The position numbers and the translations under genes are program-made. A DNA stretch of 64,000 bases from Bolinopsis microptera. Lineage: Eukaryota; Ctenophora; Tentaculata; Lobata; Bolinopsidae. The DNA is taken from positions 10,635,226 through 10,699,225 of the forward strand of contig NC_087074.1 of the NCBI RefSeq assembly GCF_026151205.1, read 5' to 3'. Below, one piece after another: positions 1-64,000 of this stretch (within the stretch, counting starts at the first letter, position 1; each line of letters begins with the position of its first letter). Under the pieces are notes generated by a model, which saw only the letters and a program-made list of their open reading frames with translations, did no database searches and was not told where the DNA came from.

Positions 1-1726
1 ATTACTTTTTTATAGAAATGACAATTTGTTGAATGTGCTTGCTTCATAACAAAAAATTGACCCGTGATGCCTTGCGGGACACAAATATCATATCTGTCAC
101 GAGAGTGTCAATTCTTAACATAGATCTACAGTACTTTTGAAATACGTTGAGATGGTAGCAATCAATCTAAATCCAACGGAATACCACAAAATGTCTATTT
201 AAGTCTAGTTAGCTATTCATTTAGTTATGGTAATTCATTTTGTCAAACAATGACAAAAGGAAATAAGGAGTAACCTATCACCTCTCACGTCTACTCAGAT
301 TAATAAAGTTCATTGTCCTACTGTTAATATACGCCTGATGGAAGTTTGACTAGTCAAGGATGATAAACGTTTGTAGCATAATTTTGGGCAAAGGGCACCC
401 GACAAAATCTTGTTGGATCCGTCAAAGGAGCGAGAAGGGCCTGCTTGTGATAAAAAGAAGCATCTTCTCCTTGGTTAGAGTAGGTTCTTGTGACATTATT
501 TGGAGAAGGACTTTTGAAGTGAAACTGTTATGGCGTGGAAATATATAGAACGTAAGGTGGCCGTAAAAGTGTCCTAAAGACACACATACAATTATCAGTG
601 CATCAGTGTTCACACTTTTCGGCAGTAGGTGCACTCTATAACCATAAACACTGACTTGTGTAATATGTAACGATTCCATTAAATGGTAATATCAAGCATT
701 CCTAATTGAACAGCAAATTTCTTCGATCGGTTTTGCTTTTATGGTTTTCCTGTTTAGTTGGGCCAGTAACAACTCCATTGTTTTTGGTACTTTGGTCGCC
801 TTATACGGCCTAAGCGGTATAACAAAAAAAGCGATATTATAATAATATTATTATAAATTTTAACTTAAAAACGTAAAACCGTGAATAATGTTATTTTCCT
901 TCCAATTATTATAACCAATTTTATTTAATCATATTCTGATGATTTAAACTAATCATAAAAATTACGAAATTAGGGTAACGTTATAAACATGTACAATGTT
1001 TCAGGTATTTCTCCAATTTTCTAGCATCGTGTTCCACTAAGCTACACCTAGGCCCACTGTGTTGTGGAGAGAAAGTTTAGTAACTGTCATCCATCAACAT
1101 GGGCCGAGATTGTTCACTGCCCTTATTCACGATTTTCCTGCAATTTATTTATTATCATTCCGTGACCGCAAAGTGTAGCACAACCCGATAAAAAGACAAG
1201 AACACCCGACAGACACAACCGCGATCAGCCCCGGACTAAAATCAAAGAAACCGATCCTTGGTGGAAACAGGGAGCATTTACCGGAGACCATGTCATGTGA
1301 GCAAGATTGCTGAATTCCCTTGCGCGTATCCGAGCTATCTTCACTCCATAGCCTTTCTGACAAACTGGATGGTGATGTTTGATTCTGGAAGAAAGAAAGG
1401 TTGTTCTCAATGTATAGTCATGTTAAGGAGTACACATTTTGTTAAACTCTCACAAAAGTGAAAAAATTATTACTCTGATAAAGCTAATTGTGCCCCATGG
1501 GCGTAGAATTATAGATTGTGAATCATCCCCAATATAGACATATTATTGAAACAAGGGGTCTGAATTATTGGACCAATCAGCTAGGCTCTCCCTCAGCTCA
1601 TGATTTTATGCAGAGGCATGAGGCATCGTTGTAGAAATTGTATTCTCTGTTCTTTTCCCTTTATAAGATTTAAGACAATGAAACTGGCTCGTGCAGAAAA
1701 TCAAGTAATTATATTGCTTCAAGCGC
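1..1726. other. Intergenic, no gene recognised
   Basis: AT-rich sequence. A short minus-strand frame at 1145-1363 contains one hydrophobic stretch, but it has no recognisable family and no clear splice sites. I see nothing else that can be supported. Confidence 0.5.
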
Positions 1727-4700
1727 ACAAGTAAAGGCTTAAAGGCTTGAGTAATGTTGCTCTCACCTCTCTATTTATATTGGGACAAGTAAAGGCTTGA
1801 GTAATGTTGCTCTCACCTCTCTATTGGGCCTACAAGTAAAGGCTTGAGTAATGTTGCTCTCACCTCTCTATTGGGACAAGTAAAGGCTTGAGTAATGTTG
1901 CTCTCACCTCTCTATTGGGACAAGTAAAGGCTTGAGTAATGTTGCTCTCACCTCTCTATTGGGACAAGTAAAGGCTTGAGTAATGTTAGTCTCACCTCTC
2001 TATTGGGCCTACAAGTAAAGGCTTGAGTAATGTTGCTCTCACCTCTCTATTGGGCCTACAAGTAAAGGCTTGAGTAATGTTGCTCTCATCTCTCTATTGG
2101 GACAAGTAAAGGCTTGAGTAATGTTGCTCTCACCTCTCTATTTATATTGGGACAAGTAAAGGCTTGAGTAATGTTGCTCTCACCTCTCTATTGGGACAAG
2201 TAAAGGCTTGAGTAATGTTAGTCTCACCTCTCTATTGGGCCTACAAGTAAAGGCTTGAGTAATGTTGCTCTCACCTCTCTATTGGGCCTACAAGTAAAGG
2301 CTTGAGTAATGTTGCTCTCACCTCTCTATTGGGACAAGTAAAGGCTTGAGTAATGTTGCTCTCACCTCTCTATTTATATTAGGACAAGTAAAGGCTTGAG
2401 TAATGTTGCTCTCACCTCTATTGGGACAAGTAAAGGCTTGAGTAATGTTGCTCTCACCTCTCTATTGGGACAAGTAAAGGCTTGAGTAATGTTAGTCTCA
2501 CCTCTCTATTGGGCCTACAAGTAAAGGCTTGAGTAATGTTGCTCTCACCTCTCTATTGGGCCTACAAGTAAAGGCTTGAGTAATGTTGCTCTCATCTCTC
2601 TATTGGGACAAGTAAAAGCTTGAGTAATGTTGCTCTCACCTCTCTATTTATATTGGGACAAGTAAAGGCTTGAGTAATGTTGCTCTCACCTCTCTATTGG
2701 GACAAGTAAAGGCTTGAGTAATGTTAGTCTCACCTCTCTATTGGGCCTACAAGTAAAGGCTTGAGTAATGTTGCTCTCACCTCTCTATTGGGCCTACAAG
2801 TAAAGGCTTGAGTAATGTTGCTCTCACCTCTCTATTGGGACAAGTAAAGGCTTGAGTAATGTTGCTCTCACCTCTCTATTTATATTGGGACAAGTAAAGG
2901 CTTGAGTAATGTTGCTCTCACCTCTATTGGGACAAGTAAAGGCTTGAGTAATGTTGCTCTCACCTCTCTATTGGGACAAGTAAAGGCTTGAGTAATGTTA
3001 GTCTCACCTCTCTATTGGGCCTACAAGTAAAGGCTTGAGTAATGTTGCTCTCACCTCTCTATTGGGCCTACAAGTAAAGGCTTGAGTAATGTTGCTCTCA
3101 TCTCTCTATTGGGACAAGTAAAGGCTTGAGTAATGTTGCTCTCATCTCTCTATTGGGACAAGTAAAGGCTTGAGTAATGTTGCTCTCATCTCTCTATTGG
3201 GACAAGTAAAGGCTTGAGTAATGTTGCTCTCATCTCTCTATTGGGCCTACATGTTAAGGCTTGAGTAATGTTAGTCTCACCTCTCTATTGGGCCTACAAG
3301 TAAAGGCTTGAGTAATGTTGCTCTCACCTCTCTATTGGGACAAGTAAAGGCTTGAGTAATGTTGCTCTCATCTCTCTATTGGGACAAGTAAAGGCTTGAG
3401 TAATGTTGCTCTCATCTCTCTATTGGGACAAGTAAAGACTTGAGTAATGTTGCTCTCATCTCTCTATTGGGACAAGTAAAGGCTTGAGTAATGTTGCTCT
3501 CATCTCTCTATTGGGCCTACATGTTAAGGCTTGAGTAATGTTAGTCTCACCTCTCTATTGGGCCTACAAGTAAAGGCTTGAGTAATGTTGCTCTCATCTC
3601 TCTATTGGGCCTACAAGTAAAGGCTTGAGTAATGTTGCTCTCACCTCTCTATTGGGACAAGTAAAGGCTTGAGTAATGTTGCTCTCATCTCTCTATTGGG
3701 ACAAGTAAAAGCTTGAGTAATGTTGCTCTCATCTCTCTATTGGGACAAGTAAAGGCTTGAGTAATGTTGCTCTCACCTCTCTATTTATATTAGGACAAGT
3801 AAAGGCTTGAGTAATGTTGCTCTCACCTCTATTGGGACAAGTAAAGGCTTGAGTAATGTTGCTCTCACCTCTCTATTGGGACAAGTAAAGGCTTGAGTAA
3901 TGTTAGTCTCACCTCTCTATTGGGCCTACAAGTAAAGGCTTGAGTAATGTTGCTCTCACCTCTCTATTGGGCCTACAAGTAAAGGCTTGAGTAATGTTGC
4001 TCTCATCTCTCTATTGGGACAAGTAAAAGCTTGAGTAATGTTGCTCTCACCTCTCTATTTATATTGGGACAAGTAAAGGCTTGAGTAATGTTGCTCTCAC
4101 CTCTCTATTGGGACAAGTAAAGGCTTGAGTAATGTTAGTCTCACCTCTCTATTGGGCCTACAAGTAAAGGCTTGAGTAATGTTGCTCTCACCTCTCTATT
4201 GGGCCTACAAGTAAAGGCTTGAGTAATGTTGCTCTCACCTCTCTATTGGGACAAGTAAAGGCTTGAGTAATGTTGCTCTCACCTCTCTATTTATATTGGG
4301 ACAAGTAAAGGCTTGAGTAATGTTGCTCTCACCTCTATTGGGACAAGTAAAGGCTTGAGTAATGTTGCTCTCACCTCTCTATTGGGACAAGTAAAGGCTT
4401 GAGTAATGTTAGTCTCACCTCTCTATTGGGCCTACAAGTAAAGGCTTGAGTAATGTTGCTCTCACCTCTCTATTGGGCCTACAAGTAAAGGCTTGAGTAA
4501 TGTTGCTCTCATCTCTCTATTGGGACAAGTAAAGGCTTGTGTAATGTTGCTCTCATCTCTCTATTGGGACAAGTAAAGGCTTGAGTAATGTTGCTCTCAT
4601 CTCTCTATTGGGACAAGTAAAGGCTTGAGTAATGTTGCTCTCATCTCTCTATTGGGCCTACATGTTAAGGCTTGAGTAATGTTAGTCTCACCTCTCTATT

Positions 4701-6388
4701 GGGCCTACAAGTAAAGGCTTGAGTAATGTTGCTCTCACCTCTCTATTGGGACAAGTAAAGGCTTGAGTAATGTTGCTCTCATCTCTCTATTGGGACAAGT
4801 AAAGGCTTGAGTAATGTTGCTCTCATCTCTCTATTGGGACAAGTAAAGGCTTGAGTAATGTTGCTCTCATCTCTCTATTGGGACAAGTAAAGGCTTGAGT
4901 AATGTTGCTCTCATCTCTCTATTGGGCCTACATGTTAAGGCTTGAGTAATGTTAGTCTCACCTCTCTATTGGGCCTACAAGTAAAGGCTTGAGTAATGTT
5001 GCTCTCATCTCTCTATTGGGCCTACAAGTAAAGGCTTGAGTAATGTTGCTCTCACCTCTCTATTGGGACAAGTAAAGGCTTGAGTAATGTTGCTCTCATC
5101 TCTCTATTGGGACAAGTAAAAGCTTGAGTAATGTTGCTCTCATCTCTCTATTGGGACAAGTAAAGGCTTGAGTAATGTTGCTCTCATCTCTCTATTGGGA
5201 CAAGTAAAGGCTTGAGTAATGTTGCTCTCATCTCTCTATTGGGCCTACATGTTAAGGCTTGAGTAATGTTAGTCTCACCTCTCTATTGGGCCTACAAGTA
5301 AAGGCTTGAGTAATGTTGCTCTCACCTCTCTATTATGCCTACAAGTAAAGGCTTGAGTAATGTTGCTCTCACCTCTCTATTGGGACAAGTAAAGGCTTGA
5401 GTAATGTTGCTCTCACCTCTCTATTGGGCCTACAAGTAAAGGCTTGAGTAATGTTGCTCTCACCTCTCTATTGGGACAAGTAAAGGATTGAGTAATGTTG
5501 CTCTCACCTCTCTATTGGGACAAGTAAAGGCTTGAGTAATGTTGCTCTCATCTCTCTATTGGGACAAGTAAAGGCTTGAGTAATGTTGCTCTCATCTCTC
5601 TATTGGGACAAGTAAAGGCTTGAGTAATGTTGCTCTCATCTCTCTATTGGGACAAGTAAAGGCTTGAGTAATGTTGCTCTCATCTCTCTATTGGGACAAG
5701 TAAAGGCTTGAGTAATGTTGCTCTCATCTCTCTATTGGGCCTACATGTTAAGGCTTGAGTAATGTTAGTCTCACCTCTCTATTGGGCCTACAAGTAAAGG
5801 CTTGAGTAATGTTGCTCTCATCTCTCTATTGGGCCTACAAGTAAAGGCTTGAGTAATGTTGCTCTCATCTCTCTATTGGGACAAGTAAAGGCTTGAGTAA
5901 TGTTGCTCTCATCTCTCTATTGGGCCTACATGTTAAGGCTTGAGTAATGTTAGTCTCACCTCTTTATTGGGACAAGTAAAGGCTTGAGTAATGTTGCTCT
6001 CACCTCTATTGGGCCTACAAGTAAAGGCTTGAGTAATGTTGCTCTCACCTCTCTATTGGGACAAGTAAAGGATTGAGTAATGTTGCTCTCACCTCTCTAT
6101 TGGGACAAGTAAAGGCTTGAGTAATGTTGCTCTCATCTCTCTATTGGGCCTACAAGTAAAGGCTTGAGTAATGTTGCTCTCACCTCTCTATTGGGACAAG
6201 TAAAGGCTTGAGTAATGTTGCTCTCACCTCTCTATTGGGCCTACAAGTAAAGGCTTGAGTAATGTTGCTCTCACCTCTCTATTACGCCTACAAGTAAAGG
6301 CTTGAGTAATGTTGCTCTCACCTCTCTATTGGGCCTACAAGTAAAGGCTTGAGTAATGTTGCTCTCACCTCTCTATTGGGCCTACAAA
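1727..6388. repeat. Minisatellite array, 44-50 bp unit, higher-order structure
   Basis: About one hundred tandem copies of a 44 bp unit containing AAGGCTTGAGTAATGTT followed by a CT-rich half. Three linker types alternate: GGGACAAG (44 bp), GGGCCTACAAG (47 bp) and TTTATATTGGGACAAG (about 50 bp). Point variants such as GTTAGTCTC for GTTGCTCTC and CATCTCTC for CACCTCTC are distributed in blocks. Rare variants recur about 1411 bp apart (for example ATGTTAAGGC at about 3251 and 4662, and at about 3521 and 4931), so multi-unit blocks were themselves duplicated. No reading frame crosses the array. Confidence 0.95.
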
Positions 6389-7278
6389 ACTTCATAGTAA
6401 CCATACATCAGTGATCAGTTCCCGTAATCAGACTGCGAATGAGTCTTACAAATCTTACTTTTAAATCTGGATAACCTCAGAGGTGTAATATTTTCATTCG
6501 TCATCATCGAATTATTATTTATTTGAGCTAAGCTCAAATTGAAATTGTGTGATGTTACAAGTTTATTACTAGTTCATGTTAAAGTGAGCCATGTGATTCG
6601 CCCTCGTACCGTGTCCACTCCTTTAGGAGAGTACCGCCCTTGTGTCCTCCGCCCTCGTGTCCGGTTGACGTGTCAGGTGACTGAGTTAACACTAGACTAG
6701 ATCCGCACTTTGGGAATCGTGCAGGAAGCCAAATTAGGGTGTCGTAACAAACTATCATATGATTATCCAATCAATTTTGCTTACGCGATTTTAAATTAGT
6801 CATTTTAAATCTGCTTTACATATTTTTTCAGATCACACTTATGGGCCACTTTCTACCAAAACACATACACTGAACCAGTCTAAAACGGCCACATATAGAT
6901 GGGGGCAAGCTTACCACAATTGGTGGCAAGCTCGGCCGTAATTTATTAAATAACTGATTAATTGAATAATTAATAACGAGCCACGAGGCTTATTACATGC
7001 TCAATTCTCGATAATAGAGATCAATAATTTGTTAATAGCTGAAGTCGTTGTTAATACCTGAAGTCAGAATGAAGTGGGATGATACTGTTAATAGTTCGAT
7101 AGTAAATAATAGGCTAATTACAAAAGGGGGGGGGGGGGGGGGTGGGGGGCACAAAAACCGAGAAAACCTCCTCAAACATCCTCTGCGAAAAGGTCTTCTT
7201 AATATTTGTTTGGAAGGCGCGGCATCTTTTTAGTAAATGCATGTGCGCCATAGCTAGGCAATTTAATTTAATTAAATT

Positions 7279-7347
<69 letters not shown>

Positions 7348-7707
7348 CTAGCGCGCTAGTATAGCTAAATTAAATTGCCTAGAGCTAGCTAGCTAGCTAG
7401 CTAATATAATCTATATTTTCGAAATATCGGGAGCGATAATATTGGACGCATAATAACATGCATGGTTTTGAGCATGTTAAGGTGTCACAAACCCACCCCT
7501 ACTATACCAGAGTACACACATACACATCCGAGGAGTTGAAAATAGGGCCAACCAAAGAGTTTTTTAAAGTGCGAAGAAATAACTAACGTTTTTCACTGAA
7601 ATTAAAAAAAGTTGCGGCAGAGCTACGTATGAGACAAATTCAAAATACTTTTTATTATATCGTAGATACTTGTATTACTGTGTTCATTTCTCCGGACCAG
7701 CCACCTG
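6389..7707. other. Intergenic with simple-sequence tracts
   Basis: No gene recognised. Contains a long poly-G run near 7127-7148 and the AT microsatellite palindrome listed separately. Confidence 0.5.
7254..7384. repeat. (AT)n microsatellite flanked by an inverted repeat
   Basis: A run of AT dinucleotides at about 7277-7346 lies between TAGGCAATTTAATTTA on the left and its reverse complement on the right. The whole block can fold into a hairpin and resembles a small foldback or MITE expanded by microsatellite growth. Confidence 0.8.
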
Positions 7708-7784
7708 TCCCTGAGGACCCAGGCTATTATGTTCATTAACCGAATAAAGATTTGGCGGAATGACAGGCTGAGCGCGGCCCAGTA
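7708..7784 (-). mobile_element. Very short interspersed element (77 bp), copy a
   Basis: Reads on the minus strand from TACTGGGCCGCGCTCAGCC to the motif GGGTCCTCAGGGA. It is flanked by the direct repeat AGCCACCTG at 7699-7707 and 7785-7793. It shares the CTCAGCCTGTCATTCCGCC core with the copies at 11803, 34382 and 52765. It has no coding capacity and no poly-A tail. Confidence 0.75.
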
Positions 7785-8735
7785 AGCCACCTGAAGAGCA
7801 AGACAGACACCATATGCTCGTTTTGGAGATGAAACAGAAGGCAAAGGAAGATTTGAATAGATGCTATTATATTAGAAGTGGTATTATTTGTTGTGAGGAC
7901 AATTTCTTAGTAATTTAGTGATTTAAATTATTTTCATATTCATTTTCATGCTAGCCTTTTTCATTCACCCTTTAGAGTCGTTCTGATATGGTTAATAGCA
8001 CTTGTGCCTGGCGCCTGCTACTATCCATATGGGCGGGATATAAGCACATTATTTCATTTCATAATTTCATTTCATATATCACTCATTTTTGTATGGAATT
8101 AGGCTACACCAATGTTTTCCCGATCCATGACTCAAAGTGCCGAAGGCACAAAAGAGTCAAGGACAAGGGTTAGCGAACGAGGTTTTTTTTGTATATGGTA
8201 GCTTTTGTCCGTACTATACCTGCGTGCCTGCGAGCGTACGTGTCGCCCACGTGTCTGCCTGCGCAAAGTTATTTCGCGCGATCATCTGAATTAAACAATT
8301 GTTGGCGCGTGGTGCTGAAATGTTCAAGTACATTGTTAATTTCACCTTCACCTAGCTAACCATGTGCTTTCGCGCCACTGCGGGCGCGCTTGTTTCACAA
8401 GTCAAGAAAACTTTTACCGCCGTGAGGCGGGCGCGCGCTACTGCAAGCGCAAGGGCTCTGGATAGAGCAAAATTTCACCATGTACGCATCCCGCTAGGGA
8501 TTAATTGATAGCATAGTATTATTATTTTGAGTTAGTATTACTATTTTGCACAGATCCGTGTCAGGTTGCATAAACAATAAACATACGGTATATGGTTACA
8601 TAGAAATATACACGATTTTCAAATTCAATTATTATTATCTAACTTTTAAAACAATCTCGAAATAGTAAAGAAACATCTTAAGAGACTGATAAGTGCCCAA
8701 AAAAACATAACAGTTCTCTGAAAAATAAAGGTTAA
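7785..8735. other. Intergenic, no gene recognised
   Basis: A locally GC-richer patch with many CGCG motifs lies at about 8220-8460. It has no sustained reading frame or recognisable RNA gene. Confidence 0.4.
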
Positions 8736-10277
8736 TTATGAGGTAAATAATTTTCTCCACAAAACTCTGTTAGAGGCAGTAACCCTAAGATCATAAAAAT
8801 CATTAACATCACGTAATGGTAGGTTTCTTTTATTCAAATCATTTATAATAAACTTTAAAAGATTACTTTGGTGTCGACCAACACGTCCTTTCATGGTAAA
8901 TAACGCATTAACAGCAAATTGAAGAGCTCTCTGAGCTGGTGATAAGCAGTCACTGCGAAGGACATGTCCAAGCATTTTCCAGCGAGCATATGTCACTCGC
9001 TCTGACAACGATGTTACACCACAGCGTTCATAGAGTGCTTTATTACTGATAATAATGGGATAAGTCATCTTCAATATTTGACGCAGGTGTCTTCTATGAC
9101 ATGCATCAAGTTTGTCAAATAGGTTCTGAGGGGTAGCCCAGCTATTGCAGTTATAGAGCATAACAGATGTAACGTATGCTTCGTATATCTTAATCTTGGT
9201 CTTCAGATGAATCTTAGATCCTTGCATCCAAACTTTCTTGTATTTCTCGAATGCGACATTTCCAAGGATTATACGATGCTGTATGTCTTCTTTACTACAT
9301 AGCTTAGAGCCTAGGGACACACACTTCCTCCAAGGTTCTATATTTCTTAGAGGTTCTCCTTTTTCGTCCTTCTCACTACTTCCAGCCAGATAACACTTTA
9401 CAAACTCGGTTTTAGATTCATTCACAAACAAATTCCATTCTGAGAGAATTTCCTTGCAAATTGGAAGGAGCTGGTGTAACGAATCCTCATCTTCATCAGC
9501 AAAGTCCACATCATCAGCATATTCCCATTCTAAAGGAAGGGAGCTTTCAGATATGGGGGATTTGGGCGTAGATGTATAACAACAACTCTAAGGTGGTAGA
9601 GTGCTCCAGCTAGGTACATGGTAAACAGCGAGCCAGACAAACAGTCACCTTGAAAGGCTCCTATTGTGACTTCGAACTCTCCCGATGTCGTCTTTTTTAT
9701 CTTAATTCTGAGCTTGGTGTTAGCGAGCAGATATCTAACTAGTCTTATGTCATCTTCTGAGCATCCTGCATCTTCGAGTAGCCTGAGGAGAGTTGACCGA
9801 CATATCGTGTCGAAGGCTGATGACATGTCTATCCCCATTTTACTAAACTCCCAATGTTTCTCCTTGACAACAGAAATAAGAACCCTTTGTGTCCAGACAA
9901 TATTAGAGCAGCTGTGTCCTGATTTATAGGCATTCTGCCATGGCCCAGTGTAGTCTGCTATCTGTTGTTGAATACGCTGGAGTGTTATCATGGAAAGGAT
10001 TTTCCTAGTTCCATTGAGAAGGCACAAGGGACGCAGACTCTTAACTGGTCCTTTTGGTTTTCCAGGCTTCTGTAGGGGGGTAAGATATCCCTCAGTGAAC
10101 GATTGAACGTGCTCTTGTTTTTCAAAGGACTCATTGATAAGTGATGCAAACTTCATGTAGAAAGAAGGAGGTGCATACTTAAGGAATTCGTTAGGGAGGT
10201 TGTCAGGACCAACGGCTTTACCGTTCTTTAGTTTCTTGGCTGCTGTCTCAACTTCAAGTGCAGTTATAGGCGTATCT
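8736..10277 (-). pseudogene. LINE reverse transcriptase, frameshifted
   Basis: The upstream half (about 10277 to 9530) contains the linker KNGKAVGPDNLPNEF, the PGKPKG motif, GIDMSSAFDTI and QGDCLSG. The downstream half (about 9570 to 8736) carries EYADD and the C-terminal region that follows RT in LINEs (LYNCNSWATPQNLFDKLDAC, then LGHVLR and GRVGRH). The two halves are in different frames, with the shift between about 9550 and 9590. The catalytic aspartates are all present, so decay appears recent or partly due to sequencing error. Confidence 0.85.
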
Positions 10278-11684
10278 AATGTTCTTGACTATGTCTGCCT
10301 TATCTTCGTCATTGAGAGCAAGTTCTTCTGTTTCTGGTAGGAATACTGAAATAGGAGGAGTGTCCTTTGTGCTTGAAATTGCTCTGGTTGCTTCGAACAT
10401 TCTTCTGGTATCATCAGTGGAGTTGATCGTCTCAGCTAGAAGGTCGGCATGAGCGGTTTCAAGTGTAATAAGGCGCTTTGCAATGTCATTCTTGAGTCTG
10501 TTGATTTCCTTACGCAGGATAGTTCTGTCACGCATTTTGTTGTCGTTTAAATGTTGTAGTAATTGGTGTCTCTTTTCTGACATAGAGACGACTTGTGGGT
10601 CTGATGTTCTGTGACGTTTGGCTGTGTTTCCTTTCATACCCACTGTTTCAGATGCAGCAATTTTAACCGCCTCGAAAAGGTTGTTAAAACTTTCAGTGAC
10701 TGACTGGGCAGATGTATCAGTTTCAATCTTCTGAGCAGCATTTTGTTGAAAAGAACTTTGAACATCTTTGCTACAAACCAATGAGTTGGTGTTATACTGC
10801 TTGACTTTGTGTTTGGCAGTACTGTAAAGTTTGTAACGTTTACTGAGGTCAAAAGTTGCTTTTACAATTTTGTGATCAGATTGAAGTTTTGCACCAGCGT
10901 AAGACCTAGCGTCAACAAGCAGAGGGGTACTTCTAGATCTACATAAAACATAATCAATTTGAGAAAACCAGGGTACAGACTTTTTGGATCTACGGTCTTT
11001 AATCCATCCTGTAAAAGTGTTGGTGTGTCTGCTCGCATGTGAAAATGCAGTGTTGGCTGCATAGAGTCCATTAGTGATCATGAAAGCTAGCAACCTTTCG
11101 CCATTTTCGTTACGCCGACCAATACCATGTCTTCCCATGTTAGTTTGAAGACCACTTTCAAAATCTGATTTAGTCCGTTTCCCTAGCCTAGCATTAAAAT
11201 CACCCATGATGAAAAGTTCATGTCTGGCAGGAATTCTGATAGCTTCCTGGAGCCCACAGTAAAACTCATCAGCAATGCGTGGGTTCTGTATAGATTTGAC
11301 ATTAGTTGGACTGTAGCAGTTTATAATACGGGCTTTCAGTGATGGTTTCCCATGACACTTTGATGGTAGAGAAAGGTCCATGTATGCTACTCTGTCACTG
11401 ATTTGATGGTACGAGACAACATTTGATACAAATTTACTGTTGATAATAAAACCGAGTCCGCCATGCCAAGACAACTTCTGGTTAAACAAAAGAAGCCTGT
11501 GGTTGCCGGGAATAACAGTGTCTGAGTGTTTAGACACCTTAGTTTCTTGGAGGGCTATAACATCCAAGTTGTATCTGTCGCAATCATTTGCAGCTAGATG
11601 CTGCGAGTGTTCCTGACTAATGCCTCTAACATTCCATGTGGCGAAGTGGAGAGATGCCACCGTGAAAAAAACCGAACAAAACAA
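10254..11684 (-). pseudogene. LINE endonuclease domain (EEP fold)
   Basis: Has the series expected of an exonuclease/endonuclease/phosphatase LINE domain: FATWNVRG near the start, ALQETK, CYSPTN, IMGDFNARLG, IDYVLCR and the C-terminal SDHKIV. About 476 residues are open, and the frame is lost at about 10275, where the downstream RT frame begins (LDTPITALEVETAAKKL). The break is a one-base shift, so the element cannot make a full EN-RT polyprotein as it stands. Confidence 0.85.
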
Positions 11685-11802
11685 AGCTGAAGAGAAAAAC
11701 TGTAGGCTTCTTGGAAGCGTCAGACGTTCTGGTCGTAGTAGTTACTCCCATGCGTGCCCGTCACAGCAACACACCATTCAAATTCAATATGGAATTTTAT
11801 CA

Positions 11803-11877
11803 ACTGGGCGGCGCTCGGCCTGTCACTCCGCCATATCTGCATGCTTATAAACAGCAAAGACTGGGGTCCCCAGGTGG
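11803..11877 (+). mobile_element. Very short interspersed element (75 bp), copy b
   Basis: Begins ACTGGGCGGCGCTC and ends CTGGGGTCCCCAGGTGG. The flanks are imperfect 15 bp direct repeats starting TATGGAAT at 11788-11802 and 11878-11892. It sits just upstream of the LINE endonuclease start. Confidence 0.7.
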
Positions 11878-11892
11878 TATGGAATATGATAA

Positions 11893-12875
11893 AATACTCC
11901 ATCACGGATCGGGAAATTGAACGGCCATCCACAAAACTAAAAGAAAAGCGGTCGCATTTTTTGTTAGTTTTAGCTAATAGTAATATAATACCGTTAAATC
12001 GGTATTTTCTTGATTTATTCAATCAAAGCAAATTATAGACGAATATCTTTGATGCAAGAGGTACGCTGACATTCCAAGTTTCAAATAATTAAGATTATAA
12101 CTTCATTAAATACAAAACTAACAGAAAACAAAAAAGTATAGTCGAATTGAAACATATAATAGTAAAATGATTATTTTTCTATTTTAGGTACCGTATTTAG
12201 ATTCTGCCGGAGTTCGTAAAGTTTTTCCACAACTACGTACTCTAACTGAAGCTATATCAATATATCATTATGAGATCTTGCCCGAATCAGCAACGATAGA
12301 CTTTTTCCCCGGGCTTTGGTTGACGATGTCAACCCATCGAGATCGTTGCTCTGCGAAGCAAGAATGCTAGTTCGCGCGGCGCGTCGAAGCGGCGAAGTCC
12401 TCCAACCCGGGCTTATCAATGTAATTAACCCGAATAACCTTTTGCGTGACTCCGAACTTCCGCGTTCTATTCTTTCAGTTTCTCATTCTCCTACTATCTC
12501 CGTAAACTTGTTCTACAGGGTTGTTTCCTGGTAGTTCCTCGTTATCTTTGTTGTTCTACTTTCTCCGGATGCTGCAACTCGACCTCCTGAGTAACCTGAA
12601 GATAACTTAACTTAATATTGAACGATTTGTTTTAATAATTCATCGTCAACTGAGTCGAATTATACAAAAATAATTCATTTTTATCATTTGACCTTCCTAG
12701 CCCACATTCTGAAAAAAGTAAAATACAAACAGGAAAATGAGCGGTAATCCATCACGCAAAACTAGTATAGCTCGCCGAATTGTAACAACCAATCTACCTA
12801 TATCAACGATAATTTGTTGCAATGTTCGAATGAAGAGTTTGTATGAAAATCATAATTTTAAATGGTTGACTAAAA
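11893..12875. other. Intergenic; short GC-richer open segment
   Basis: From 12189, after the splice-like TATTTTAG, a plus-strand frame runs about 58 codons to a stop near 12370 (VPYLDSAGVRKVFPQLR at its start). The local base composition is richer in G+C than its flanks. I do not recognise the protein. It could be an exon or a fragment of a mobile element. Confidence 0.3.
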
Positions 12876-13826
12876 TCATAACCACATAATAACATGTGAC
12901 ATACCCGAGCAGCTAGCAAGTTTCCGAATACACTCCTTGAGGAAGGTGTTGAAGCTGGTTACAGTAAAACTGTATATAAAGAAGTTAGCGACAGTGTTGA
13001 AGTACCCACAAGTCGCTGCAAATCTGTAGAAATAAGTTCCCTTCACGTGGGCCCCAACCGCAAAGTAGATAGCGTAAGGTAGATAAGAGACACTGTAGAC
13101 AGACGCAGTAACAATGACTGTGAGGAGACCCTGCCACCTGAGGTTACCCCCACTTCTAGTTGTCACCTTCCTTGCTTTCAGCAGGTGTTGCACAAGCAGC
13201 AGGGTGATGGAGAATATCACCAAGTTTGGAAGGTAGGTGGTGAGAGCGAAGTAGGTGAGGAAGAGCCAGGATTTCCAGACTGGTGCTGAGTAGGCGTAGT
13301 TGTATCTGTAAATCCCGTAGTCAAATATGATGTCATCCGCTCCCCCTATGAAGAACCGACCCTGGCAGAGTAAGCTGACAACCCAAATGAAAGCACACAG
13401 TTTGTGAGCTCGTGTTTCAGACCAGTTTCTAGATCGCAGAGGGTGCTTTATCAGCAGCCACTTCATGATTATCAGTGCGAGAATGAGGAGTTTGCTGGAG
13501 AGGAAGCCGTAGTAAGGACCGTATGCCAGGATGTAACTCAAAAAGTTTCTACCAAACACGTTCCGATCTGCTGCTCTGGACACTGCTTGAGGGAGGATAC
13601 ACGTTCCAGAGACCACTATATCACTCACTGCGATGTGCTGGACGAAGACCACTATAACCTTGTGGAGTTTAAACGCTTTGTATTTTATAGAGGCTAGGAG
13701 AATGATAATGTCTCCCATTAAAGAGGCAAGGAGGATAATCATTAGCCAACCAGTCCAAATTATTAGGAACACTTCTTCTTTAGTGGAAACTCCGCGTTCA
13801 GTTAAATTGGAGCTGTTGTGGGACAT
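12876..13826 (-). CDS. Class A (rhodopsin-like) G-protein coupled receptor
   Basis: Single-exon, uninterrupted 316-residue plasma-membrane receptor. Two N-glycosylation sites (NSS, NLT) precede seven hydrophobic segments at about residues 20-45, 55-80, 95-120, 141-160, 186-215, 231-258 and 265-288. The Asp of TM2 is kept (AVSD), TM6 has the kink proline (SYLPY), and TM7 has NFFIY in place of NPxxY. The DRY position after TM3 reads MKW, so the usual arginine switch is absent. The ligand is unknown. It resembles the interrupted receptor at 37-41 kb (similar TM1-TM2 wording around IKYKAF and QHIAVSD), which suggests one lineage-specific family. The ATG used is the first after an in-frame stop region. 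Confidence 0.88.
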   Translation of the reverse strand: MSHNSSNLTERGVSTKEEVFLIIWTGWLMIILLASLMGDIIILLASIKYKAFKLHKVIVVFVQHIAVSDIVVSGTCILPQAVSRAADRNVFGRNFLSYILAYGPYYGFLSSKLLILALIIMKWLLIKHPLRSRNWSETRAHKLCAFIWVVSLLCQGRFFIGGADDIIFDYGIYRYNYAYSAPVWKSWLFLTYFALTTYLPNLVIFSITLLLVQHLLKARKVTTRSGGNLRWQGLLTVIVTASVYSVSYLPYAIYFAVGAHVKGTYFYRFAATCGYFNTVANFFIYSFTVTSFNTFLKECIRKLASCSGMSHVIMWL

Positions 13827-14602
13827 CTCGAGGCTTTCCTGTCAAACCAAACCACTGCAATAAGGGGAATGAGCAATAAGGGAAATGAGCATTTTGCTTA
13901 TCTCGTCATGCGTTTATTAATTTGAAAAACGAATTTGAGATGAAAGTAAAACGCTGGAAGTTTAACCTGCAAATATGCTTGGGCCGCGCGGTACTATAGC
14001 AACATCATATTAGTGGCGATTCGCTATACTGGTGAAAGTGCTTTCTTTCTCTTTTTGGGTTCGGATACAAGAACAAAATGACTTGATCAGATTCAGTGAA
14101 GATAAATAAGAATATGGAACACTGCAATACTATTATATGCACATAATATATCGAAACCTGAGAGTGGTTCGTATCTCATGGCAGCCAGACAGAATGTAAT
14201 TAATCAAAATATTACGTTAACTAATTCATACTGCATGGCATACTGTGTTACATTTCACTGACAGTGACACTGACACTCTAACGCATCACGCATGTGTTCT
14301 ATTTTGGGTCGATGACCACATTTGTATTCTGTTGTAAAATACAAAAGGAAATGAATGAAGCAGAATATAAATTGTGGAGTAGAAATGAGAAGATCGAAAA
14401 AATAATGCAGCTCGAGCAATATCCTGTATCCGCAAACAATAATTTTGATCTGCTAGTACGCGCGTCGCAATCAAAATTAACAATTATATTAAACTGCACG
14501 CGGGGTCGTTACGTTGCCAAGGCAACAATCCCCGTTTCTGTCAATGAATCTCTGCGCGCTTCATTTCTTGCACGTTTAACTGTTGAAACAAACGATTGTA
14601 AA
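13827..14602. other. Intergenic between divergent genes
   Basis: Upstream region shared by the minus-strand GPCR and the plus-strand CFAP97-domain gene, so promoters of both should lie here. No TATA box or other element stands out. Confidence 0.4.
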
Positions 14603-15773
14603 ATGCACAGAGGTTATCAAAATATCACTCCCGCCAACAACAAAGTTCTAAAGAAACTTTGGGATGACACACGTTACAATCAGGTATATTGTAATTTACT
14701 TTGAGTCTTACTATGCTTAAAATTTTACATCCACCTTTTTTCACTGAAGTTTTAGCTCATGAGCATGGAAACATATTTTTCTTCGATACTTTAATTAGTT
14801 AATTGAAGTATAAGATTTGCACAAAAACAAAAATTCATCTTCTTTAATTATCTACTCCAATTCGAACCTATTAGTACTTGGTCATGGTGAACTGTGTGAC
14901 AGTGACACTTGCACTGACATAATTAAGATTTAAGAATGATCATGAAATTGAGAATAAAATAAATTTGCGCACTTTACCGATACTCCATTATCAATTTTAA
15001 GGTTCCTACAACGTAATGAACTATTTTAGCACCGAACGAACATCCTGTTCGCTGAAGGGCGTATCGACAATGCTGCCCCGAAGACTTACATGCACCTCCA
15101 CTTGAAACTGAAGAAGCTTCAAATGGAAGAGGAGCGGCTGGCTACTGTAGAGCGAGACAACAGAATACTCCTCCACAAAATGAGCAACGTGATGAGAACA
15201 AAAGGAACTGTGGACAACCACATAGACAACAAGTACATCCACAAGAGTCTGAACAAGGTAAAACGTCAGCGGGAACTAGAGAAGATAGCGTTTGAGAACA
15301 AGGCTATTCACAAGAGGATTAACTCGCAAGGGACACGGTACTGCAAAGAAGTGTGGTTGGATGAATGGCAGGTTAACGAGCGGTATATGGCGAACATCTG
15401 TACCTTCCCCCAGTTCTGGTACGATCGACAAGCTGAACAGGACAAGCCTTTCTTCAAGGTTTGTTTCGCGATTGAGGTGTAAGAGGTAAATTGTATCAAT
15501 GTTATGTGTCGGTGATCAAACCCTGATGATTGATAAACAAATTATATTTACCAAGTTCTGACTATAAACCTAATACAGGAGCTGAAGCAGGAGGCGTGTC
15601 TGAGACTTGGACAGGCTAATAGGCAGTTTCAAAAGGATGTGACGTTCCACAAGAAGCAGCAATACAAACACAACCAACAAAGGAGTCGGGAGAAGAAAAT
15701 ACGAAAAGAGAAGGCGGCTAGAGAAAAGAGGGTCGCTCTAGAGCTAGACTTCATCAAGAAACTCAAGGGGTAA
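14603..15773 (+). CDS. CFAP97-domain (hemingway-like) ciliary protein, 3 exons
   Basis: Exons 14603-14683, 15030-15458 and 15579-15773 join in phase 0 across GT-AG introns to give 234 residues. The N-terminus starts MHRGYQNITPANNKVLKKLW. The middle exon carries the family pattern: a Tyr-x-His-Leu start, LKKLQMEEERL, ERDNRILLHKMS, then KSLNKVKRQRELEKIAFEN. The last exon is a Lys/Arg-rich coiled coil. The CFAP97 family (KIAA1430/Hemingway) acts in cilia and sperm flagella, and this short form is closest in layout to CFAP97D proteins. The stop TAA lies inside GGGGTAAGA, which could also act as a splice donor, so a longer C-terminus is possible. Confidence 0.85.
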
Positions 15774-16662
15774 GAAAGGGATTCCTTAACTCAGTCATTG
15801 CTAATGAGCGACAAAATAGATTTAAAGTGCTTGTAGCGAGGAAAAAAATTATTTAATGCAAACGTAAGATTTGATATTTCCGTTGCCAATTTTCCAAATA
15901 CTAACTTGACTCCACATAGGTTGTCGATAAAAAAGTTCAACAACCTTTACGGATCCCAAAAGCCCGGCAAGAACTTCTCTCAGCCCACTGCAGCACTGCT
16001 CCCACCCATCGAGAATGAATCGTCGTAAAATCTTACCGGACGATTTGATCAGCTTACTTGTTTTATGATTCAATAGAATTTCACGACGCTGGCCGCTTTC
16101 AAAATAACGATATTGAATTCCTACTATTTATTTGATGAAATTATATATCGTGGTATCTCGTTCTCAATTATTGTTTAAGTTAGAACTTAAGAAGGAAGTC
16201 GAGCGTCAAATTTCGTATTTTACAAATTTTCTGATTAAAATGTATGTACAAATCACAATATATATAATAGCATAATAATCATATCTGATATTCATAAATC
16301 ACAAATTACTTAATTTGAGTTTGTTTGCCATGCTTCAAGAAAATGTATTTTTCTTCCGTTTATTAAAAATAGGTATCGTGATGTTCTATATACACTTGTT
16401 TTCGACATAATCGTATAAATAATATTCTACCAATACAGCTGGCTAAACTTTATTCGCTGAAATCATTGCATAACTATCAAAAATCTGTCAAACACAAGCC
16501 AGCTCTCAGATCAGAATATCGTACACAAGAGCATCCGAATTGTCCTTAACTATCAGCAAAACTGATTGAGATACTTTTTTGTTTCAATAGTGTTATGGTA
16601 TTATACCACATAAAATTAGTGACGATCGAAGTCAGAGGTAAACATGATTGTTTCTTGCGCGA
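15774..16662. other. Intergenic, no gene recognised
   Basis: AT-rich sequence between convergent genes. Nothing supported. Confidence 0.45.
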
Positions 16663-17186
16663 TCAGGTCATTTTCCAGTGGTCATTACAATAAGCCCCGA
16701 TGGACACATCATCATCTGAAGAAGTTTCAGAGCCGTCCTGACTAGACTTATTGGATCGTCTGATAATGATATTAGAGGGAACAGAGTACAACTTCCCCAT
16801 GTCCTTCCTCAGAGACTGAACAAGGAAAGCGTTATAGTTGAGAGGGTAAGGCTGGAGAACGCTAACCTCGGTTTTCTCATTAACCTCCTTGTTACAGGAA
16901 TTGGAACTCTTAGCTCTCCTTCTGATAATGGGGGCTTTTATCAGCCTGGCTTTGTTCCAGTCTATGACAGCTGCGTGAGCCTCTTTAGGAGGGGGTCTCC
17001 CGTAGTACCAGGTCCTGGTGGTGGAGATACTGCGAGGCCGGGTAGCGGCTACCGTGTGGGGTCGTGCTACCGTGCTGGGTCGGGACACTGTGCGGGACCC
17101 AGCTTGTGTGGACTTAGCCCGGGTCGAGGGACGTCTCTCGTGGTACTCCGGGTCACAGACTTGGGGGACGTCAGAGATAGAGAGAG
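16663..17186 (-). CDS. Basic Ser/Arg-rich protein, alternative last exon A
   Basis: Open for 174 codons after the acceptor CTTCCTCAG to a stop. The N-terminal part is a run of Ser/Arg/Thr/Pro motifs (for example STRAKSTQAGSRTVSRPS). The C-terminal part contains YPLNYNAFLVQSLRKDMG and an acidic tail (SSDDDVS). The exon begins in phase 1, matching the donor of the exon at 23237-23420. Joining the two gives 235 residues. The C-terminal motif resembles ISYNNFIVNQL in the exon at 20263-20864, so the two are paralogous. No known family recognised. Low complexity and basic charge suggest a cytoskeletal or ciliary protein, but that is only a guess. Confidence 0.55.
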
Positions 17187-17792
17187 CTGAGGAAGAGGTT
17201 GGTTAGTTTAACAGTCATTTAGAGACAAAGATAGTATTAACTTAAACCATTCACCAGTTTAGTAGTTCATTAACAGTCACTTAGAGAACATCACAGCCTT
17301 AACTTAAACCATTTAGTTAGACATACTAGTCAACTTGCAATTATAAATTAATTGTGACAGTGGAACGTCCTGTCTTGGTAGGATAATAATCAGTACAGAT
17401 ATTAGAGTTTTAGAGTTCAGACCCCATAGCTAAATTGAATGCAATCTGACTGCTCCTAGCTGTGTGACAAAGTTCCTTTAAATCTACAGGACACTTTAGT
17501 ATTGGAGCGGTATTGCTGACGGTATCTACTGACGTTTTTAACGACACCATTTGCAATATCGTCATTTTGAGCTTAATCCTACCACTACCACCTTCACTTT
17601 TAGACCTTTATGATGTTTAAAAGCCCGGTCGTTACTTCGACTTTTTACTCTTTGTGTATTTTTATTTTATGAGACCCGTGTAGTGTTTGTCTTAAGCTCT
17701 TTGCTCCGACGAGGAAAGAAAGTTTTTTAAGGAGAGCCGCGCAGACATGGGCACCGTATTATGTAGATTATTCAGTTACATCTTATACAATA

Positions 17793-18150
17793 TCTTTGCC
17801 GCATATGAGCCTGGAGCGAGGTAGTAGTTACTGTGTTTCTTTGCCGCATATAAGCCTGGAGCGAGGTAATAAATACTGAGTTTCTTTGCCGCATATGAGA
17901 CTGGAGCGAGGTAATAAATACTGAGTTTCTTTGCCGCATATGAGACTGGAGCGAGGTAGTAGATACTGTGTTTCTTTGCCGCATATAAGCCTGGAGCGAG
18001 GTAATAAATACTGAGTTTCTTTGCCGCATATGAGACTGGAGCGAGGTAGTAGTTACTGTGTTTCTTTGCCGCATATAAGCCTGGAGCGAGGTAGTAAATA
18101 CTGTGTTTCATATGAGCCTGGAGCGAGGTATCTAGTAAATACTGTGTTTC
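17793..18150. repeat. 45 bp minisatellite
   Basis: Seven to eight tandem units of 45 bp starting CTTTGCCGCATATGAGCC and including GGAGCGAGGTA. Because 45 is a multiple of three, two minus-strand frames stay open through the array, giving 15-residue repeats. No splice or start signal links it to a gene. It lies in the interval between exon A and exon B of the basic Ser/Arg-rich gene. Confidence 0.9.
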
Positions 18151-18183
18151 TAATGGTTTACTAATGACGTCAACATAGAACAA

Positions 18184-20262
18184 TTAATGAAAGTCAAGTT
18201 AGTGAGATCAGGTTAAATGAAGTGCAGTTAATTGCGGCTTGTAATTGTTTAATTTCTTATTAAGTTTCTAGTAATTAGTGCCAAGACAACTCTTAGATCA
18301 ACTGCGGTTGTTATTGAGTAGATACTTGAAGTTGACTCGACAATTAATTGCAATTCTGGTTCTATGTGACGTTTAATGTGACGTGAGGATTTCTTATCAG
18401 AGATTTTGGTCATTTCGTCATTGTAATCTTAAGACACTCCACAGTTTCCTAGTTCTCCCTTGATTGTGATACTCCCTTAGGCTTAACAAGTTCATTCATT
18501 CTAGCATGTGCTGTGGTATCTTAGCACCGATCTTTGCCGCAGGTAAGGAAACGTGGATATTCATCCGTCTAAGCTTGAATATCTTTACTTATTGCATGAT
18601 GATCAAATTTTAATATTTTGTGATTTAATTTTATAACCCAAGTGCTGCATAAGCCAGCATGCATGGAATTTTAAGAAATTTGTGGTGATTGTGATATGAT
18701 GCAATGATATTGTAGTCCACCATTTGATGGAAGATTTGAGATCAACTACATTTAGCAATAGCGTCACTGTTTCTATGGGGGTAAACGCGCTGTAAGATAG
18801 AGAAGAATCCTAGCACACGCCACACAGGCCAGTTCTCGAGGGTTTAATAATATTAATGATCAAAACTAGTATAGTTAGTACTTTAACGAGGCTGAAAGCT
18901 CTAAACTTAATACGAAAGCGATGAAGTGTACTACATAGCAACTTGTCAACTTATTTTTGTTAATTCTACATATTGTAAAATTGTACTATGCTACGTTCGG
19001 TTCATTGATTGCAGAGTGCGACAACTAATAACTATTAAGATTTAACGACGCATATCAACTATATTACTAACTGTATTATACAATATATACATGATGTATT
19101 AATATTATATTAAGTTGTGACAAAAAAGTATTTAAGTACCTGGCATGTCAAATCGAGTTTATTTTAGTTCTACAAACAACCTTTTTTTTTCAAATTTCAT
19201 CCAAACAACTTGACAAAACGTAACAGCAGTTCGATAAAAAGCATTTAATAAGGATCAAAGAGTCTCGAAGAGTCTCGAAAAGTAAGCGGATAAAACAAAC
19301 ACTGACCAAGTTAATGCGCTAGCTCCTAGTCTTAGTAAACAGTTCAGCGTGCACTCGAATTGCAAGCAAGTTCATAAACAATGAGAAATGTGAACGAGGG
19401 ACATATGAAAAGAGCTGCATACTAAAGCAACTTTATGGCTATCTGTTTATAATGTGGTCCATGATAAGGTGGACACATTTAAGTATTATTCATAGCATTT
19501 TAGATTGCATTCAAATCATTGTCTTCTCTAATTTAAAAAATTGTTTTTTCAGTTCATCTTTATTTGATCTTATGATTGTTTTAGCTACCACTTTAAATCA
19601 AGTTGGTGATAACGGCTCGCTCTGCTCGTTATTTAAAGTCAAGTGTAATGGTAGCTGCGAATCAGCCCAAAGGTTATGACTACAAAGTTAAAAATTTACA
19701 GGTAGGTTTTACTCGCATGCAGAAACAGAATAACGTTAGTTATTAGCTTTGTTAAACTATATGGTATTCGAGGAGAACTTAAAGTGTGCCGTTTTCTTTC
19801 GCATCGAAAGTTCGTTCAATGATAGGCTCGAAACGGAGGATTTAATTGTCTATAAAGCAATGAAAGGCATTCATTATGCGAGCGCAAACCATTGCTGCTT
19901 GGTGAATTTCTGATGGTGTCTTTGTGTCGTGACTATTTGAAAAGAACACTGCATGACTGCAATTTTTACAATGAAATTATTAGATATGAATGAATCAATA
20001 ATTGTACACTTGTTTTTAACCACAATCAGACAATATTTTTAAGTTAAAAACAGAGGGGGATCATCCCACGTTTTTTTCAAACTGTACACAAAGCACGATT
20101 CCACATTCTTCAAGTAAAATATGCAGACAAATCTCATCGAAACATTCATCACAAGAACATTTCACAACATCGTACACGGAATAACATCCAGTCTTTTTCA
20201 TTTCACCGCTCATCAAGGAACCTCAGCAGAGGTTCCCAATCAGGAACAACAGGACTAGAGTC
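18184..20262. other. Intron or intergenic, no gene recognised
   Basis: AT-rich. Two very short plus-strand ATG frames end at good splice donors (18506-18542 and 19648-19701), but no partner exon was found. Confidence 0.35.
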
Positions 20263-20864
20263 TCAGGAGGTCCTGAGCACATCATACCCCTGACCTCTGA
20301 ACCTCATCTCAAGCTGATTTACTATGAAGTTGTTGTAACTGATGGGTAGCTGGTACTCTTGGAGTCTGTTCTTCAGTTCTGTGGAGGGTCTGTGTCTGAT
20401 ATCCTCCGGCTGGAACGGCTCCTCCACTTTGTCAGAAGGAGCTGATTTTATCCTTTTTCTTTCCACTATCTTGCAGGTGGTGCGCTTAACAGCGTTCTTA
20501 TCCAGAGCAGGTAAGTGAGCTTCACTGAAATTAGCTATCTGATCATCCAACTCTCTTTGTCTCCTCTTCTCTATCCGACCACTTATCTTCTTCCAGCTCT
20601 TCACCTTCTTCTTCTTGTTCTCCAGACCACAGATAATCGCAGCACTGGCTCTTCTCCAGCCATAATTTGGACTCATCCCAAACAAATCCTCGTCTTCACT
20701 GCTGATGGGGCAGATAGCAGTGCTGGAGTAGGGCATGGAGGGGGTGGTGCTGGTGACACTGTTGGTGGTGCTGGCTCGGGGTGTCTTTGCGAACTGGACC
20801 CTCCTGCGTGTGGGGTTTATAGGAACACCGCTGGTCATTCTGTTTGTTGATCGAGCTGACATCA
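20263..20864 (-). CDS. Basic Ser/Arg-rich protein, alternative last exon B
   Basis: About 200 codons. Either a stand-alone gene starting at the ATG at 20862, or a last exon after the acceptor TTTCACAG with phase 1, matching the donor at 23237. The spliced product would have 261 residues. It contains a basic N-terminus (RRRVQFAKTPR), an acidic patch (SSEDEDLFG), a Lys-rich helix (KKKKVKSWKKISGRIEKRRQ) and the C-terminal ISYNNFIVNQLEMRF shared in pattern with exon A at 16663-17186. Family unknown. Confidence 0.6.
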
Positions 20865-21822
20865 CTGTGAAACTGGGACTGTTAGTGTGTTGTAAAGGTT
20901 ACAACTTCAAACTGTATTCAAGGGGATTCGCAAAACCAAAAAGGTTACAACTTAAAAACTACACAACATTTTATTCGAAGACCATCATGATAATTTAACA
21001 ATCTGAATTAAGTAAGACTGACTTATCTATTGTAAGATATCATAGGATGGCAAATATTAAAGGCTCGCATTTAGTTGATCTACTAAGCAGTCAATTACTT
21101 TAATTATGGACTGTTATAATACGTGTATAGTCAGTTAATAGACGCCGGCTGATTCATTCAAAGCTTACAGATAAATTCAACTAAAAATAGTGATTCCGTT
21201 CGCTTTTAGTTTAATATTGACAAACTCTTAACTTCAACTTTTACATAAGTTGTCGCTATATTTACTACCGTCCATACAGATTGGATTTAGTGATTACTGC
21301 AACATTCAATGAGCCAAACACATGGACCAAGTTTATCAAGCAAGATTTATCAAGTTTCTGCACAGCATTAATCAAACACGATTGATAGGTCACTAGCATG
21401 CTTGACTTAACACCGGATGCAGGAGCCCTTTTTTGTAAAAAATGTAAGATAAATAAAACTTCTTAAATGTGAGTAAAACAAAACGCTAGACGTTTTTTTC
21501 AAATTTCAGACCAGGAAAGCACGATTGATTACTCTAGGCTGGCGGCTTGTAACATATAATATCACTATAAATCGCTCAAGCAAATCATCTGCTCTAAATA
21601 CTTAAAAATGCTCAAATGCTCAAAATATTTAAAGACACAGCGTCAACACAAAACTGGTCCATTAAGAAGCAGAGCAAGAATAAACACATCGTGACGGTGC
21701 CTCCCACAAATGACAAATGAAATAAAGTGCACATATCTCTTGACGTAGGTTGCTAAAAACAATTAATTAAAGGACAACAATATCGCAGCTGACTGAAGAT
21801 ACTGTTAGAGAAATAACTCTCA

Positions 21823-21860
<38 letters not shown>

Positions 21861-23236
21861 GTGCTGTATAAGCACTCTATCAACTACTTTAATTTAAAAG
21901 TCATGAGTTGTGCATTTGTCGTGAGTTGTCCACGTACAACTGGTCAGTTACTGACGCAGGTTTGAAAAAGCTACGATCACAACTTATAGCGGGTCCTGCT
22001 TACCATGTTAAAAAGCTGAGCTGTTAATTTGAGCAGCACGGTTTATGATGCTCTGAAACGTTACGATACCACGAGCACTAGTAGCACTGTTTAAGATGAA
22101 ACTTAGAGGTTGTTACTTAAAGTTATGACATACTCACATACCATGACATGTTTACTGTGATAGGCAGAAATAAGGGACTGAAAAGATAATGATATTGGTC
22201 TGTAGATACAGACCTTAACAGCATATACTACTATATTATATTCTTATAGGGTAGGTTCGAAAAATGGACAAAAGCCTGATCATAAACTGGATCTTTGTTG
22301 GAGAACAGGTACGTTTTTATAAAGGTTATACAATTATAACAAGGGTGACGTTATGTCGTAGGTTGCCGTGGTTACACCCATCATTTCCTCTATTGCCAGA
22401 GCTATTAGCGAGACGTAAAACCCGATGTCTTAACAGATAACCATTATGTAACAGCCCGTATAAATTATACTATTATAGTCAAAAGCAGAAAAAAAACCGC
22501 ATATACGAAGCGATTATCTGATGCAAATTGTTGTTTTAACTTTTTAAGTATTAGTGTTTAGCAATTGTAGATACATTTTCATTTCTTTACTTGTCAACTA
22601 ATGACACATCTCGGCCTTTTTGTACGTGCTACATAGCGTTCACATATACTCACAGGAAACATTTTATATGTAAAATTATGACTGGAATTTGAAAGGAGAA
22701 TCTCAGCGAACGGAATAAAGTTGGAAAATGATATTTTCGTGCATTAATGCATCAACATTGCCAAAATGCATGAAGTTACAGTTTTATATGGGCTCTGACC
22801 ATGGCAACACGGCATAAAACATTATTAGAATTGGTGCAATGAACGGTTAAATACTTAATGCTCTCCCCATTATGTGAATGATTAGTGAATTATCCCTGAA
22901 TTACTGTATATATCCCTGCTGAAGAACTGCAGGGAGAGCTCATACCCCGATCAATAATTCGGGGCAACACGAAACCCAATCCCCCAACTTAACTCCTGAT
23001 TGTCAGTGTAATCGGCTAATCACTTACCGTATCACCAACAAATAACTAACAATTACGTACAAACACTAACTACTTCTAACAAATACTCAAAATTGCTAAC
23101 AAATAACTTATAATTACTAACAAATAACTTACAACTACTAACAAATAGCTAACAAATAGCTAACAAATAGCTAACAATAACTAACAAATAACTCTCAATT
23201 ACTAACTAATACTAAAAGTTACTGACGATTACTAAC
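20865..23236. other. Intron or intergenic with simple repeats
   Basis: Contains a (GA)n tract at about 21825-21856 and an AC-rich tandem stretch of CTAACAAATAG-like units at about 23040-23225. A 15-codon plus-strand ATG frame at 22264-22308 ends at a GTACGT donor and has no visible partner. Confidence 0.45.
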
Positions 23237-23420
23237 CAGATTTTGGTCGCTGAGGTAGCTTCAGAGTCCTGCTCTGCGTCCAAGGTCTGCTGTTCTCTGT
23301 CCCAGGTCTGATGTTCTGCATCCCTGCTCTGCTCCCTTGTAGAGGAGATGTAGCAGGTCTACTAGCCGCCCTACTACGAGGAGCTGATCTAGCGCTCTGA
23401 GCCCTCTTAGTATCCCTCAT
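23237..23420 (-). CDS. First coding exon of basic Ser/Arg-rich gene
   Basis: ATG at 23418-23420 opens a 61-codon frame (MRDTKRAQSARSAPRSRAAS at the start, SRTLKLPQRPKS at the end), followed by the donor GTTAGT in phase 1. The composition matches both candidate last exons downstream. Read without splicing, the frame would stop at once (GGTTAG), so a splice here is likely. Confidence 0.5.
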
Positions 23421-24706
23421 CCTCGGGAACCTGTCCGACCCAACCAGAAACGTAGAGTGGAACATCACTGGAGCAAAGCTGATAAGCTGGAACAACACGG
23501 GAACAAAGCTGAAACTATCAAGCAAAGCTGTGTGTATATAACAAGGAAACAATAGCGACTACTGGTAATTTAAAAGTAGAGCTATCGGAGGCAGCAGCTA
23601 GTCTGCAATGTGATTATACGGCCACGGAGAGATAAATAGAGCACGGTATATAGAGAATATAGAGGTATATATACCTCCTATATCGGAGAGGAGAGGTAAA
23701 TATACTTGAATACCAAAATATACTTAGTGATTGCAAGTTGCTATGACAAAGGGAGCTGGTAAATATGTTGCTACTCGATATGAAGGACAGGGGGGCACTT
23801 TGCTGGCGCATGACTCTGGAGAGAGAGAGAGAGGTGAGTTTGGGTGGTTTCAAATAACCTGAGAGAGCGTGCAGTGTTTGGGGAAGTGCTTAATTACAGA
23901 ATTAGAACGGAGATATCAGGTTAGCTGCAGGAGATGGAAATATTAGAGCATCATCGTTTCGTGATTAGAGATCGTGTTTAGTCACATAATAAAGATAGTT
24001 ATTGATCTGTAACTTTAAAATGTCTGATTACTGAACAACATTTTTGCTGAACTAAAACAAAATTGTGTTTACCTGAGTCTGGATTCTGTTGAGTGTTGAG
24101 TAATTTCTTAAGTCTGAACTCAAGTGTAATATTAATAACATCTTAACATACCTCAATAACAGTACACGGCTCTAGTGACCACTCAAGAGTAATGAAAAAC
24201 GCCGAATAAAGCCCGTAAGGTGTAGGCCCTAAGAACTGTAATATTGTTATGTACCTTTCGGATAAAGTAGATGGTGGTAGAAAATATTATTGTAATGTAT
24301 GATTAATGAAAATCGTTGAGAGATGTGTGAAGTTTAAAGGACATATTCGAAGTTGACGTTTGAGATTTACCTAACTTCCCAATTTGAATTTCAAAATAAG
24401 AATACCTATAAAGATTTGGACCTGGGGTCGTCGGACATAATGACATATTGTGCCTGCTCATTTTGGACGGTGAGAGTGACTAGAACTAACCTATTCAATT
24501 TGGTTTGGACACATAGTAAGACAGCACAAATATAGGTGAATTCTTCGTATATTTACATCACTAGCCTATAAAAATAAAATTAGGTTAGACTAATGAAAGC
24601 AATTTAAAAGTTAACAACTTGAAAATTTAAAACAGATTTTAATCTGAAACTTTACTAAAGAGCTCAATGTGCTAGGTAGAATGGACAACAGAGCATAACA
24701 GATTAT
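23421..24706. other. Intergenic, no gene recognised
   Basis: AT-rich with short GA-rich and AT-rich tracts near 23640-23830. Nothing else supported. Confidence 0.4.
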
Positions 24707-26599
24707 TCAGCGAGTAACTACAATCCTATTTAACCCAAAAATATTAGTTCTAAATTTTGAAATAAGAATGCTCTCTTCTCTATCAAGTGCTGTTGGTCGG
24801 ACTTTTCTTACTACACCTAATTTAAAAACTCCCATAGTGAAATCAGATTTATGCGCTAGAAAACAATGCATGGAAAGTGCCGACTTCTCAAATGACAATT
24901 CATTATCAATTTTAAACTTGTTTCTGTGTCCATTCATTCTGATATGAAATGGAGAAACCGTTTGGCCGAAATAGGTATCGTCTTTTAGGCTCTGGGGAAG
25001 TTTATTACAAATTTGGCATTGGGCGACATAAATTATATTGCTGTCCTTACATGTCAACCGGAAATCCAGAGTTAAATCCAAACCATTGACAGTGATAACT
25101 TCGTTGGAGTTGAACAGTTGGGGACAGGTTGCACAGCCTCTCCCGCCACAGTTTTGGCTGACGGTGAAAGAATCCGTTTCGGAGCACGAACTGAGTTTTC
25201 TATTGCGCACTACTGTGTTGCCTATAGATGGCTGTTTACGTAGTGCAAACAATATCTGTACGTCTCCGCATAATAGTTTGATGTCCTCACTAGTAGAGTG
25301 TACCAACTTCCTAAGTTCAGTGACCTCTTTGAAAAATTTCACTGAAAAGACAACTTTGTCAGTGATTGGCTTCTTATCTTCCCTCTCATACAAATCGTGT
25401 TCTATTGATCTCAAGACTGCTTCAGGCTCTGTTTCCGTTAAGGTCCCCTCCTTGTGTCCACTTTTCATTAGGTCTTCTTTAAGTTCCTCCAGGTCCTCCA
25501 CACATGTGTGATCCTGCGAATTTCGCTTGATCACTCGGATCATCTGTGAGAATACTACTGATTTAAAGACGTGGTTTGGGTGGAAACTATCAGTATTAAG
25601 GTAAAGCCTGGCATCAGTCTCTTTCTTAAATAGTCTGTAGTCGATGTTGTTGTTCTCCCCCAGGGAGAGTTCTACATCCAAGTAGTTAACTGATTTGCCA
25701 AACTGACAATCACCGAACTGAATTCCAAATCGTTTTGCGGCTTCATTTAGTTTCGACACAAAAAGATCAAATTGCCTCCTGGAGCCCTTCCAAATTCCAA
25801 AGACATCGTCGATGAAGCGTCGCCAGAATAAAATAAGACTCCATAGCTGTATCATTTCAGGCCAGATGTTGATGAATAGCACCCAATGAAGCATGATATC
25901 AGCGACTTGACGCGAAATACAATTTCCAGTTGGGATACCCTTTTTGCCTGTGTACACATTTTCTTGAAAAGTGACAAAGGAGTTTGTGAAGATAATCTCC
26001 GTGAATGTTTTCAGAATAGCCTTTCGTTTATCAATCATAGTACTACCGTTCAGGGCATGTTCCAATGCAGACATAGCTATTTCAGGTTTTATGCTTGGAT
26101 ACAGACTGATCACGTCTAAAGTAAACAAGTTGATGGTGCTATATTTTGACATGTCTGCCGATTCATTAAGGTTTTTTATGTTACTGAGAAGGTCTGGTGT
26201 ATCCAGGAGAAACTCCTGTTGGCAATAAATCCTACTTATATCTGTTAGGTATGGGCTAACCCACTTTTCTAGCCTGTAAAGAGGGCCCTCCTTAGTGGCA
26301 TGGACAAGCCTGGTAGGGGGAACTATTTTCCCCTCAATCTGTTGTGGACTTAATTTATGCAGCTTAAATAGAGGGTACACATAAGGGACTACTGGTTTGA
26401 ATACATGTGCATGCATTTGGTTATTATTTTCATTAAGTCCAGTAATGAGTTTCTTGTCTTTTTCTGTGATTTTCCCCTCTGATAAAGCCAGAAGAACTGC
26501 ATCCTTAACATTATTCTTCACATCTGTCATTTTCTCTTGAACTAACCTAGTGTAAGTCTTACAGCGTGAAAGTGTAATGGTATAAATTATACCGTACAA
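24707..26599 (-). CDS. Penelope-like retroelement ORF (RT plus GIY-YIG endonuclease)
   Basis: An uninterrupted 630-residue frame. RT motifs: YPLFKLHKLSP at about residues 75-85, motif A LFTLDVISLYPSIK with Asp162, motif B-like GKKGIPTGNCISRQVADI at 219-235, and motif C RFIDDVFGIW with the Asp pair at 264-265. The C-terminal part has a Penelope-type GIY-YIG nuclease: NIIYVAQCQIC, then YFGQTVSPFHIRMNGHR, and the final DREESILISKF with its glutamate and the ending FGLNRI. Such elements prime reverse transcription at nicked chromosomal DNA. The N-terminus is probably 5'-truncated, because family members are longer. No terminal repeats were identified. The open frame suggests a young insertion. 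Confidence 0.92.
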   Translation of the reverse strand: MYGIIYTITLSRCKTYTRLVQEKMTDVKNNVKDAVLLALSEGKITEKDKKLITGLNENNNQMHAHVFKPVVPYVYPLFKLHKLSPQQIEGKIVPPTRLVHATKEGPLYRLEKWVSPYLTDISRIYCQQEFLLDTPDLLSNIKNLNESADMSKYSTINLFTLDVISLYPSIKPEIAMSALEHALNGSTMIDKRKAILKTFTEIIFTNSFVTFQENVYTGKKGIPTGNCISRQVADIMLHWVLFINIWPEMIQLWSLILFWRRFIDDVFGIWKGSRRQFDLFVSKLNEAAKRFGIQFGDCQFGKSVNYLDVELSLGENNNIDYRLFKKETDARLYLNTDSFHPNHVFKSVVFSQMIRVIKRNSQDHTCVEDLEELKEDLMKSGHKEGTLTETEPEAVLRSIEHDLYEREDKKPITDKVVFSVKFFKEVTELRKLVHSTSEDIKLLCGDVQILFALRKQPSIGNTVVRNRKLSSCSETDSFTVSQNCGGRGCATCPQLFNSNEVITVNGLDLTLDFRLTCKDSNIIYVAQCQICNKLPQSLKDDTYFGQTVSPFHIRMNGHRNKFKIDNELSFEKSALSMHCFLAHKSDFTMGVFKLGVVRKVRPTALDREESILISKFRTNIFGLNRIVVTR

Positions 26600-28452
26600 A
26601 CCTTTTTTGTAAGATCATTTTATTAGAATAGTAAAATCAGAGATTTCTAAAAACATGAATAAATCGATTAAGTTCTAAGTTCACGTTAATGTTGTATGTC
26701 ACTCTTTCGCGCGCCAGTAGAGTAAAAGGTAACGTTGACGAATATTTGGACAGTACTGAGTTGACGGATAAGTGTAATATCACAGATTGTGCAACTTTAT
26801 TTATTACTAAATAAAAATCATCCCAAAAACGAATTGGAGCCGGGAGCCTGAATATTAATCGATTTCCCTGGAGACCCTCACGAGCCCAGGGCTCTGATAT
26901 TAAATATTGGCGAGTTAATTAACATACTAGAGCCAATATAAGCGCAATTTATTGCACCAGTCACAATTCTCTTTTCGAATAAATATATTAATGGATTTTA
27001 TATTTCATGATCTTTCAAAGGGAGCAGTTTTTAATTTTGGTGCACTGGTTAATGCTACTTTTCTTGCCTGTCAGATATTCTTTTACCGAGGAAGATTCTT
27101 TTTACTTTTTTAATAGAGATGATTTCACCAACATATAAATTTATCATTTTATCAAATTCTGATTAAATAATTGTATTCCCATACATACAATTTTGAACCA
27201 GATAGTATTGCTAGTTCTAATGTTTAAATTTTCGGTTGCTACTCCCACATGTTTTTGAAGCCAAACAATATCAAAAATTGCAAACTATAACTTCATCATA
27301 TCTTCAAGTCTAGCAAATCAGTAATTTTATCTGGTTTTCGTAACACGCATTACTTGTCTATAAATCTTACAAAACCAAATAAATTATATTGTGGTTTATT
27401 TGTTGCTTGACGAATTAGAACGGCTCCGTTTTTCGTGGGTCTTTGATTTAATAAGCACACTTTTACGGATCACAACTCAGAAGGTTAGCTGAAATTATTT
27501 TCGTACACAGTAAATTATAGTGGTATACGGTGTTATATCGGAAAACGGTAGAATAATAAAAATTCTGCCATGCGGTTAAACATAATGAATAGGTTAAAAT
27601 TCTGTAGAAGCATGGAAACCATAGAACTATGTTAAATTACCGTCAGATAAGCGTTTATTTTCTCTCTTATACAATATATGCATGTTTCTTCGGACATTAA
27701 TCAGCAGATTTGACACACTCTGGCATAAACTGGAACACCGTGAATGATACTGATACCTACATCAACTTGTTGGTTGATGGATCAGATAAGTATTTAAAAC
27801 AGGCATTGAGTTTTATTTTCCAACAGCGTCCACAATCCATTTCAATATCAGATTGATTGGAACACCTACGCCCTACAGTTATCTAATTCATAATTCAAAT
27901 TAGAAATGAAAGCAAGAATTTCACGCAATAATTACCACACTCTAGTTTACCTAACTCCAATACTGAGTCATATGGCCAAATAACACGATTTAAAAATGTA
28001 TACAATTTACGTTAGCCATAGCCAAATTAGGTAAACTAGCAGGAACCCGTATAACCCTAAAATGGTGTCAAGACTCAAGAGACTAAAAGAATTATTACCT
28101 GTTTACTTCGCGTTTTTGACACCACTTGGGGGTTCAAATTTTGGGCTCTAAAACTCCTATTCCTTGGTAAATTTTTTATTATTCATGCTGATTTGCAGGC
28201 CATTAAAGCATTTGACCCAGTCAAAAAAAGTTTCAGTTGTATATCTTTTAGTTTTACGGTTTTTGCAGAAAGTCGCGTTAAAGTTGATGCCCTGGTGTCA
28301 GTAAAATGGTACGGATCCAAATATATCGTTTTGCTTTATATAGTAAGATATGTTGCAGTAAGATATATAATAAGATATGTTGCCTCGTTTTAACTGACCA
28401 CTAAATACTAAGTACTTACGAGGGAAGGCATGTTGGTTAATGGATTAGGATA
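26600..28452. other. Intergenic, AT-rich
   Basis: No gene recognised. A small inverted repeat (CTAGTTTACCTAA near 27945 and its complement near 28028) may be a MITE remnant. Confidence 0.4.
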
Positions 28453-29367
28453 TACCTTATCGGACCTTATTTGGACGGACATTACATGAACGGACACAAT
28501 TATGAACGGACATTAATATGAACGCTCGAAGGCATTCAAAGCCATCAAAAATCCGAATTTTTTTCAATATTTTTTGACGTTTTTTAAATTTCAGCAAATG
28601 ATTTTTAAATCCATTTTTTATACAGTAAGTAAGAAAAGCAGTCATTAAGCAGTAAAAATGTTAAAATATGTGTACATGATCAGTGTCTAATATATCACAT
28701 ATCATCTTCATCAAATGGGTTTTCGTGCATGAAATAGTCCATGCTTAAAAGCATCAGTGATTTCTAGCTTTAGGGAAACCTTTTTTTTTAATCAAACTAC
28801 CCCGGTCCTGCATTTCAGTGTTAACTTTTACAAGCCATTCGGTGTGAAGTGGTTTTATCTTAGACAACTTAAGGTTAACCTTAACATCACGTGGAGCTTT
28901 CCCAGCACTTTGTTTCATATTACCTCCCCTGAGTAATATGAGCTATAACAACGTCGGACAATGTCCTTGGCAACACGATTTACCGTAATATCTAGAGGCT
29001 GGAACAAGTTTGTCATGTTGGCGGGGACTAGTTCATGAACTATGTTGTTGAGTGCCATAATTTCGTTGACTTTTTTCCGCCAAGTGACCCTTGAATTTGA
29101 AAACATTATATACTAGTAAAGTTTTCTGTGCCTCCGGCAGACCAAGGAGAACCTTTCCGTCGTTAACTTACGGCACAATAAAGTTCTCAAATTAGTTGTC
29201 ATATTCTGGACAAAAAGTTCGAAATGGAAAAAGTTTTGAAAAAATTTCAACGGACTTTAACTTGGACGGACATTAATTGAACGGACTTTATTTGAACGGA
29301 CATTAAGATGAACGCTAGGGCCTCCAGCGTTCAAGTAATTTCCGTCCAAATAAGGTCCGATAAGGTA
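28453..29367 (-). mobile_element. pogo/Tigger-like DNA transposon, deletion derivative
   Basis: Terminal inverted repeats begin TACCTTATCGGACCTTATTT on the left and are mirrored on the right (ending AAATAAGGTCCGATAAGGTA), next to TA on both sides as in the Tc1/mariner superfamily. Subterminal copies of GACGGACATTA repeat inside both ends. The interior carries only the C-terminal part of a transposase, so the copy is non-autonomous. Confidence 0.8.
28780..29106 (-). pseudogene. pogo/Tigger-type DDE transposase remnant
   Basis: The upstream frame includes NNIVHELVPANMTNLFQPLD, the conserved block around the last catalytic Asp region of DDE_1 (jerky/Tigger) transposases. After a frameshift near 28917 the next frame continues with APRDVKVNLKLSKIKPLHTE, also typical of the C-terminal part of this family. 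The N-terminal DNA-binding and first catalytic regions are missing. Confidence 0.75.
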
Positions 29368-29729
29368 TACGTACAAATGACGCATGTCACTTTCTTTGTC
29401 AGAAAATATCCCCCATAAATCAAACTATACGGGATAGTTTGATTTATAGGGTCAACTTTCTGTATAATAATTAATATTTGTGGTATTAAACAGGAATTAA
29501 ACAGGAATTAAACAGGAATTAAACGTGAAACAGGAATTAAACATGACATGACTAAGGAGAACACTAACGAACTCGTTTTGGTAATACAAGAATTCATAAA
29601 GACGATCAGAACTCTAAAAATCGAGAGAAAGCTATAAAAATAAAATCTTAAAAATTAACCGCGTTACAAATTCACGAAAGAGAAGACAAAAATCGAATAT
29701 AATGATTTAAATACGATTAAAAAGAGTCA

Positions 29730-30120
29730 TGGGGATTTGATAATGAAGATGAGTAGGAGACGGGAGGTGATGAATAGGACTTCTTTTCAGGAGGATTTCG
29801 AAGGTGAAAGGATTCTGTGAGGTACTTTCCAAATTCTGTTGCATGGAATGAGTTCATGATGGCCCCATATTCTTAGAGCATTATGAGGCTTTTAAGGTTG
29901 TCTGAGAGGTTGGACCAGAGGGAGTTGTAGCTGGGGCATTCATTTATGACGTGGTCCTCGGTTTAAAGGATTGGTGTTTCAAAGAATGGTATTTCTTCGA
30001 ATAACCGCATGACGTCGGTGTCTGAGGAGCAGCAAAAGCGACATGTTTTCAGTGCAGTGTTGTAGCGATCTCCATTCTCCAGTGTGGCGATAATATACCA
30101 CAGCCGTGAAAATCTGACCT
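29730..30120 (-). mobile_element. LINE 3' end relic
   Basis: Minus-strand translation gives ENGDRYNTALKTCRFC, a broken stretch, then EDHVINECPSYNSLW. This is the Cys/His knuckle found after the RT domain in many LINEs. At least one internal stop is present and the rest of the element is missing. Confidence 0.6.
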
Positions 30121-30296
30121 CTAAATACAAAGCTCTTTATAATAATTTTACTTTTACATGTTTCAAGTTCTCGCTTTTAATGGTCAGCTATATATAAATA
30201 TACCCAGCAGCACCTTGATTCTGATCTTTCAGAGATATATATATTAGAGTTGCATCAAAATGTGCTAAGTACATGGTATTTATTGAACAGCATGCG

Positions 30297-30415
30297 AGCC
30301 TTTGTTTTACCAGCGTAGCCTTTTAGCTTAGAAAATCTTATACATTGCTGCTCGAGCTTTCTGTTTTATCAGCGTTGCCTTTTAGCTTAGAAAATCTTTT
30401 ACATTGCTGATCGCT
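30297..30415. repeat. Two-copy tandem duplication (about 60 bp)
   Basis: The segment containing CCTTTTAGCTTAGAAAATCT occurs twice in succession with a few differences. Confidence 0.8.
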
Positions 30416-31990
30416 TTCTTAAATATTTGGTTTGATCTTATCACTGACTTATTAATGCACTACTAAAACAGTAAACGTGATTTCGGGGGTAATCAATACC
30501 CACATCTAAATTTAAGTGATATAAATTGTCGTAGATTATCGATTTTGCAGAATATTGAACCTGGAAAACCGATCAGATTACGAAATCTTCTAAAAAGGGG
30601 ATGAAAATATATTCGCAATGGCCAAAATTGTACAATGTACAAAACATATGCCACGCACTACGCAGCAAATGCATTCTATCGCTCTGAAATTCTATTTCAA
30701 GATTTATTGTAGTAAATCTCCATTTGTCAGACTATAATATCATTTCGGGACATAACTTAACACATTTTATAAATTTGTACTTCATCAGTCACGTTCAAAT
30801 TTAGCTCACACAAGTGGTATAGTTACTTACAGGTAATTATTTTACTTTGGATTTGTTAGTTGTCCGCTGTCAGGCTAGGTCTACCAATTCAGACAACTGT
30901 GTCAACTTGGTTATGTAATACAAAAAGCAGACAGTCAGCAATAAACAATTATTGTGAGATTAAAATTGTTATCGAATATGACAGCTCCAACAAATGTCGT
31001 TAAATAAAATAGCTTTTATTTGTAATAGAAGTAAGCTGCATGTAGTAGAAACATAATTGGGAAATCAGGATCAAATATGATCACACGTAACGCGCGCAAA
31101 TAACATGTGCTCTATCCAATGCGAAACTAAAAGTGATGAAAATAAGAGATTAATCGACTGTAGAGTGATTTAGCGCGACCGGAATCTTTATGAACATAAT
31201 AACTTGGGGTCCCCAGGTTGCAGGTTATAGTAATACATGTAATTGTATTGCGCGAGCGATTTTCAATTTCGCGCGTCCTGAAAATCGAGTCTACAAATTT
31301 ATCTCCTCCTACAATTTTAAAGCAATCACCCTGATCAAACTTTCGAAATATGTTCTACGGATCATTTAAAAGAGATGAGCCAGACAAAATTTTTTTGATA
31401 GGCCTTTAAACATTTTTATTTGATTTTTATCTTGGACTTTCAAAAAATCGTCAAAAACGGCCCCCTTAAGGCTTAATTAGCGTTCTGCATTTGAATTCAA
31501 TTTGAATTCAAACAACTAGTGGACTAGAAGTAAAGATGTTTTATGAAAAAAGGAGAGTATGACTTTGCTTGTGCAATAATTAAGGGTTTGTTTTTATAAT
31601 TAATAGTTAAAAATTTGTTCGACTACACCCCCAAACCATGTATTTAGGTACAATAACGACCGAAACCTGAAAATTGAGTAAGAGAGTCCTTTGAACTTTG
31701 AACTGTTTGGACTTTTGCATGGAGATGTGGGAAGGTTAAAAACCCCCATAAAGGGGAGACCCCGTAGTGGTAGCCCAACTACCGCTCTGTTATGCTTGCT
31801 TTACAAAAACAGTGGGTATCATCAAGGCTCAAGACAGGAGACTATGCCATCAGTTGGTTGATGTTCAACGGTTCGTTCGAAAAGTACATACCCAAAATCG
31901 AAAACAGGTTCAACAGACATCCAGCGTAGTATCCATTTCGGGAACGAAAACGTTAACAAAGGCCGGAAAAGAACAATCACCTCTGATAAA
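30416..31990. other. Intergenic with small element fragments
   Basis: AT-rich. TCGACTGTAGAGTGATTTAG at about 31154 matches an end of the 375 bp MITE described at 37697 and 56664, without the rest of that element. TGGGGTCCCCAG at about 31204 matches the end of the 75 bp interspersed element. No gene recognised. Confidence 0.5.
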
Positions 31991-32470
31991 ATTACGACTC
32001 TTCTTATAAGGTCAGGATGAAGAGTCTTGGAGTTGAGGAGAATACTCGTGAAGTCTTCTCCTATTTATCGGGGAGCCACTTGGTCACCTCTGACATCATG
32101 CTCGTAGGTGACCTAAAATGCTCGTACAGGTGGTGTCAACCTTAATCCCAGTGACAAAAGACTGGATGAAAAAGAAGAAATCGAATGCACCCAGACCTTG
32201 CCGAGCTGTAAAGATTTGTACTATATGAAAGAGGTAATAGATTCCTTGACCTTCTGGGCAAGCTTGTGTCCTCAATCTATTGAACGGCAATGTTCATTGG
32301 TGCATTTTTGGTGAGCTTCACCTGCTATCAGTACAACGGACAAGTGTCGTTGACTTCATAGCAGTTTCACCGAGCATCTGGGAATATGGTGAACGGTTCA
32401 AAGTTCTTTCCTTAACTAACTTATCAGATCACAAACCTTTCCTCTGTCAACATACTAGTTAGAATCAATT
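31990..32470 (+). mobile_element. LINE endonuclease relic
   Basis: Fragments of an EEP endonuclease: DIMLVGDL at about 32093, then after frame changes SVVDFIAVSPSIWEYGERFK and LSLTNLSDHKPFL at about 32340-32450. SDHKP is the conserved C-terminal catalytic block. Several frameshifts are present and no RT follows. Confidence 0.65.
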
Positions 32471-32569
32471 GTTAGCCTATGTATTAATTCAAGAGGCTTC
32501 TTAAGATGCACTAAATGACCGAAAATGGGATGAGAGATGAATCGGCCCACCCACTGTTATGTAATCTAA

Positions 32570-33234
32570 TTGAAAAACGCAGCGATACCACCCAGCGAAG
32601 ATTTTTGTGACTTCAAAGCCTGTGGGTTCAACAGACGAATATCTCCGATAAAGAGCCAACGGATCAAATACAAAATTACTTGGGAATGTGTAACTCTAGC
32701 AGTAAAAACTGCCCGTAGGCCCCATTTAGTTGCTCGTTTAGCTCAGTCAGTCAGGGATAGTTATGGATATGACTTGCCGATAGCTTGCTACGACGACGGG
32801 CCAAATGATTACCCTCGAGGTATTAGAGAATCAGAGATCGGTTAGCTCAGTATCCGTTATTGACGTACGTTGTCAGTGACGATGAGGATCTGGGAATAGC
32901 AGAGGGGAGAAACAAAGCCCTCAAAATGGTTGAAACAAAATATTTCTTCATTTTGGATGACGACGTGATGTTTATGAACACAACAAACATGCAAACGCAA
33001 ACCATGATTGACATTTTGGACACGACCGATGCCACACTTGTTGGTGGTCAGCTACTTGGAAGGGCAAATTTTGCAGCTTTAATAAAGTTTGGATATTTCG
33101 GTGGAACCCTCAGAAGATTGGGATACTTCCCTGGAACTTGTGCAAAACTTAACCAAACCGTTCCGAACTACCCGCGGTGTTTGAGATGCGAGCTTAACTC
33201 AAATATTTGGATGGCAACTGACTTACTGACTTAA
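32570..33234 (+). pseudogene. Glycosyltransferase (B4GALNT/GT2-like) fragment
   Basis: The first frame (32570-32845) includes CVTLAVKTARRPHLVARLAQ and IACYDDG. After a one-base shift near 32835 the next frame continues TYVVSDDEDLGIAEGRNKAL, then KYFFILDDDVMF, whose DDD is the metal-binding DxD of GT-A glycosyltransferases. Order and spacing resemble beta-1,4-N-acetylgalactosaminyltransferase-like proteins. The frame ends after WMATDLLT, well short of a full catalytic domain, and lies next to retroelement debris. It is probably a broken, possibly retrocopied gene piece. Confidence 0.7.
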
Positions 33235-33500
33235 GGCGGCTTCAGCGTCTGAGTATTGATGCGCTGTCTCCATAGAACTCTATCCGCCATAAGTCTGCCC
33301 ATTTCTCCAGTGTCGTTGAAACCCGTGTCAGCTCGTAGTTAGGCTATCAACATAAGTCATGGCTGGTCTTCCCTACTCTGCACCCCATGAGTTGGATGGC
33401 AAGGACAGAGCCTATCCCACAAATCGGGAGATGGGATCCTGAGCTGAAGGTTTTTTAGCACCTTCCACAACCCTATCAGGGTTAGGAAGGTAAAACCATG
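33235..33500 (-). mobile_element. LINE C-terminal tail relic
   Basis: On the minus strand MADRVLWRQRINTQTL ends in a stop. This resembles the last residues of RTE-type LINE proteins (DRxxWR). No other domain of the element is present. Confidence 0.35.
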
Positions 33501-34135
33501 GGGTGCCCTACATAGACTGAATAAAATCTGGAAATCCAAACTTTCTAAATTTTCAGCGGAATAAACAAAAATTGTTTGAGTCATACTTTACAAATATACG
33601 TACCAATCATTTATTATAAGCGTGATAACATATAGTAAATGAGGATGTTACAAAAGGAATTAATTTAATGTAGTTTGAGGAGTCCTAACTCTCCTCACGT
33701 CCAAGAATGGCGTTTCTTTTGTCGTTAATTATATAAGCGTGATATAACACTCTCGTCAACAGATATAAAAGTCTTATTTTCTGATCTAACATGATATTAT
33801 AATAAAACATACTTGAACTTTTATCATTTTAATCATTTGTATTCTATCGTCAGCTCAAACAACTTATAAACATCATCTTCATGCTTTTTGTATCTAACAG
33901 TAACATAAATCTAATAAATCTGTATCTGTAACTCTGTAAGTCAAAACTATTACAAACGTATAGTATAGTATCGGTAAAACAGAGAGTACTTCTGATATTC
34001 TACAATAATATGATCTGTTTTTACTTTCCACTAATCAAAATCTAGATTTGTCAAAATTTCTTGGTTCGACATTTCAGGGTGATTCAAAAAGAATGTTCGT
34101 ATTTTTAAAATGTTTTAAAATTTTACAACATTCCA
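33501..34135. other. 3' flank of the large secreted-protein gene
   Basis: AT-rich. It should hold the 3' UTR and polyadenylation site of the minus-strand gene ending at 34136. AATAAA-like motifs are frequent but none can be singled out. Confidence 0.4.
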
Positions 34136-36720
34136 TTAGTATTTGTTGCAGATCTTCTCCTCGTAGTAATCGTATTCCGGAGATGGTCCCTTAATTCTGA
34201 GGGAGATACAATCGGAAGTTTGGAAATTCTTTGGTTTCTTCATCTTCATTCTTACAGCAGCCACACCATTATTGACTCTGACCTGAATAAAGTACATAAG
34301 ATTAAGTTGGGCTAGTTGCGTTGCAATTATGTTTAGCAATAGCCACTTAGATGATTGATGCTTTCTTCATTTCATGTTTTCACTGGGCGCCGCTCAGCCT
34401 GTCATTCCGCCGCATTATAGCCTGGGGTCCCGGCTAGGTAATTCATGATTATTATATTTTTTGTCGCATCGATATCTGTGAGAATTAGCCGATAAAGTGA
34501 TAACGCGTTTATAATTGATTTTACAATCTTTTCATTATTTTATAGGTTTACCCTGGCTTTTGTAGCTTTGCTGGAGGACTTGATTGAGCTGATGGTAAAG
34601 TCAGAGGGATCGAGTTTGAAGATACCTCGCTTCAGGTCCAGTGGCTTACCGTATTTCAGCGCCTATCAAAGAATGATTTAGTACGATAAGGTATTATCTT
34701 TTAATAATTATATGTAAAAATTGGAAATGTCATTAAAAGATTAAATACGTTAACCTATACCTATTCTATTGACCATGGGTCAGGTTTATTAACAACATAT
34801 CTGGGTATTATTAAAGTATTAACTTAGGTTAACCGTGTATCTAACCACAACTCCGTTTACTTACTGAAACTTCGAATATCAGGGAGATGGTCTTTTTGGA
34901 CCAGCTTGCTTTTATATTGTCCTTAAGCCTGTACTCAAATGCGGCTGAAATATGAAGTTAATGTAATTAGTTAAATTCTCAAGTCACGTCCGCCTGAAAG
35001 TAAAATTATTAGTTTAAAAATGTGTTATAACTGTATACAGTGCTTACCATGTAGTTACCATGTGGTTACCCATCATACCAAACTTATATAGTTTCACTTT
35101 CACTTCTCTCAAAGTCAATAAAGCACAGGCCCAAAACATGATTTCATCTCAAAATTATGGTTACCTTATCCGTTATCGGTCATAATTATCACGGACATTG
35201 CTTTCACGCTGAAGACCTTAGCGTGAATAATTAAGTCCGTGAAAATAATGTCTGTGGCATTAAGGTCCGTGAATAATAAAGTCCGTTAATTATTTCCATT
35301 AATTGTAATATGGGTGTCCCTACATATGCGTAGATATATGTGTAGCCGATTACTATATTAGTTTATTAGTATACTTATAAGACAAATATAATCACTCCTC
35401 AGTCACATTCAAGTGTTCAGCAAAAAGAGTAAAACACTTATTAAAAATCCCCAAAAAATTTTCACAATTTTTTGGAAAATTTTGGGCGGTCATGAGCGTG
35501 AATAATTATGTCCGTGAAAAATTTGGTCCGTGAAAAACGTGTCCGTGAGAATTATGCCCGATAAGTTATTTACCATTATAACAGAAGAGCCCAGCGACTT
35601 CGTTAAAGGCGCAAGGAAGCTTGGCATCAGTGTAGCGGGTGACAGAGCAATGTTGGAAAAGGAAGTCATCGTCTCTAGGACAATACATTTGGGTGAAGAG
35701 GAAGTCCACCCTGTCACTCTGTAGAGACACAGCTCTGCCGAACTGAAAGGGGAAACTTTAGTATTACATGAAATACGTGGTGTGTCTCACTTTTGAGCAT
35801 GGACGCACTTTTTTTCTTCCGTTGGCATAAAAATCTGCTTTTTGTGGTCTCACAATTTTGCACATAAATATGGATTATGATACCTTCAACAGATACCGAT
35901 TCAAGTTGGAATTCTCACATTATATCCATGTTGTTTGCAGACAAGTTGAGCCTCTCTATCACTCCAGCCGTCATCACAGAGCAGTCCCCATTTATCAGCA
36001 GCTCCAGTTGAGTCTGGTGTGGCTATCTCCAGGATGTAGGTTCCAGGGGCAGCTTGTTCCACTAACCTTGTTCTGATGCTCACTACGTGGAGTGTAAGTT
36101 TACAAATTAGAAGTTATAGTGACATTCAAACCTCACAATACTGCAATAGATATAAGCATGAACAAAAAAGTATGCATTTTTGTTAATCCTCAGCTCTGTT
36201 CTATGTTCATTAACACTTTAACAGGATTAAAATGCTCCCAATCTAAAAACACATTTGCACATGACAGTTAGCTACGATAGTTCAAATACGCACATTTTTC
36301 ACAAACAGGGTAGACAGCCTGGCCTATCTTGTTGCAGAAGGCAGTGTTACCACTCTCCTTCTGGAGCCTGTAGCCATCGTCACACTTGAAGGTGTAACTA
36401 GCGTCCTTGCCTGTCCCTGCTTTGTCTACAGCTTTGCCGTTATCAATGTAGGGTTTTAGCTCACATACTGGGAAGTAAGTGGTTAGCTGCAAATAAACTG
36501 GTGGTGTGCGCTAAATACTGGGGACGTTTGTAGTTGTAAAATATGGTTTTACAGTAAACTTAGACTAAATCCTATTCCATGTTTAGTATGATTAAAAGCT
36601 GTTACAGACCTTCTTTCTCGCAGATGGGGCAACATTCTCCCTCCTTGTAGACAGGTACACAGTCTTCCTCCATTTGCCAACAGTCGGCTACCGCACAGGA
36701 CTGCTCCTTCTCCCCTTCGC
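34136..36720 (-). CDS. Exons 18-24: VWC half, Sushi, SRCR, novel C-terminus
   Basis: Exon 18 ends VYKEGECCPICE (VWC). Exon 19 is a Sushi/CCP domain (CELKPYIDNGKAV, then TFKCDDGYRLQ, then VCEK). Exons 20-21 form one SRCR domain: WGLLCDDGWSDREAQLVCKQ, then FGRAV, and C-terminal cysteines around MYCPRDDD, QHCSV and LFCYN. Exons 22-24 encode about 112 residues rich in predicted beta strands (AAFEYRLKDNIKASWSKK, FKLDPSDFTISSIK, VRVNNGVAAVRMKMKK) ending EEKICNKY. I do not recognise this last region. Confidence 0.8.
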
Positions 36721-39700
36721 CTGAAATTTTAACAATCAGCTATTATATGACGGCAACTAACCGACCTTAGAAATAATACACTACAATCGTATTAATTGCG
36801 TTATATTTCTCTCGTTTTTTCGATTCTGGAAATGAACTACCATACTGAACTTTGGGTCATATAAAAAGAGTATAATCACACAGTCGATATAAAAGTATTG
36901 TACATCACAATTACTTTAACAATTGCATGAACTGCATGGCAGAATTGATCAATGACAATCATCATTACTTTTGGCATAGAAAAGTTTTACAAGACAAATG
37001 AAAATAACATGAATCAGGAGTTTCTTTCCAATTCGAATATTCTGACACATATTTGATTTAAACATTTAATGACAGTAAAAATCTCATGTGGTAAACATAA
37101 AATAGCGAAATTCTACAAAGTCCCAATGGTCTCCGGAGATCAGAAAAATCTTTGCTGGTTTAATTTATTCAGTCAGTTTACTTCATTAGTCATTCAAAGA
37201 GAATATTTCGAAATTTTTCTGTATCATCAAATTTCAGGACATCACGATAAATCTGTGACTGTATTTGCCTGACTGTCAAAATCATCCTATGCTAGCTTCT
37301 GTCACTAATCTCTTCATCCTTGGAGACGCTTGCACGACCGGAACTACATGTGACAACGACTGTATAGAGATTGCAGGGGACGACGACCGAGCCTTAAAAC
37401 GGTTTCGAAGAACCAAACTCACGCGTGTCGCTGTATTCAGATGTTTCAAACGGCCATAGTCCCTGATATTTCCGGTCAAAAATAACTTTGCAAAGAGCGC
37501 GAACCTCTTGTTTGTGAAGGAGTATATCAGAGGGTTAGCAACGAGGTTGAAAGATAAAATGTACATGTTCATAGCATTGACGTAGCGGGGAATATTTGTA
37601 ACTCCGGCAACCGGAAGGGCAAAGAGAACAACAGAAGGGATATATGATACTATGTAGACCCAGCAAATCAGGGATATCGTCTTCACTGCTTTAAAGCGAG
37701 CGTGCTAAATCACTCTACAGTCGATCTTCGAGATTGTTCTAAAAGGGCCCCCGACGGTTGTAACCAACTTCAATCGATGTATTTTCGGACGCTGATTCCG
37801 AATCACCCCCCATGACATAGGGTTAAAATGCTCCCCTGACGAGATATTGGCGAAAAACTGTCTCGATCACGTGATATGACCGTATAAGGAAGTTAGTCTA
37901 ATTTCTCGTTAGGGTTAGGGTTTCAGCATATGTTTTTGTTAAGGATCGGGTTAGGGTTAGGGTTGGGATCAGATTAGAGGGTTAGGGTTTCGAAGATTCG
38001 TTCAGAACTAGCTAGAGAACGGGTTGAAAAAGTCACGTGACAGTCGAGTGTAGAGTGATTAATCATCATCCGCTTTAAAGTTACTCTCTCGGGTAGCAGA
38101 GTCTACGATAGCTGAATTAGCGTACACTAGCCGGAGAATGATGATGTTTGCTATCACTGTGATTATTGCTGGGATAAATAGATAAAATCCAGATATCATC
38201 CTCAATATCCGAAGGTATGTGGATACGCTATCAATGTTGTCCCAATCGAAGGGGCTGCAGTTCAAGTGTGAAGGTTCGTACTTTATTGTCGGTTTGATCC
38301 CCGTCAGACCGATCAGGGAGGTAACGTAGAATATCCGGCAGTTTACAAGAAGCCCGACTGGTCCATGGACCACTGGTCTATGGACCACTCTAGGTGGTCC
38401 ATGGACCACTGGTCCATGGACCACCTTATCACTGAATAAGTGGTCCATGGACCACTTTAACAAGGTCCATGGTATCAGCAAGCACTTTAGCTTCCATTAT
38501 CATATGATCCAATCATACGGTAGACTTCTTCGCTAAGATTGCAAGATGTCAGTATTAACTACGAAAAACGTCGCAGAGATATATAAGATGAATTGTGGTA
38601 CACAGCCATCGTCGTTTTCGATATACAAGACAGATACTTGTACACCACTACTGTGTTTTCAATATGAGCCACTCACTACACAACGAAATCCATCGGATTA
38701 CAAATACTGATGAGCATGCAAGGGATTTCCTCTTTCAACGTGGTATTCTGAAGTCCTCTCTTTCCTGTCCTGGCTGCTCTTCTGCTATGAACCTTGTACC
38801 CTGCTCCTCTAAGAAGTCCTCAGACCTTCTCATCTGGCGGTGTTCACCCTGCTCAAGGTTTAGGAACATACGAACGGATAGTGTTCTCTCTGGACAGAAG
38901 CTCACCTTCTCACTATTCCTACAGCTGGTTTTCTACCTCAGCATCAAATCCCTTGCAAATGTAGCTATCTCTCAGCTCATAGGAGTATCAGAGAACACCA
39001 TCAGTGACTGGAAGACCATGATACATACAAGAGTAGCTGACTTTCTGGTATCCAATCCCTCTCCTCTCGGTGGACCTGGTGTTGTCGTGGAGATGGATGA
39101 GGCCAAGTTCGGAAAACGCAAGTACAATAAAGGAGCTTACAGAGAAGGGCAGTGGGTGCTTGGAGCTGTAGATCGGAGCAACGGTAACTGTTTCCTACTA
39201 CCCTGTCCGAACAACAGCAGAGGTGCATCCACACTACTCCCTCTGATTAGACGCTGGATCCTCCCTGGTTCTGTTGTCTATACTGACGAGTGGGGAGCCT
39301 ATAACAGCCTAACTACCGCTGGCTACACTCATCACACCGTCAACCACTCGATCCAGTTCGTGGACCCGGCAACAGACAGTGAGAAGTATTGATTTTTTGC
39401 CATCGACCACAGTCTACTATATCCTTCAACTACATATTTGTACCCTCCACTACCCTACTATGGTTTACACATCTGACAAGGACAAGAGATTGAACAGCAT
39501 CAATTCCTGTGACCCAATCTGCAAACCCTCTACTCCTTTGGATAAGTCGACTCAACGAGGCAGACCGCTGGTGGTAAGCAGAGCACACCCCAACTTCTGC
39601 ACACACTGTGGTGAGCGCCATGCCTCTATATCCTGCGCTGCTGTGGATCCTGTCAACATAGACGCTCCTATCCCAACTAATTCTACAGCTCTCCCTGTCC

Positions 39701-42700
39701 CTCCTTCCAGATGCCCCGACTGCACAGTGCTGAAAAGAACGGGTCCTACAATTACAGTCCTTGATGGTGTCGAAAGAACCGTCACTATCACAGAACGAAA
39801 GCTCTGCCCAACCCACCTTGTTGGAGACTCCACTGCTCCTCCCCCTTCCCCTCCTTCCCCTACCTACGTTCCGGATTCTCCTCCACTCCCACCAACCTTT
39901 ATAGCTCCAGAGTCCTCTGCTCCTCCTTCTCAAGTCGCAGATACAGACCTGGATTTGTCTGTGCACACTGAGCAGATTCTCGAAAGATTAGAGAGTGGTG
40001 ACAATCCACTGAACCTGCTACCTAGAGACCCCTCTCGTCTACCTACCTCCCCAACTGTCGACTCTCCCCTCAACCTCATCGAGATACCGCCTCCTCAACC
40101 ACTACCAGAGAGCTCGGCAGGACCTATCAGACGGAGGAATACCACACGGAGGAACATGGAAGCAGCAATCCATCAACAATATCCTCTTGTTTTGGAGATG
40201 GTGAAGAGTGGGACGAGCGCAAGGCAGGCTATTCAGCAGATTCAGATGCCCAGATCAACGTTCTACAAGTGGCGTTTTGTTGCAGAAATGAAGCTTGTCG
40301 ACTCCTCACACTATCATCACCTAGCTGATCAGTTCAAGGGAACCAAGCTGTGTGATCAATGTAAATACTGTTTATTTGAGGACTCTGCCTCTCTCAGAAA
40401 GACAGAGGAGATGAGGAAGAGCTCCGACCTTCTCCCTCTATCTATGTAAATTGTATGTTATTTACTTTTGTAATACTTATTATACATATTGCAATCATAA
40501 AGATGCCAATTTCAATTGATAATAAAAAATTAGATATAATCTTCATGAGTTGACTTATGGTGGTCCATGGACCACTGTACCTTGGTGAAGTGGTCCATGG
40601 ACCACCTATAGTGGTCCATGGACCACTGGTCCATGGACCAGTCGAGCTTCTTGGAGACTGCCGAATATCCAGACCCCAGAAAGCACCATCTTCAGACGTG
40701 AGGGTTCCATGGGGCTGTTCAGCGGGGACGCCAGGACCCTTACCCTGTGACATGACATGATCGCAATCAACATAGCCTCACAACAAAACGGGATGTATCT
40801 GAGTATCCCACAGTAACAAACAAACGTCCCCAACAACCACCGTTCTGTTGCCAAGGTAACTAACATTGGTATAAACTGGAGGAATGTAGCCAACATGTCC
40901 GCCACTGCCACGTGCTCGATCAGGATCACTGAGTTTGGCTCCATCCGGATAGCATTGTATTTGAGGGATCCTAGAAGTACAAGTGCGTTTCCTCCCAGAC
41001 CGGAGATTATGACAAGACTGTTGTAAACAAGGAGAAAGGATTTGATTCCAGTGTGGTGCTCTCCCAATACATTGTCAAGGGCGGTGTGGTTGAGGATACT
41101 TTCCTCATCGACATTCCACATTCCTTCAAAAATTGTCAAGGTTACCTTATTAGCTTATTGAATAATGTCATTTTAAATTTACGATTGAGGGGCAGAGATA
41201 CTGTAAAAAAGAATTACCGTGAAAATTAAAAATCGAATGTACTGTTGAGTGTTGGCAACGTAAGTCATTAAGCCTTAAGGTAAATTAAAAATGGATCGCG
41301 ACTTAAATTCTAGCAATTTCCGTGTTCTTGTCCATTATAAGATATAACATCCGGATCTGATCGATGAATAGTCATCAGAGATCCAGGAATTTCATGAATA
41401 TACCACCAAACGAAGGCCGATTAAAGGGTTCCTTTTGTTCAGCTAACAATTTTAATGAACAAAAGGAACTCCTAGATTACAAGCTATGATGGCTATTTGT
41501 TCAGACAAGATGTGGCACTGCTCAATAAACAGGGACATAAACAAACGCACAGTCATAAAGCAGTCTGCAGGGCCACGTGAGAAGGTAAAAGTACCTATTA
41601 AGTATTAAACCAAATAACGCAGAGTTGTATCATATGCTGACAACTGAAAGGAGGAAACAGAGCGGCCTTAACAACATAAAATATATTACAATTAGAAGAG
41701 AGCAAAGGAGAAATCTTTCGTCAAGTTACCTGATTGTCTTTCTGCTTATGCTGCTGTCTATGTCCAGAAAATAGAAGGATAAACACAATCAGGTAACGTG
41801 ACGAAAGATTTCTTATTTGATCTCTTCTAATTGTATTTGTAGTACATTTTATGTTGTTGAGGCCGCTCTGTTTTCTCCTTCCTGTCGTCAGTACAATTAT
41901 ATGATATAACATTGTTCAGGTTCTATGAGGTTTCAAACTGGATTGAAATAAATCTAATCTTCAAGAGTATTATACCCAACATTGACCGGCGAACTGATAG
42001 CTACTTCAGAAGCAATGAAACTACAATCTTTTAGATAAAATGAGTCATAGTACTTTCAGCCGGAGCCATCATAAGTGACATAAATCTAAAAGATAGTATG
42101 GTTAGTTTCTAAATATAAACTCAAACTCTGAAAAGGAAACTGCCGTGAAATATGAAACATCAACAAAAGGACCAATTATTTTTAAAAATAATTTATGGAA
42201 AGCCCCTCAGACAAAATAAAAATCAATTATGCAATAAAGGAATCTAATCTTAAAAGGGTTTGTACTATTCATTCCTGAGGGGCGGAGGGAATTTAAGGCA
42301 TGTATATATCGGTGCTCCTTAACATCTAAACTACTAGGACTTGAATTTTCTAGGATACACACTGAAACACTATTGTTAAAATTTTTCTTCTGAGTCAGTC
42401 CATGCTCTATATGGAGGTGGAGTCCTACGCAGTTTGAGTCATCATCCGTGTCAACCTTTTGCCCTAATCTAATCTTATAGTCTCAATTACGAGGGTAGGT
42501 CAAAATGAACAGTGAACACGAAAACATGGAATGCAATTAAATCAAATCAAATTTTGGAACGTTAGGTGACCTGAAACACAACAGCACCTCTAACTACTTC
42601 AACACATTTCTACAGGTATGTACCTCAAGTATGTAACTGAAGTATGTACCTCAAGTATGTACCTCAAGTATGTACCTCAAGTATGTAACTGAAGTATGTA

Positions 42701-45700
42701 CCTCAAGTATGTACCTCAAGTATGTAACTGAAGTAGTTAGTCAGTGACTAGCCGGGCTTAATAATTAGTTAGTCTGGCCAGAATTTAGGAAATTCCAACA
42801 AGGAAAAGGCTCTTATCAATATCAGGAGAGGAATTATTCAACGTTTCAATGTGACAACATCGTATTTATGATCTCAAAAGATTTCTCAAATTATTTGTTA
42901 TAAATAGTTCAAGGGGGCTATATTTATGAGTCGCATTTGAACTTGATTTCTCTTGGAGAATTTCTCTTTAGACTCTTAACTTGCGAACAAATTGAAGCAG
43001 CAAACTTTAGGCTAGAATAAAGTTTCTAGCCTAAAGTTTGCTGCTTCAATTTGTTCGCAAGTTAAGAGTCTAAAGAGAAATTCTCCAAGAGAAATCAAAT
43101 ATTTGTTATATAGTAGTGCTTATGGGTTCTAAAAATGTCGGTGCGAGTCAGAGTCAGATCCAAAATTTCAAAGTTGCAATTTTTAGATGAACATTTAAAT
43201 AACAATAGCCATATAATCTTGCTCAGTCTTGCTATTAGTATTACTTCTAATAATATATGGCGGCGTTTAAACCGGCATGAAAGCATCCAAAGCTTCGTAC
43301 TGTGAAATATCAGTCCACAACAACTATAGTACTCTAATTAGTCTAACACTCGGGTGCAATTATTATAGCGGCTGTTTACACATCAAATCACATCAGGTAA
43401 TGTCAGCTACAGTAGACATTCGATAGCTTAATAATTTAATTATTTGCAGTTGCAGAATTAGTTTAAAGTTTTTATAGAGGAAGCTAATCGGATTTAATAG
43501 TATGACCTCAATTACTGTCACTGGCCTTAAAAAGCCTGTTGGCTCCTACGACTGTATAACTACGTACAATCGTTGTATTGTTGGACAACCATAGCTGTAC
43601 AGAATCACGATGAAAATACGAAATTGAAATCGAAAATCCTCACGCAGACTTTATTAACTTGTCCCAAGTATAATAAACGTTAATTTTGACGTACACGACT
43701 ATGAGGTCAAGCTGCCTTTGTAGAATCTTGTAAAGAAGCAGCACGAAATCACGTGAATACATACTGGCAATAGCTAATTCTAACGTTAACCTACTATCAG
43801 TTTTATTTTTTAAGTACAGTTAGCATAATATTTTAAAATATCACACACGCACGCTGAATAATTTTGCTGGGGCGGTTATTTGACTTAAAATGTTTTACAA
43901 CTGGATCGTGCTTGTAACTTTCATAAACTGTATTATAACTATATTGTTTAAACGGGTCAAATGCAAAGAGGGAGATTTTTAAAAGTTGTATATTATTATT
44001 TTACAACGAAGCAGTTCATAAGTTCATACTAATTAAATAACAACAAAGCTCTTGCAAAATTGACGATATTTAGTTAATCAGTACTAGTACTACTACTAGA
44101 CGGAGATGTTGTAATTAATAAACAAAGAAAATGAAAATGACTGTAATCACCTATTTTCATGTCGTTATTGTGGCGTGCGTGTGTTAGATCAATACACAAT
44201 ATGGCCAGTTGGTAGATCACCGACCGGCTATAAGCCGGCTACTAACCGGCTATAAGCCGGCTTATAGCCGGCTACAATTTTTATAGCCGGCTATAAGCCG
44301 GCTTATAGCCGGTTAGTAGCCGCTTACATTTGTTGTTGAGCGACGGCTATTAGCCGGTTATAAGCCGGCTATTAGCCGTTTTGGTATTAAAAGTGGTTAT
44401 AAGCCGGTTACAAGATATTAACTCAACTACATCGTACTGAACGATAGTCAGGAGCCGGCTATAAGAAATTCAGTGAAAACGGCTATTAGCCGGTTATAAG
44501 CCGGCTATTAGCTGTTTAGGTATCGAAAGTGGTTATAAGCCGGCTATAAGCCGGCTATAAGCCGGTTATAAGATATTAACTCAGTTCAGTACGATGAAGT
44601 TAAGTTAATATCTTATAGCCGGCTTATAGCCGGCTTATAACCACTTTCGATACCTAAACGGCTAATAGCCGGCTTATAACCGGCTAATAGCCGTTTTCGC
44701 TGAATTTCTTATAGCCGGCTCCTGACTATCGTTCAGTACGATGAAGTTGAGTTAATATCTTGTAACCGGCTTATAACCACTTTCGATACCTAAACGGCTA
44801 ATAGCCGGCTTATAACCGGCTAATAGCCGTTTTCACTGAATTTCTTATAGCCGATACCTAAACGGCTAATAGCCGGCTTATAACCGGCTAATAGCCGTCG
44901 CTCAACAACAAATGTAAGCGGCTACTAACCGGCTATAAGCCGGCTTATAGCCGGCTATAAAAATTGTAGCCGGCTATAAGCCGGTTTATAGCCGGCTTAT
45001 AACCGGCTTATAGCCGGTCGGTGATCTACCAATTTCCCCACAATATAGATTAATATAGATTAATACTTTCAACACTACTATAGATTAATATAGATTAATG
45101 CTTTCAACACTACTATGTAACAAATAATTTTAGTAAATGGCATTCAACATGGCCGCTGGATTATTGATGACGACTGCTTATAAAGATAGACGAAACTATT
45201 TTATAAAAGGCTGCGAAGTTTGTGACGAATTGGAATCTATTTATTGTATTTTTCTGAATCTGGTGTAGTATCATTGCTTCATTGGCTTTATTGAAATGAT
45301 GAATGGCCCAAACACACAATCAATCACATTAATAAACTTTCCATGGACTATCAGCCAAGCTTACATTAAATATATTATAATAGTGTTATAAAACGTCATA
45401 TTGTCACTCTAAAACGAACAGGTACTGTTCTCGCGTTGCAGTATAAAATACAATATAAGAGAAAGACTATGAAAGTAAAAAAATCATCAGGTTATCATCA
45501 AAACTGATCACGATCCGGAAGTTTATCGTAAAATACTCATAAGCTCATATAATCGACTTAATAGATGCCCAACCTTAAAAGATCAGGATTGGAATCTTTC
45601 TGACATGAGTTCATTGAATAATATCACTTTCAATTATAAGCCCACATTTTCCGTAATCGTTTTCAACTACCCTTAACTTATCAACCTCTTTCGGAAACAG

Positions 45701-48700
45701 TTGTGAGCAGCCTGGATTAAAGATGGTTCTGATATGAGCAGAGGGCAGCTGACGGGTAAATTATTAAAAAAGTGTAGCTTGTCGTAGTTGTGGGCTTATA
45801 AACTTAACACCAGCGCCACTATAAAAATCACTGACAAATATTTTTATCAATATCAGTTTAAAACAAAATATTGCAACAGAATAGATTGAATAGAATTCTT
45901 TTGTCTTTTTGTCTATTCCTGCCCAGCTATAAATGGAAAACAATCAGAAACCAGAATTTCGCCGCGGTTACATCATGAACGATCAATGAAGAAGAAATGA
46001 GTGCCGTAGACACTTTTGTCTTAACACAATTAGGATCGAAAACAATAAAGCAATAAGCAGTCCAAATTTTGGGCATCCAAAACTATGAACGGCCCAAAAT
46101 AATAATCATGAGCAGTTATAACGGCTAAATTGCTCAAATATAAGGATCGTTTTAAAAAATGCATACAGTACTATATATGGCTACATAATATTTACACCTA
46201 AACTCCGAGAAAGAGGCGAAACAAGTGTAGCTCCTGATCCTCTCACAAGTCAAAGTGTCTCACTAACTGAGATTTATAAAGTTACTGTTAACTATAATAA
46301 CCGCATGTAAATGATATAATGAAAGTATCGTGGTACTGCAGGTAATTGAGCGAAACTGTGAATTACATAAAGAGATCCTGTAGGTTCATTTCCTCCTGAG
46401 ACTTTTGTTGATAAACGCTAGCCATAATATTTTGACGCGCCCCCGCTCTTGGTGTATTAATTAAACCGTGTAATTATAATATATGAGTGTCAGATAACAG
46501 GAACAGCACATGTACTCAAGGTACAGTGGATATGAAATTTCCCGTTTGGCTGGCACGATGGCTGGCTGACGAGTGAATGCAGCTGCCTTCCAGTGGATAA
46601 GAAATTTCCCGTTTGGCTGGCACGATGGCTGTCTAACGCGTGAACCAGAATGCAGCTGCCTTATATATATACAACTATGCGGCGAGATATTAGCTCGTCA
46701 TGTTGTTGATTTGTTGCGTTTTGATTTTTGTTTAGCCTTGAAAGTGAAAACGAACCGGCTAATATCCATGACTCATTTACTGAAATTAATTGTGCTGCAT
46801 ATTTGTGTTAAGAGTGAGGTTTAGGTCTCATGGAAGATCAGGAGGGCCAGGGGTCGAATTTCGTGAGAAGACATGTCGAATGGTCACATGCCGAACCCAC
46901 ACATGACCTTCATTTTGATTTTTCCATGCTTGCTTATATAAGTTGTTTTTATCCGTCCACGTTATTTTGATTTCTGTTCTTTCCATACTGATAGCAGAAT
47001 TTAAATGACGTCTAAGCTTAGTCTAACTAATTCAGCAGCAGAATGTCTCTGAAGATCAGCAGGAAAGAGGTGAAGATAATCTCCACCAAGAATGAGCTGC
47101 TAGAGATGGTCCAGCTTCTCAATCACGGAAATCCAAGTCAGGTTGCAGTAAATGTAGATGGTGATGAACCTTCAAGGGACGGAACTGTGGTTCTGCTTGC
47201 TCTCAGTTGGAATAGCCATGCGACTTATGTGGTCGATGTGCAAGTAAGTTTACTTTATCAAAACAATAGGCATGGCATATAAGTTTTATTAGTATGCAGT
47301 AATTATTACACTAGAATTAGTATTTGTTCATACGAAATATAAGTGTTTTGTTATGGCTATAAATATAATAGCCGGTGCCATTGTACTAATTTGCCGAACG
47401 TACTTCATCCTTTCTTTTCCCAGGTGCTAGGTTCGGCTGTTTTTACCACATCAGTAGATACAAAGGAGTGTCAAACAAGTCTGAAGAAAATGCTAGAAGA
47501 TGAAGCTGTACTGAAGATCTTTTTAGACCCAAGACCAGATTCTGATGCCTATACCATCATTATGGGATTCATCTTAAACACTGTGTCTGTCTTCAGTTGG
47601 CAGAAATAGCTGTAAGGCGGCAAGCTAGACCTACCTTACATGGGTATGTAAATGGGGGCAGAAAGATAATCTTAGCATACGGAGACCTTGATTCAGTAGA
47701 GCTGCAGGAATATGTTGATATTGAGGGGAAGGGAAAACAACTCATATTCCCAGATCAAGGAGGTTCCTACGATAACTTAACCAGGCGGCCACTCGACACA
47801 GTAGCTGCACAATACAGTGCTCTGGCAACTTCATACCTTGTGCCAGTGTATATGAATCTGGAGACAAAGCTGACCGAACCAGGAAAGAAGTGGGTGAGGG
47901 AGGAGTCGATAAAGAGGGTAGAAGAGTGCTTGCTTCCAAAGTTCGGGGGACGTGGCAAGTTCAGGGCCTTAGCTCCCCCTCACTGGAAATAGACTGATTT
48001 GCATATTATCTGCATATTTTAAATATTATCTGTTTAGGGGCTTGCGACGTTTTGATATTATCACTGACAAATAACCACAACCGAACGGGATTGTATATGT
48101 GCCATCACAGTGCTTAGAACTGATTACAGCCATTATTAATATTCCTTAACTGAACCTCATTTCGACTGTCGTACTGAAACCCCTTCGACTAGTTACAATT
48201 TCCCTTTATAAAATTGTATTTATACAATTTATTTATACAAAACATTTTTCAAATATCCTTATATGGATATTTGAAAAATGTTTTGTTCCTGTAACTTCCA
48301 AAGTTCCAACAGCAAGATGTTTTCTAAAACTCTGGTATACAATATCTTTAAAATTATCACAAACGTGAGAATAAAGTTACCGTTGAGTCCACAGTAGCAG
48401 AAAGTACAAGCGTCTGGTTTCCACTCGTCACCAGGCTGGTACTCGATAGTTTTACCTCCGTCATACATCTCACACGGCTTCTGACCTGCATATGGGTGGA
48501 ATTTATAATTTGATCTACATTTTTGATTAAAATTTGATTTGATATTATTAAAATATTGTAACTTTATATTGAACACGAAGTTTTAGAAGAAGGCTAAAAG
48601 TATTTATTCTTATTACCATTACTGAACTAAATTCTTAAATTATTAATTGTATCTGCAATTTGTCGTGATTATTGGATCAACTTCACAATGAATGATTAAT

Positions 48701-51700
48701 ATAGATGGTAATTGAATATGTTATTCAAAGAAAGTCTCACAGATGGGACAGCAGGCGTCTTCAGAATAGACAAATTCGCAACCTTCCTCGGGTTGCGCAC
48801 AGTCCATGGCCATGCAAATCTTCTGTTTAATGCCTCCTGAAGGGAAACCGGTCAGTATATTATAATAATTTCATTCCGGCAATACACTAGTGCATCAACA
48901 AAAACATCAAAAAAGGTAAACAACCCTTACTAACACCAATTATGAAAAACATCAACCGGTCAAGATAAATAGCAACAAACAGCCATAAAAAGTTTCTCCG
49001 CTTGATATCTGTAAATTTAAATTATCTAATGTCCACAAAGACGACAAGAATTGGGCTCTTAGAGTTGCAGCAGATCTGGAAACAGCTGCTGTCCATGGCC
49101 GGCAAAGGGAAGTATGGCAACGGATAAAAACACTGTCCGGTAAGAAGAATCGAAAATCAACTGCTGTAAGAGACAAATCCGGGAAGTTGATTGCTGATCC
49201 CTCTGCTCAGAGAGAGAGATGGGGAGAACATTTTTCGGAGCTATTAAACCCTCCTCCCACGAATGCGGATCTGTCTGACCTGGACCATCTTGAAGTGGTT
49301 CCATGCTTTCCTTATCTTGGTAATGGTGATGGTCCCCCCACTAGACTTGAGATTTTAAACTGTCTCAAAAAATTAAAGAACCACAAAAGCGCTGGGATCG
49401 ACGAAATCTCTAATGAGCAGTTAAAGTATGGGGCAAGTGGTCTTGTGGATAGGATGGAGAAATTGTTCTCTAAAGTTTGGAATTCAGAAGCAGTGCCTGA
49501 CGACTGGTTGAAAGGCATCGTGATAATTGTACCAAAGAAGGGTGATACCTCTCATTGCTCCAATAATAGGGGGATCACTCTAAGATATACAGCATCTAAA
49601 CTGTATCAAATCATCATTTTACAACGCATGAGTGACGGTTTAGAAAGTTTGCTACGAGACAATCAGTGTGGGTTTAGAAAGAACAGATCATGCATTGATC
49701 AGCTTTATTCACTCCGCACTATTATACATAACTGCATTGAATATAATATCCCCCTGTATGTAAATTTTGTGGACTTCAAGGCAGCTTTTGATTCCATTGA
49801 CAGGAATTATATTTGGAAAGCTTTCAGTCATTATGGCCTGCCATGTAAATACATTCGAATAATACAGGCATTCTTTAATGGAACTGTTAGTGCTGTTAGA
49901 CACAATGGTGAACTATCAGAATGGTTTGAAGTAAGTTCAGGCAGTGGCCAAGGAGACATTCAGGGTCCCCCACTTTTTAATGTCTGCCTCAATATGGCTG
50001 CTGAGAGAACAGAAAGCAACAAAGTGGTGTCCCATGGAGCGGTTCTTCAAAGATCTATCAGTCCGCTTGTTGATGATATCACTGTGTTAGATACAGATTA
50101 TGCAGATGACATGGCTGTACTGGATAACAGCGAGGAAGGTCTTCAAGAAACGACTGACCTTTTGTGTATGTATGGTACCCAGGGAGGTCTAAGAATCAAT
50201 GGTAAAAAGACTGAGGCTATGGTCATTGGTAAAGCAACCTCTCAACGGCCATACACGAAAGAAGCCACAGTGAACATCACTGTTGAAGACACGCCAGTGC
50301 AGCAAGTTAGTGACTTTACGTACTTAGGTACAATTATATCCAGCGACGGTACTATCGACCGTGAGCTGTCAGCTAGGATTCAGAAAGCTTCCGGAGCCTT
50401 CAATCAACTGAGTAATATATGGAAAAACCGCAACATCCAGTCTTATACAAAGATCAGGATTTATAAGGCAGCGGTTTTGACAATATTGTTATATGGTAGT
50501 GAGGTTTGGAACACAACCAAAAAGCAGCTACATCGCTTTGAGGTGTTCCATCAGCGTAGCTTGAGGAGAATACTTAGGATAAGATGGCTCGATCGGGTTA
50601 GAAACACTGAAGTGCTGGAGCGTGCAAAGATAAATCCAGTAGAGACGTACATAGGAGCAAACCGCCTGCGTTGGTTTTGCCATGTCACCAGAATGCCAGA
50701 CACTAGGCTTCCTAAGTACCTGCTTAATTGGACCCCTGCCCATGGGAGAAGATCTAGGAGCCGTCCAAGAAAGAACTGGAGAATATGTTTGCTGGAAGAT
50801 GCTGCAGCGTTTACAGGAAACACTGACATAGACCTAGAAGGAGCGAGCGAGATGGCTAGTGACCGCAAACTTTGGAGGGAGATGATACGCCACAAACGGG
50901 AGTTCATTGGTGCAGGCCACTCGAATGATTGAGGAGACCTAATCAAGTACAAGTAAGTAATGTCCACAGAACAATGATAGAACATTGAAAAGGCAATTAT
51001 TTCATGGAAAAATATGTTGTTCTTAAAATGTGTATTGTATACCTTCTCCCTCGATACATTCGCAACTCATACAACGGTCTGGTTTCCAAGACTGCCCTAT
51101 ATCGTAGGTTTCATTCCCAAGTGAGCACGGATCAGAACCTGCCATTATAAGCTTGGTTAATATAGCGGTAGGATTGCAGATATTTGTAAAAATATGTACA
51201 ACTATAATATGATAATACTATTATATAAAACTATTTAAACTATAAACCTGTACCGCCCTCTCTCTCATATACATATATTAATATATACTTGGCTAATATA
51301 TTAAAGGCCGCATTTAGCTCTCTTCCAAGGTTTTACTTTCGATTTTGACAAGCTATACGAAATACAGTGAAGGTATTTTGAAGGTTTTACTCACAATACG
51401 GACAGCACGTTGTCTTATCGTCATAAATAACTTCTGATTCTGGTCCACAAATTGGTATGCTACACGCAATCTCCATACACTCGTTTCTGTAGCCCGTTTT
51501 CTCTGGAGATTTGGTTATTAAGGAAACTTGGTGTAAAACGTTGTACCAACTTTGGATATAATTTCGATATTTGAGGCGTATCGATGATATTATTAGTTTT
51601 GCCGGCTTTAGCGATCGTCAACTATCAATATAAAAGTGTTATCGACCATAACAATATGTTTACAATTTATCAACTTCTCATGGTATGACTCAAAACACGC

Positions 51701-54700
51701 CCCATGACGTCACAGCTAATTTATCTATGAGCGTGAAGTAAAGCACTATGACGTCACATAGCTCCCAACCTAGAGTACAGAAAACATCTACCTACCATCT
51801 CGGACACAGGTGCAAGTACGGCACGGAGTATCTTGCCACGGCTCGTTCTCCTTGTGGAAAATCAGCTCTCCATCCTCGACTGAGTAACAAGGTTTCAGAC
51901 AAAGTGGGCAGCAATCTCCTTTCAGCTGTACTACTTCCCAGAGGCAACCGTCGGTGCTGGCACAATCCACTAATGAACAGTCGTCCTCGCATCTTGGACA
52001 ACATTCTCCAGGCACATAATAGGGTTTACAGTTAGGTCCAGGAAGCATGCAACTCATCATGGCACACATCTGCTTCTTCTCTCCTGAAGAGAATTAGATT
52101 AAAGGGAGTAAGAGATTGCTCTTCTTATTACAAAACGTCAGTACAAATATATTTTAGAAATACAAACAAATAATTATACGTCCAAGCGGCATTTATCATC
52201 GTTCAAACATTGCTAGGGATCATTAAACGCATGATAACCACATATGGATATTAAATCATGAAAACTAAATACTAGGCTCAAGGTAAGGATCTCCTAACAG
52301 AACAACGTCTCTTGAAACCACTAACCATCTTCCTCATAACATTGGCAAGAGGTACAGTCGTCCGGTTTCCAGGAGTCACCGATCTCGTATCCTGTTCCTC
52401 TGTGTGTACACTCGTCAGCACCTATTTTTATCAGGGTTACACACTGATTTATTTTAACCAACGACTGAATCTTCCACACTAAAAGCAGAATTGCTGAAAA
52501 TATTTTGAACCCGATCTTTATTTCTAAACTTACAAGAAGGACAACAAGCATCTTTACTCCATTTGAGTTCTCCTGTCTCACAAATGGGGATGTCACAGTA
52601 GATCTTAGCACACATCTGCTCCATCTTACCGTCGCCTGAGTGCATGTTTTGGTATTAAGGGCGCATTTTGTTGAAGGATAAACCTTTTTAAAACTGAGAA
52701 CAGTCTGAGATTTGATTGATGGAATTTCGACATAAGACATGAGGAACGATATGTTAATCACAGTTTACTGGGCGGTGCTCAGCCTGTCATTCCGCCGAAT
52801 CTTCAATCTGTTCATGAACAGAAAAGCCTGAGGTCCCCAGGTTAATCACAGTACCTGTTTCAACACAGTGGCAAGTTGTGCACGGGTCTGGGCTCCACTC
52901 GTCTCCTGCTTCATATACTTTAATTTCTCCCTCACTTGTTTTGACACTGCACGGATTAGCACCTGAACGGTTAAACTTGATGAAAATTTGTGGTCACATG
53001 TTTAATAATCGGTGCGATTAGACGCCTTAGTCAATACTTAAATGTAGTCATATACAGGGATCAATGTATTATTATTAAATCACTTTAGAAATCACAGGAA
53101 CTCACATATAGGGCAACACTGGTCCTTTGGATAGATGACCTCTGTTTCACAGATCGGGAATGCGCATTTAACAGAGGCACACATTTCAATCTTCTCGCCT
53201 GTTTCTGAAGATTTAATTAAACTTGTTGTTATTGCCTTTAATCTCAGAGTGAAAAATAAATAGCAATAATTTGTTTTGAAACTGGTCAAATCTTTGGTGA
53301 AAATATCAGATAGAAATTAATTCCTAACAGTGAACGTCCATTACCTTCATTCTGCATACAAGAGCAAAAAGTACATGGGTCTGTATTCCACTCATCTCCC
53401 ACATCATACACGTTTCCATCGTGTTCACATTGACCTATAATTGACTTTTACAGTGAAATGAAGCCTATTGTTCACACAAAACAGTTTCCCTAAAAATGAT
53501 GAAGTTCAGGGTGATTGCCTCATCTTTTTCAATTAAACTGTGAAAAGAAGTGTTTCCAAACCTTTAGCAGGGCACCGGTCCTTAGGTATACACTGTCCCT
53601 CGTGCAGGAAGGGACTGGACCGAGGACATTGACACTTCTCCACACATTCCTTGGTGCACATTGGTCGGGGGTCGTCACATGTGATAGTACAGCTCATACC
53701 GCACGTGTTCCACACTGTCCCTCCTTCGCATTCTGAATATGAGGGTTTTGGTTCAATGTTTAGGTTCGTTGGAACAAGATGAGCCAGACACAATGTTGAC
53801 GTGAGAGAAGTCATTAGTCAGGATATTTGACTCCTATTATCTTATTATCATTTCAACCCTGTGTTAATTCTGAAGACATTCCACCATGTCTGTGGTCACG
53901 TTTTGATACCGGATCTCAAACTTAACTATACTACATATTTAATCGGGAGCTGAGGTTCGTAATAAGTGAATCTTGACTGATGAATAAATTTACTTCAGAT
54001 ATTGGATCTCTGAACCCGACTTATGATTAGAAACCAAATACCTTTAAAAATTTAAAACTTAATAAATCGTCATATATTAAGTTTTCCACTATGATTTTAG
54101 GACCTGATTAGGCGCCATTCGAGTATCATATATTTCATTTAACTAGGAATCGAATAGGCTTCCAAGTTCTTATTCGTATCCGCTCACTCTTGAACACACG
54201 AGCAGAATATATAATACCATCCAAACTAAATTCTACAATCTTGGAGAAACCATCTTTTAAACTAAACCTCTAAAGTTATTTACCTGGCGTCTCAGGGCAC
54301 TCGTTGGCTGGCATACACTCCCCATTGTGAAGAATAGGAGTATTTGGAGGACATGTACACTTAGCCACGCACTCGAACGTGCAGAATGGGTCGGGTTCAG
54401 CACATGTTGGGGTGCACTTGCTCGCACACTCCTCAAATACCATTCCTCCTTTGCACTCTGAAATAGGAAGGTTTTAATAGACTGACTATGATCATGATGT
54501 GGGATTCATCGACAAAATGAAGAACAATAACATTTCTAAGGATGAGTTTAGCTGATTAAAACGTGTAGAAAAATTAACGAACCAGGTTCAGGTATCTCCG
54601 GGCACTTCTCCTCCATAGTACAAACACGTTGATGGAATATAGGTAGTTCCTTGGGGCACTCACACCTCGGTACACACTGCTCTGTACACATTGGATTGGG

Positions 54701-57700
54701 ATCCCTACAAGATGGAGTACAAGCACTTCCACACTCGTTGAACACCAGGTTGCTCTTACACTGACTTGAGTCACATTGGCTCACTGCCACGCACTCTCCC
54801 TCCTTCCAGATAGGTTTGTCAGCAGGACACTGACACCTGGGCACACAGTTCTTGGTGCAGACCGGATCAGGGTCGTTGCAAGTCTTCAGACAAGCCAGCC
54901 CACATTCGCTCCATTCCTGGCCACCACTACAAGTTTCTTTACTTGCGCTGCACTCTTCGACGACTTCCTCGCCGTCGAAGAAGTTAGCGAAACAGCCTCC
55001 ACAGTAGTAGGGCTTACAGGTTGCGTCCGAGTTTGAGGAGCATTCGTGTTGTTCACAGGGGTTGACGGGACACTTAGGTATCCAATCCTTGCACTCCTCT
55101 GGCGAAGAGAGGTGTAAAACATGATACATTTAATTTTAAAACATTTTTGATCTGGTTATTAATCTAGAGTTATTTCAACGATTTTTATTAAATTTCATGT
55201 ATGGAAAATGGTTGTCGCATCAGGTTCAATATCATTCCATAAACCTGCTTAAAAAGATTGACTTACCAGGTTCCTCTGGACAAGAAGATTCAGGAATGCA
55301 AACACGGTTATGAAGGACAGGAGCATCTTTAGGACACTCACATCTTCCTACACAGACAGCAGGACAGTCGAGATTATTCTCCTTTTTCCCACTCTCAGCT
55401 ATAGAGAACGCTTCAGTGTCTTCCTTATGACTACAAGTGCGCCAAGGTCGGACACATGCACTGCCACAATCATTGTATTCAAGGTTACTCTTGCACTCTG
55501 GTAGAATTTTGATATTAATGTTGGAGCGGAACATCTTCCGAAATGTCCAAGAACAGCCCTTGGGACATTTGAACTTATGACAATATGGCCAGTTAAAAGG
55601 ATTAAACGGGTTAAACGATTCAAAAATCAAATTACAATTGAAATGTCTAACCCAATTAAAAAAATAAATTTACCCAAAGTCAAAAAGTATATATCTATAT
55701 TATAATTTAAACTTGACGAAATTTCCCCGGCAACGGGGACATAGAAGAAAAAACACCGAAAATCGACCTCAAAATGACCCTCTGGTGAAATCAAACCCAG
55801 CTCGCAAATGGAGTTGAAACCTCGCCATTTTTAGCAGGGTTGTAGAAAAAGGATAGGAATAGGCTATAGCATTCTTAGAATTTTGATTTAGGCTTTAGAT
55901 TTTTTATAATTAACGTCGGAAGTGAGGTTAAATAATCGTTAGAATAATGGCGTTATTTTAGCAAAGGTTTACTGCGCTGTTGCGTAGAAACGTTAAAGTA
56001 GGAGGTGCACGATAAAAATAAACTTGCTCGGATTTTAAAAATTTTTGTACCAGTGTTTTCTAGAGACTGTGAGAATTTTCACAATACCAAATTTGTCATA
56101 CCTTTTTGGAAAGATCAGTGCCATATTTGATGGTGCGCGGCTTTTGGAGCAAAAGTAGCTGTAAAAGTCGCGTAATTTGACCAAATTCGTCCAAATTTGA
56201 CCATTTTTGTCGTATTATTCGGATTTATCTTCAGTTCCTTAAATGAGATCATTCTGAAAATTGGCGACGACCTTCCAATAGGGCTTTTACAACTGTCCGA
56301 AAAATTTGGTGGATATCGGAGTTGATATAGTGATCAAAATGGGGCAAAATACGCTGCTTTTAGCTGTAACATAGTTTCTGTTAATTGGATATGCTTTAAA
56401 TTTTTGGGACACTTTCCTTGTAAGTTTATGAGTAAGCTTACCAATTTTTGTTGCAATTGGAGGTCGGGAAGGATACTCAATATTTATTTGTTTGAAGAAA
56501 ATTGTGCTGGCCGAAATTAGCGCTAAAAAACCATCCTACAGTCGGCACGCGCGGCTCACTGTCGATGGCGCACTACCTAGTTAAAGTGCACGTGCGCGAG
56601 CAAGAACATCTTAACTACGCGCGTTGTTATGCTGTATGCTACGTCATAATTTCAAAACTAGCTCGAGCGTGCTAAATCACTCTACAGTCGATCTTCGAGA
56701 TTGTTCTAAAAGGGCCCCCGACGGTTGTAACCAACTTCGATCGATGTATTTTCGGACGCTGATTCCGAATCACCCCCCATGACATAGGGTTAAAATGCTC
56801 CCCTGACGAGATATTGGCGAAAAACTGTCTCGATCACGTGATATGACCGTATAAGGAAGTTAGTCTAATTTCGCGTTAGGGTTAGGGTTTCAGCATATGT
56901 TTTTGTTAAGGATTGGGTTAGGGTTAGGGTTGGGATCAGATTAGAGGGTTAGGGTTTCGAAAAGTCGTTCAGAACCAGCTAGAGAAAGGGTTGAAAAAGT
57001 CACGTGACAGTCGAGTGTAGAGTGATTAATCATCATCCAAACTAGCTCACATTTACGCTCACGCTATGACTTATATTCATAACTTTGGTTGTGATTGGTA
57101 TTTTTTGATGCGGTAAAAAGCATCGTTTTGGGAATCCGAATACTAACAACGCTGTCGCCATTGTTAGATAAATTCCATTATGTCTACAGTATAACAGAGC
57201 TATATGATGAAGAGAAATTAAAACATAACTGATTTTTAAAATTTCCTCGAACAAAGCTTTCTACTAGCGGGTTTCTAGTACATTATACAAAAGAGTTAGT
57301 TTAACTTTACAATAATATTAATAATTTTGGCCCAGTAATCGGTGGGGGGGGGGGGGGGGGGGGGACAATGGATGTTTTTTTGTGAAACTTGATTTCGAGA
57401 TAGCAATTGACCAACAAACTAGGACCAGTGACCGAACTTTTGAGGGGGTCCCGGACCCCAACCGCCAAACGGTGCCCGCGGGGCAGCCACGCCCATATTT
57501 GTTCCAAATTAGGCCCAATTTAGCCAAATACCCTGAACATGCCCAAAACCCAGATTTTAGGTGCTCTACTTGTAGCTAGTGGTCTCTTGAACTCGTATAT
57601 GAAATTTCATCAAGATTGGAGAAAAAATGACTGAGTTATGGGCCAAAAACCATATGCCCATATTTGGGCATACGCACCAAATTTGGTAGATTTCGTCCCA

Positions 57701-60700
57701 TAAATTGGGCAAATATCAATATTTTTGAATGAAACTTACTTTATAAGAAAGGTAAGCCTAAACTATACATATTCTCTGTAAGTTATAGCTTTATATCTGT
57801 TTAAATGTGGATACTAAGGCGAAAAAACCACAAAAAATAAACTAAATTGCCTGTATCTTGGTTCGCGATATTCGCGGAATTGATCTCATTAAAATTGTAA
57901 TAACTCAATCAGTTTTCAAAATTTTTGCATGAAATTTTCGGAATCGACTCGAAATCGCATTTCCACCTTATTTTGAGAACAGATTTTTGATTTAGGCCTC
58001 CAAAAACAATTGGCGGCCAAATTCCAATATTTTCCCGGACAAATTCAGAATTTGGCCGCCAAATTTTTTTTGAGGTTTTTTCGCCTTAGTATCCACATTT
58101 AAACAGATATAAAGCTATAACTTACAGAGAATATGTAGTTTAGGCTTACCTTTCTTATAAAGTAAGTTTCATTCAAAAATATTGATATTTGCCCAATTTA
58201 TGGGACGAAATCTACCAAATTTGGTGCGTATGCCCAAATATGGGCATATGGTTTTTGGCCCATAACTCAGTCATTTTTGTCCAATCTTGATGAAATTTCA
58301 TATACGAGTTCAAGAGACCACTAGCTACAAGTAGAGCACCTAAAATCTGGGTTTTGGGTATGTTCAGGGTATTTGGCTTAATTGGGCCTAATTTGAGTCT
58401 AATGTTAATAACTCTGTTAATCCACGTATTAAACCATGTGCAAAGTGTGTCCGCTCTAAATCGGTAGTTCATAATAAACTTGTTAGACCCTTATGTTGTC
58501 AAAAACTAGGAGCTGAATTCTATTCCAAGGAATCAACCAAACCATTATTTAACAGTCATAAACTCCTTACTGTTCACAATCTTTACAAACTTCGTACTAT
58601 AACTGAACTTTTTAAAATAGTGAAATATAGGGTACCCATTAGTAGAGGCTCTTACGGGCATTGTCTGCTCGATACGTTAGGGACCCCAGATACACCTTAC
58701 TAGACGTATTTTTGACCGTAGAATCGATTGAAAGTGGTTTCAAGATGATTGGACTGATTGTTCTGGGGTAAAATCGCAAAAAAACCGATTTTTGGGCCAA
58801 AAATAGGCCAAAAAACCATGTTTTTTGATATTTTGAGCAAGTTAATTTTGTTGGCATGTCGGCAAAACTTGCATAAAGATAGCTAAAAGACAGCCGCACA
58901 AGATTGTATAAAAATAAAACAAATCCCTCTATTTGTTCTGAGGTAAAAATCCAAAAAAGTGGTAAAAATTTTGACTTTTTTGCTTTAAGTTTGAATAATT
59001 TTTTGCAGTTGTATTAAATCAACCCAAAAATAGTCACATCGTGTTTGCCTAAATTTTTCCTTTCCGAGAAGTACCCACTTCATATACTTAATCGAAGTTT
59101 GAATATTGTCACTCCGCAAGCGTTTTTGCCAAATTTTCGACGCGCACTACGCGCAAAAGCATTTAGTTGTTATCAATTGGCACCCGCGCGTTCATCATAA
59201 ATTTCAAACAGCTATAACTCAGCGAGATTATGTCCGTTCTAGCTCATATTTTCACACTAAATAGAAAATAATGTGATCTTATTGCTGACAAAATATGGAT
59301 ATAATTACTTTATTTGCCTTAGAGTAATAGACTGTCAAAGTTTAAAACGCGCATTGGTATAGCACGTGACTAATAAGGCCAAATTTATACTTCTTAACAT
59401 ATTATCGATCCTTAGACATCATACTATTGTGTCCAATTAGCGGTTAGGTCTCTAAACTCGTAGCAGAAAACACGTCTTTTTGCCCGTAAGAGCCTCTACT
59501 ACATATCTCTCTACTCTTTACTTAACATGTCTGAACTGAGGGATGACCGTCTAATACCACCAAAGCCAAGCCATAACTTTATTTATAAATCTTCTTGGCT
59601 TTGGAATCAATTCAAGGACTCCAATCCACAGAATAAACCTGACTTTGTGAACACATCCTGTAACTCAATCAAATCAAGGCTAAACCGATCTCTTCTAGAT
59701 GCCCAAAGCAGGTTCGATAATGAGTGGCATAATGACAACTTTAACAGTTTTGGACCATGCTAGATTATTGATAAAAACGTGGAATTTATGTAAACAAATA
59801 CTTAAATACTTAAATATTGCCGTTTCCGTACGGCGCTATACGTAATATATGTTAAAAGCGCGCCGCAGCTACTCCCTACCTCAACATTTGCGCGGGTTTC
59901 TTAAGCGCGCACGTACGTTTATTCTTGACCGTTAATCAGACCCATGACATAACGCTATAGGTGGCAGTGACTGTAATTTTCTTCAACAATTACTGAATTA
60001 TCCATCCATAAAGTGATTTACAAAATGACACCTAAACCTCGTGTTTCGGTGTTCACTTAAACGGTACTTGGCGGCTGAACTGTGGTGTCTGACGTTTGCA
60101 GCTAGATCGGACTCTGCATGATATTGTATTAGCAAATTTGTATAGTGTATAATTGTTTAGTGTTTATAATACTCTGCAACCTGGTAGCACGGCTGACACA
60201 AAAACAAAATGTTGGCCTGGCTTGTGCATAACCAAGTAAATAACACGCACTCCAATAAAAGCCGTCTGGAGAAACTCCGCAAAATGTTCATTGTAGTCAA
60301 CGGGCACAAAGAAGCACTACTAGCAATTGTGTCCTTTACCCTCCTACATAATTTGAACATTTTTGTGGCTAACTCATTGAACAACATCTGAATTAAATGT
60401 GTCTAGTATTAATAGATTCAGTAAGTAATTTTTTCATGTACGCTGTACACTGTAGTTAGTAAATCAAATCAAACTTTTTCGATCAGCCGCGCGCTGAACC
60501 AGTGTTGCACTAGGAAAAAATTGTGTATATTTTGTTCATTTTTGAGTGTAAATTAATTTATTAATTTATCACAAATTATTTTATTATAATATAACCACTT
60601 ATGTGAAATGGTTACTTTGACTTTAAATATTTGAACTAAATATGAATTGATTGTGGGTATAAAATAAAATTTGTTTTACTAAAAAAAAATTTGTTTTACT

Positions 60701-61785
60701 TTGGACCAAATATGGGCGTGGCTGCCCCGCAGGCACCGTTTGGCGGTTGGGGTCCGGGACCCCCTCAAAAGTTCGGTCACTGGTTTTAGTTTGTTGGTCA
60801 ACTGCTATCTCGAAATCAAGTTTCACAAAAAAATATCCATTGTCCCCCCCCCCCCCCCCCCCCCTTAAAATTAAGCTTCACTAACTATTAAATAAAGCTT
60901 AAAATTAGATAAGACAGTAAAAAGGATTGGGCTTCAAATACCTTTTGCAGGAGGAGGAGGAGGTTCCAGGCACATTTCCTCAGTAATACATTTTCCATCT
61001 CTCCAAATAGGTTTGGTTGGGGGACACTCGCACTTAGCCTCGCAAACCTCCGTGCAAAGAGGATTAGGAGCATCACAGGACTTGGTACAAGGACTACCAC
61101 ACTTATTCCACTTCTGTCCTCCTTCACATCGTTGGTTAGGCTGGTGGGAGCACTCTTCAATAACATTGCCACTGGAGTCCACAAAACGAGTGTAACATCC
61201 CCCGCAGTAGCTGGCTACACATTTCGCGTCGGGATATCCGGGACACTCGGCGCTTACTTGGCATGGGTCAACGATACAGTTCACTATGTTCGAGCATTCT
61301 TGTGAATTTTCTTGTCGGTAGAAGAAGTTGTTTATTAGAAAGTAATATAGTAATATTGATACCTGAACTCAATTTAAAACATTGGAAGTATGAAAGGGTT
61401 CAAAATCAAACAAGGAAACTAAAGAACTGGGTAATCACTGACAGAAATAGTTTATTGTTTCCTCACCTATTATAGGTTTGGGCCTAGCGGCATCTTCACT
61501 CTGACAGAGCCCCAGCAATAGGACCTGAGATAAAATAATTGTAGACAGAATTCAAATCTGTGGCATAATTTTTAGAACTTGCACCTCTGTTTGATTTTCA
61601 CAATTTGCTTTGAAGCTAAACTTGGCTAGTTGGCTGAACAATATGTTACTGCTTGCCACAAAATCAGGGCTGGCAAAATTAAATTCTATACAGCTATCAG
61701 CAGTTTACAGGAAATTATACGAATATTGAATCTGAAGAAAGGAACTTACCCCGAGAATCAAACCACTCACTCTGCCTAACGTCAT
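34136..61785 (-). CDS. Large secreted multi-domain protein (TIL-VWC-Sushi-SRCR), 24 exons
   Basis: Minus-strand exons: 61750-61785, 61467-61524, 60942-61310, 55267-55497, 54583-55098, 54284-54457, 53562-53732, 53345-53434, 53106-53198, 52855-52962, 52534-52635, 52326-52421, 51796-52083, 51395-51502, 51043-51138, 48741-48836, 48381-48485, 36610-36720, 36294-36467, 35919-36082, 35574-35742, 34865-34944, 34552-34662, 34136-34282. All junctions are GT-AG and phases agree. Exons 3-19 are all symmetric phase 1-1, typical of shuffled extracellular modules. The total is 3693 nt, or 1230 residues, with no internal stop. Predicted: a signal peptide (VLLLGLCQS core), six TIL domains, six VWC modules, one Sushi, one SRCR and an unrecognised C-terminal region. 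No transmembrane segment was seen, so it is probably secreted or matrix-bound. Exon 3 could alternatively start at 61298. The gene hosts two other genes in intron 17. Confidence 0.8.
34382..34440 (+). mobile_element. Very short interspersed element, shortened copy c
   Basis: Starts ACTGGGCGCCGCTCAGCC and contains GCCTGGGGTCCCGG, but lacks the central GTTCATGAAC hairpin of the other copies. The flanks share TTCATG (left 34371, right 34442) as an imperfect duplication. It lies in intron 23 of the large gene. Confidence 0.6.
35169..35567. mobile_element. MITE with pogo-like termini, in intron 21
   Basis: Left end TTATCGGTCATAATTATCAC and right end, in reverse complement, TTATCGGGCATAATTCTCAC, both followed by ACGGACA. 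Internal copies of GTCCGTGAA repeat. The ends resemble those of the pogo-like element at 28453. The right end stops about 6 bp from the splice donor of exon 21. Confidence 0.7.
37697..38071. mobile_element. 375 bp MITE with telomere-like core, copy 1
   Basis: Starts CGAGCGTGCTAAATCACTC and ends AGTGATTAATCATCATCC. AATCACTCTACA occurs near both ends in inverted orientation. It is flanked by the 9 bp direct repeat GCTTTAAAG (37688-37696 and 38072-38080). The interior has several GTTAGGGTTAGGG stretches. No coding capacity. It interrupts the GPCR coding sequence. Confidence 0.88.
38664..39392 (+). CDS. Merlin (IS1595/ISXO2-like) transposase
   Basis: 242 residues from the ATG at 38664; the frame is open upstream, but this ATG is the best start. 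The N-terminal zinc ribbon has two CxxC pairs (LSCPGCSSAMN and WRCSPCSRF). A helical region (ISQLIGVSENTISDWK) resembles a helix-turn-helix. Catalytic core: VVEMDEAKFGKRKYNKG with the first Asp, QWVLGAVDRSNGNCFLL, and VVYTDEWGAYNSL with the second Asp. The frame stops after VNHSIQFVDPATDSEKY, just before the position where the third acidic residue normally follows, so the protein appears truncated at its catalytic end. A possible GTGAGA donor there may lead to an unseen exon. Confidence 0.85.
   Translation: MSHSLHNEIHRITNTDEHARDFLFQRGILKSSLSCPGCSSAMNLVPCSSKKSSDLLIWRCSPCSRFRNIRTDSVLSGQKLTFSLFLQLVFYLSIKSLANVAISQLIGVSENTISDWKTMIHTRVADFLVSNPSPLGGPGVVVEMDEAKFGKRKYNKGAYREGQWVLGAVDRSNGNCFLLPCPNNSRGASTLLPLIRRWILPGSVVYTDEWGAYNSLTTAGYTHHTVNHSIQFVDPATDSEKY
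39461..40449 (+). CDS. Accessory protein of the Merlin-type element, Zn/HTH-like
   Basis: 329 codons from MVYTSDKDKRLNSINSC. The N-terminal region has Cys/His clusters that could bind zinc (NFCTHCGERH, RCPDCTVLK, KLCPTH). The centre is Pro/Ser-rich. The C-terminal part contains a helix-turn-helix-like segment (VLEMVKSGTSARQAIQQIQ, then MPRSTFYKWRF) and a last Cys cluster (KLCDQCKYC). I know of no named family for it. It lies inside the element ends, 68 bp after the transposase stop, on the same strand, so it is probably element-encoded. It could bind DNA, perhaps the palindromic end repeats; that is inference. Confidence 0.65.
41625..41910. repeat. Imperfect inverted repeat (MITE-like)
   Basis: The left arm contains CAGAGCGGCCTTAACAACAT and GAAATCTTTCGTCA; the right arm carries their near-complements. 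The arms are about 120 bp around a short spacer. No coding capacity. Duplication not determined. Confidence 0.75.
42615..42738. repeat. 14 bp minisatellite
   Basis: Tandem copies of GTATGTACCTCAA(G) with the variant GTATGTAACTGAA. Confidence 0.9.
42943..43098. repeat. Perfect 75 bp inverted repeat, 6 nt spacer
   Basis: Left arm 42943-43017 and right arm 43024-43098 are exact reverse complements as far as I can read, separated by TAAAGT. Transcribed RNA from either strand would form a long perfect hairpin. Confidence 0.9.
44203..45038. mobile_element. 836 bp palindromic (foldback) element
   Basis: Two long arms fold back around about 44590, built largely of CCGGCTATAAGCCGG-type palindromes. 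The ends read GGCCAGTTGGTAGATCACC and, on the other strand, GGGAAATTGGTAGATCACC. Both flanks carry CACAATAT (44195-44202 and 45039-45046), an 8 bp duplication. No coding capacity. Confidence 0.85.
46527..46664. repeat. Two-copy tandem repeat (about 70 bp)
   Basis: A segment with AAATTTCCCGTTTGGCTGGC and ATGCAGCTGCCTT is present twice in a row with small differences. Confidence 0.85.
47043..47992 (+). CDS. EXD1-like 3'-5' exonuclease-fold protein, frameshifted
   Basis: Exon 1 (47043-47243) and exon 2 (47424-47992) join in phase 0. Recognisable blocks: VAVNVDGDEPSRDG (position of the first acidic pair), LKKMLEDEAVLKIFLDPRPD, LYHHYGIHL, PTLHGYVNGG and RRPLDTVAAQYSALATSYLV. One base is missing near 47548-47549 in GATGCCTATAC, where the family expects DALYH. 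Otherwise the frame is open to the stop. The last conserved Asp of the DEDD set (in YAAxD) is replaced by Ala here. EXD1 relatives in the piRNA pathway also lack activity, so this may be a non-catalytic RNA-binding adaptor (inference). It sits on the opposite strand inside intron 17 of the large gene. Confidence 0.75.
48237..48286. repeat. Perfect 22 bp inverted repeat
   Basis: Arms 48237-48258 and 48265-48286 around TTATAT. It lies between the EXD1-like gene and exon 17. It could act as a hairpin or a transcription-end structure; function unknown. Confidence 0.8.
48381..48836 (-). CDS. Exons 16-17: VWC halves
   Basis: Exon 16 (48741-48836) is a VWC second half ending DACCPI plus a split cysteine codon. 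Exon 17 (48381-48485) is a first half (QPGDEWKPDACTFCYC). Its partner second half is exon 18, more than 11 kb away. Confidence 0.8.
49039..50932 (+). CDS. RTE LINE reverse transcriptase (partial)
   Basis: An open frame from the 5' truncation point to the stop. Motifs: HKSAGIDEISNEQLKYG, VPKKGD, NRGITL, FVDFKAAFDSIDRNYIW (motif A), GSGQGDIQGPPLF (motif B), DYADDMAVL (motif C), and the C-terminal RTE tail with YGSEVWNTTKKQL and GRRSRSRPRKNW. The catalytic Asp residues are intact. It has no endonuclease because of the truncation, so it is not autonomous. Confidence 0.88.
49039..50958 (+). mobile_element. RTE-type LINE, 5'-truncated, with 10 bp duplication
   Basis: Flanked by AATGTCCACA at 49029-49038 and 50959-50968. 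The body starts inside the linker between EN and RT and ends in a short repeat tail (AAGTACAAGTAAGT), as RTE elements do. It is inserted in intron 15 of the large gene, opposite in orientation. Confidence 0.88.
51043..53434 (-). CDS. Exons 8-15: VWC modules
   Basis: Each VWC (von Willebrand type C) module is split over two exons. The first halves carry the GDEWxxDxCTxCxC pattern (for example VGDEWNTDPCTFCSC) and the second halves end CCPxC, with the last cysteine completed across the splice. Exon 13 is a fusion: the end of one module, an extra half module (CSLVDCASTDGCLW) and the start of the next. VWC modules commonly bind BMP/TGF-beta ligands or matrix. Confidence 0.82.
52765..52840 (+). 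mobile_element. Very short interspersed element (76 bp), copy d
   Basis: Starts TTACTGGGCGGTGCTCAGCC, has CTGTTCATGAACAG in the middle and ends GAGGTCCCCAG. It is flanked by perfect 12 bp direct repeats GTTAATCACAGT (52753-52764 and 52841-52852). The right repeat directly abuts the GT of the exon 10 splice donor. Confidence 0.85.
53562..55497 (-). CDS. Exons 4-7: five TIL domains
   Basis: Exon 4 has a TIL with an insertion of about 25 residues (AFSIAESGKKENN region) between its early cysteines. Exon 5 has a second PYYCGGCFANFFDG module and two TILs. Exons 6 and 7 hold one TIL each (from CKGGMVFEEC and CEGGTVWNTC). The recurring pattern is CGxxC, CxxPxPxC, CxxxCxCP, then C near the end. TIL domains act as serine-protease inhibitors or as structural modules. 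No reactive-site loop can be called with confidence. Confidence 0.82.
55498..56663. other. Start of intron 3, unclassified repeat-like sequence
   Basis: AT-rich non-coding DNA with CCCCGGCAACGGGG near 55727 and pyrimidine-poor text similar in style to 58700-59480. No frame or known element recognised. Confidence 0.35.
56664..57038. mobile_element. 375 bp MITE with telomere-like core, copy 2
   Basis: Same length and ends as the copy at 37697, with only a handful of base differences. Flanked by the 9 bp direct repeat AAACTAGCT (56655-56663 and 57039-57047). Confidence 0.9.
57505..58395. repeat. Long inverted repeat, arms about 330 bp
   Basis: Arms 57505-57836 and 58064-58395 are near-identical reverse complements (for example CAAATTAGGCCCAATT at the outer ends), with a spacer of about 227 bp. 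Confidence 0.85.
58396..59763 (+). mobile_element. LINE C-terminal relic (CR1-like) split by a MITE
   Basis: Plus-strand HKLLTVHNLYKLRTITELFK and KYRVPI (about 58555-58640) resume after the insertion as ISLYSLLNMSELRDDRLI and SSWLWNQFKD to a stop at 59763. This pattern is the region after RT in CR1/L2-like LINEs. Frames differ and stops occur upstream, so it is decayed. Confidence 0.6.
58641..59500. mobile_element. 860 bp MITE with 20 bp perfect terminal inverted repeats
   Basis: Left AGTAGAGGCTCTTACGGGCA and its exact complement at the right end. T before and A after allow a TA target site, as for Tc1/mariner-type elements. No coding capacity. It is inserted in the LINE relic. Confidence 0.85.
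59764..60702. other. Intron 3, unclassified
   Basis: No gene or element recognised. A GC-richer patch with CGCGCC motifs lies near 59830-59930. Confidence 0.35.
60942..61785 (-). CDS. Exons 1-3: signal peptide, Cys-rich module, first TIL
   Basis: Exon 1 encodes MTLGRVSGLILG and exon 2 VLLLGLCQSEDAARPKPII, together a cleavable signal peptide. Exon 3 has a Cys-rich module (CIVDPCQVSAECPG, then SYCGGCYTRFVD) followed by a TIL (trypsin-inhibitor-like) domain from CEGGQKWNKCGSPC to ITEEMC. A proline run ends the exon. Confidence 0.8.
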
Positions 61786-63538
61786 AAGATCAACACTTGT
61801 TCAACAGAAACTGTGATAAAACACCAATCAGAAATAATATCGAGTACAAATCTACGACACGTAATATGTTATAAGTATATATTTATAATATTAATATTAT
61901 TATCACCATAAAATATAATATGCATGCTTAAATGTTCCCGCCCTAATTTCCTTCATCACTGTCGACGGAAAGCCGGGAACATTTTATTTTTTGTGCCCTG
62001 GATCAATTTCGAATTCAGGGCACAGAAACCAACATTTTCCCGCCATTTCCTTCAAAGTTCCGCTTTAGGAAAAGAAATATACTTTAATTCATAACGTCAT
62101 GTTTCAAGTCACGTACAGACAAATTATTGGGCAACTGTAGAGCGCACTTGAGCCCTCGAAAACGAAACATTTGAAAGTTAATCAAGCTTTGGATAAAAAG
62201 ATACTAACATATGAGTGCAAAATAGTTTATATCTGCCTAATTAACTGAAAAGCAAAAGTGACGATGCGATCGCGAAAAGGCAAAAGAAAAGTAACGTTTA
62301 TGGACGTTCTCACTTTAAGCAAGCACGAGTTTGTAATTGTATGTGATCGGCTGTGAGTGTGATACGTTTCATAAAACATTGCACGTCTGCAATCGTGACA
62401 CGATGCTTGATTTTTCTGATCTGTTATAAAAACTAGTTTAGGAGTTGTCATTGTGAGATGAATTTGGAAAGCCGTGTTTTCATACTAATCGATCAATCTG
62501 AACAGAGTGGTATTAGTTTATCAATGTATTTGAATTAGCAACTAATTAATTGTTGGATGTCAGAAAGTTGTTCTTCGTTGATATGATACCTAATCAAGAA
62601 TAACGATTATCGATGAATGATCTCATAGTCGTCTGAACGGTCGTGTTGTGGGTCAAAACAAAATATGTACATGTAACAAAATAGCGTCTTTTAAATAGCG
62701 AAAATAAAAACACGGACTACTAAAGGACGGCATGAGCGTTAAACCAGCTAAAAGAATTAAACAACTGTCCTGTAAAATCAGGTCCTAGTTACAGTAGGGA
62801 CCTTACAGTCTGACGGAGATTGAGTTATCACAACATCAGGATTCAGGCATTAGCCATATAGGAATCCTAAGTCCTTGGAAATTTATACGGCAGAGTATTT
62901 GTACGATATCTTAATCGTATGATGTGTGACGTACAACTAACAGGTACCAGGTAGCTCAGTGTTATGTACACAATGATCTACTCAATTTGTCGAACGTTGG
63001 GCCTGTTATATATCTACAAATTTCTTCAATAGAATCGGATATCGCAACAAAGGAAATGCAATAATGTAGATCTAGAGTTTGGAATGCTTGAATAAAAAGG
63101 AAGTTAAATTCATTAAAAATTAAAAATTTTCGATGACATCAGTCGAACAGCAACCAAGAAAATGTTTGCTCTGGTATGTCAAATGTTGTCAAAGCAACGG
63201 TCTCTATCCACAAAATTTAAAATATAACACTGTTGTCAAAGGCGGAACTTAAACTGATTTAAGTAATGAAATATAATAAATTGGATCATTCTTAAACTCA
63301 GTTATAAAGCTTTAACATCATTATCATATTGCTAGCCTATCATGTAAACAGGTCCCCATATGCTGTATAAAAAATATACAGTACGTGATGACTTATTTAA
63401 TCAGTTGCGTGATCGAATCTTTGCTCTCGACACTACTTTTGAGCCCGTGATGCTATCTCTTCATTCAGTTTATCCAGCATTACCATAACAACATATCTCA
63501 TCGTTCATCTTTAATACTTTAATATAATTAGAAAGTAG
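61786..63538. other. Upstream region of the large secreted-protein gene
   Basis: AT-rich. It should include the 5' UTR and promoter of the minus-strand gene starting at 61785. No motif can be singled out, and no other gene was recognised. Confidence 0.4.
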
Positions 63539-64000
63539 GCAAATTCAAAGATCAGTAAATACCGCAATTCTGCGGGCCAGGAAACGAGCGTGTGTCTCTG
63601 TCAGACAGAGTTAACTGAGCTCAGAAGCCAGATGGACACTCTGCTGCAAACTATAGAAGTCAAACAAGGAACTCTACTGCAGCTGACTGAGATGAAAGAT
63701 GAAATAAATTTAATGAAAGTGCGAATTGCTGAAATCCCAGAACTTGTGCAAGCTGCTCTTAGGGCCAAAAGGGTCCAGAGAACCATTATTGACAATAAAC
63801 ACACCTATGGTAAAAGAGCCCACCACGGGACCGCGAAAATTCAGTAGTGGAAATGGCCTTTGGGTTGTAATAAACTCAGATAAAATTGACGTATCAGATC
63901 ACGTCGAGGTTGTAACAGACCAAGAGTTCATCCTCAGATCTCCACCTAAACCTATCACAGGAGGAGCTAAGTGCAAAGAAACTGTCACTAACTGCTACAA
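63539..64000 (+). CDS. Unrecognised coding region, coiled coil, runs off the edge
   Basis: Opens after a stop at 63536 and reads to 63847, with a heptad-like region (ELTELRSQMDTLLQTIE, LTEMKDEINLMKVRI). In another frame, an open stretch overlaps it and runs to the window edge (TPMVKEPTTGPRKFSSGNG, then INSDKIDVSDHVEVV). Either a frameshift near 63770-63800 or an unseen splice joins the two. Family not recognised. It could be a gene exon or a retroelement ORF1. Confidence 0.35.

Follow-up and report, generated by a model that had tools for sequence, protein, structure and literature searches.

Two unrelated mobile elements have inserted independently into an intact rhodopsin-family receptor gene, after the copy of the gene that carries them (copy B) parted from a near-identical, uninterrupted copy (copy A) found in the same assembly. 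The stretch in which copy B was encountered, hereafter the window, comprises 64,000 nucleotides (C3:10635226-10699225; positions given without a contig name are those of the window), and the genome searched comprises 264.65 Mb in 232 contigs. On the evidence of the comparisons described below, we regard it as certain that the insertions are young and independent, and that the gene they struck is otherwise intact and has an intact counterpart.

Copy B is a single-exon rhodopsin-type receptor gene on the minus strand (37282-41121) that is split into three pieces by a Merlin-type DNA transposon and a 375-bp MITE. The first piece (40671..41121, minus strand) runs open from the start codon over about 150 residues to the expected fourth transmembrane helix (TM4), its protein being identical to that of the intact copy over 150 amino acids; the middle piece (38081..38336, minus strand) extends from the expected TM4 to the third intracellular loop, and the last piece (37282..37687, minus strand) ends at the stop codon. 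The Merlin element (38337..40662, plus strand) is flanked by the two copies of an 8-bp target duplication, GAATATCC, at 38329..38336 and 40663..40670, and the MITE (37697..38071) by those of a 9-bp target duplication, GCTTTAAAG, at 37688..37696 and 38072..38080. On the plus strand of the window, GAATATCC occurs at 38329 and 40663 only, and GCTTTAAAG at 37688 and 38072 only. Leaving out each element together with one duplication copy yields a frame of 1122 nt, made up of 373 codons and the final stop with no internal stop. In terms of the receptor protein, the Merlin insertion point follows residue 153 (VWIF), and that of the MITE lies at FKAV, just upstream of CWVYIVSYIP. By their motifs, VWIF is expected to represent TM4 and CWVYIVSYIP to represent TM6. 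None of the three copy-B pieces passes the cut-off of the Pfam 7tm_1 profile singly.

The uninterrupted copy A lies at C3:10478429-10479550 (in L061), about 194 kb from copy B, and its open frame holds all 373 receptor residues. It matches 7tm_1 over profile positions 1-260 of 260 (E 1.5e-19, 70.9 bits), as a rhodopsin-family GPCR does, and is distantly similar to solved receptors, with the ghrelin and somatostatin-4 receptors ranking first. When the first 150 residues served as a protein query and the best 150 of 515 candidates were scored, 100% identity was obtained for the window and C3:10479101-10479550 only; among these 150, no remaining match exceeded 41% identity, and the top-scoring one reached 39%. 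The coding sequences of A and B are 99.2% identical, with 9 of 1122 bases different and no indel in the receptor. Nine codons differ by one base each, 4 of them silently and 5 non-silently (dN 0.0059, dS 0.0151), differences which are too few for talk of relaxed selection. A second intronless rhodopsin-type receptor is present elsewhere in the window (12876-13826; 7tm_1, E 1.7e-13), and the region around it is 95% identical to C3:10876582-10879921.

When copy A is aligned to the joined flanks of copy B, GAATATCC and GCTTTAAAG are each present once and neither insertion is found. These empty sites show that both duplications are real and that both insertions are younger than the A/B split, and the presence of an intact, near-identical copy explains why copy B has suffered no other decay. 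Chance repeats as the source of the target duplications are ruled out, because the uninserted copy has each site once and because exact duplications recur in both element families (27 of 31 MITE copies and 7 of 10 Merlin copies; see below). Exact excision of both elements, by which a B-like gene would have become copy A, is unlikely: six further insertions counted in B relative to A are missing from A as well, and A carries about eight of its own.

The preliminary description of the window had held that a receptor gene is cut by a Merlin-type element (8 bp) and a 375-bp MITE (9 bp) and is open for the rest, a state that is seen directly in the sequence as the 1122-nt stop-free frame. Its claim that the receptor was intact when struck agrees with this joined frame and with the near-identical copy in which both sites are empty, and its view of the insertions as young or polymorphic is borne out by their absence from copy A and by the near-identity of the copies within both element families. 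The suspicion that one of the duplications might be due to chance, which it had raised against itself, failed on the single occurrence of each target site in the uninserted copy; it had likewise named orthologues with the same insertions and many other disruptions as evidence that would count against it, and the sole near-identical relative found in this genome carries neither insertion.

Both elements had also been typed correctly: the first has the ends, the 8-bp duplication and the DDE_Tnp_IS1595 domain of a Merlin, and the second belongs to a high-copy family with 9-bp duplications. According to the part of the published account used here (PMC8101967), Merlin elements have a conserved terminal GG, terminal inverted repeats of at least 24 bp and target duplications of 8 or 9 bp. 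The element in copy B, which is 2326 bp long and internally deleted, has the ends GGCAGT...ACTGCC, inverted arms of 89 nt that are 88% complementary, with the outer 6 nt being target sequence, and a duplication of 8 bp at the receptor site. It contains a shortened transposase gene (38664..39392, plus strand; scanned from 38667), in which the DDE_Tnp_IS1595 domain (PF12762) scores 53 bits against a cut-off of 27 and is matched to profile position 104 of 153. A second open frame (39460..40449, plus strand; scanned from 39436) is proline-rich, with a helix-turn-helix-like C-terminal part and a weak CCDC106 match below the cut-off, and the sole match of this frame in a PHROGs scan was a weak one to a terminase small subunit (E 0.02). 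A 233-bp piece of the second frame is found again at C9:16005955 and on C6, these places having a common context that differs from the one here (L051, L052, L056), and a mixed origin of the frame is possible.

Among 10 other Merlin copies examined, 7 share the GGCAGT ends and are flanked by an exact 8-bp duplication, 1 (the long copy on C8) has no duplication, and 2 had no clear pair of ends. The long pieces of the window copy (1037-1080 bp) differ from four copies (L032-L035) by 2, 3, 3 and 5 mismatches, and the window copy shows 18 and 19 mismatches in about 1 kb to two further copies (L036, L037); to judge from these copies, the family is young. The window copy is short of the complete transposase of an autonomous element, since 436 bp found in the C8 copy are missing from it, along with the C-terminal end of the protein; the DDE_Tnp_IS1595 match reaches profile position 131 of 153 in the C8 copy compared to 104 in the window copy. 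The C8 copy is no plain full-length version either, since part of the window copy is missing from it and it carries extra sequence near its right end. Among the matches listed, only the window itself reads across the deletion point, and among the fetched loci the deletion junction was found only in two that overlap the window's own place; the 436-bp deletion seems to be private to the window copy, which may have been shortened before it moved, the transposase then coming from another source, or else during or after this insertion. The near-identity of the copies marks the family as a candidate for current movement. That the family, with its transposase gene and a gene for a DNA-binding-like protein, is indeed moving now, its copies inserting into genes and segregating as null alleles, we consider rather doubtful; if true, the receptor would be a gene caught in the act.

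The 375-bp MITE belongs to a family of high copy number with 9-bp target duplications. Scoring of the best 40 of 2997 first-look candidates gave 39 copies other than the window's own that are 96-99% identical, which makes this a young family as well. The duplications were checked at 30 of these 40 places, holding 31 copies with the window copy included: 27 share the same ends with an exactly duplicated 9 bp beside them, 1 more matches at 8 of 9 positions and 3 do not fit. The 9-bp repeat in the receptor contains TTAA, and TTAA as the true MITE target was rejected, as other copies have exact 9-bp duplications of varied sequence at the same ends. Within the MITE, TTAGGG-like repeats are present at 37908-37989. 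Another copy of the 375-bp MITE is located at 56664-57038 (L010), with an exact 9-bp duplication, and is absent from block A, the long repeated block to which copy A belongs.

Two strikes in one gene without other decay had been called unusual in the preliminary description. The lack of decay stands, accounted for as it is by the 99.2% identical intact copy, and the claim of rarity is weak, given 8 insertions over 20.4 kb. Over the aligned part of blocks A and B, B has 8 insertions relative to A and A has about 8 relative to B, counts that omit two gaps in which each block has bases of its own (495 versus 1991 and 135 versus 10). Assuming even insertion and computed after the fact, 8 insertions in 20,359 shared columns lead to an expectation of 0.44 within the 1122-bp frame, a probability of 0.068 for two or more there and one of 0.98 for some two of the eight lying within 1122 bp of each other, values which show only that a double strike needs no special cause. 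The two receptor insertion sites are 257 bp apart in A. With 8 insertions separating B from A over 20 kb, two in one gene are therefore not surprising. A reverse-transcriptase element at 49038-50959 is absent from block A at that place and has more than 30 near-full copies in the genome at 97-99% identity.

Judged from the block ends, the assembly presents A and then B head to tail on one chromosome. The end of block A occupies 12500..31740 (plus strand), of which the compared pieces 12500-16000 and 26600-31740 match C3:10876123-10892591, that is, the end of block B; repeats aside, each of the compared left-hand pieces is matched by a single near-identical counterpart. Block B, the second copy of the long repeated block, starts at 32570 and runs to at least 63955 (32570..63955, plus strand), matching A from C3:10473663 onward and aligned in pieces to C3:10473663-10506953. 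Between the two lies a joint (31741..32569; C3:10666966-10667794) consisting of a LINE-like fragment that departs from mutually agreeing genome copies: at 169 columns a pair of other copies share a base from which the window differs, at 23 and 1 columns the window sides with one member of the pair against the other, and a third, shorter copy gives the same pattern by eye. The joint is probably gap fill, and A/B homology begins exactly where this error-rich stretch ends. No run of N was found at the joint or in the stretches read. Further left in the window, a tandem array with a 44-bp unit in about 101 copies occupies 1740-6380, and an Rfam scan of the window at gathering scores returned no match.

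A second anomaly is found in block A itself, where from C3:10473663 to about 10478246 substitutions relative to B amount to 5.9% and short indels to 40.5 per kb, versus 1.56% and 1.25 per kb in the remainder. This indel-dense stretch (L065 3664-6501 and L061 1-1746) stops sharply about 180 bp from the receptor A stop codon, and a third copy of part of it sides with B at 111 columns and with A at 5, standing alone at 66. It is probably unpolished sequence; true decay of A's left end is less likely than sequence error, considering the even indel density, the sharp stop and the third copy that favours B. As evidence for an assembly fault the joint is weaker than this stretch, because an old LINE copy could give the same picture. 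Outside the error-rich part, A/B substitutions are uneven, ranging from about 0.2% to 6% by stretch, with 0.2-0.4% at the window's right versus 1.5-3% over most of the middle. A glycosyltransferase-like fragment at 32570-33217 has five matches on C3 within 10.384-10.668 Mb, the window's own included, the relatives at C3:10384002, 10386772, 10458466 and 10473663 forming a local family; these five matches indicate that true local duplication occurs in the neighbourhood.

Since the edges of the A/B block coincide with stretches rich in short errors and resembling gap fill, we consider it likely that A and B represent a single locus in a heterozygous animal, its two alleles having been wrongly placed in tandem, in which case the insertions would be heterozygous. 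Contig A would then be a retained haplotig, placed before B by scaffolding and gap filling, and the assembly would show a false tandem duplication; B would be a null allele, giving at most the first 153 receptor residues followed by about 18 foreign ones, and A would keep the receptor function. For false duplications it is reported that gaps lie between most of them and that incorrect gap filling sometimes joins them, and half read depth and heterozygous k-mers are given as their marks (PMC9516828). Retained haplotigs are plausible in this assembly, as the unplaced contig C30 (59326 bases) is a repeat of C13 sequence near 5.87-5.88 Mb, the two differing in length by about 8 kb, and is itself a probable retained haplotig; it was the one haplotig-like contig among three unplaced ones sampled, the samples of C25 and C40 having fallen in repeats. 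Counting against two alleles are the N-free joint, which a real read may span, the local glycosyltransferase family and the uneven A/B divergence. These same features, together with the head-to-tail order on one chromosome, would suit a true recent tandem segmental duplication, its outer marks putting A at about 193 kb and B at about 225 kb, in which a redundant receptor was struck twice and its sister stayed intact, and the drop from 1.5-3% to 0.2-0.4% divergence fits patchy gene conversion between paralogues. A biological breakpoint, however, does not predict that both repeat edges lie on error-rich, gap-fill-like sequence, nor that homology with A starts exactly where the error-rich joint ends, and we hold this duplication to be possible but unlikely.

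Loss of the receptor from the species, with copy B as a fixed pseudogene and the uninterrupted copy as a remnant or unrelated paralogue, is highly improbable: copy B is unable to give a full receptor, but copy A is fully open and, with its 9 differing codons and the dN and dS given above, is no distant paralogue. Least probable of all is that B still makes receptor because splicing removes the insertions or they are tolerated in some other way; the flanking frame is in register without the elements, but a precise removal would each time need to include one copy of the duplication, and both elements come from repeat families present on many chromosomes.

Taken together, the doubly struck receptor is a case of clean but ordinary mobile-DNA damage, and two alleles and a tandem duplication are both ordinary kinds of event. 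As both pre-insertion sites are preserved in the same assembly, the order of events can be read directly, from an intact gene through the splitting of the copies to the two insertions. The apparent tandem duplication may be an assembly fault, and receptor gene counts in this assembly need a check for retained haplotigs.

MITEs with 9-bp target duplications are a known class, which the receptor MITE resembles in its shortness, high copy number, constant length and ends, exact 9-bp duplications and the lack of any noted coding capacity, and from which it differs in the imperfect outermost bases of its inverted repeats and in its internal TTAGGG-like repeats. Likewise, null alleles caused by transposon insertion and young gene copies broken by transposons are known kinds; the intact counterpart, the few substitutions and the clean target duplications are in keeping with them, whereas here two DNA elements have struck independently, at the short distance given above in the empty gene. 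Compared to the IS1016/IS1595-related Merlin transposons, as far as they are covered in the part of the account used here (PMC8101967), the window copy is alike in its terminal GG, 8-bp target duplications and a DDE_Tnp_IS1595 match above the curated cut-off, and unlike in lacking the end of the transposase within the 436 bp that the C8 copy has; moreover, the family described here carries another open frame in the orientation of the transposase gene, whereas that part of the account describes a transposase, to which one protist family adds an antisense frame that is there by chance. Finally, blocks A and B resemble false (haplotypic) duplications, as characterized in the part of the source used (PMC9516828), in being near-identical tandem blocks whose joining sequence looks like poor gap fill.
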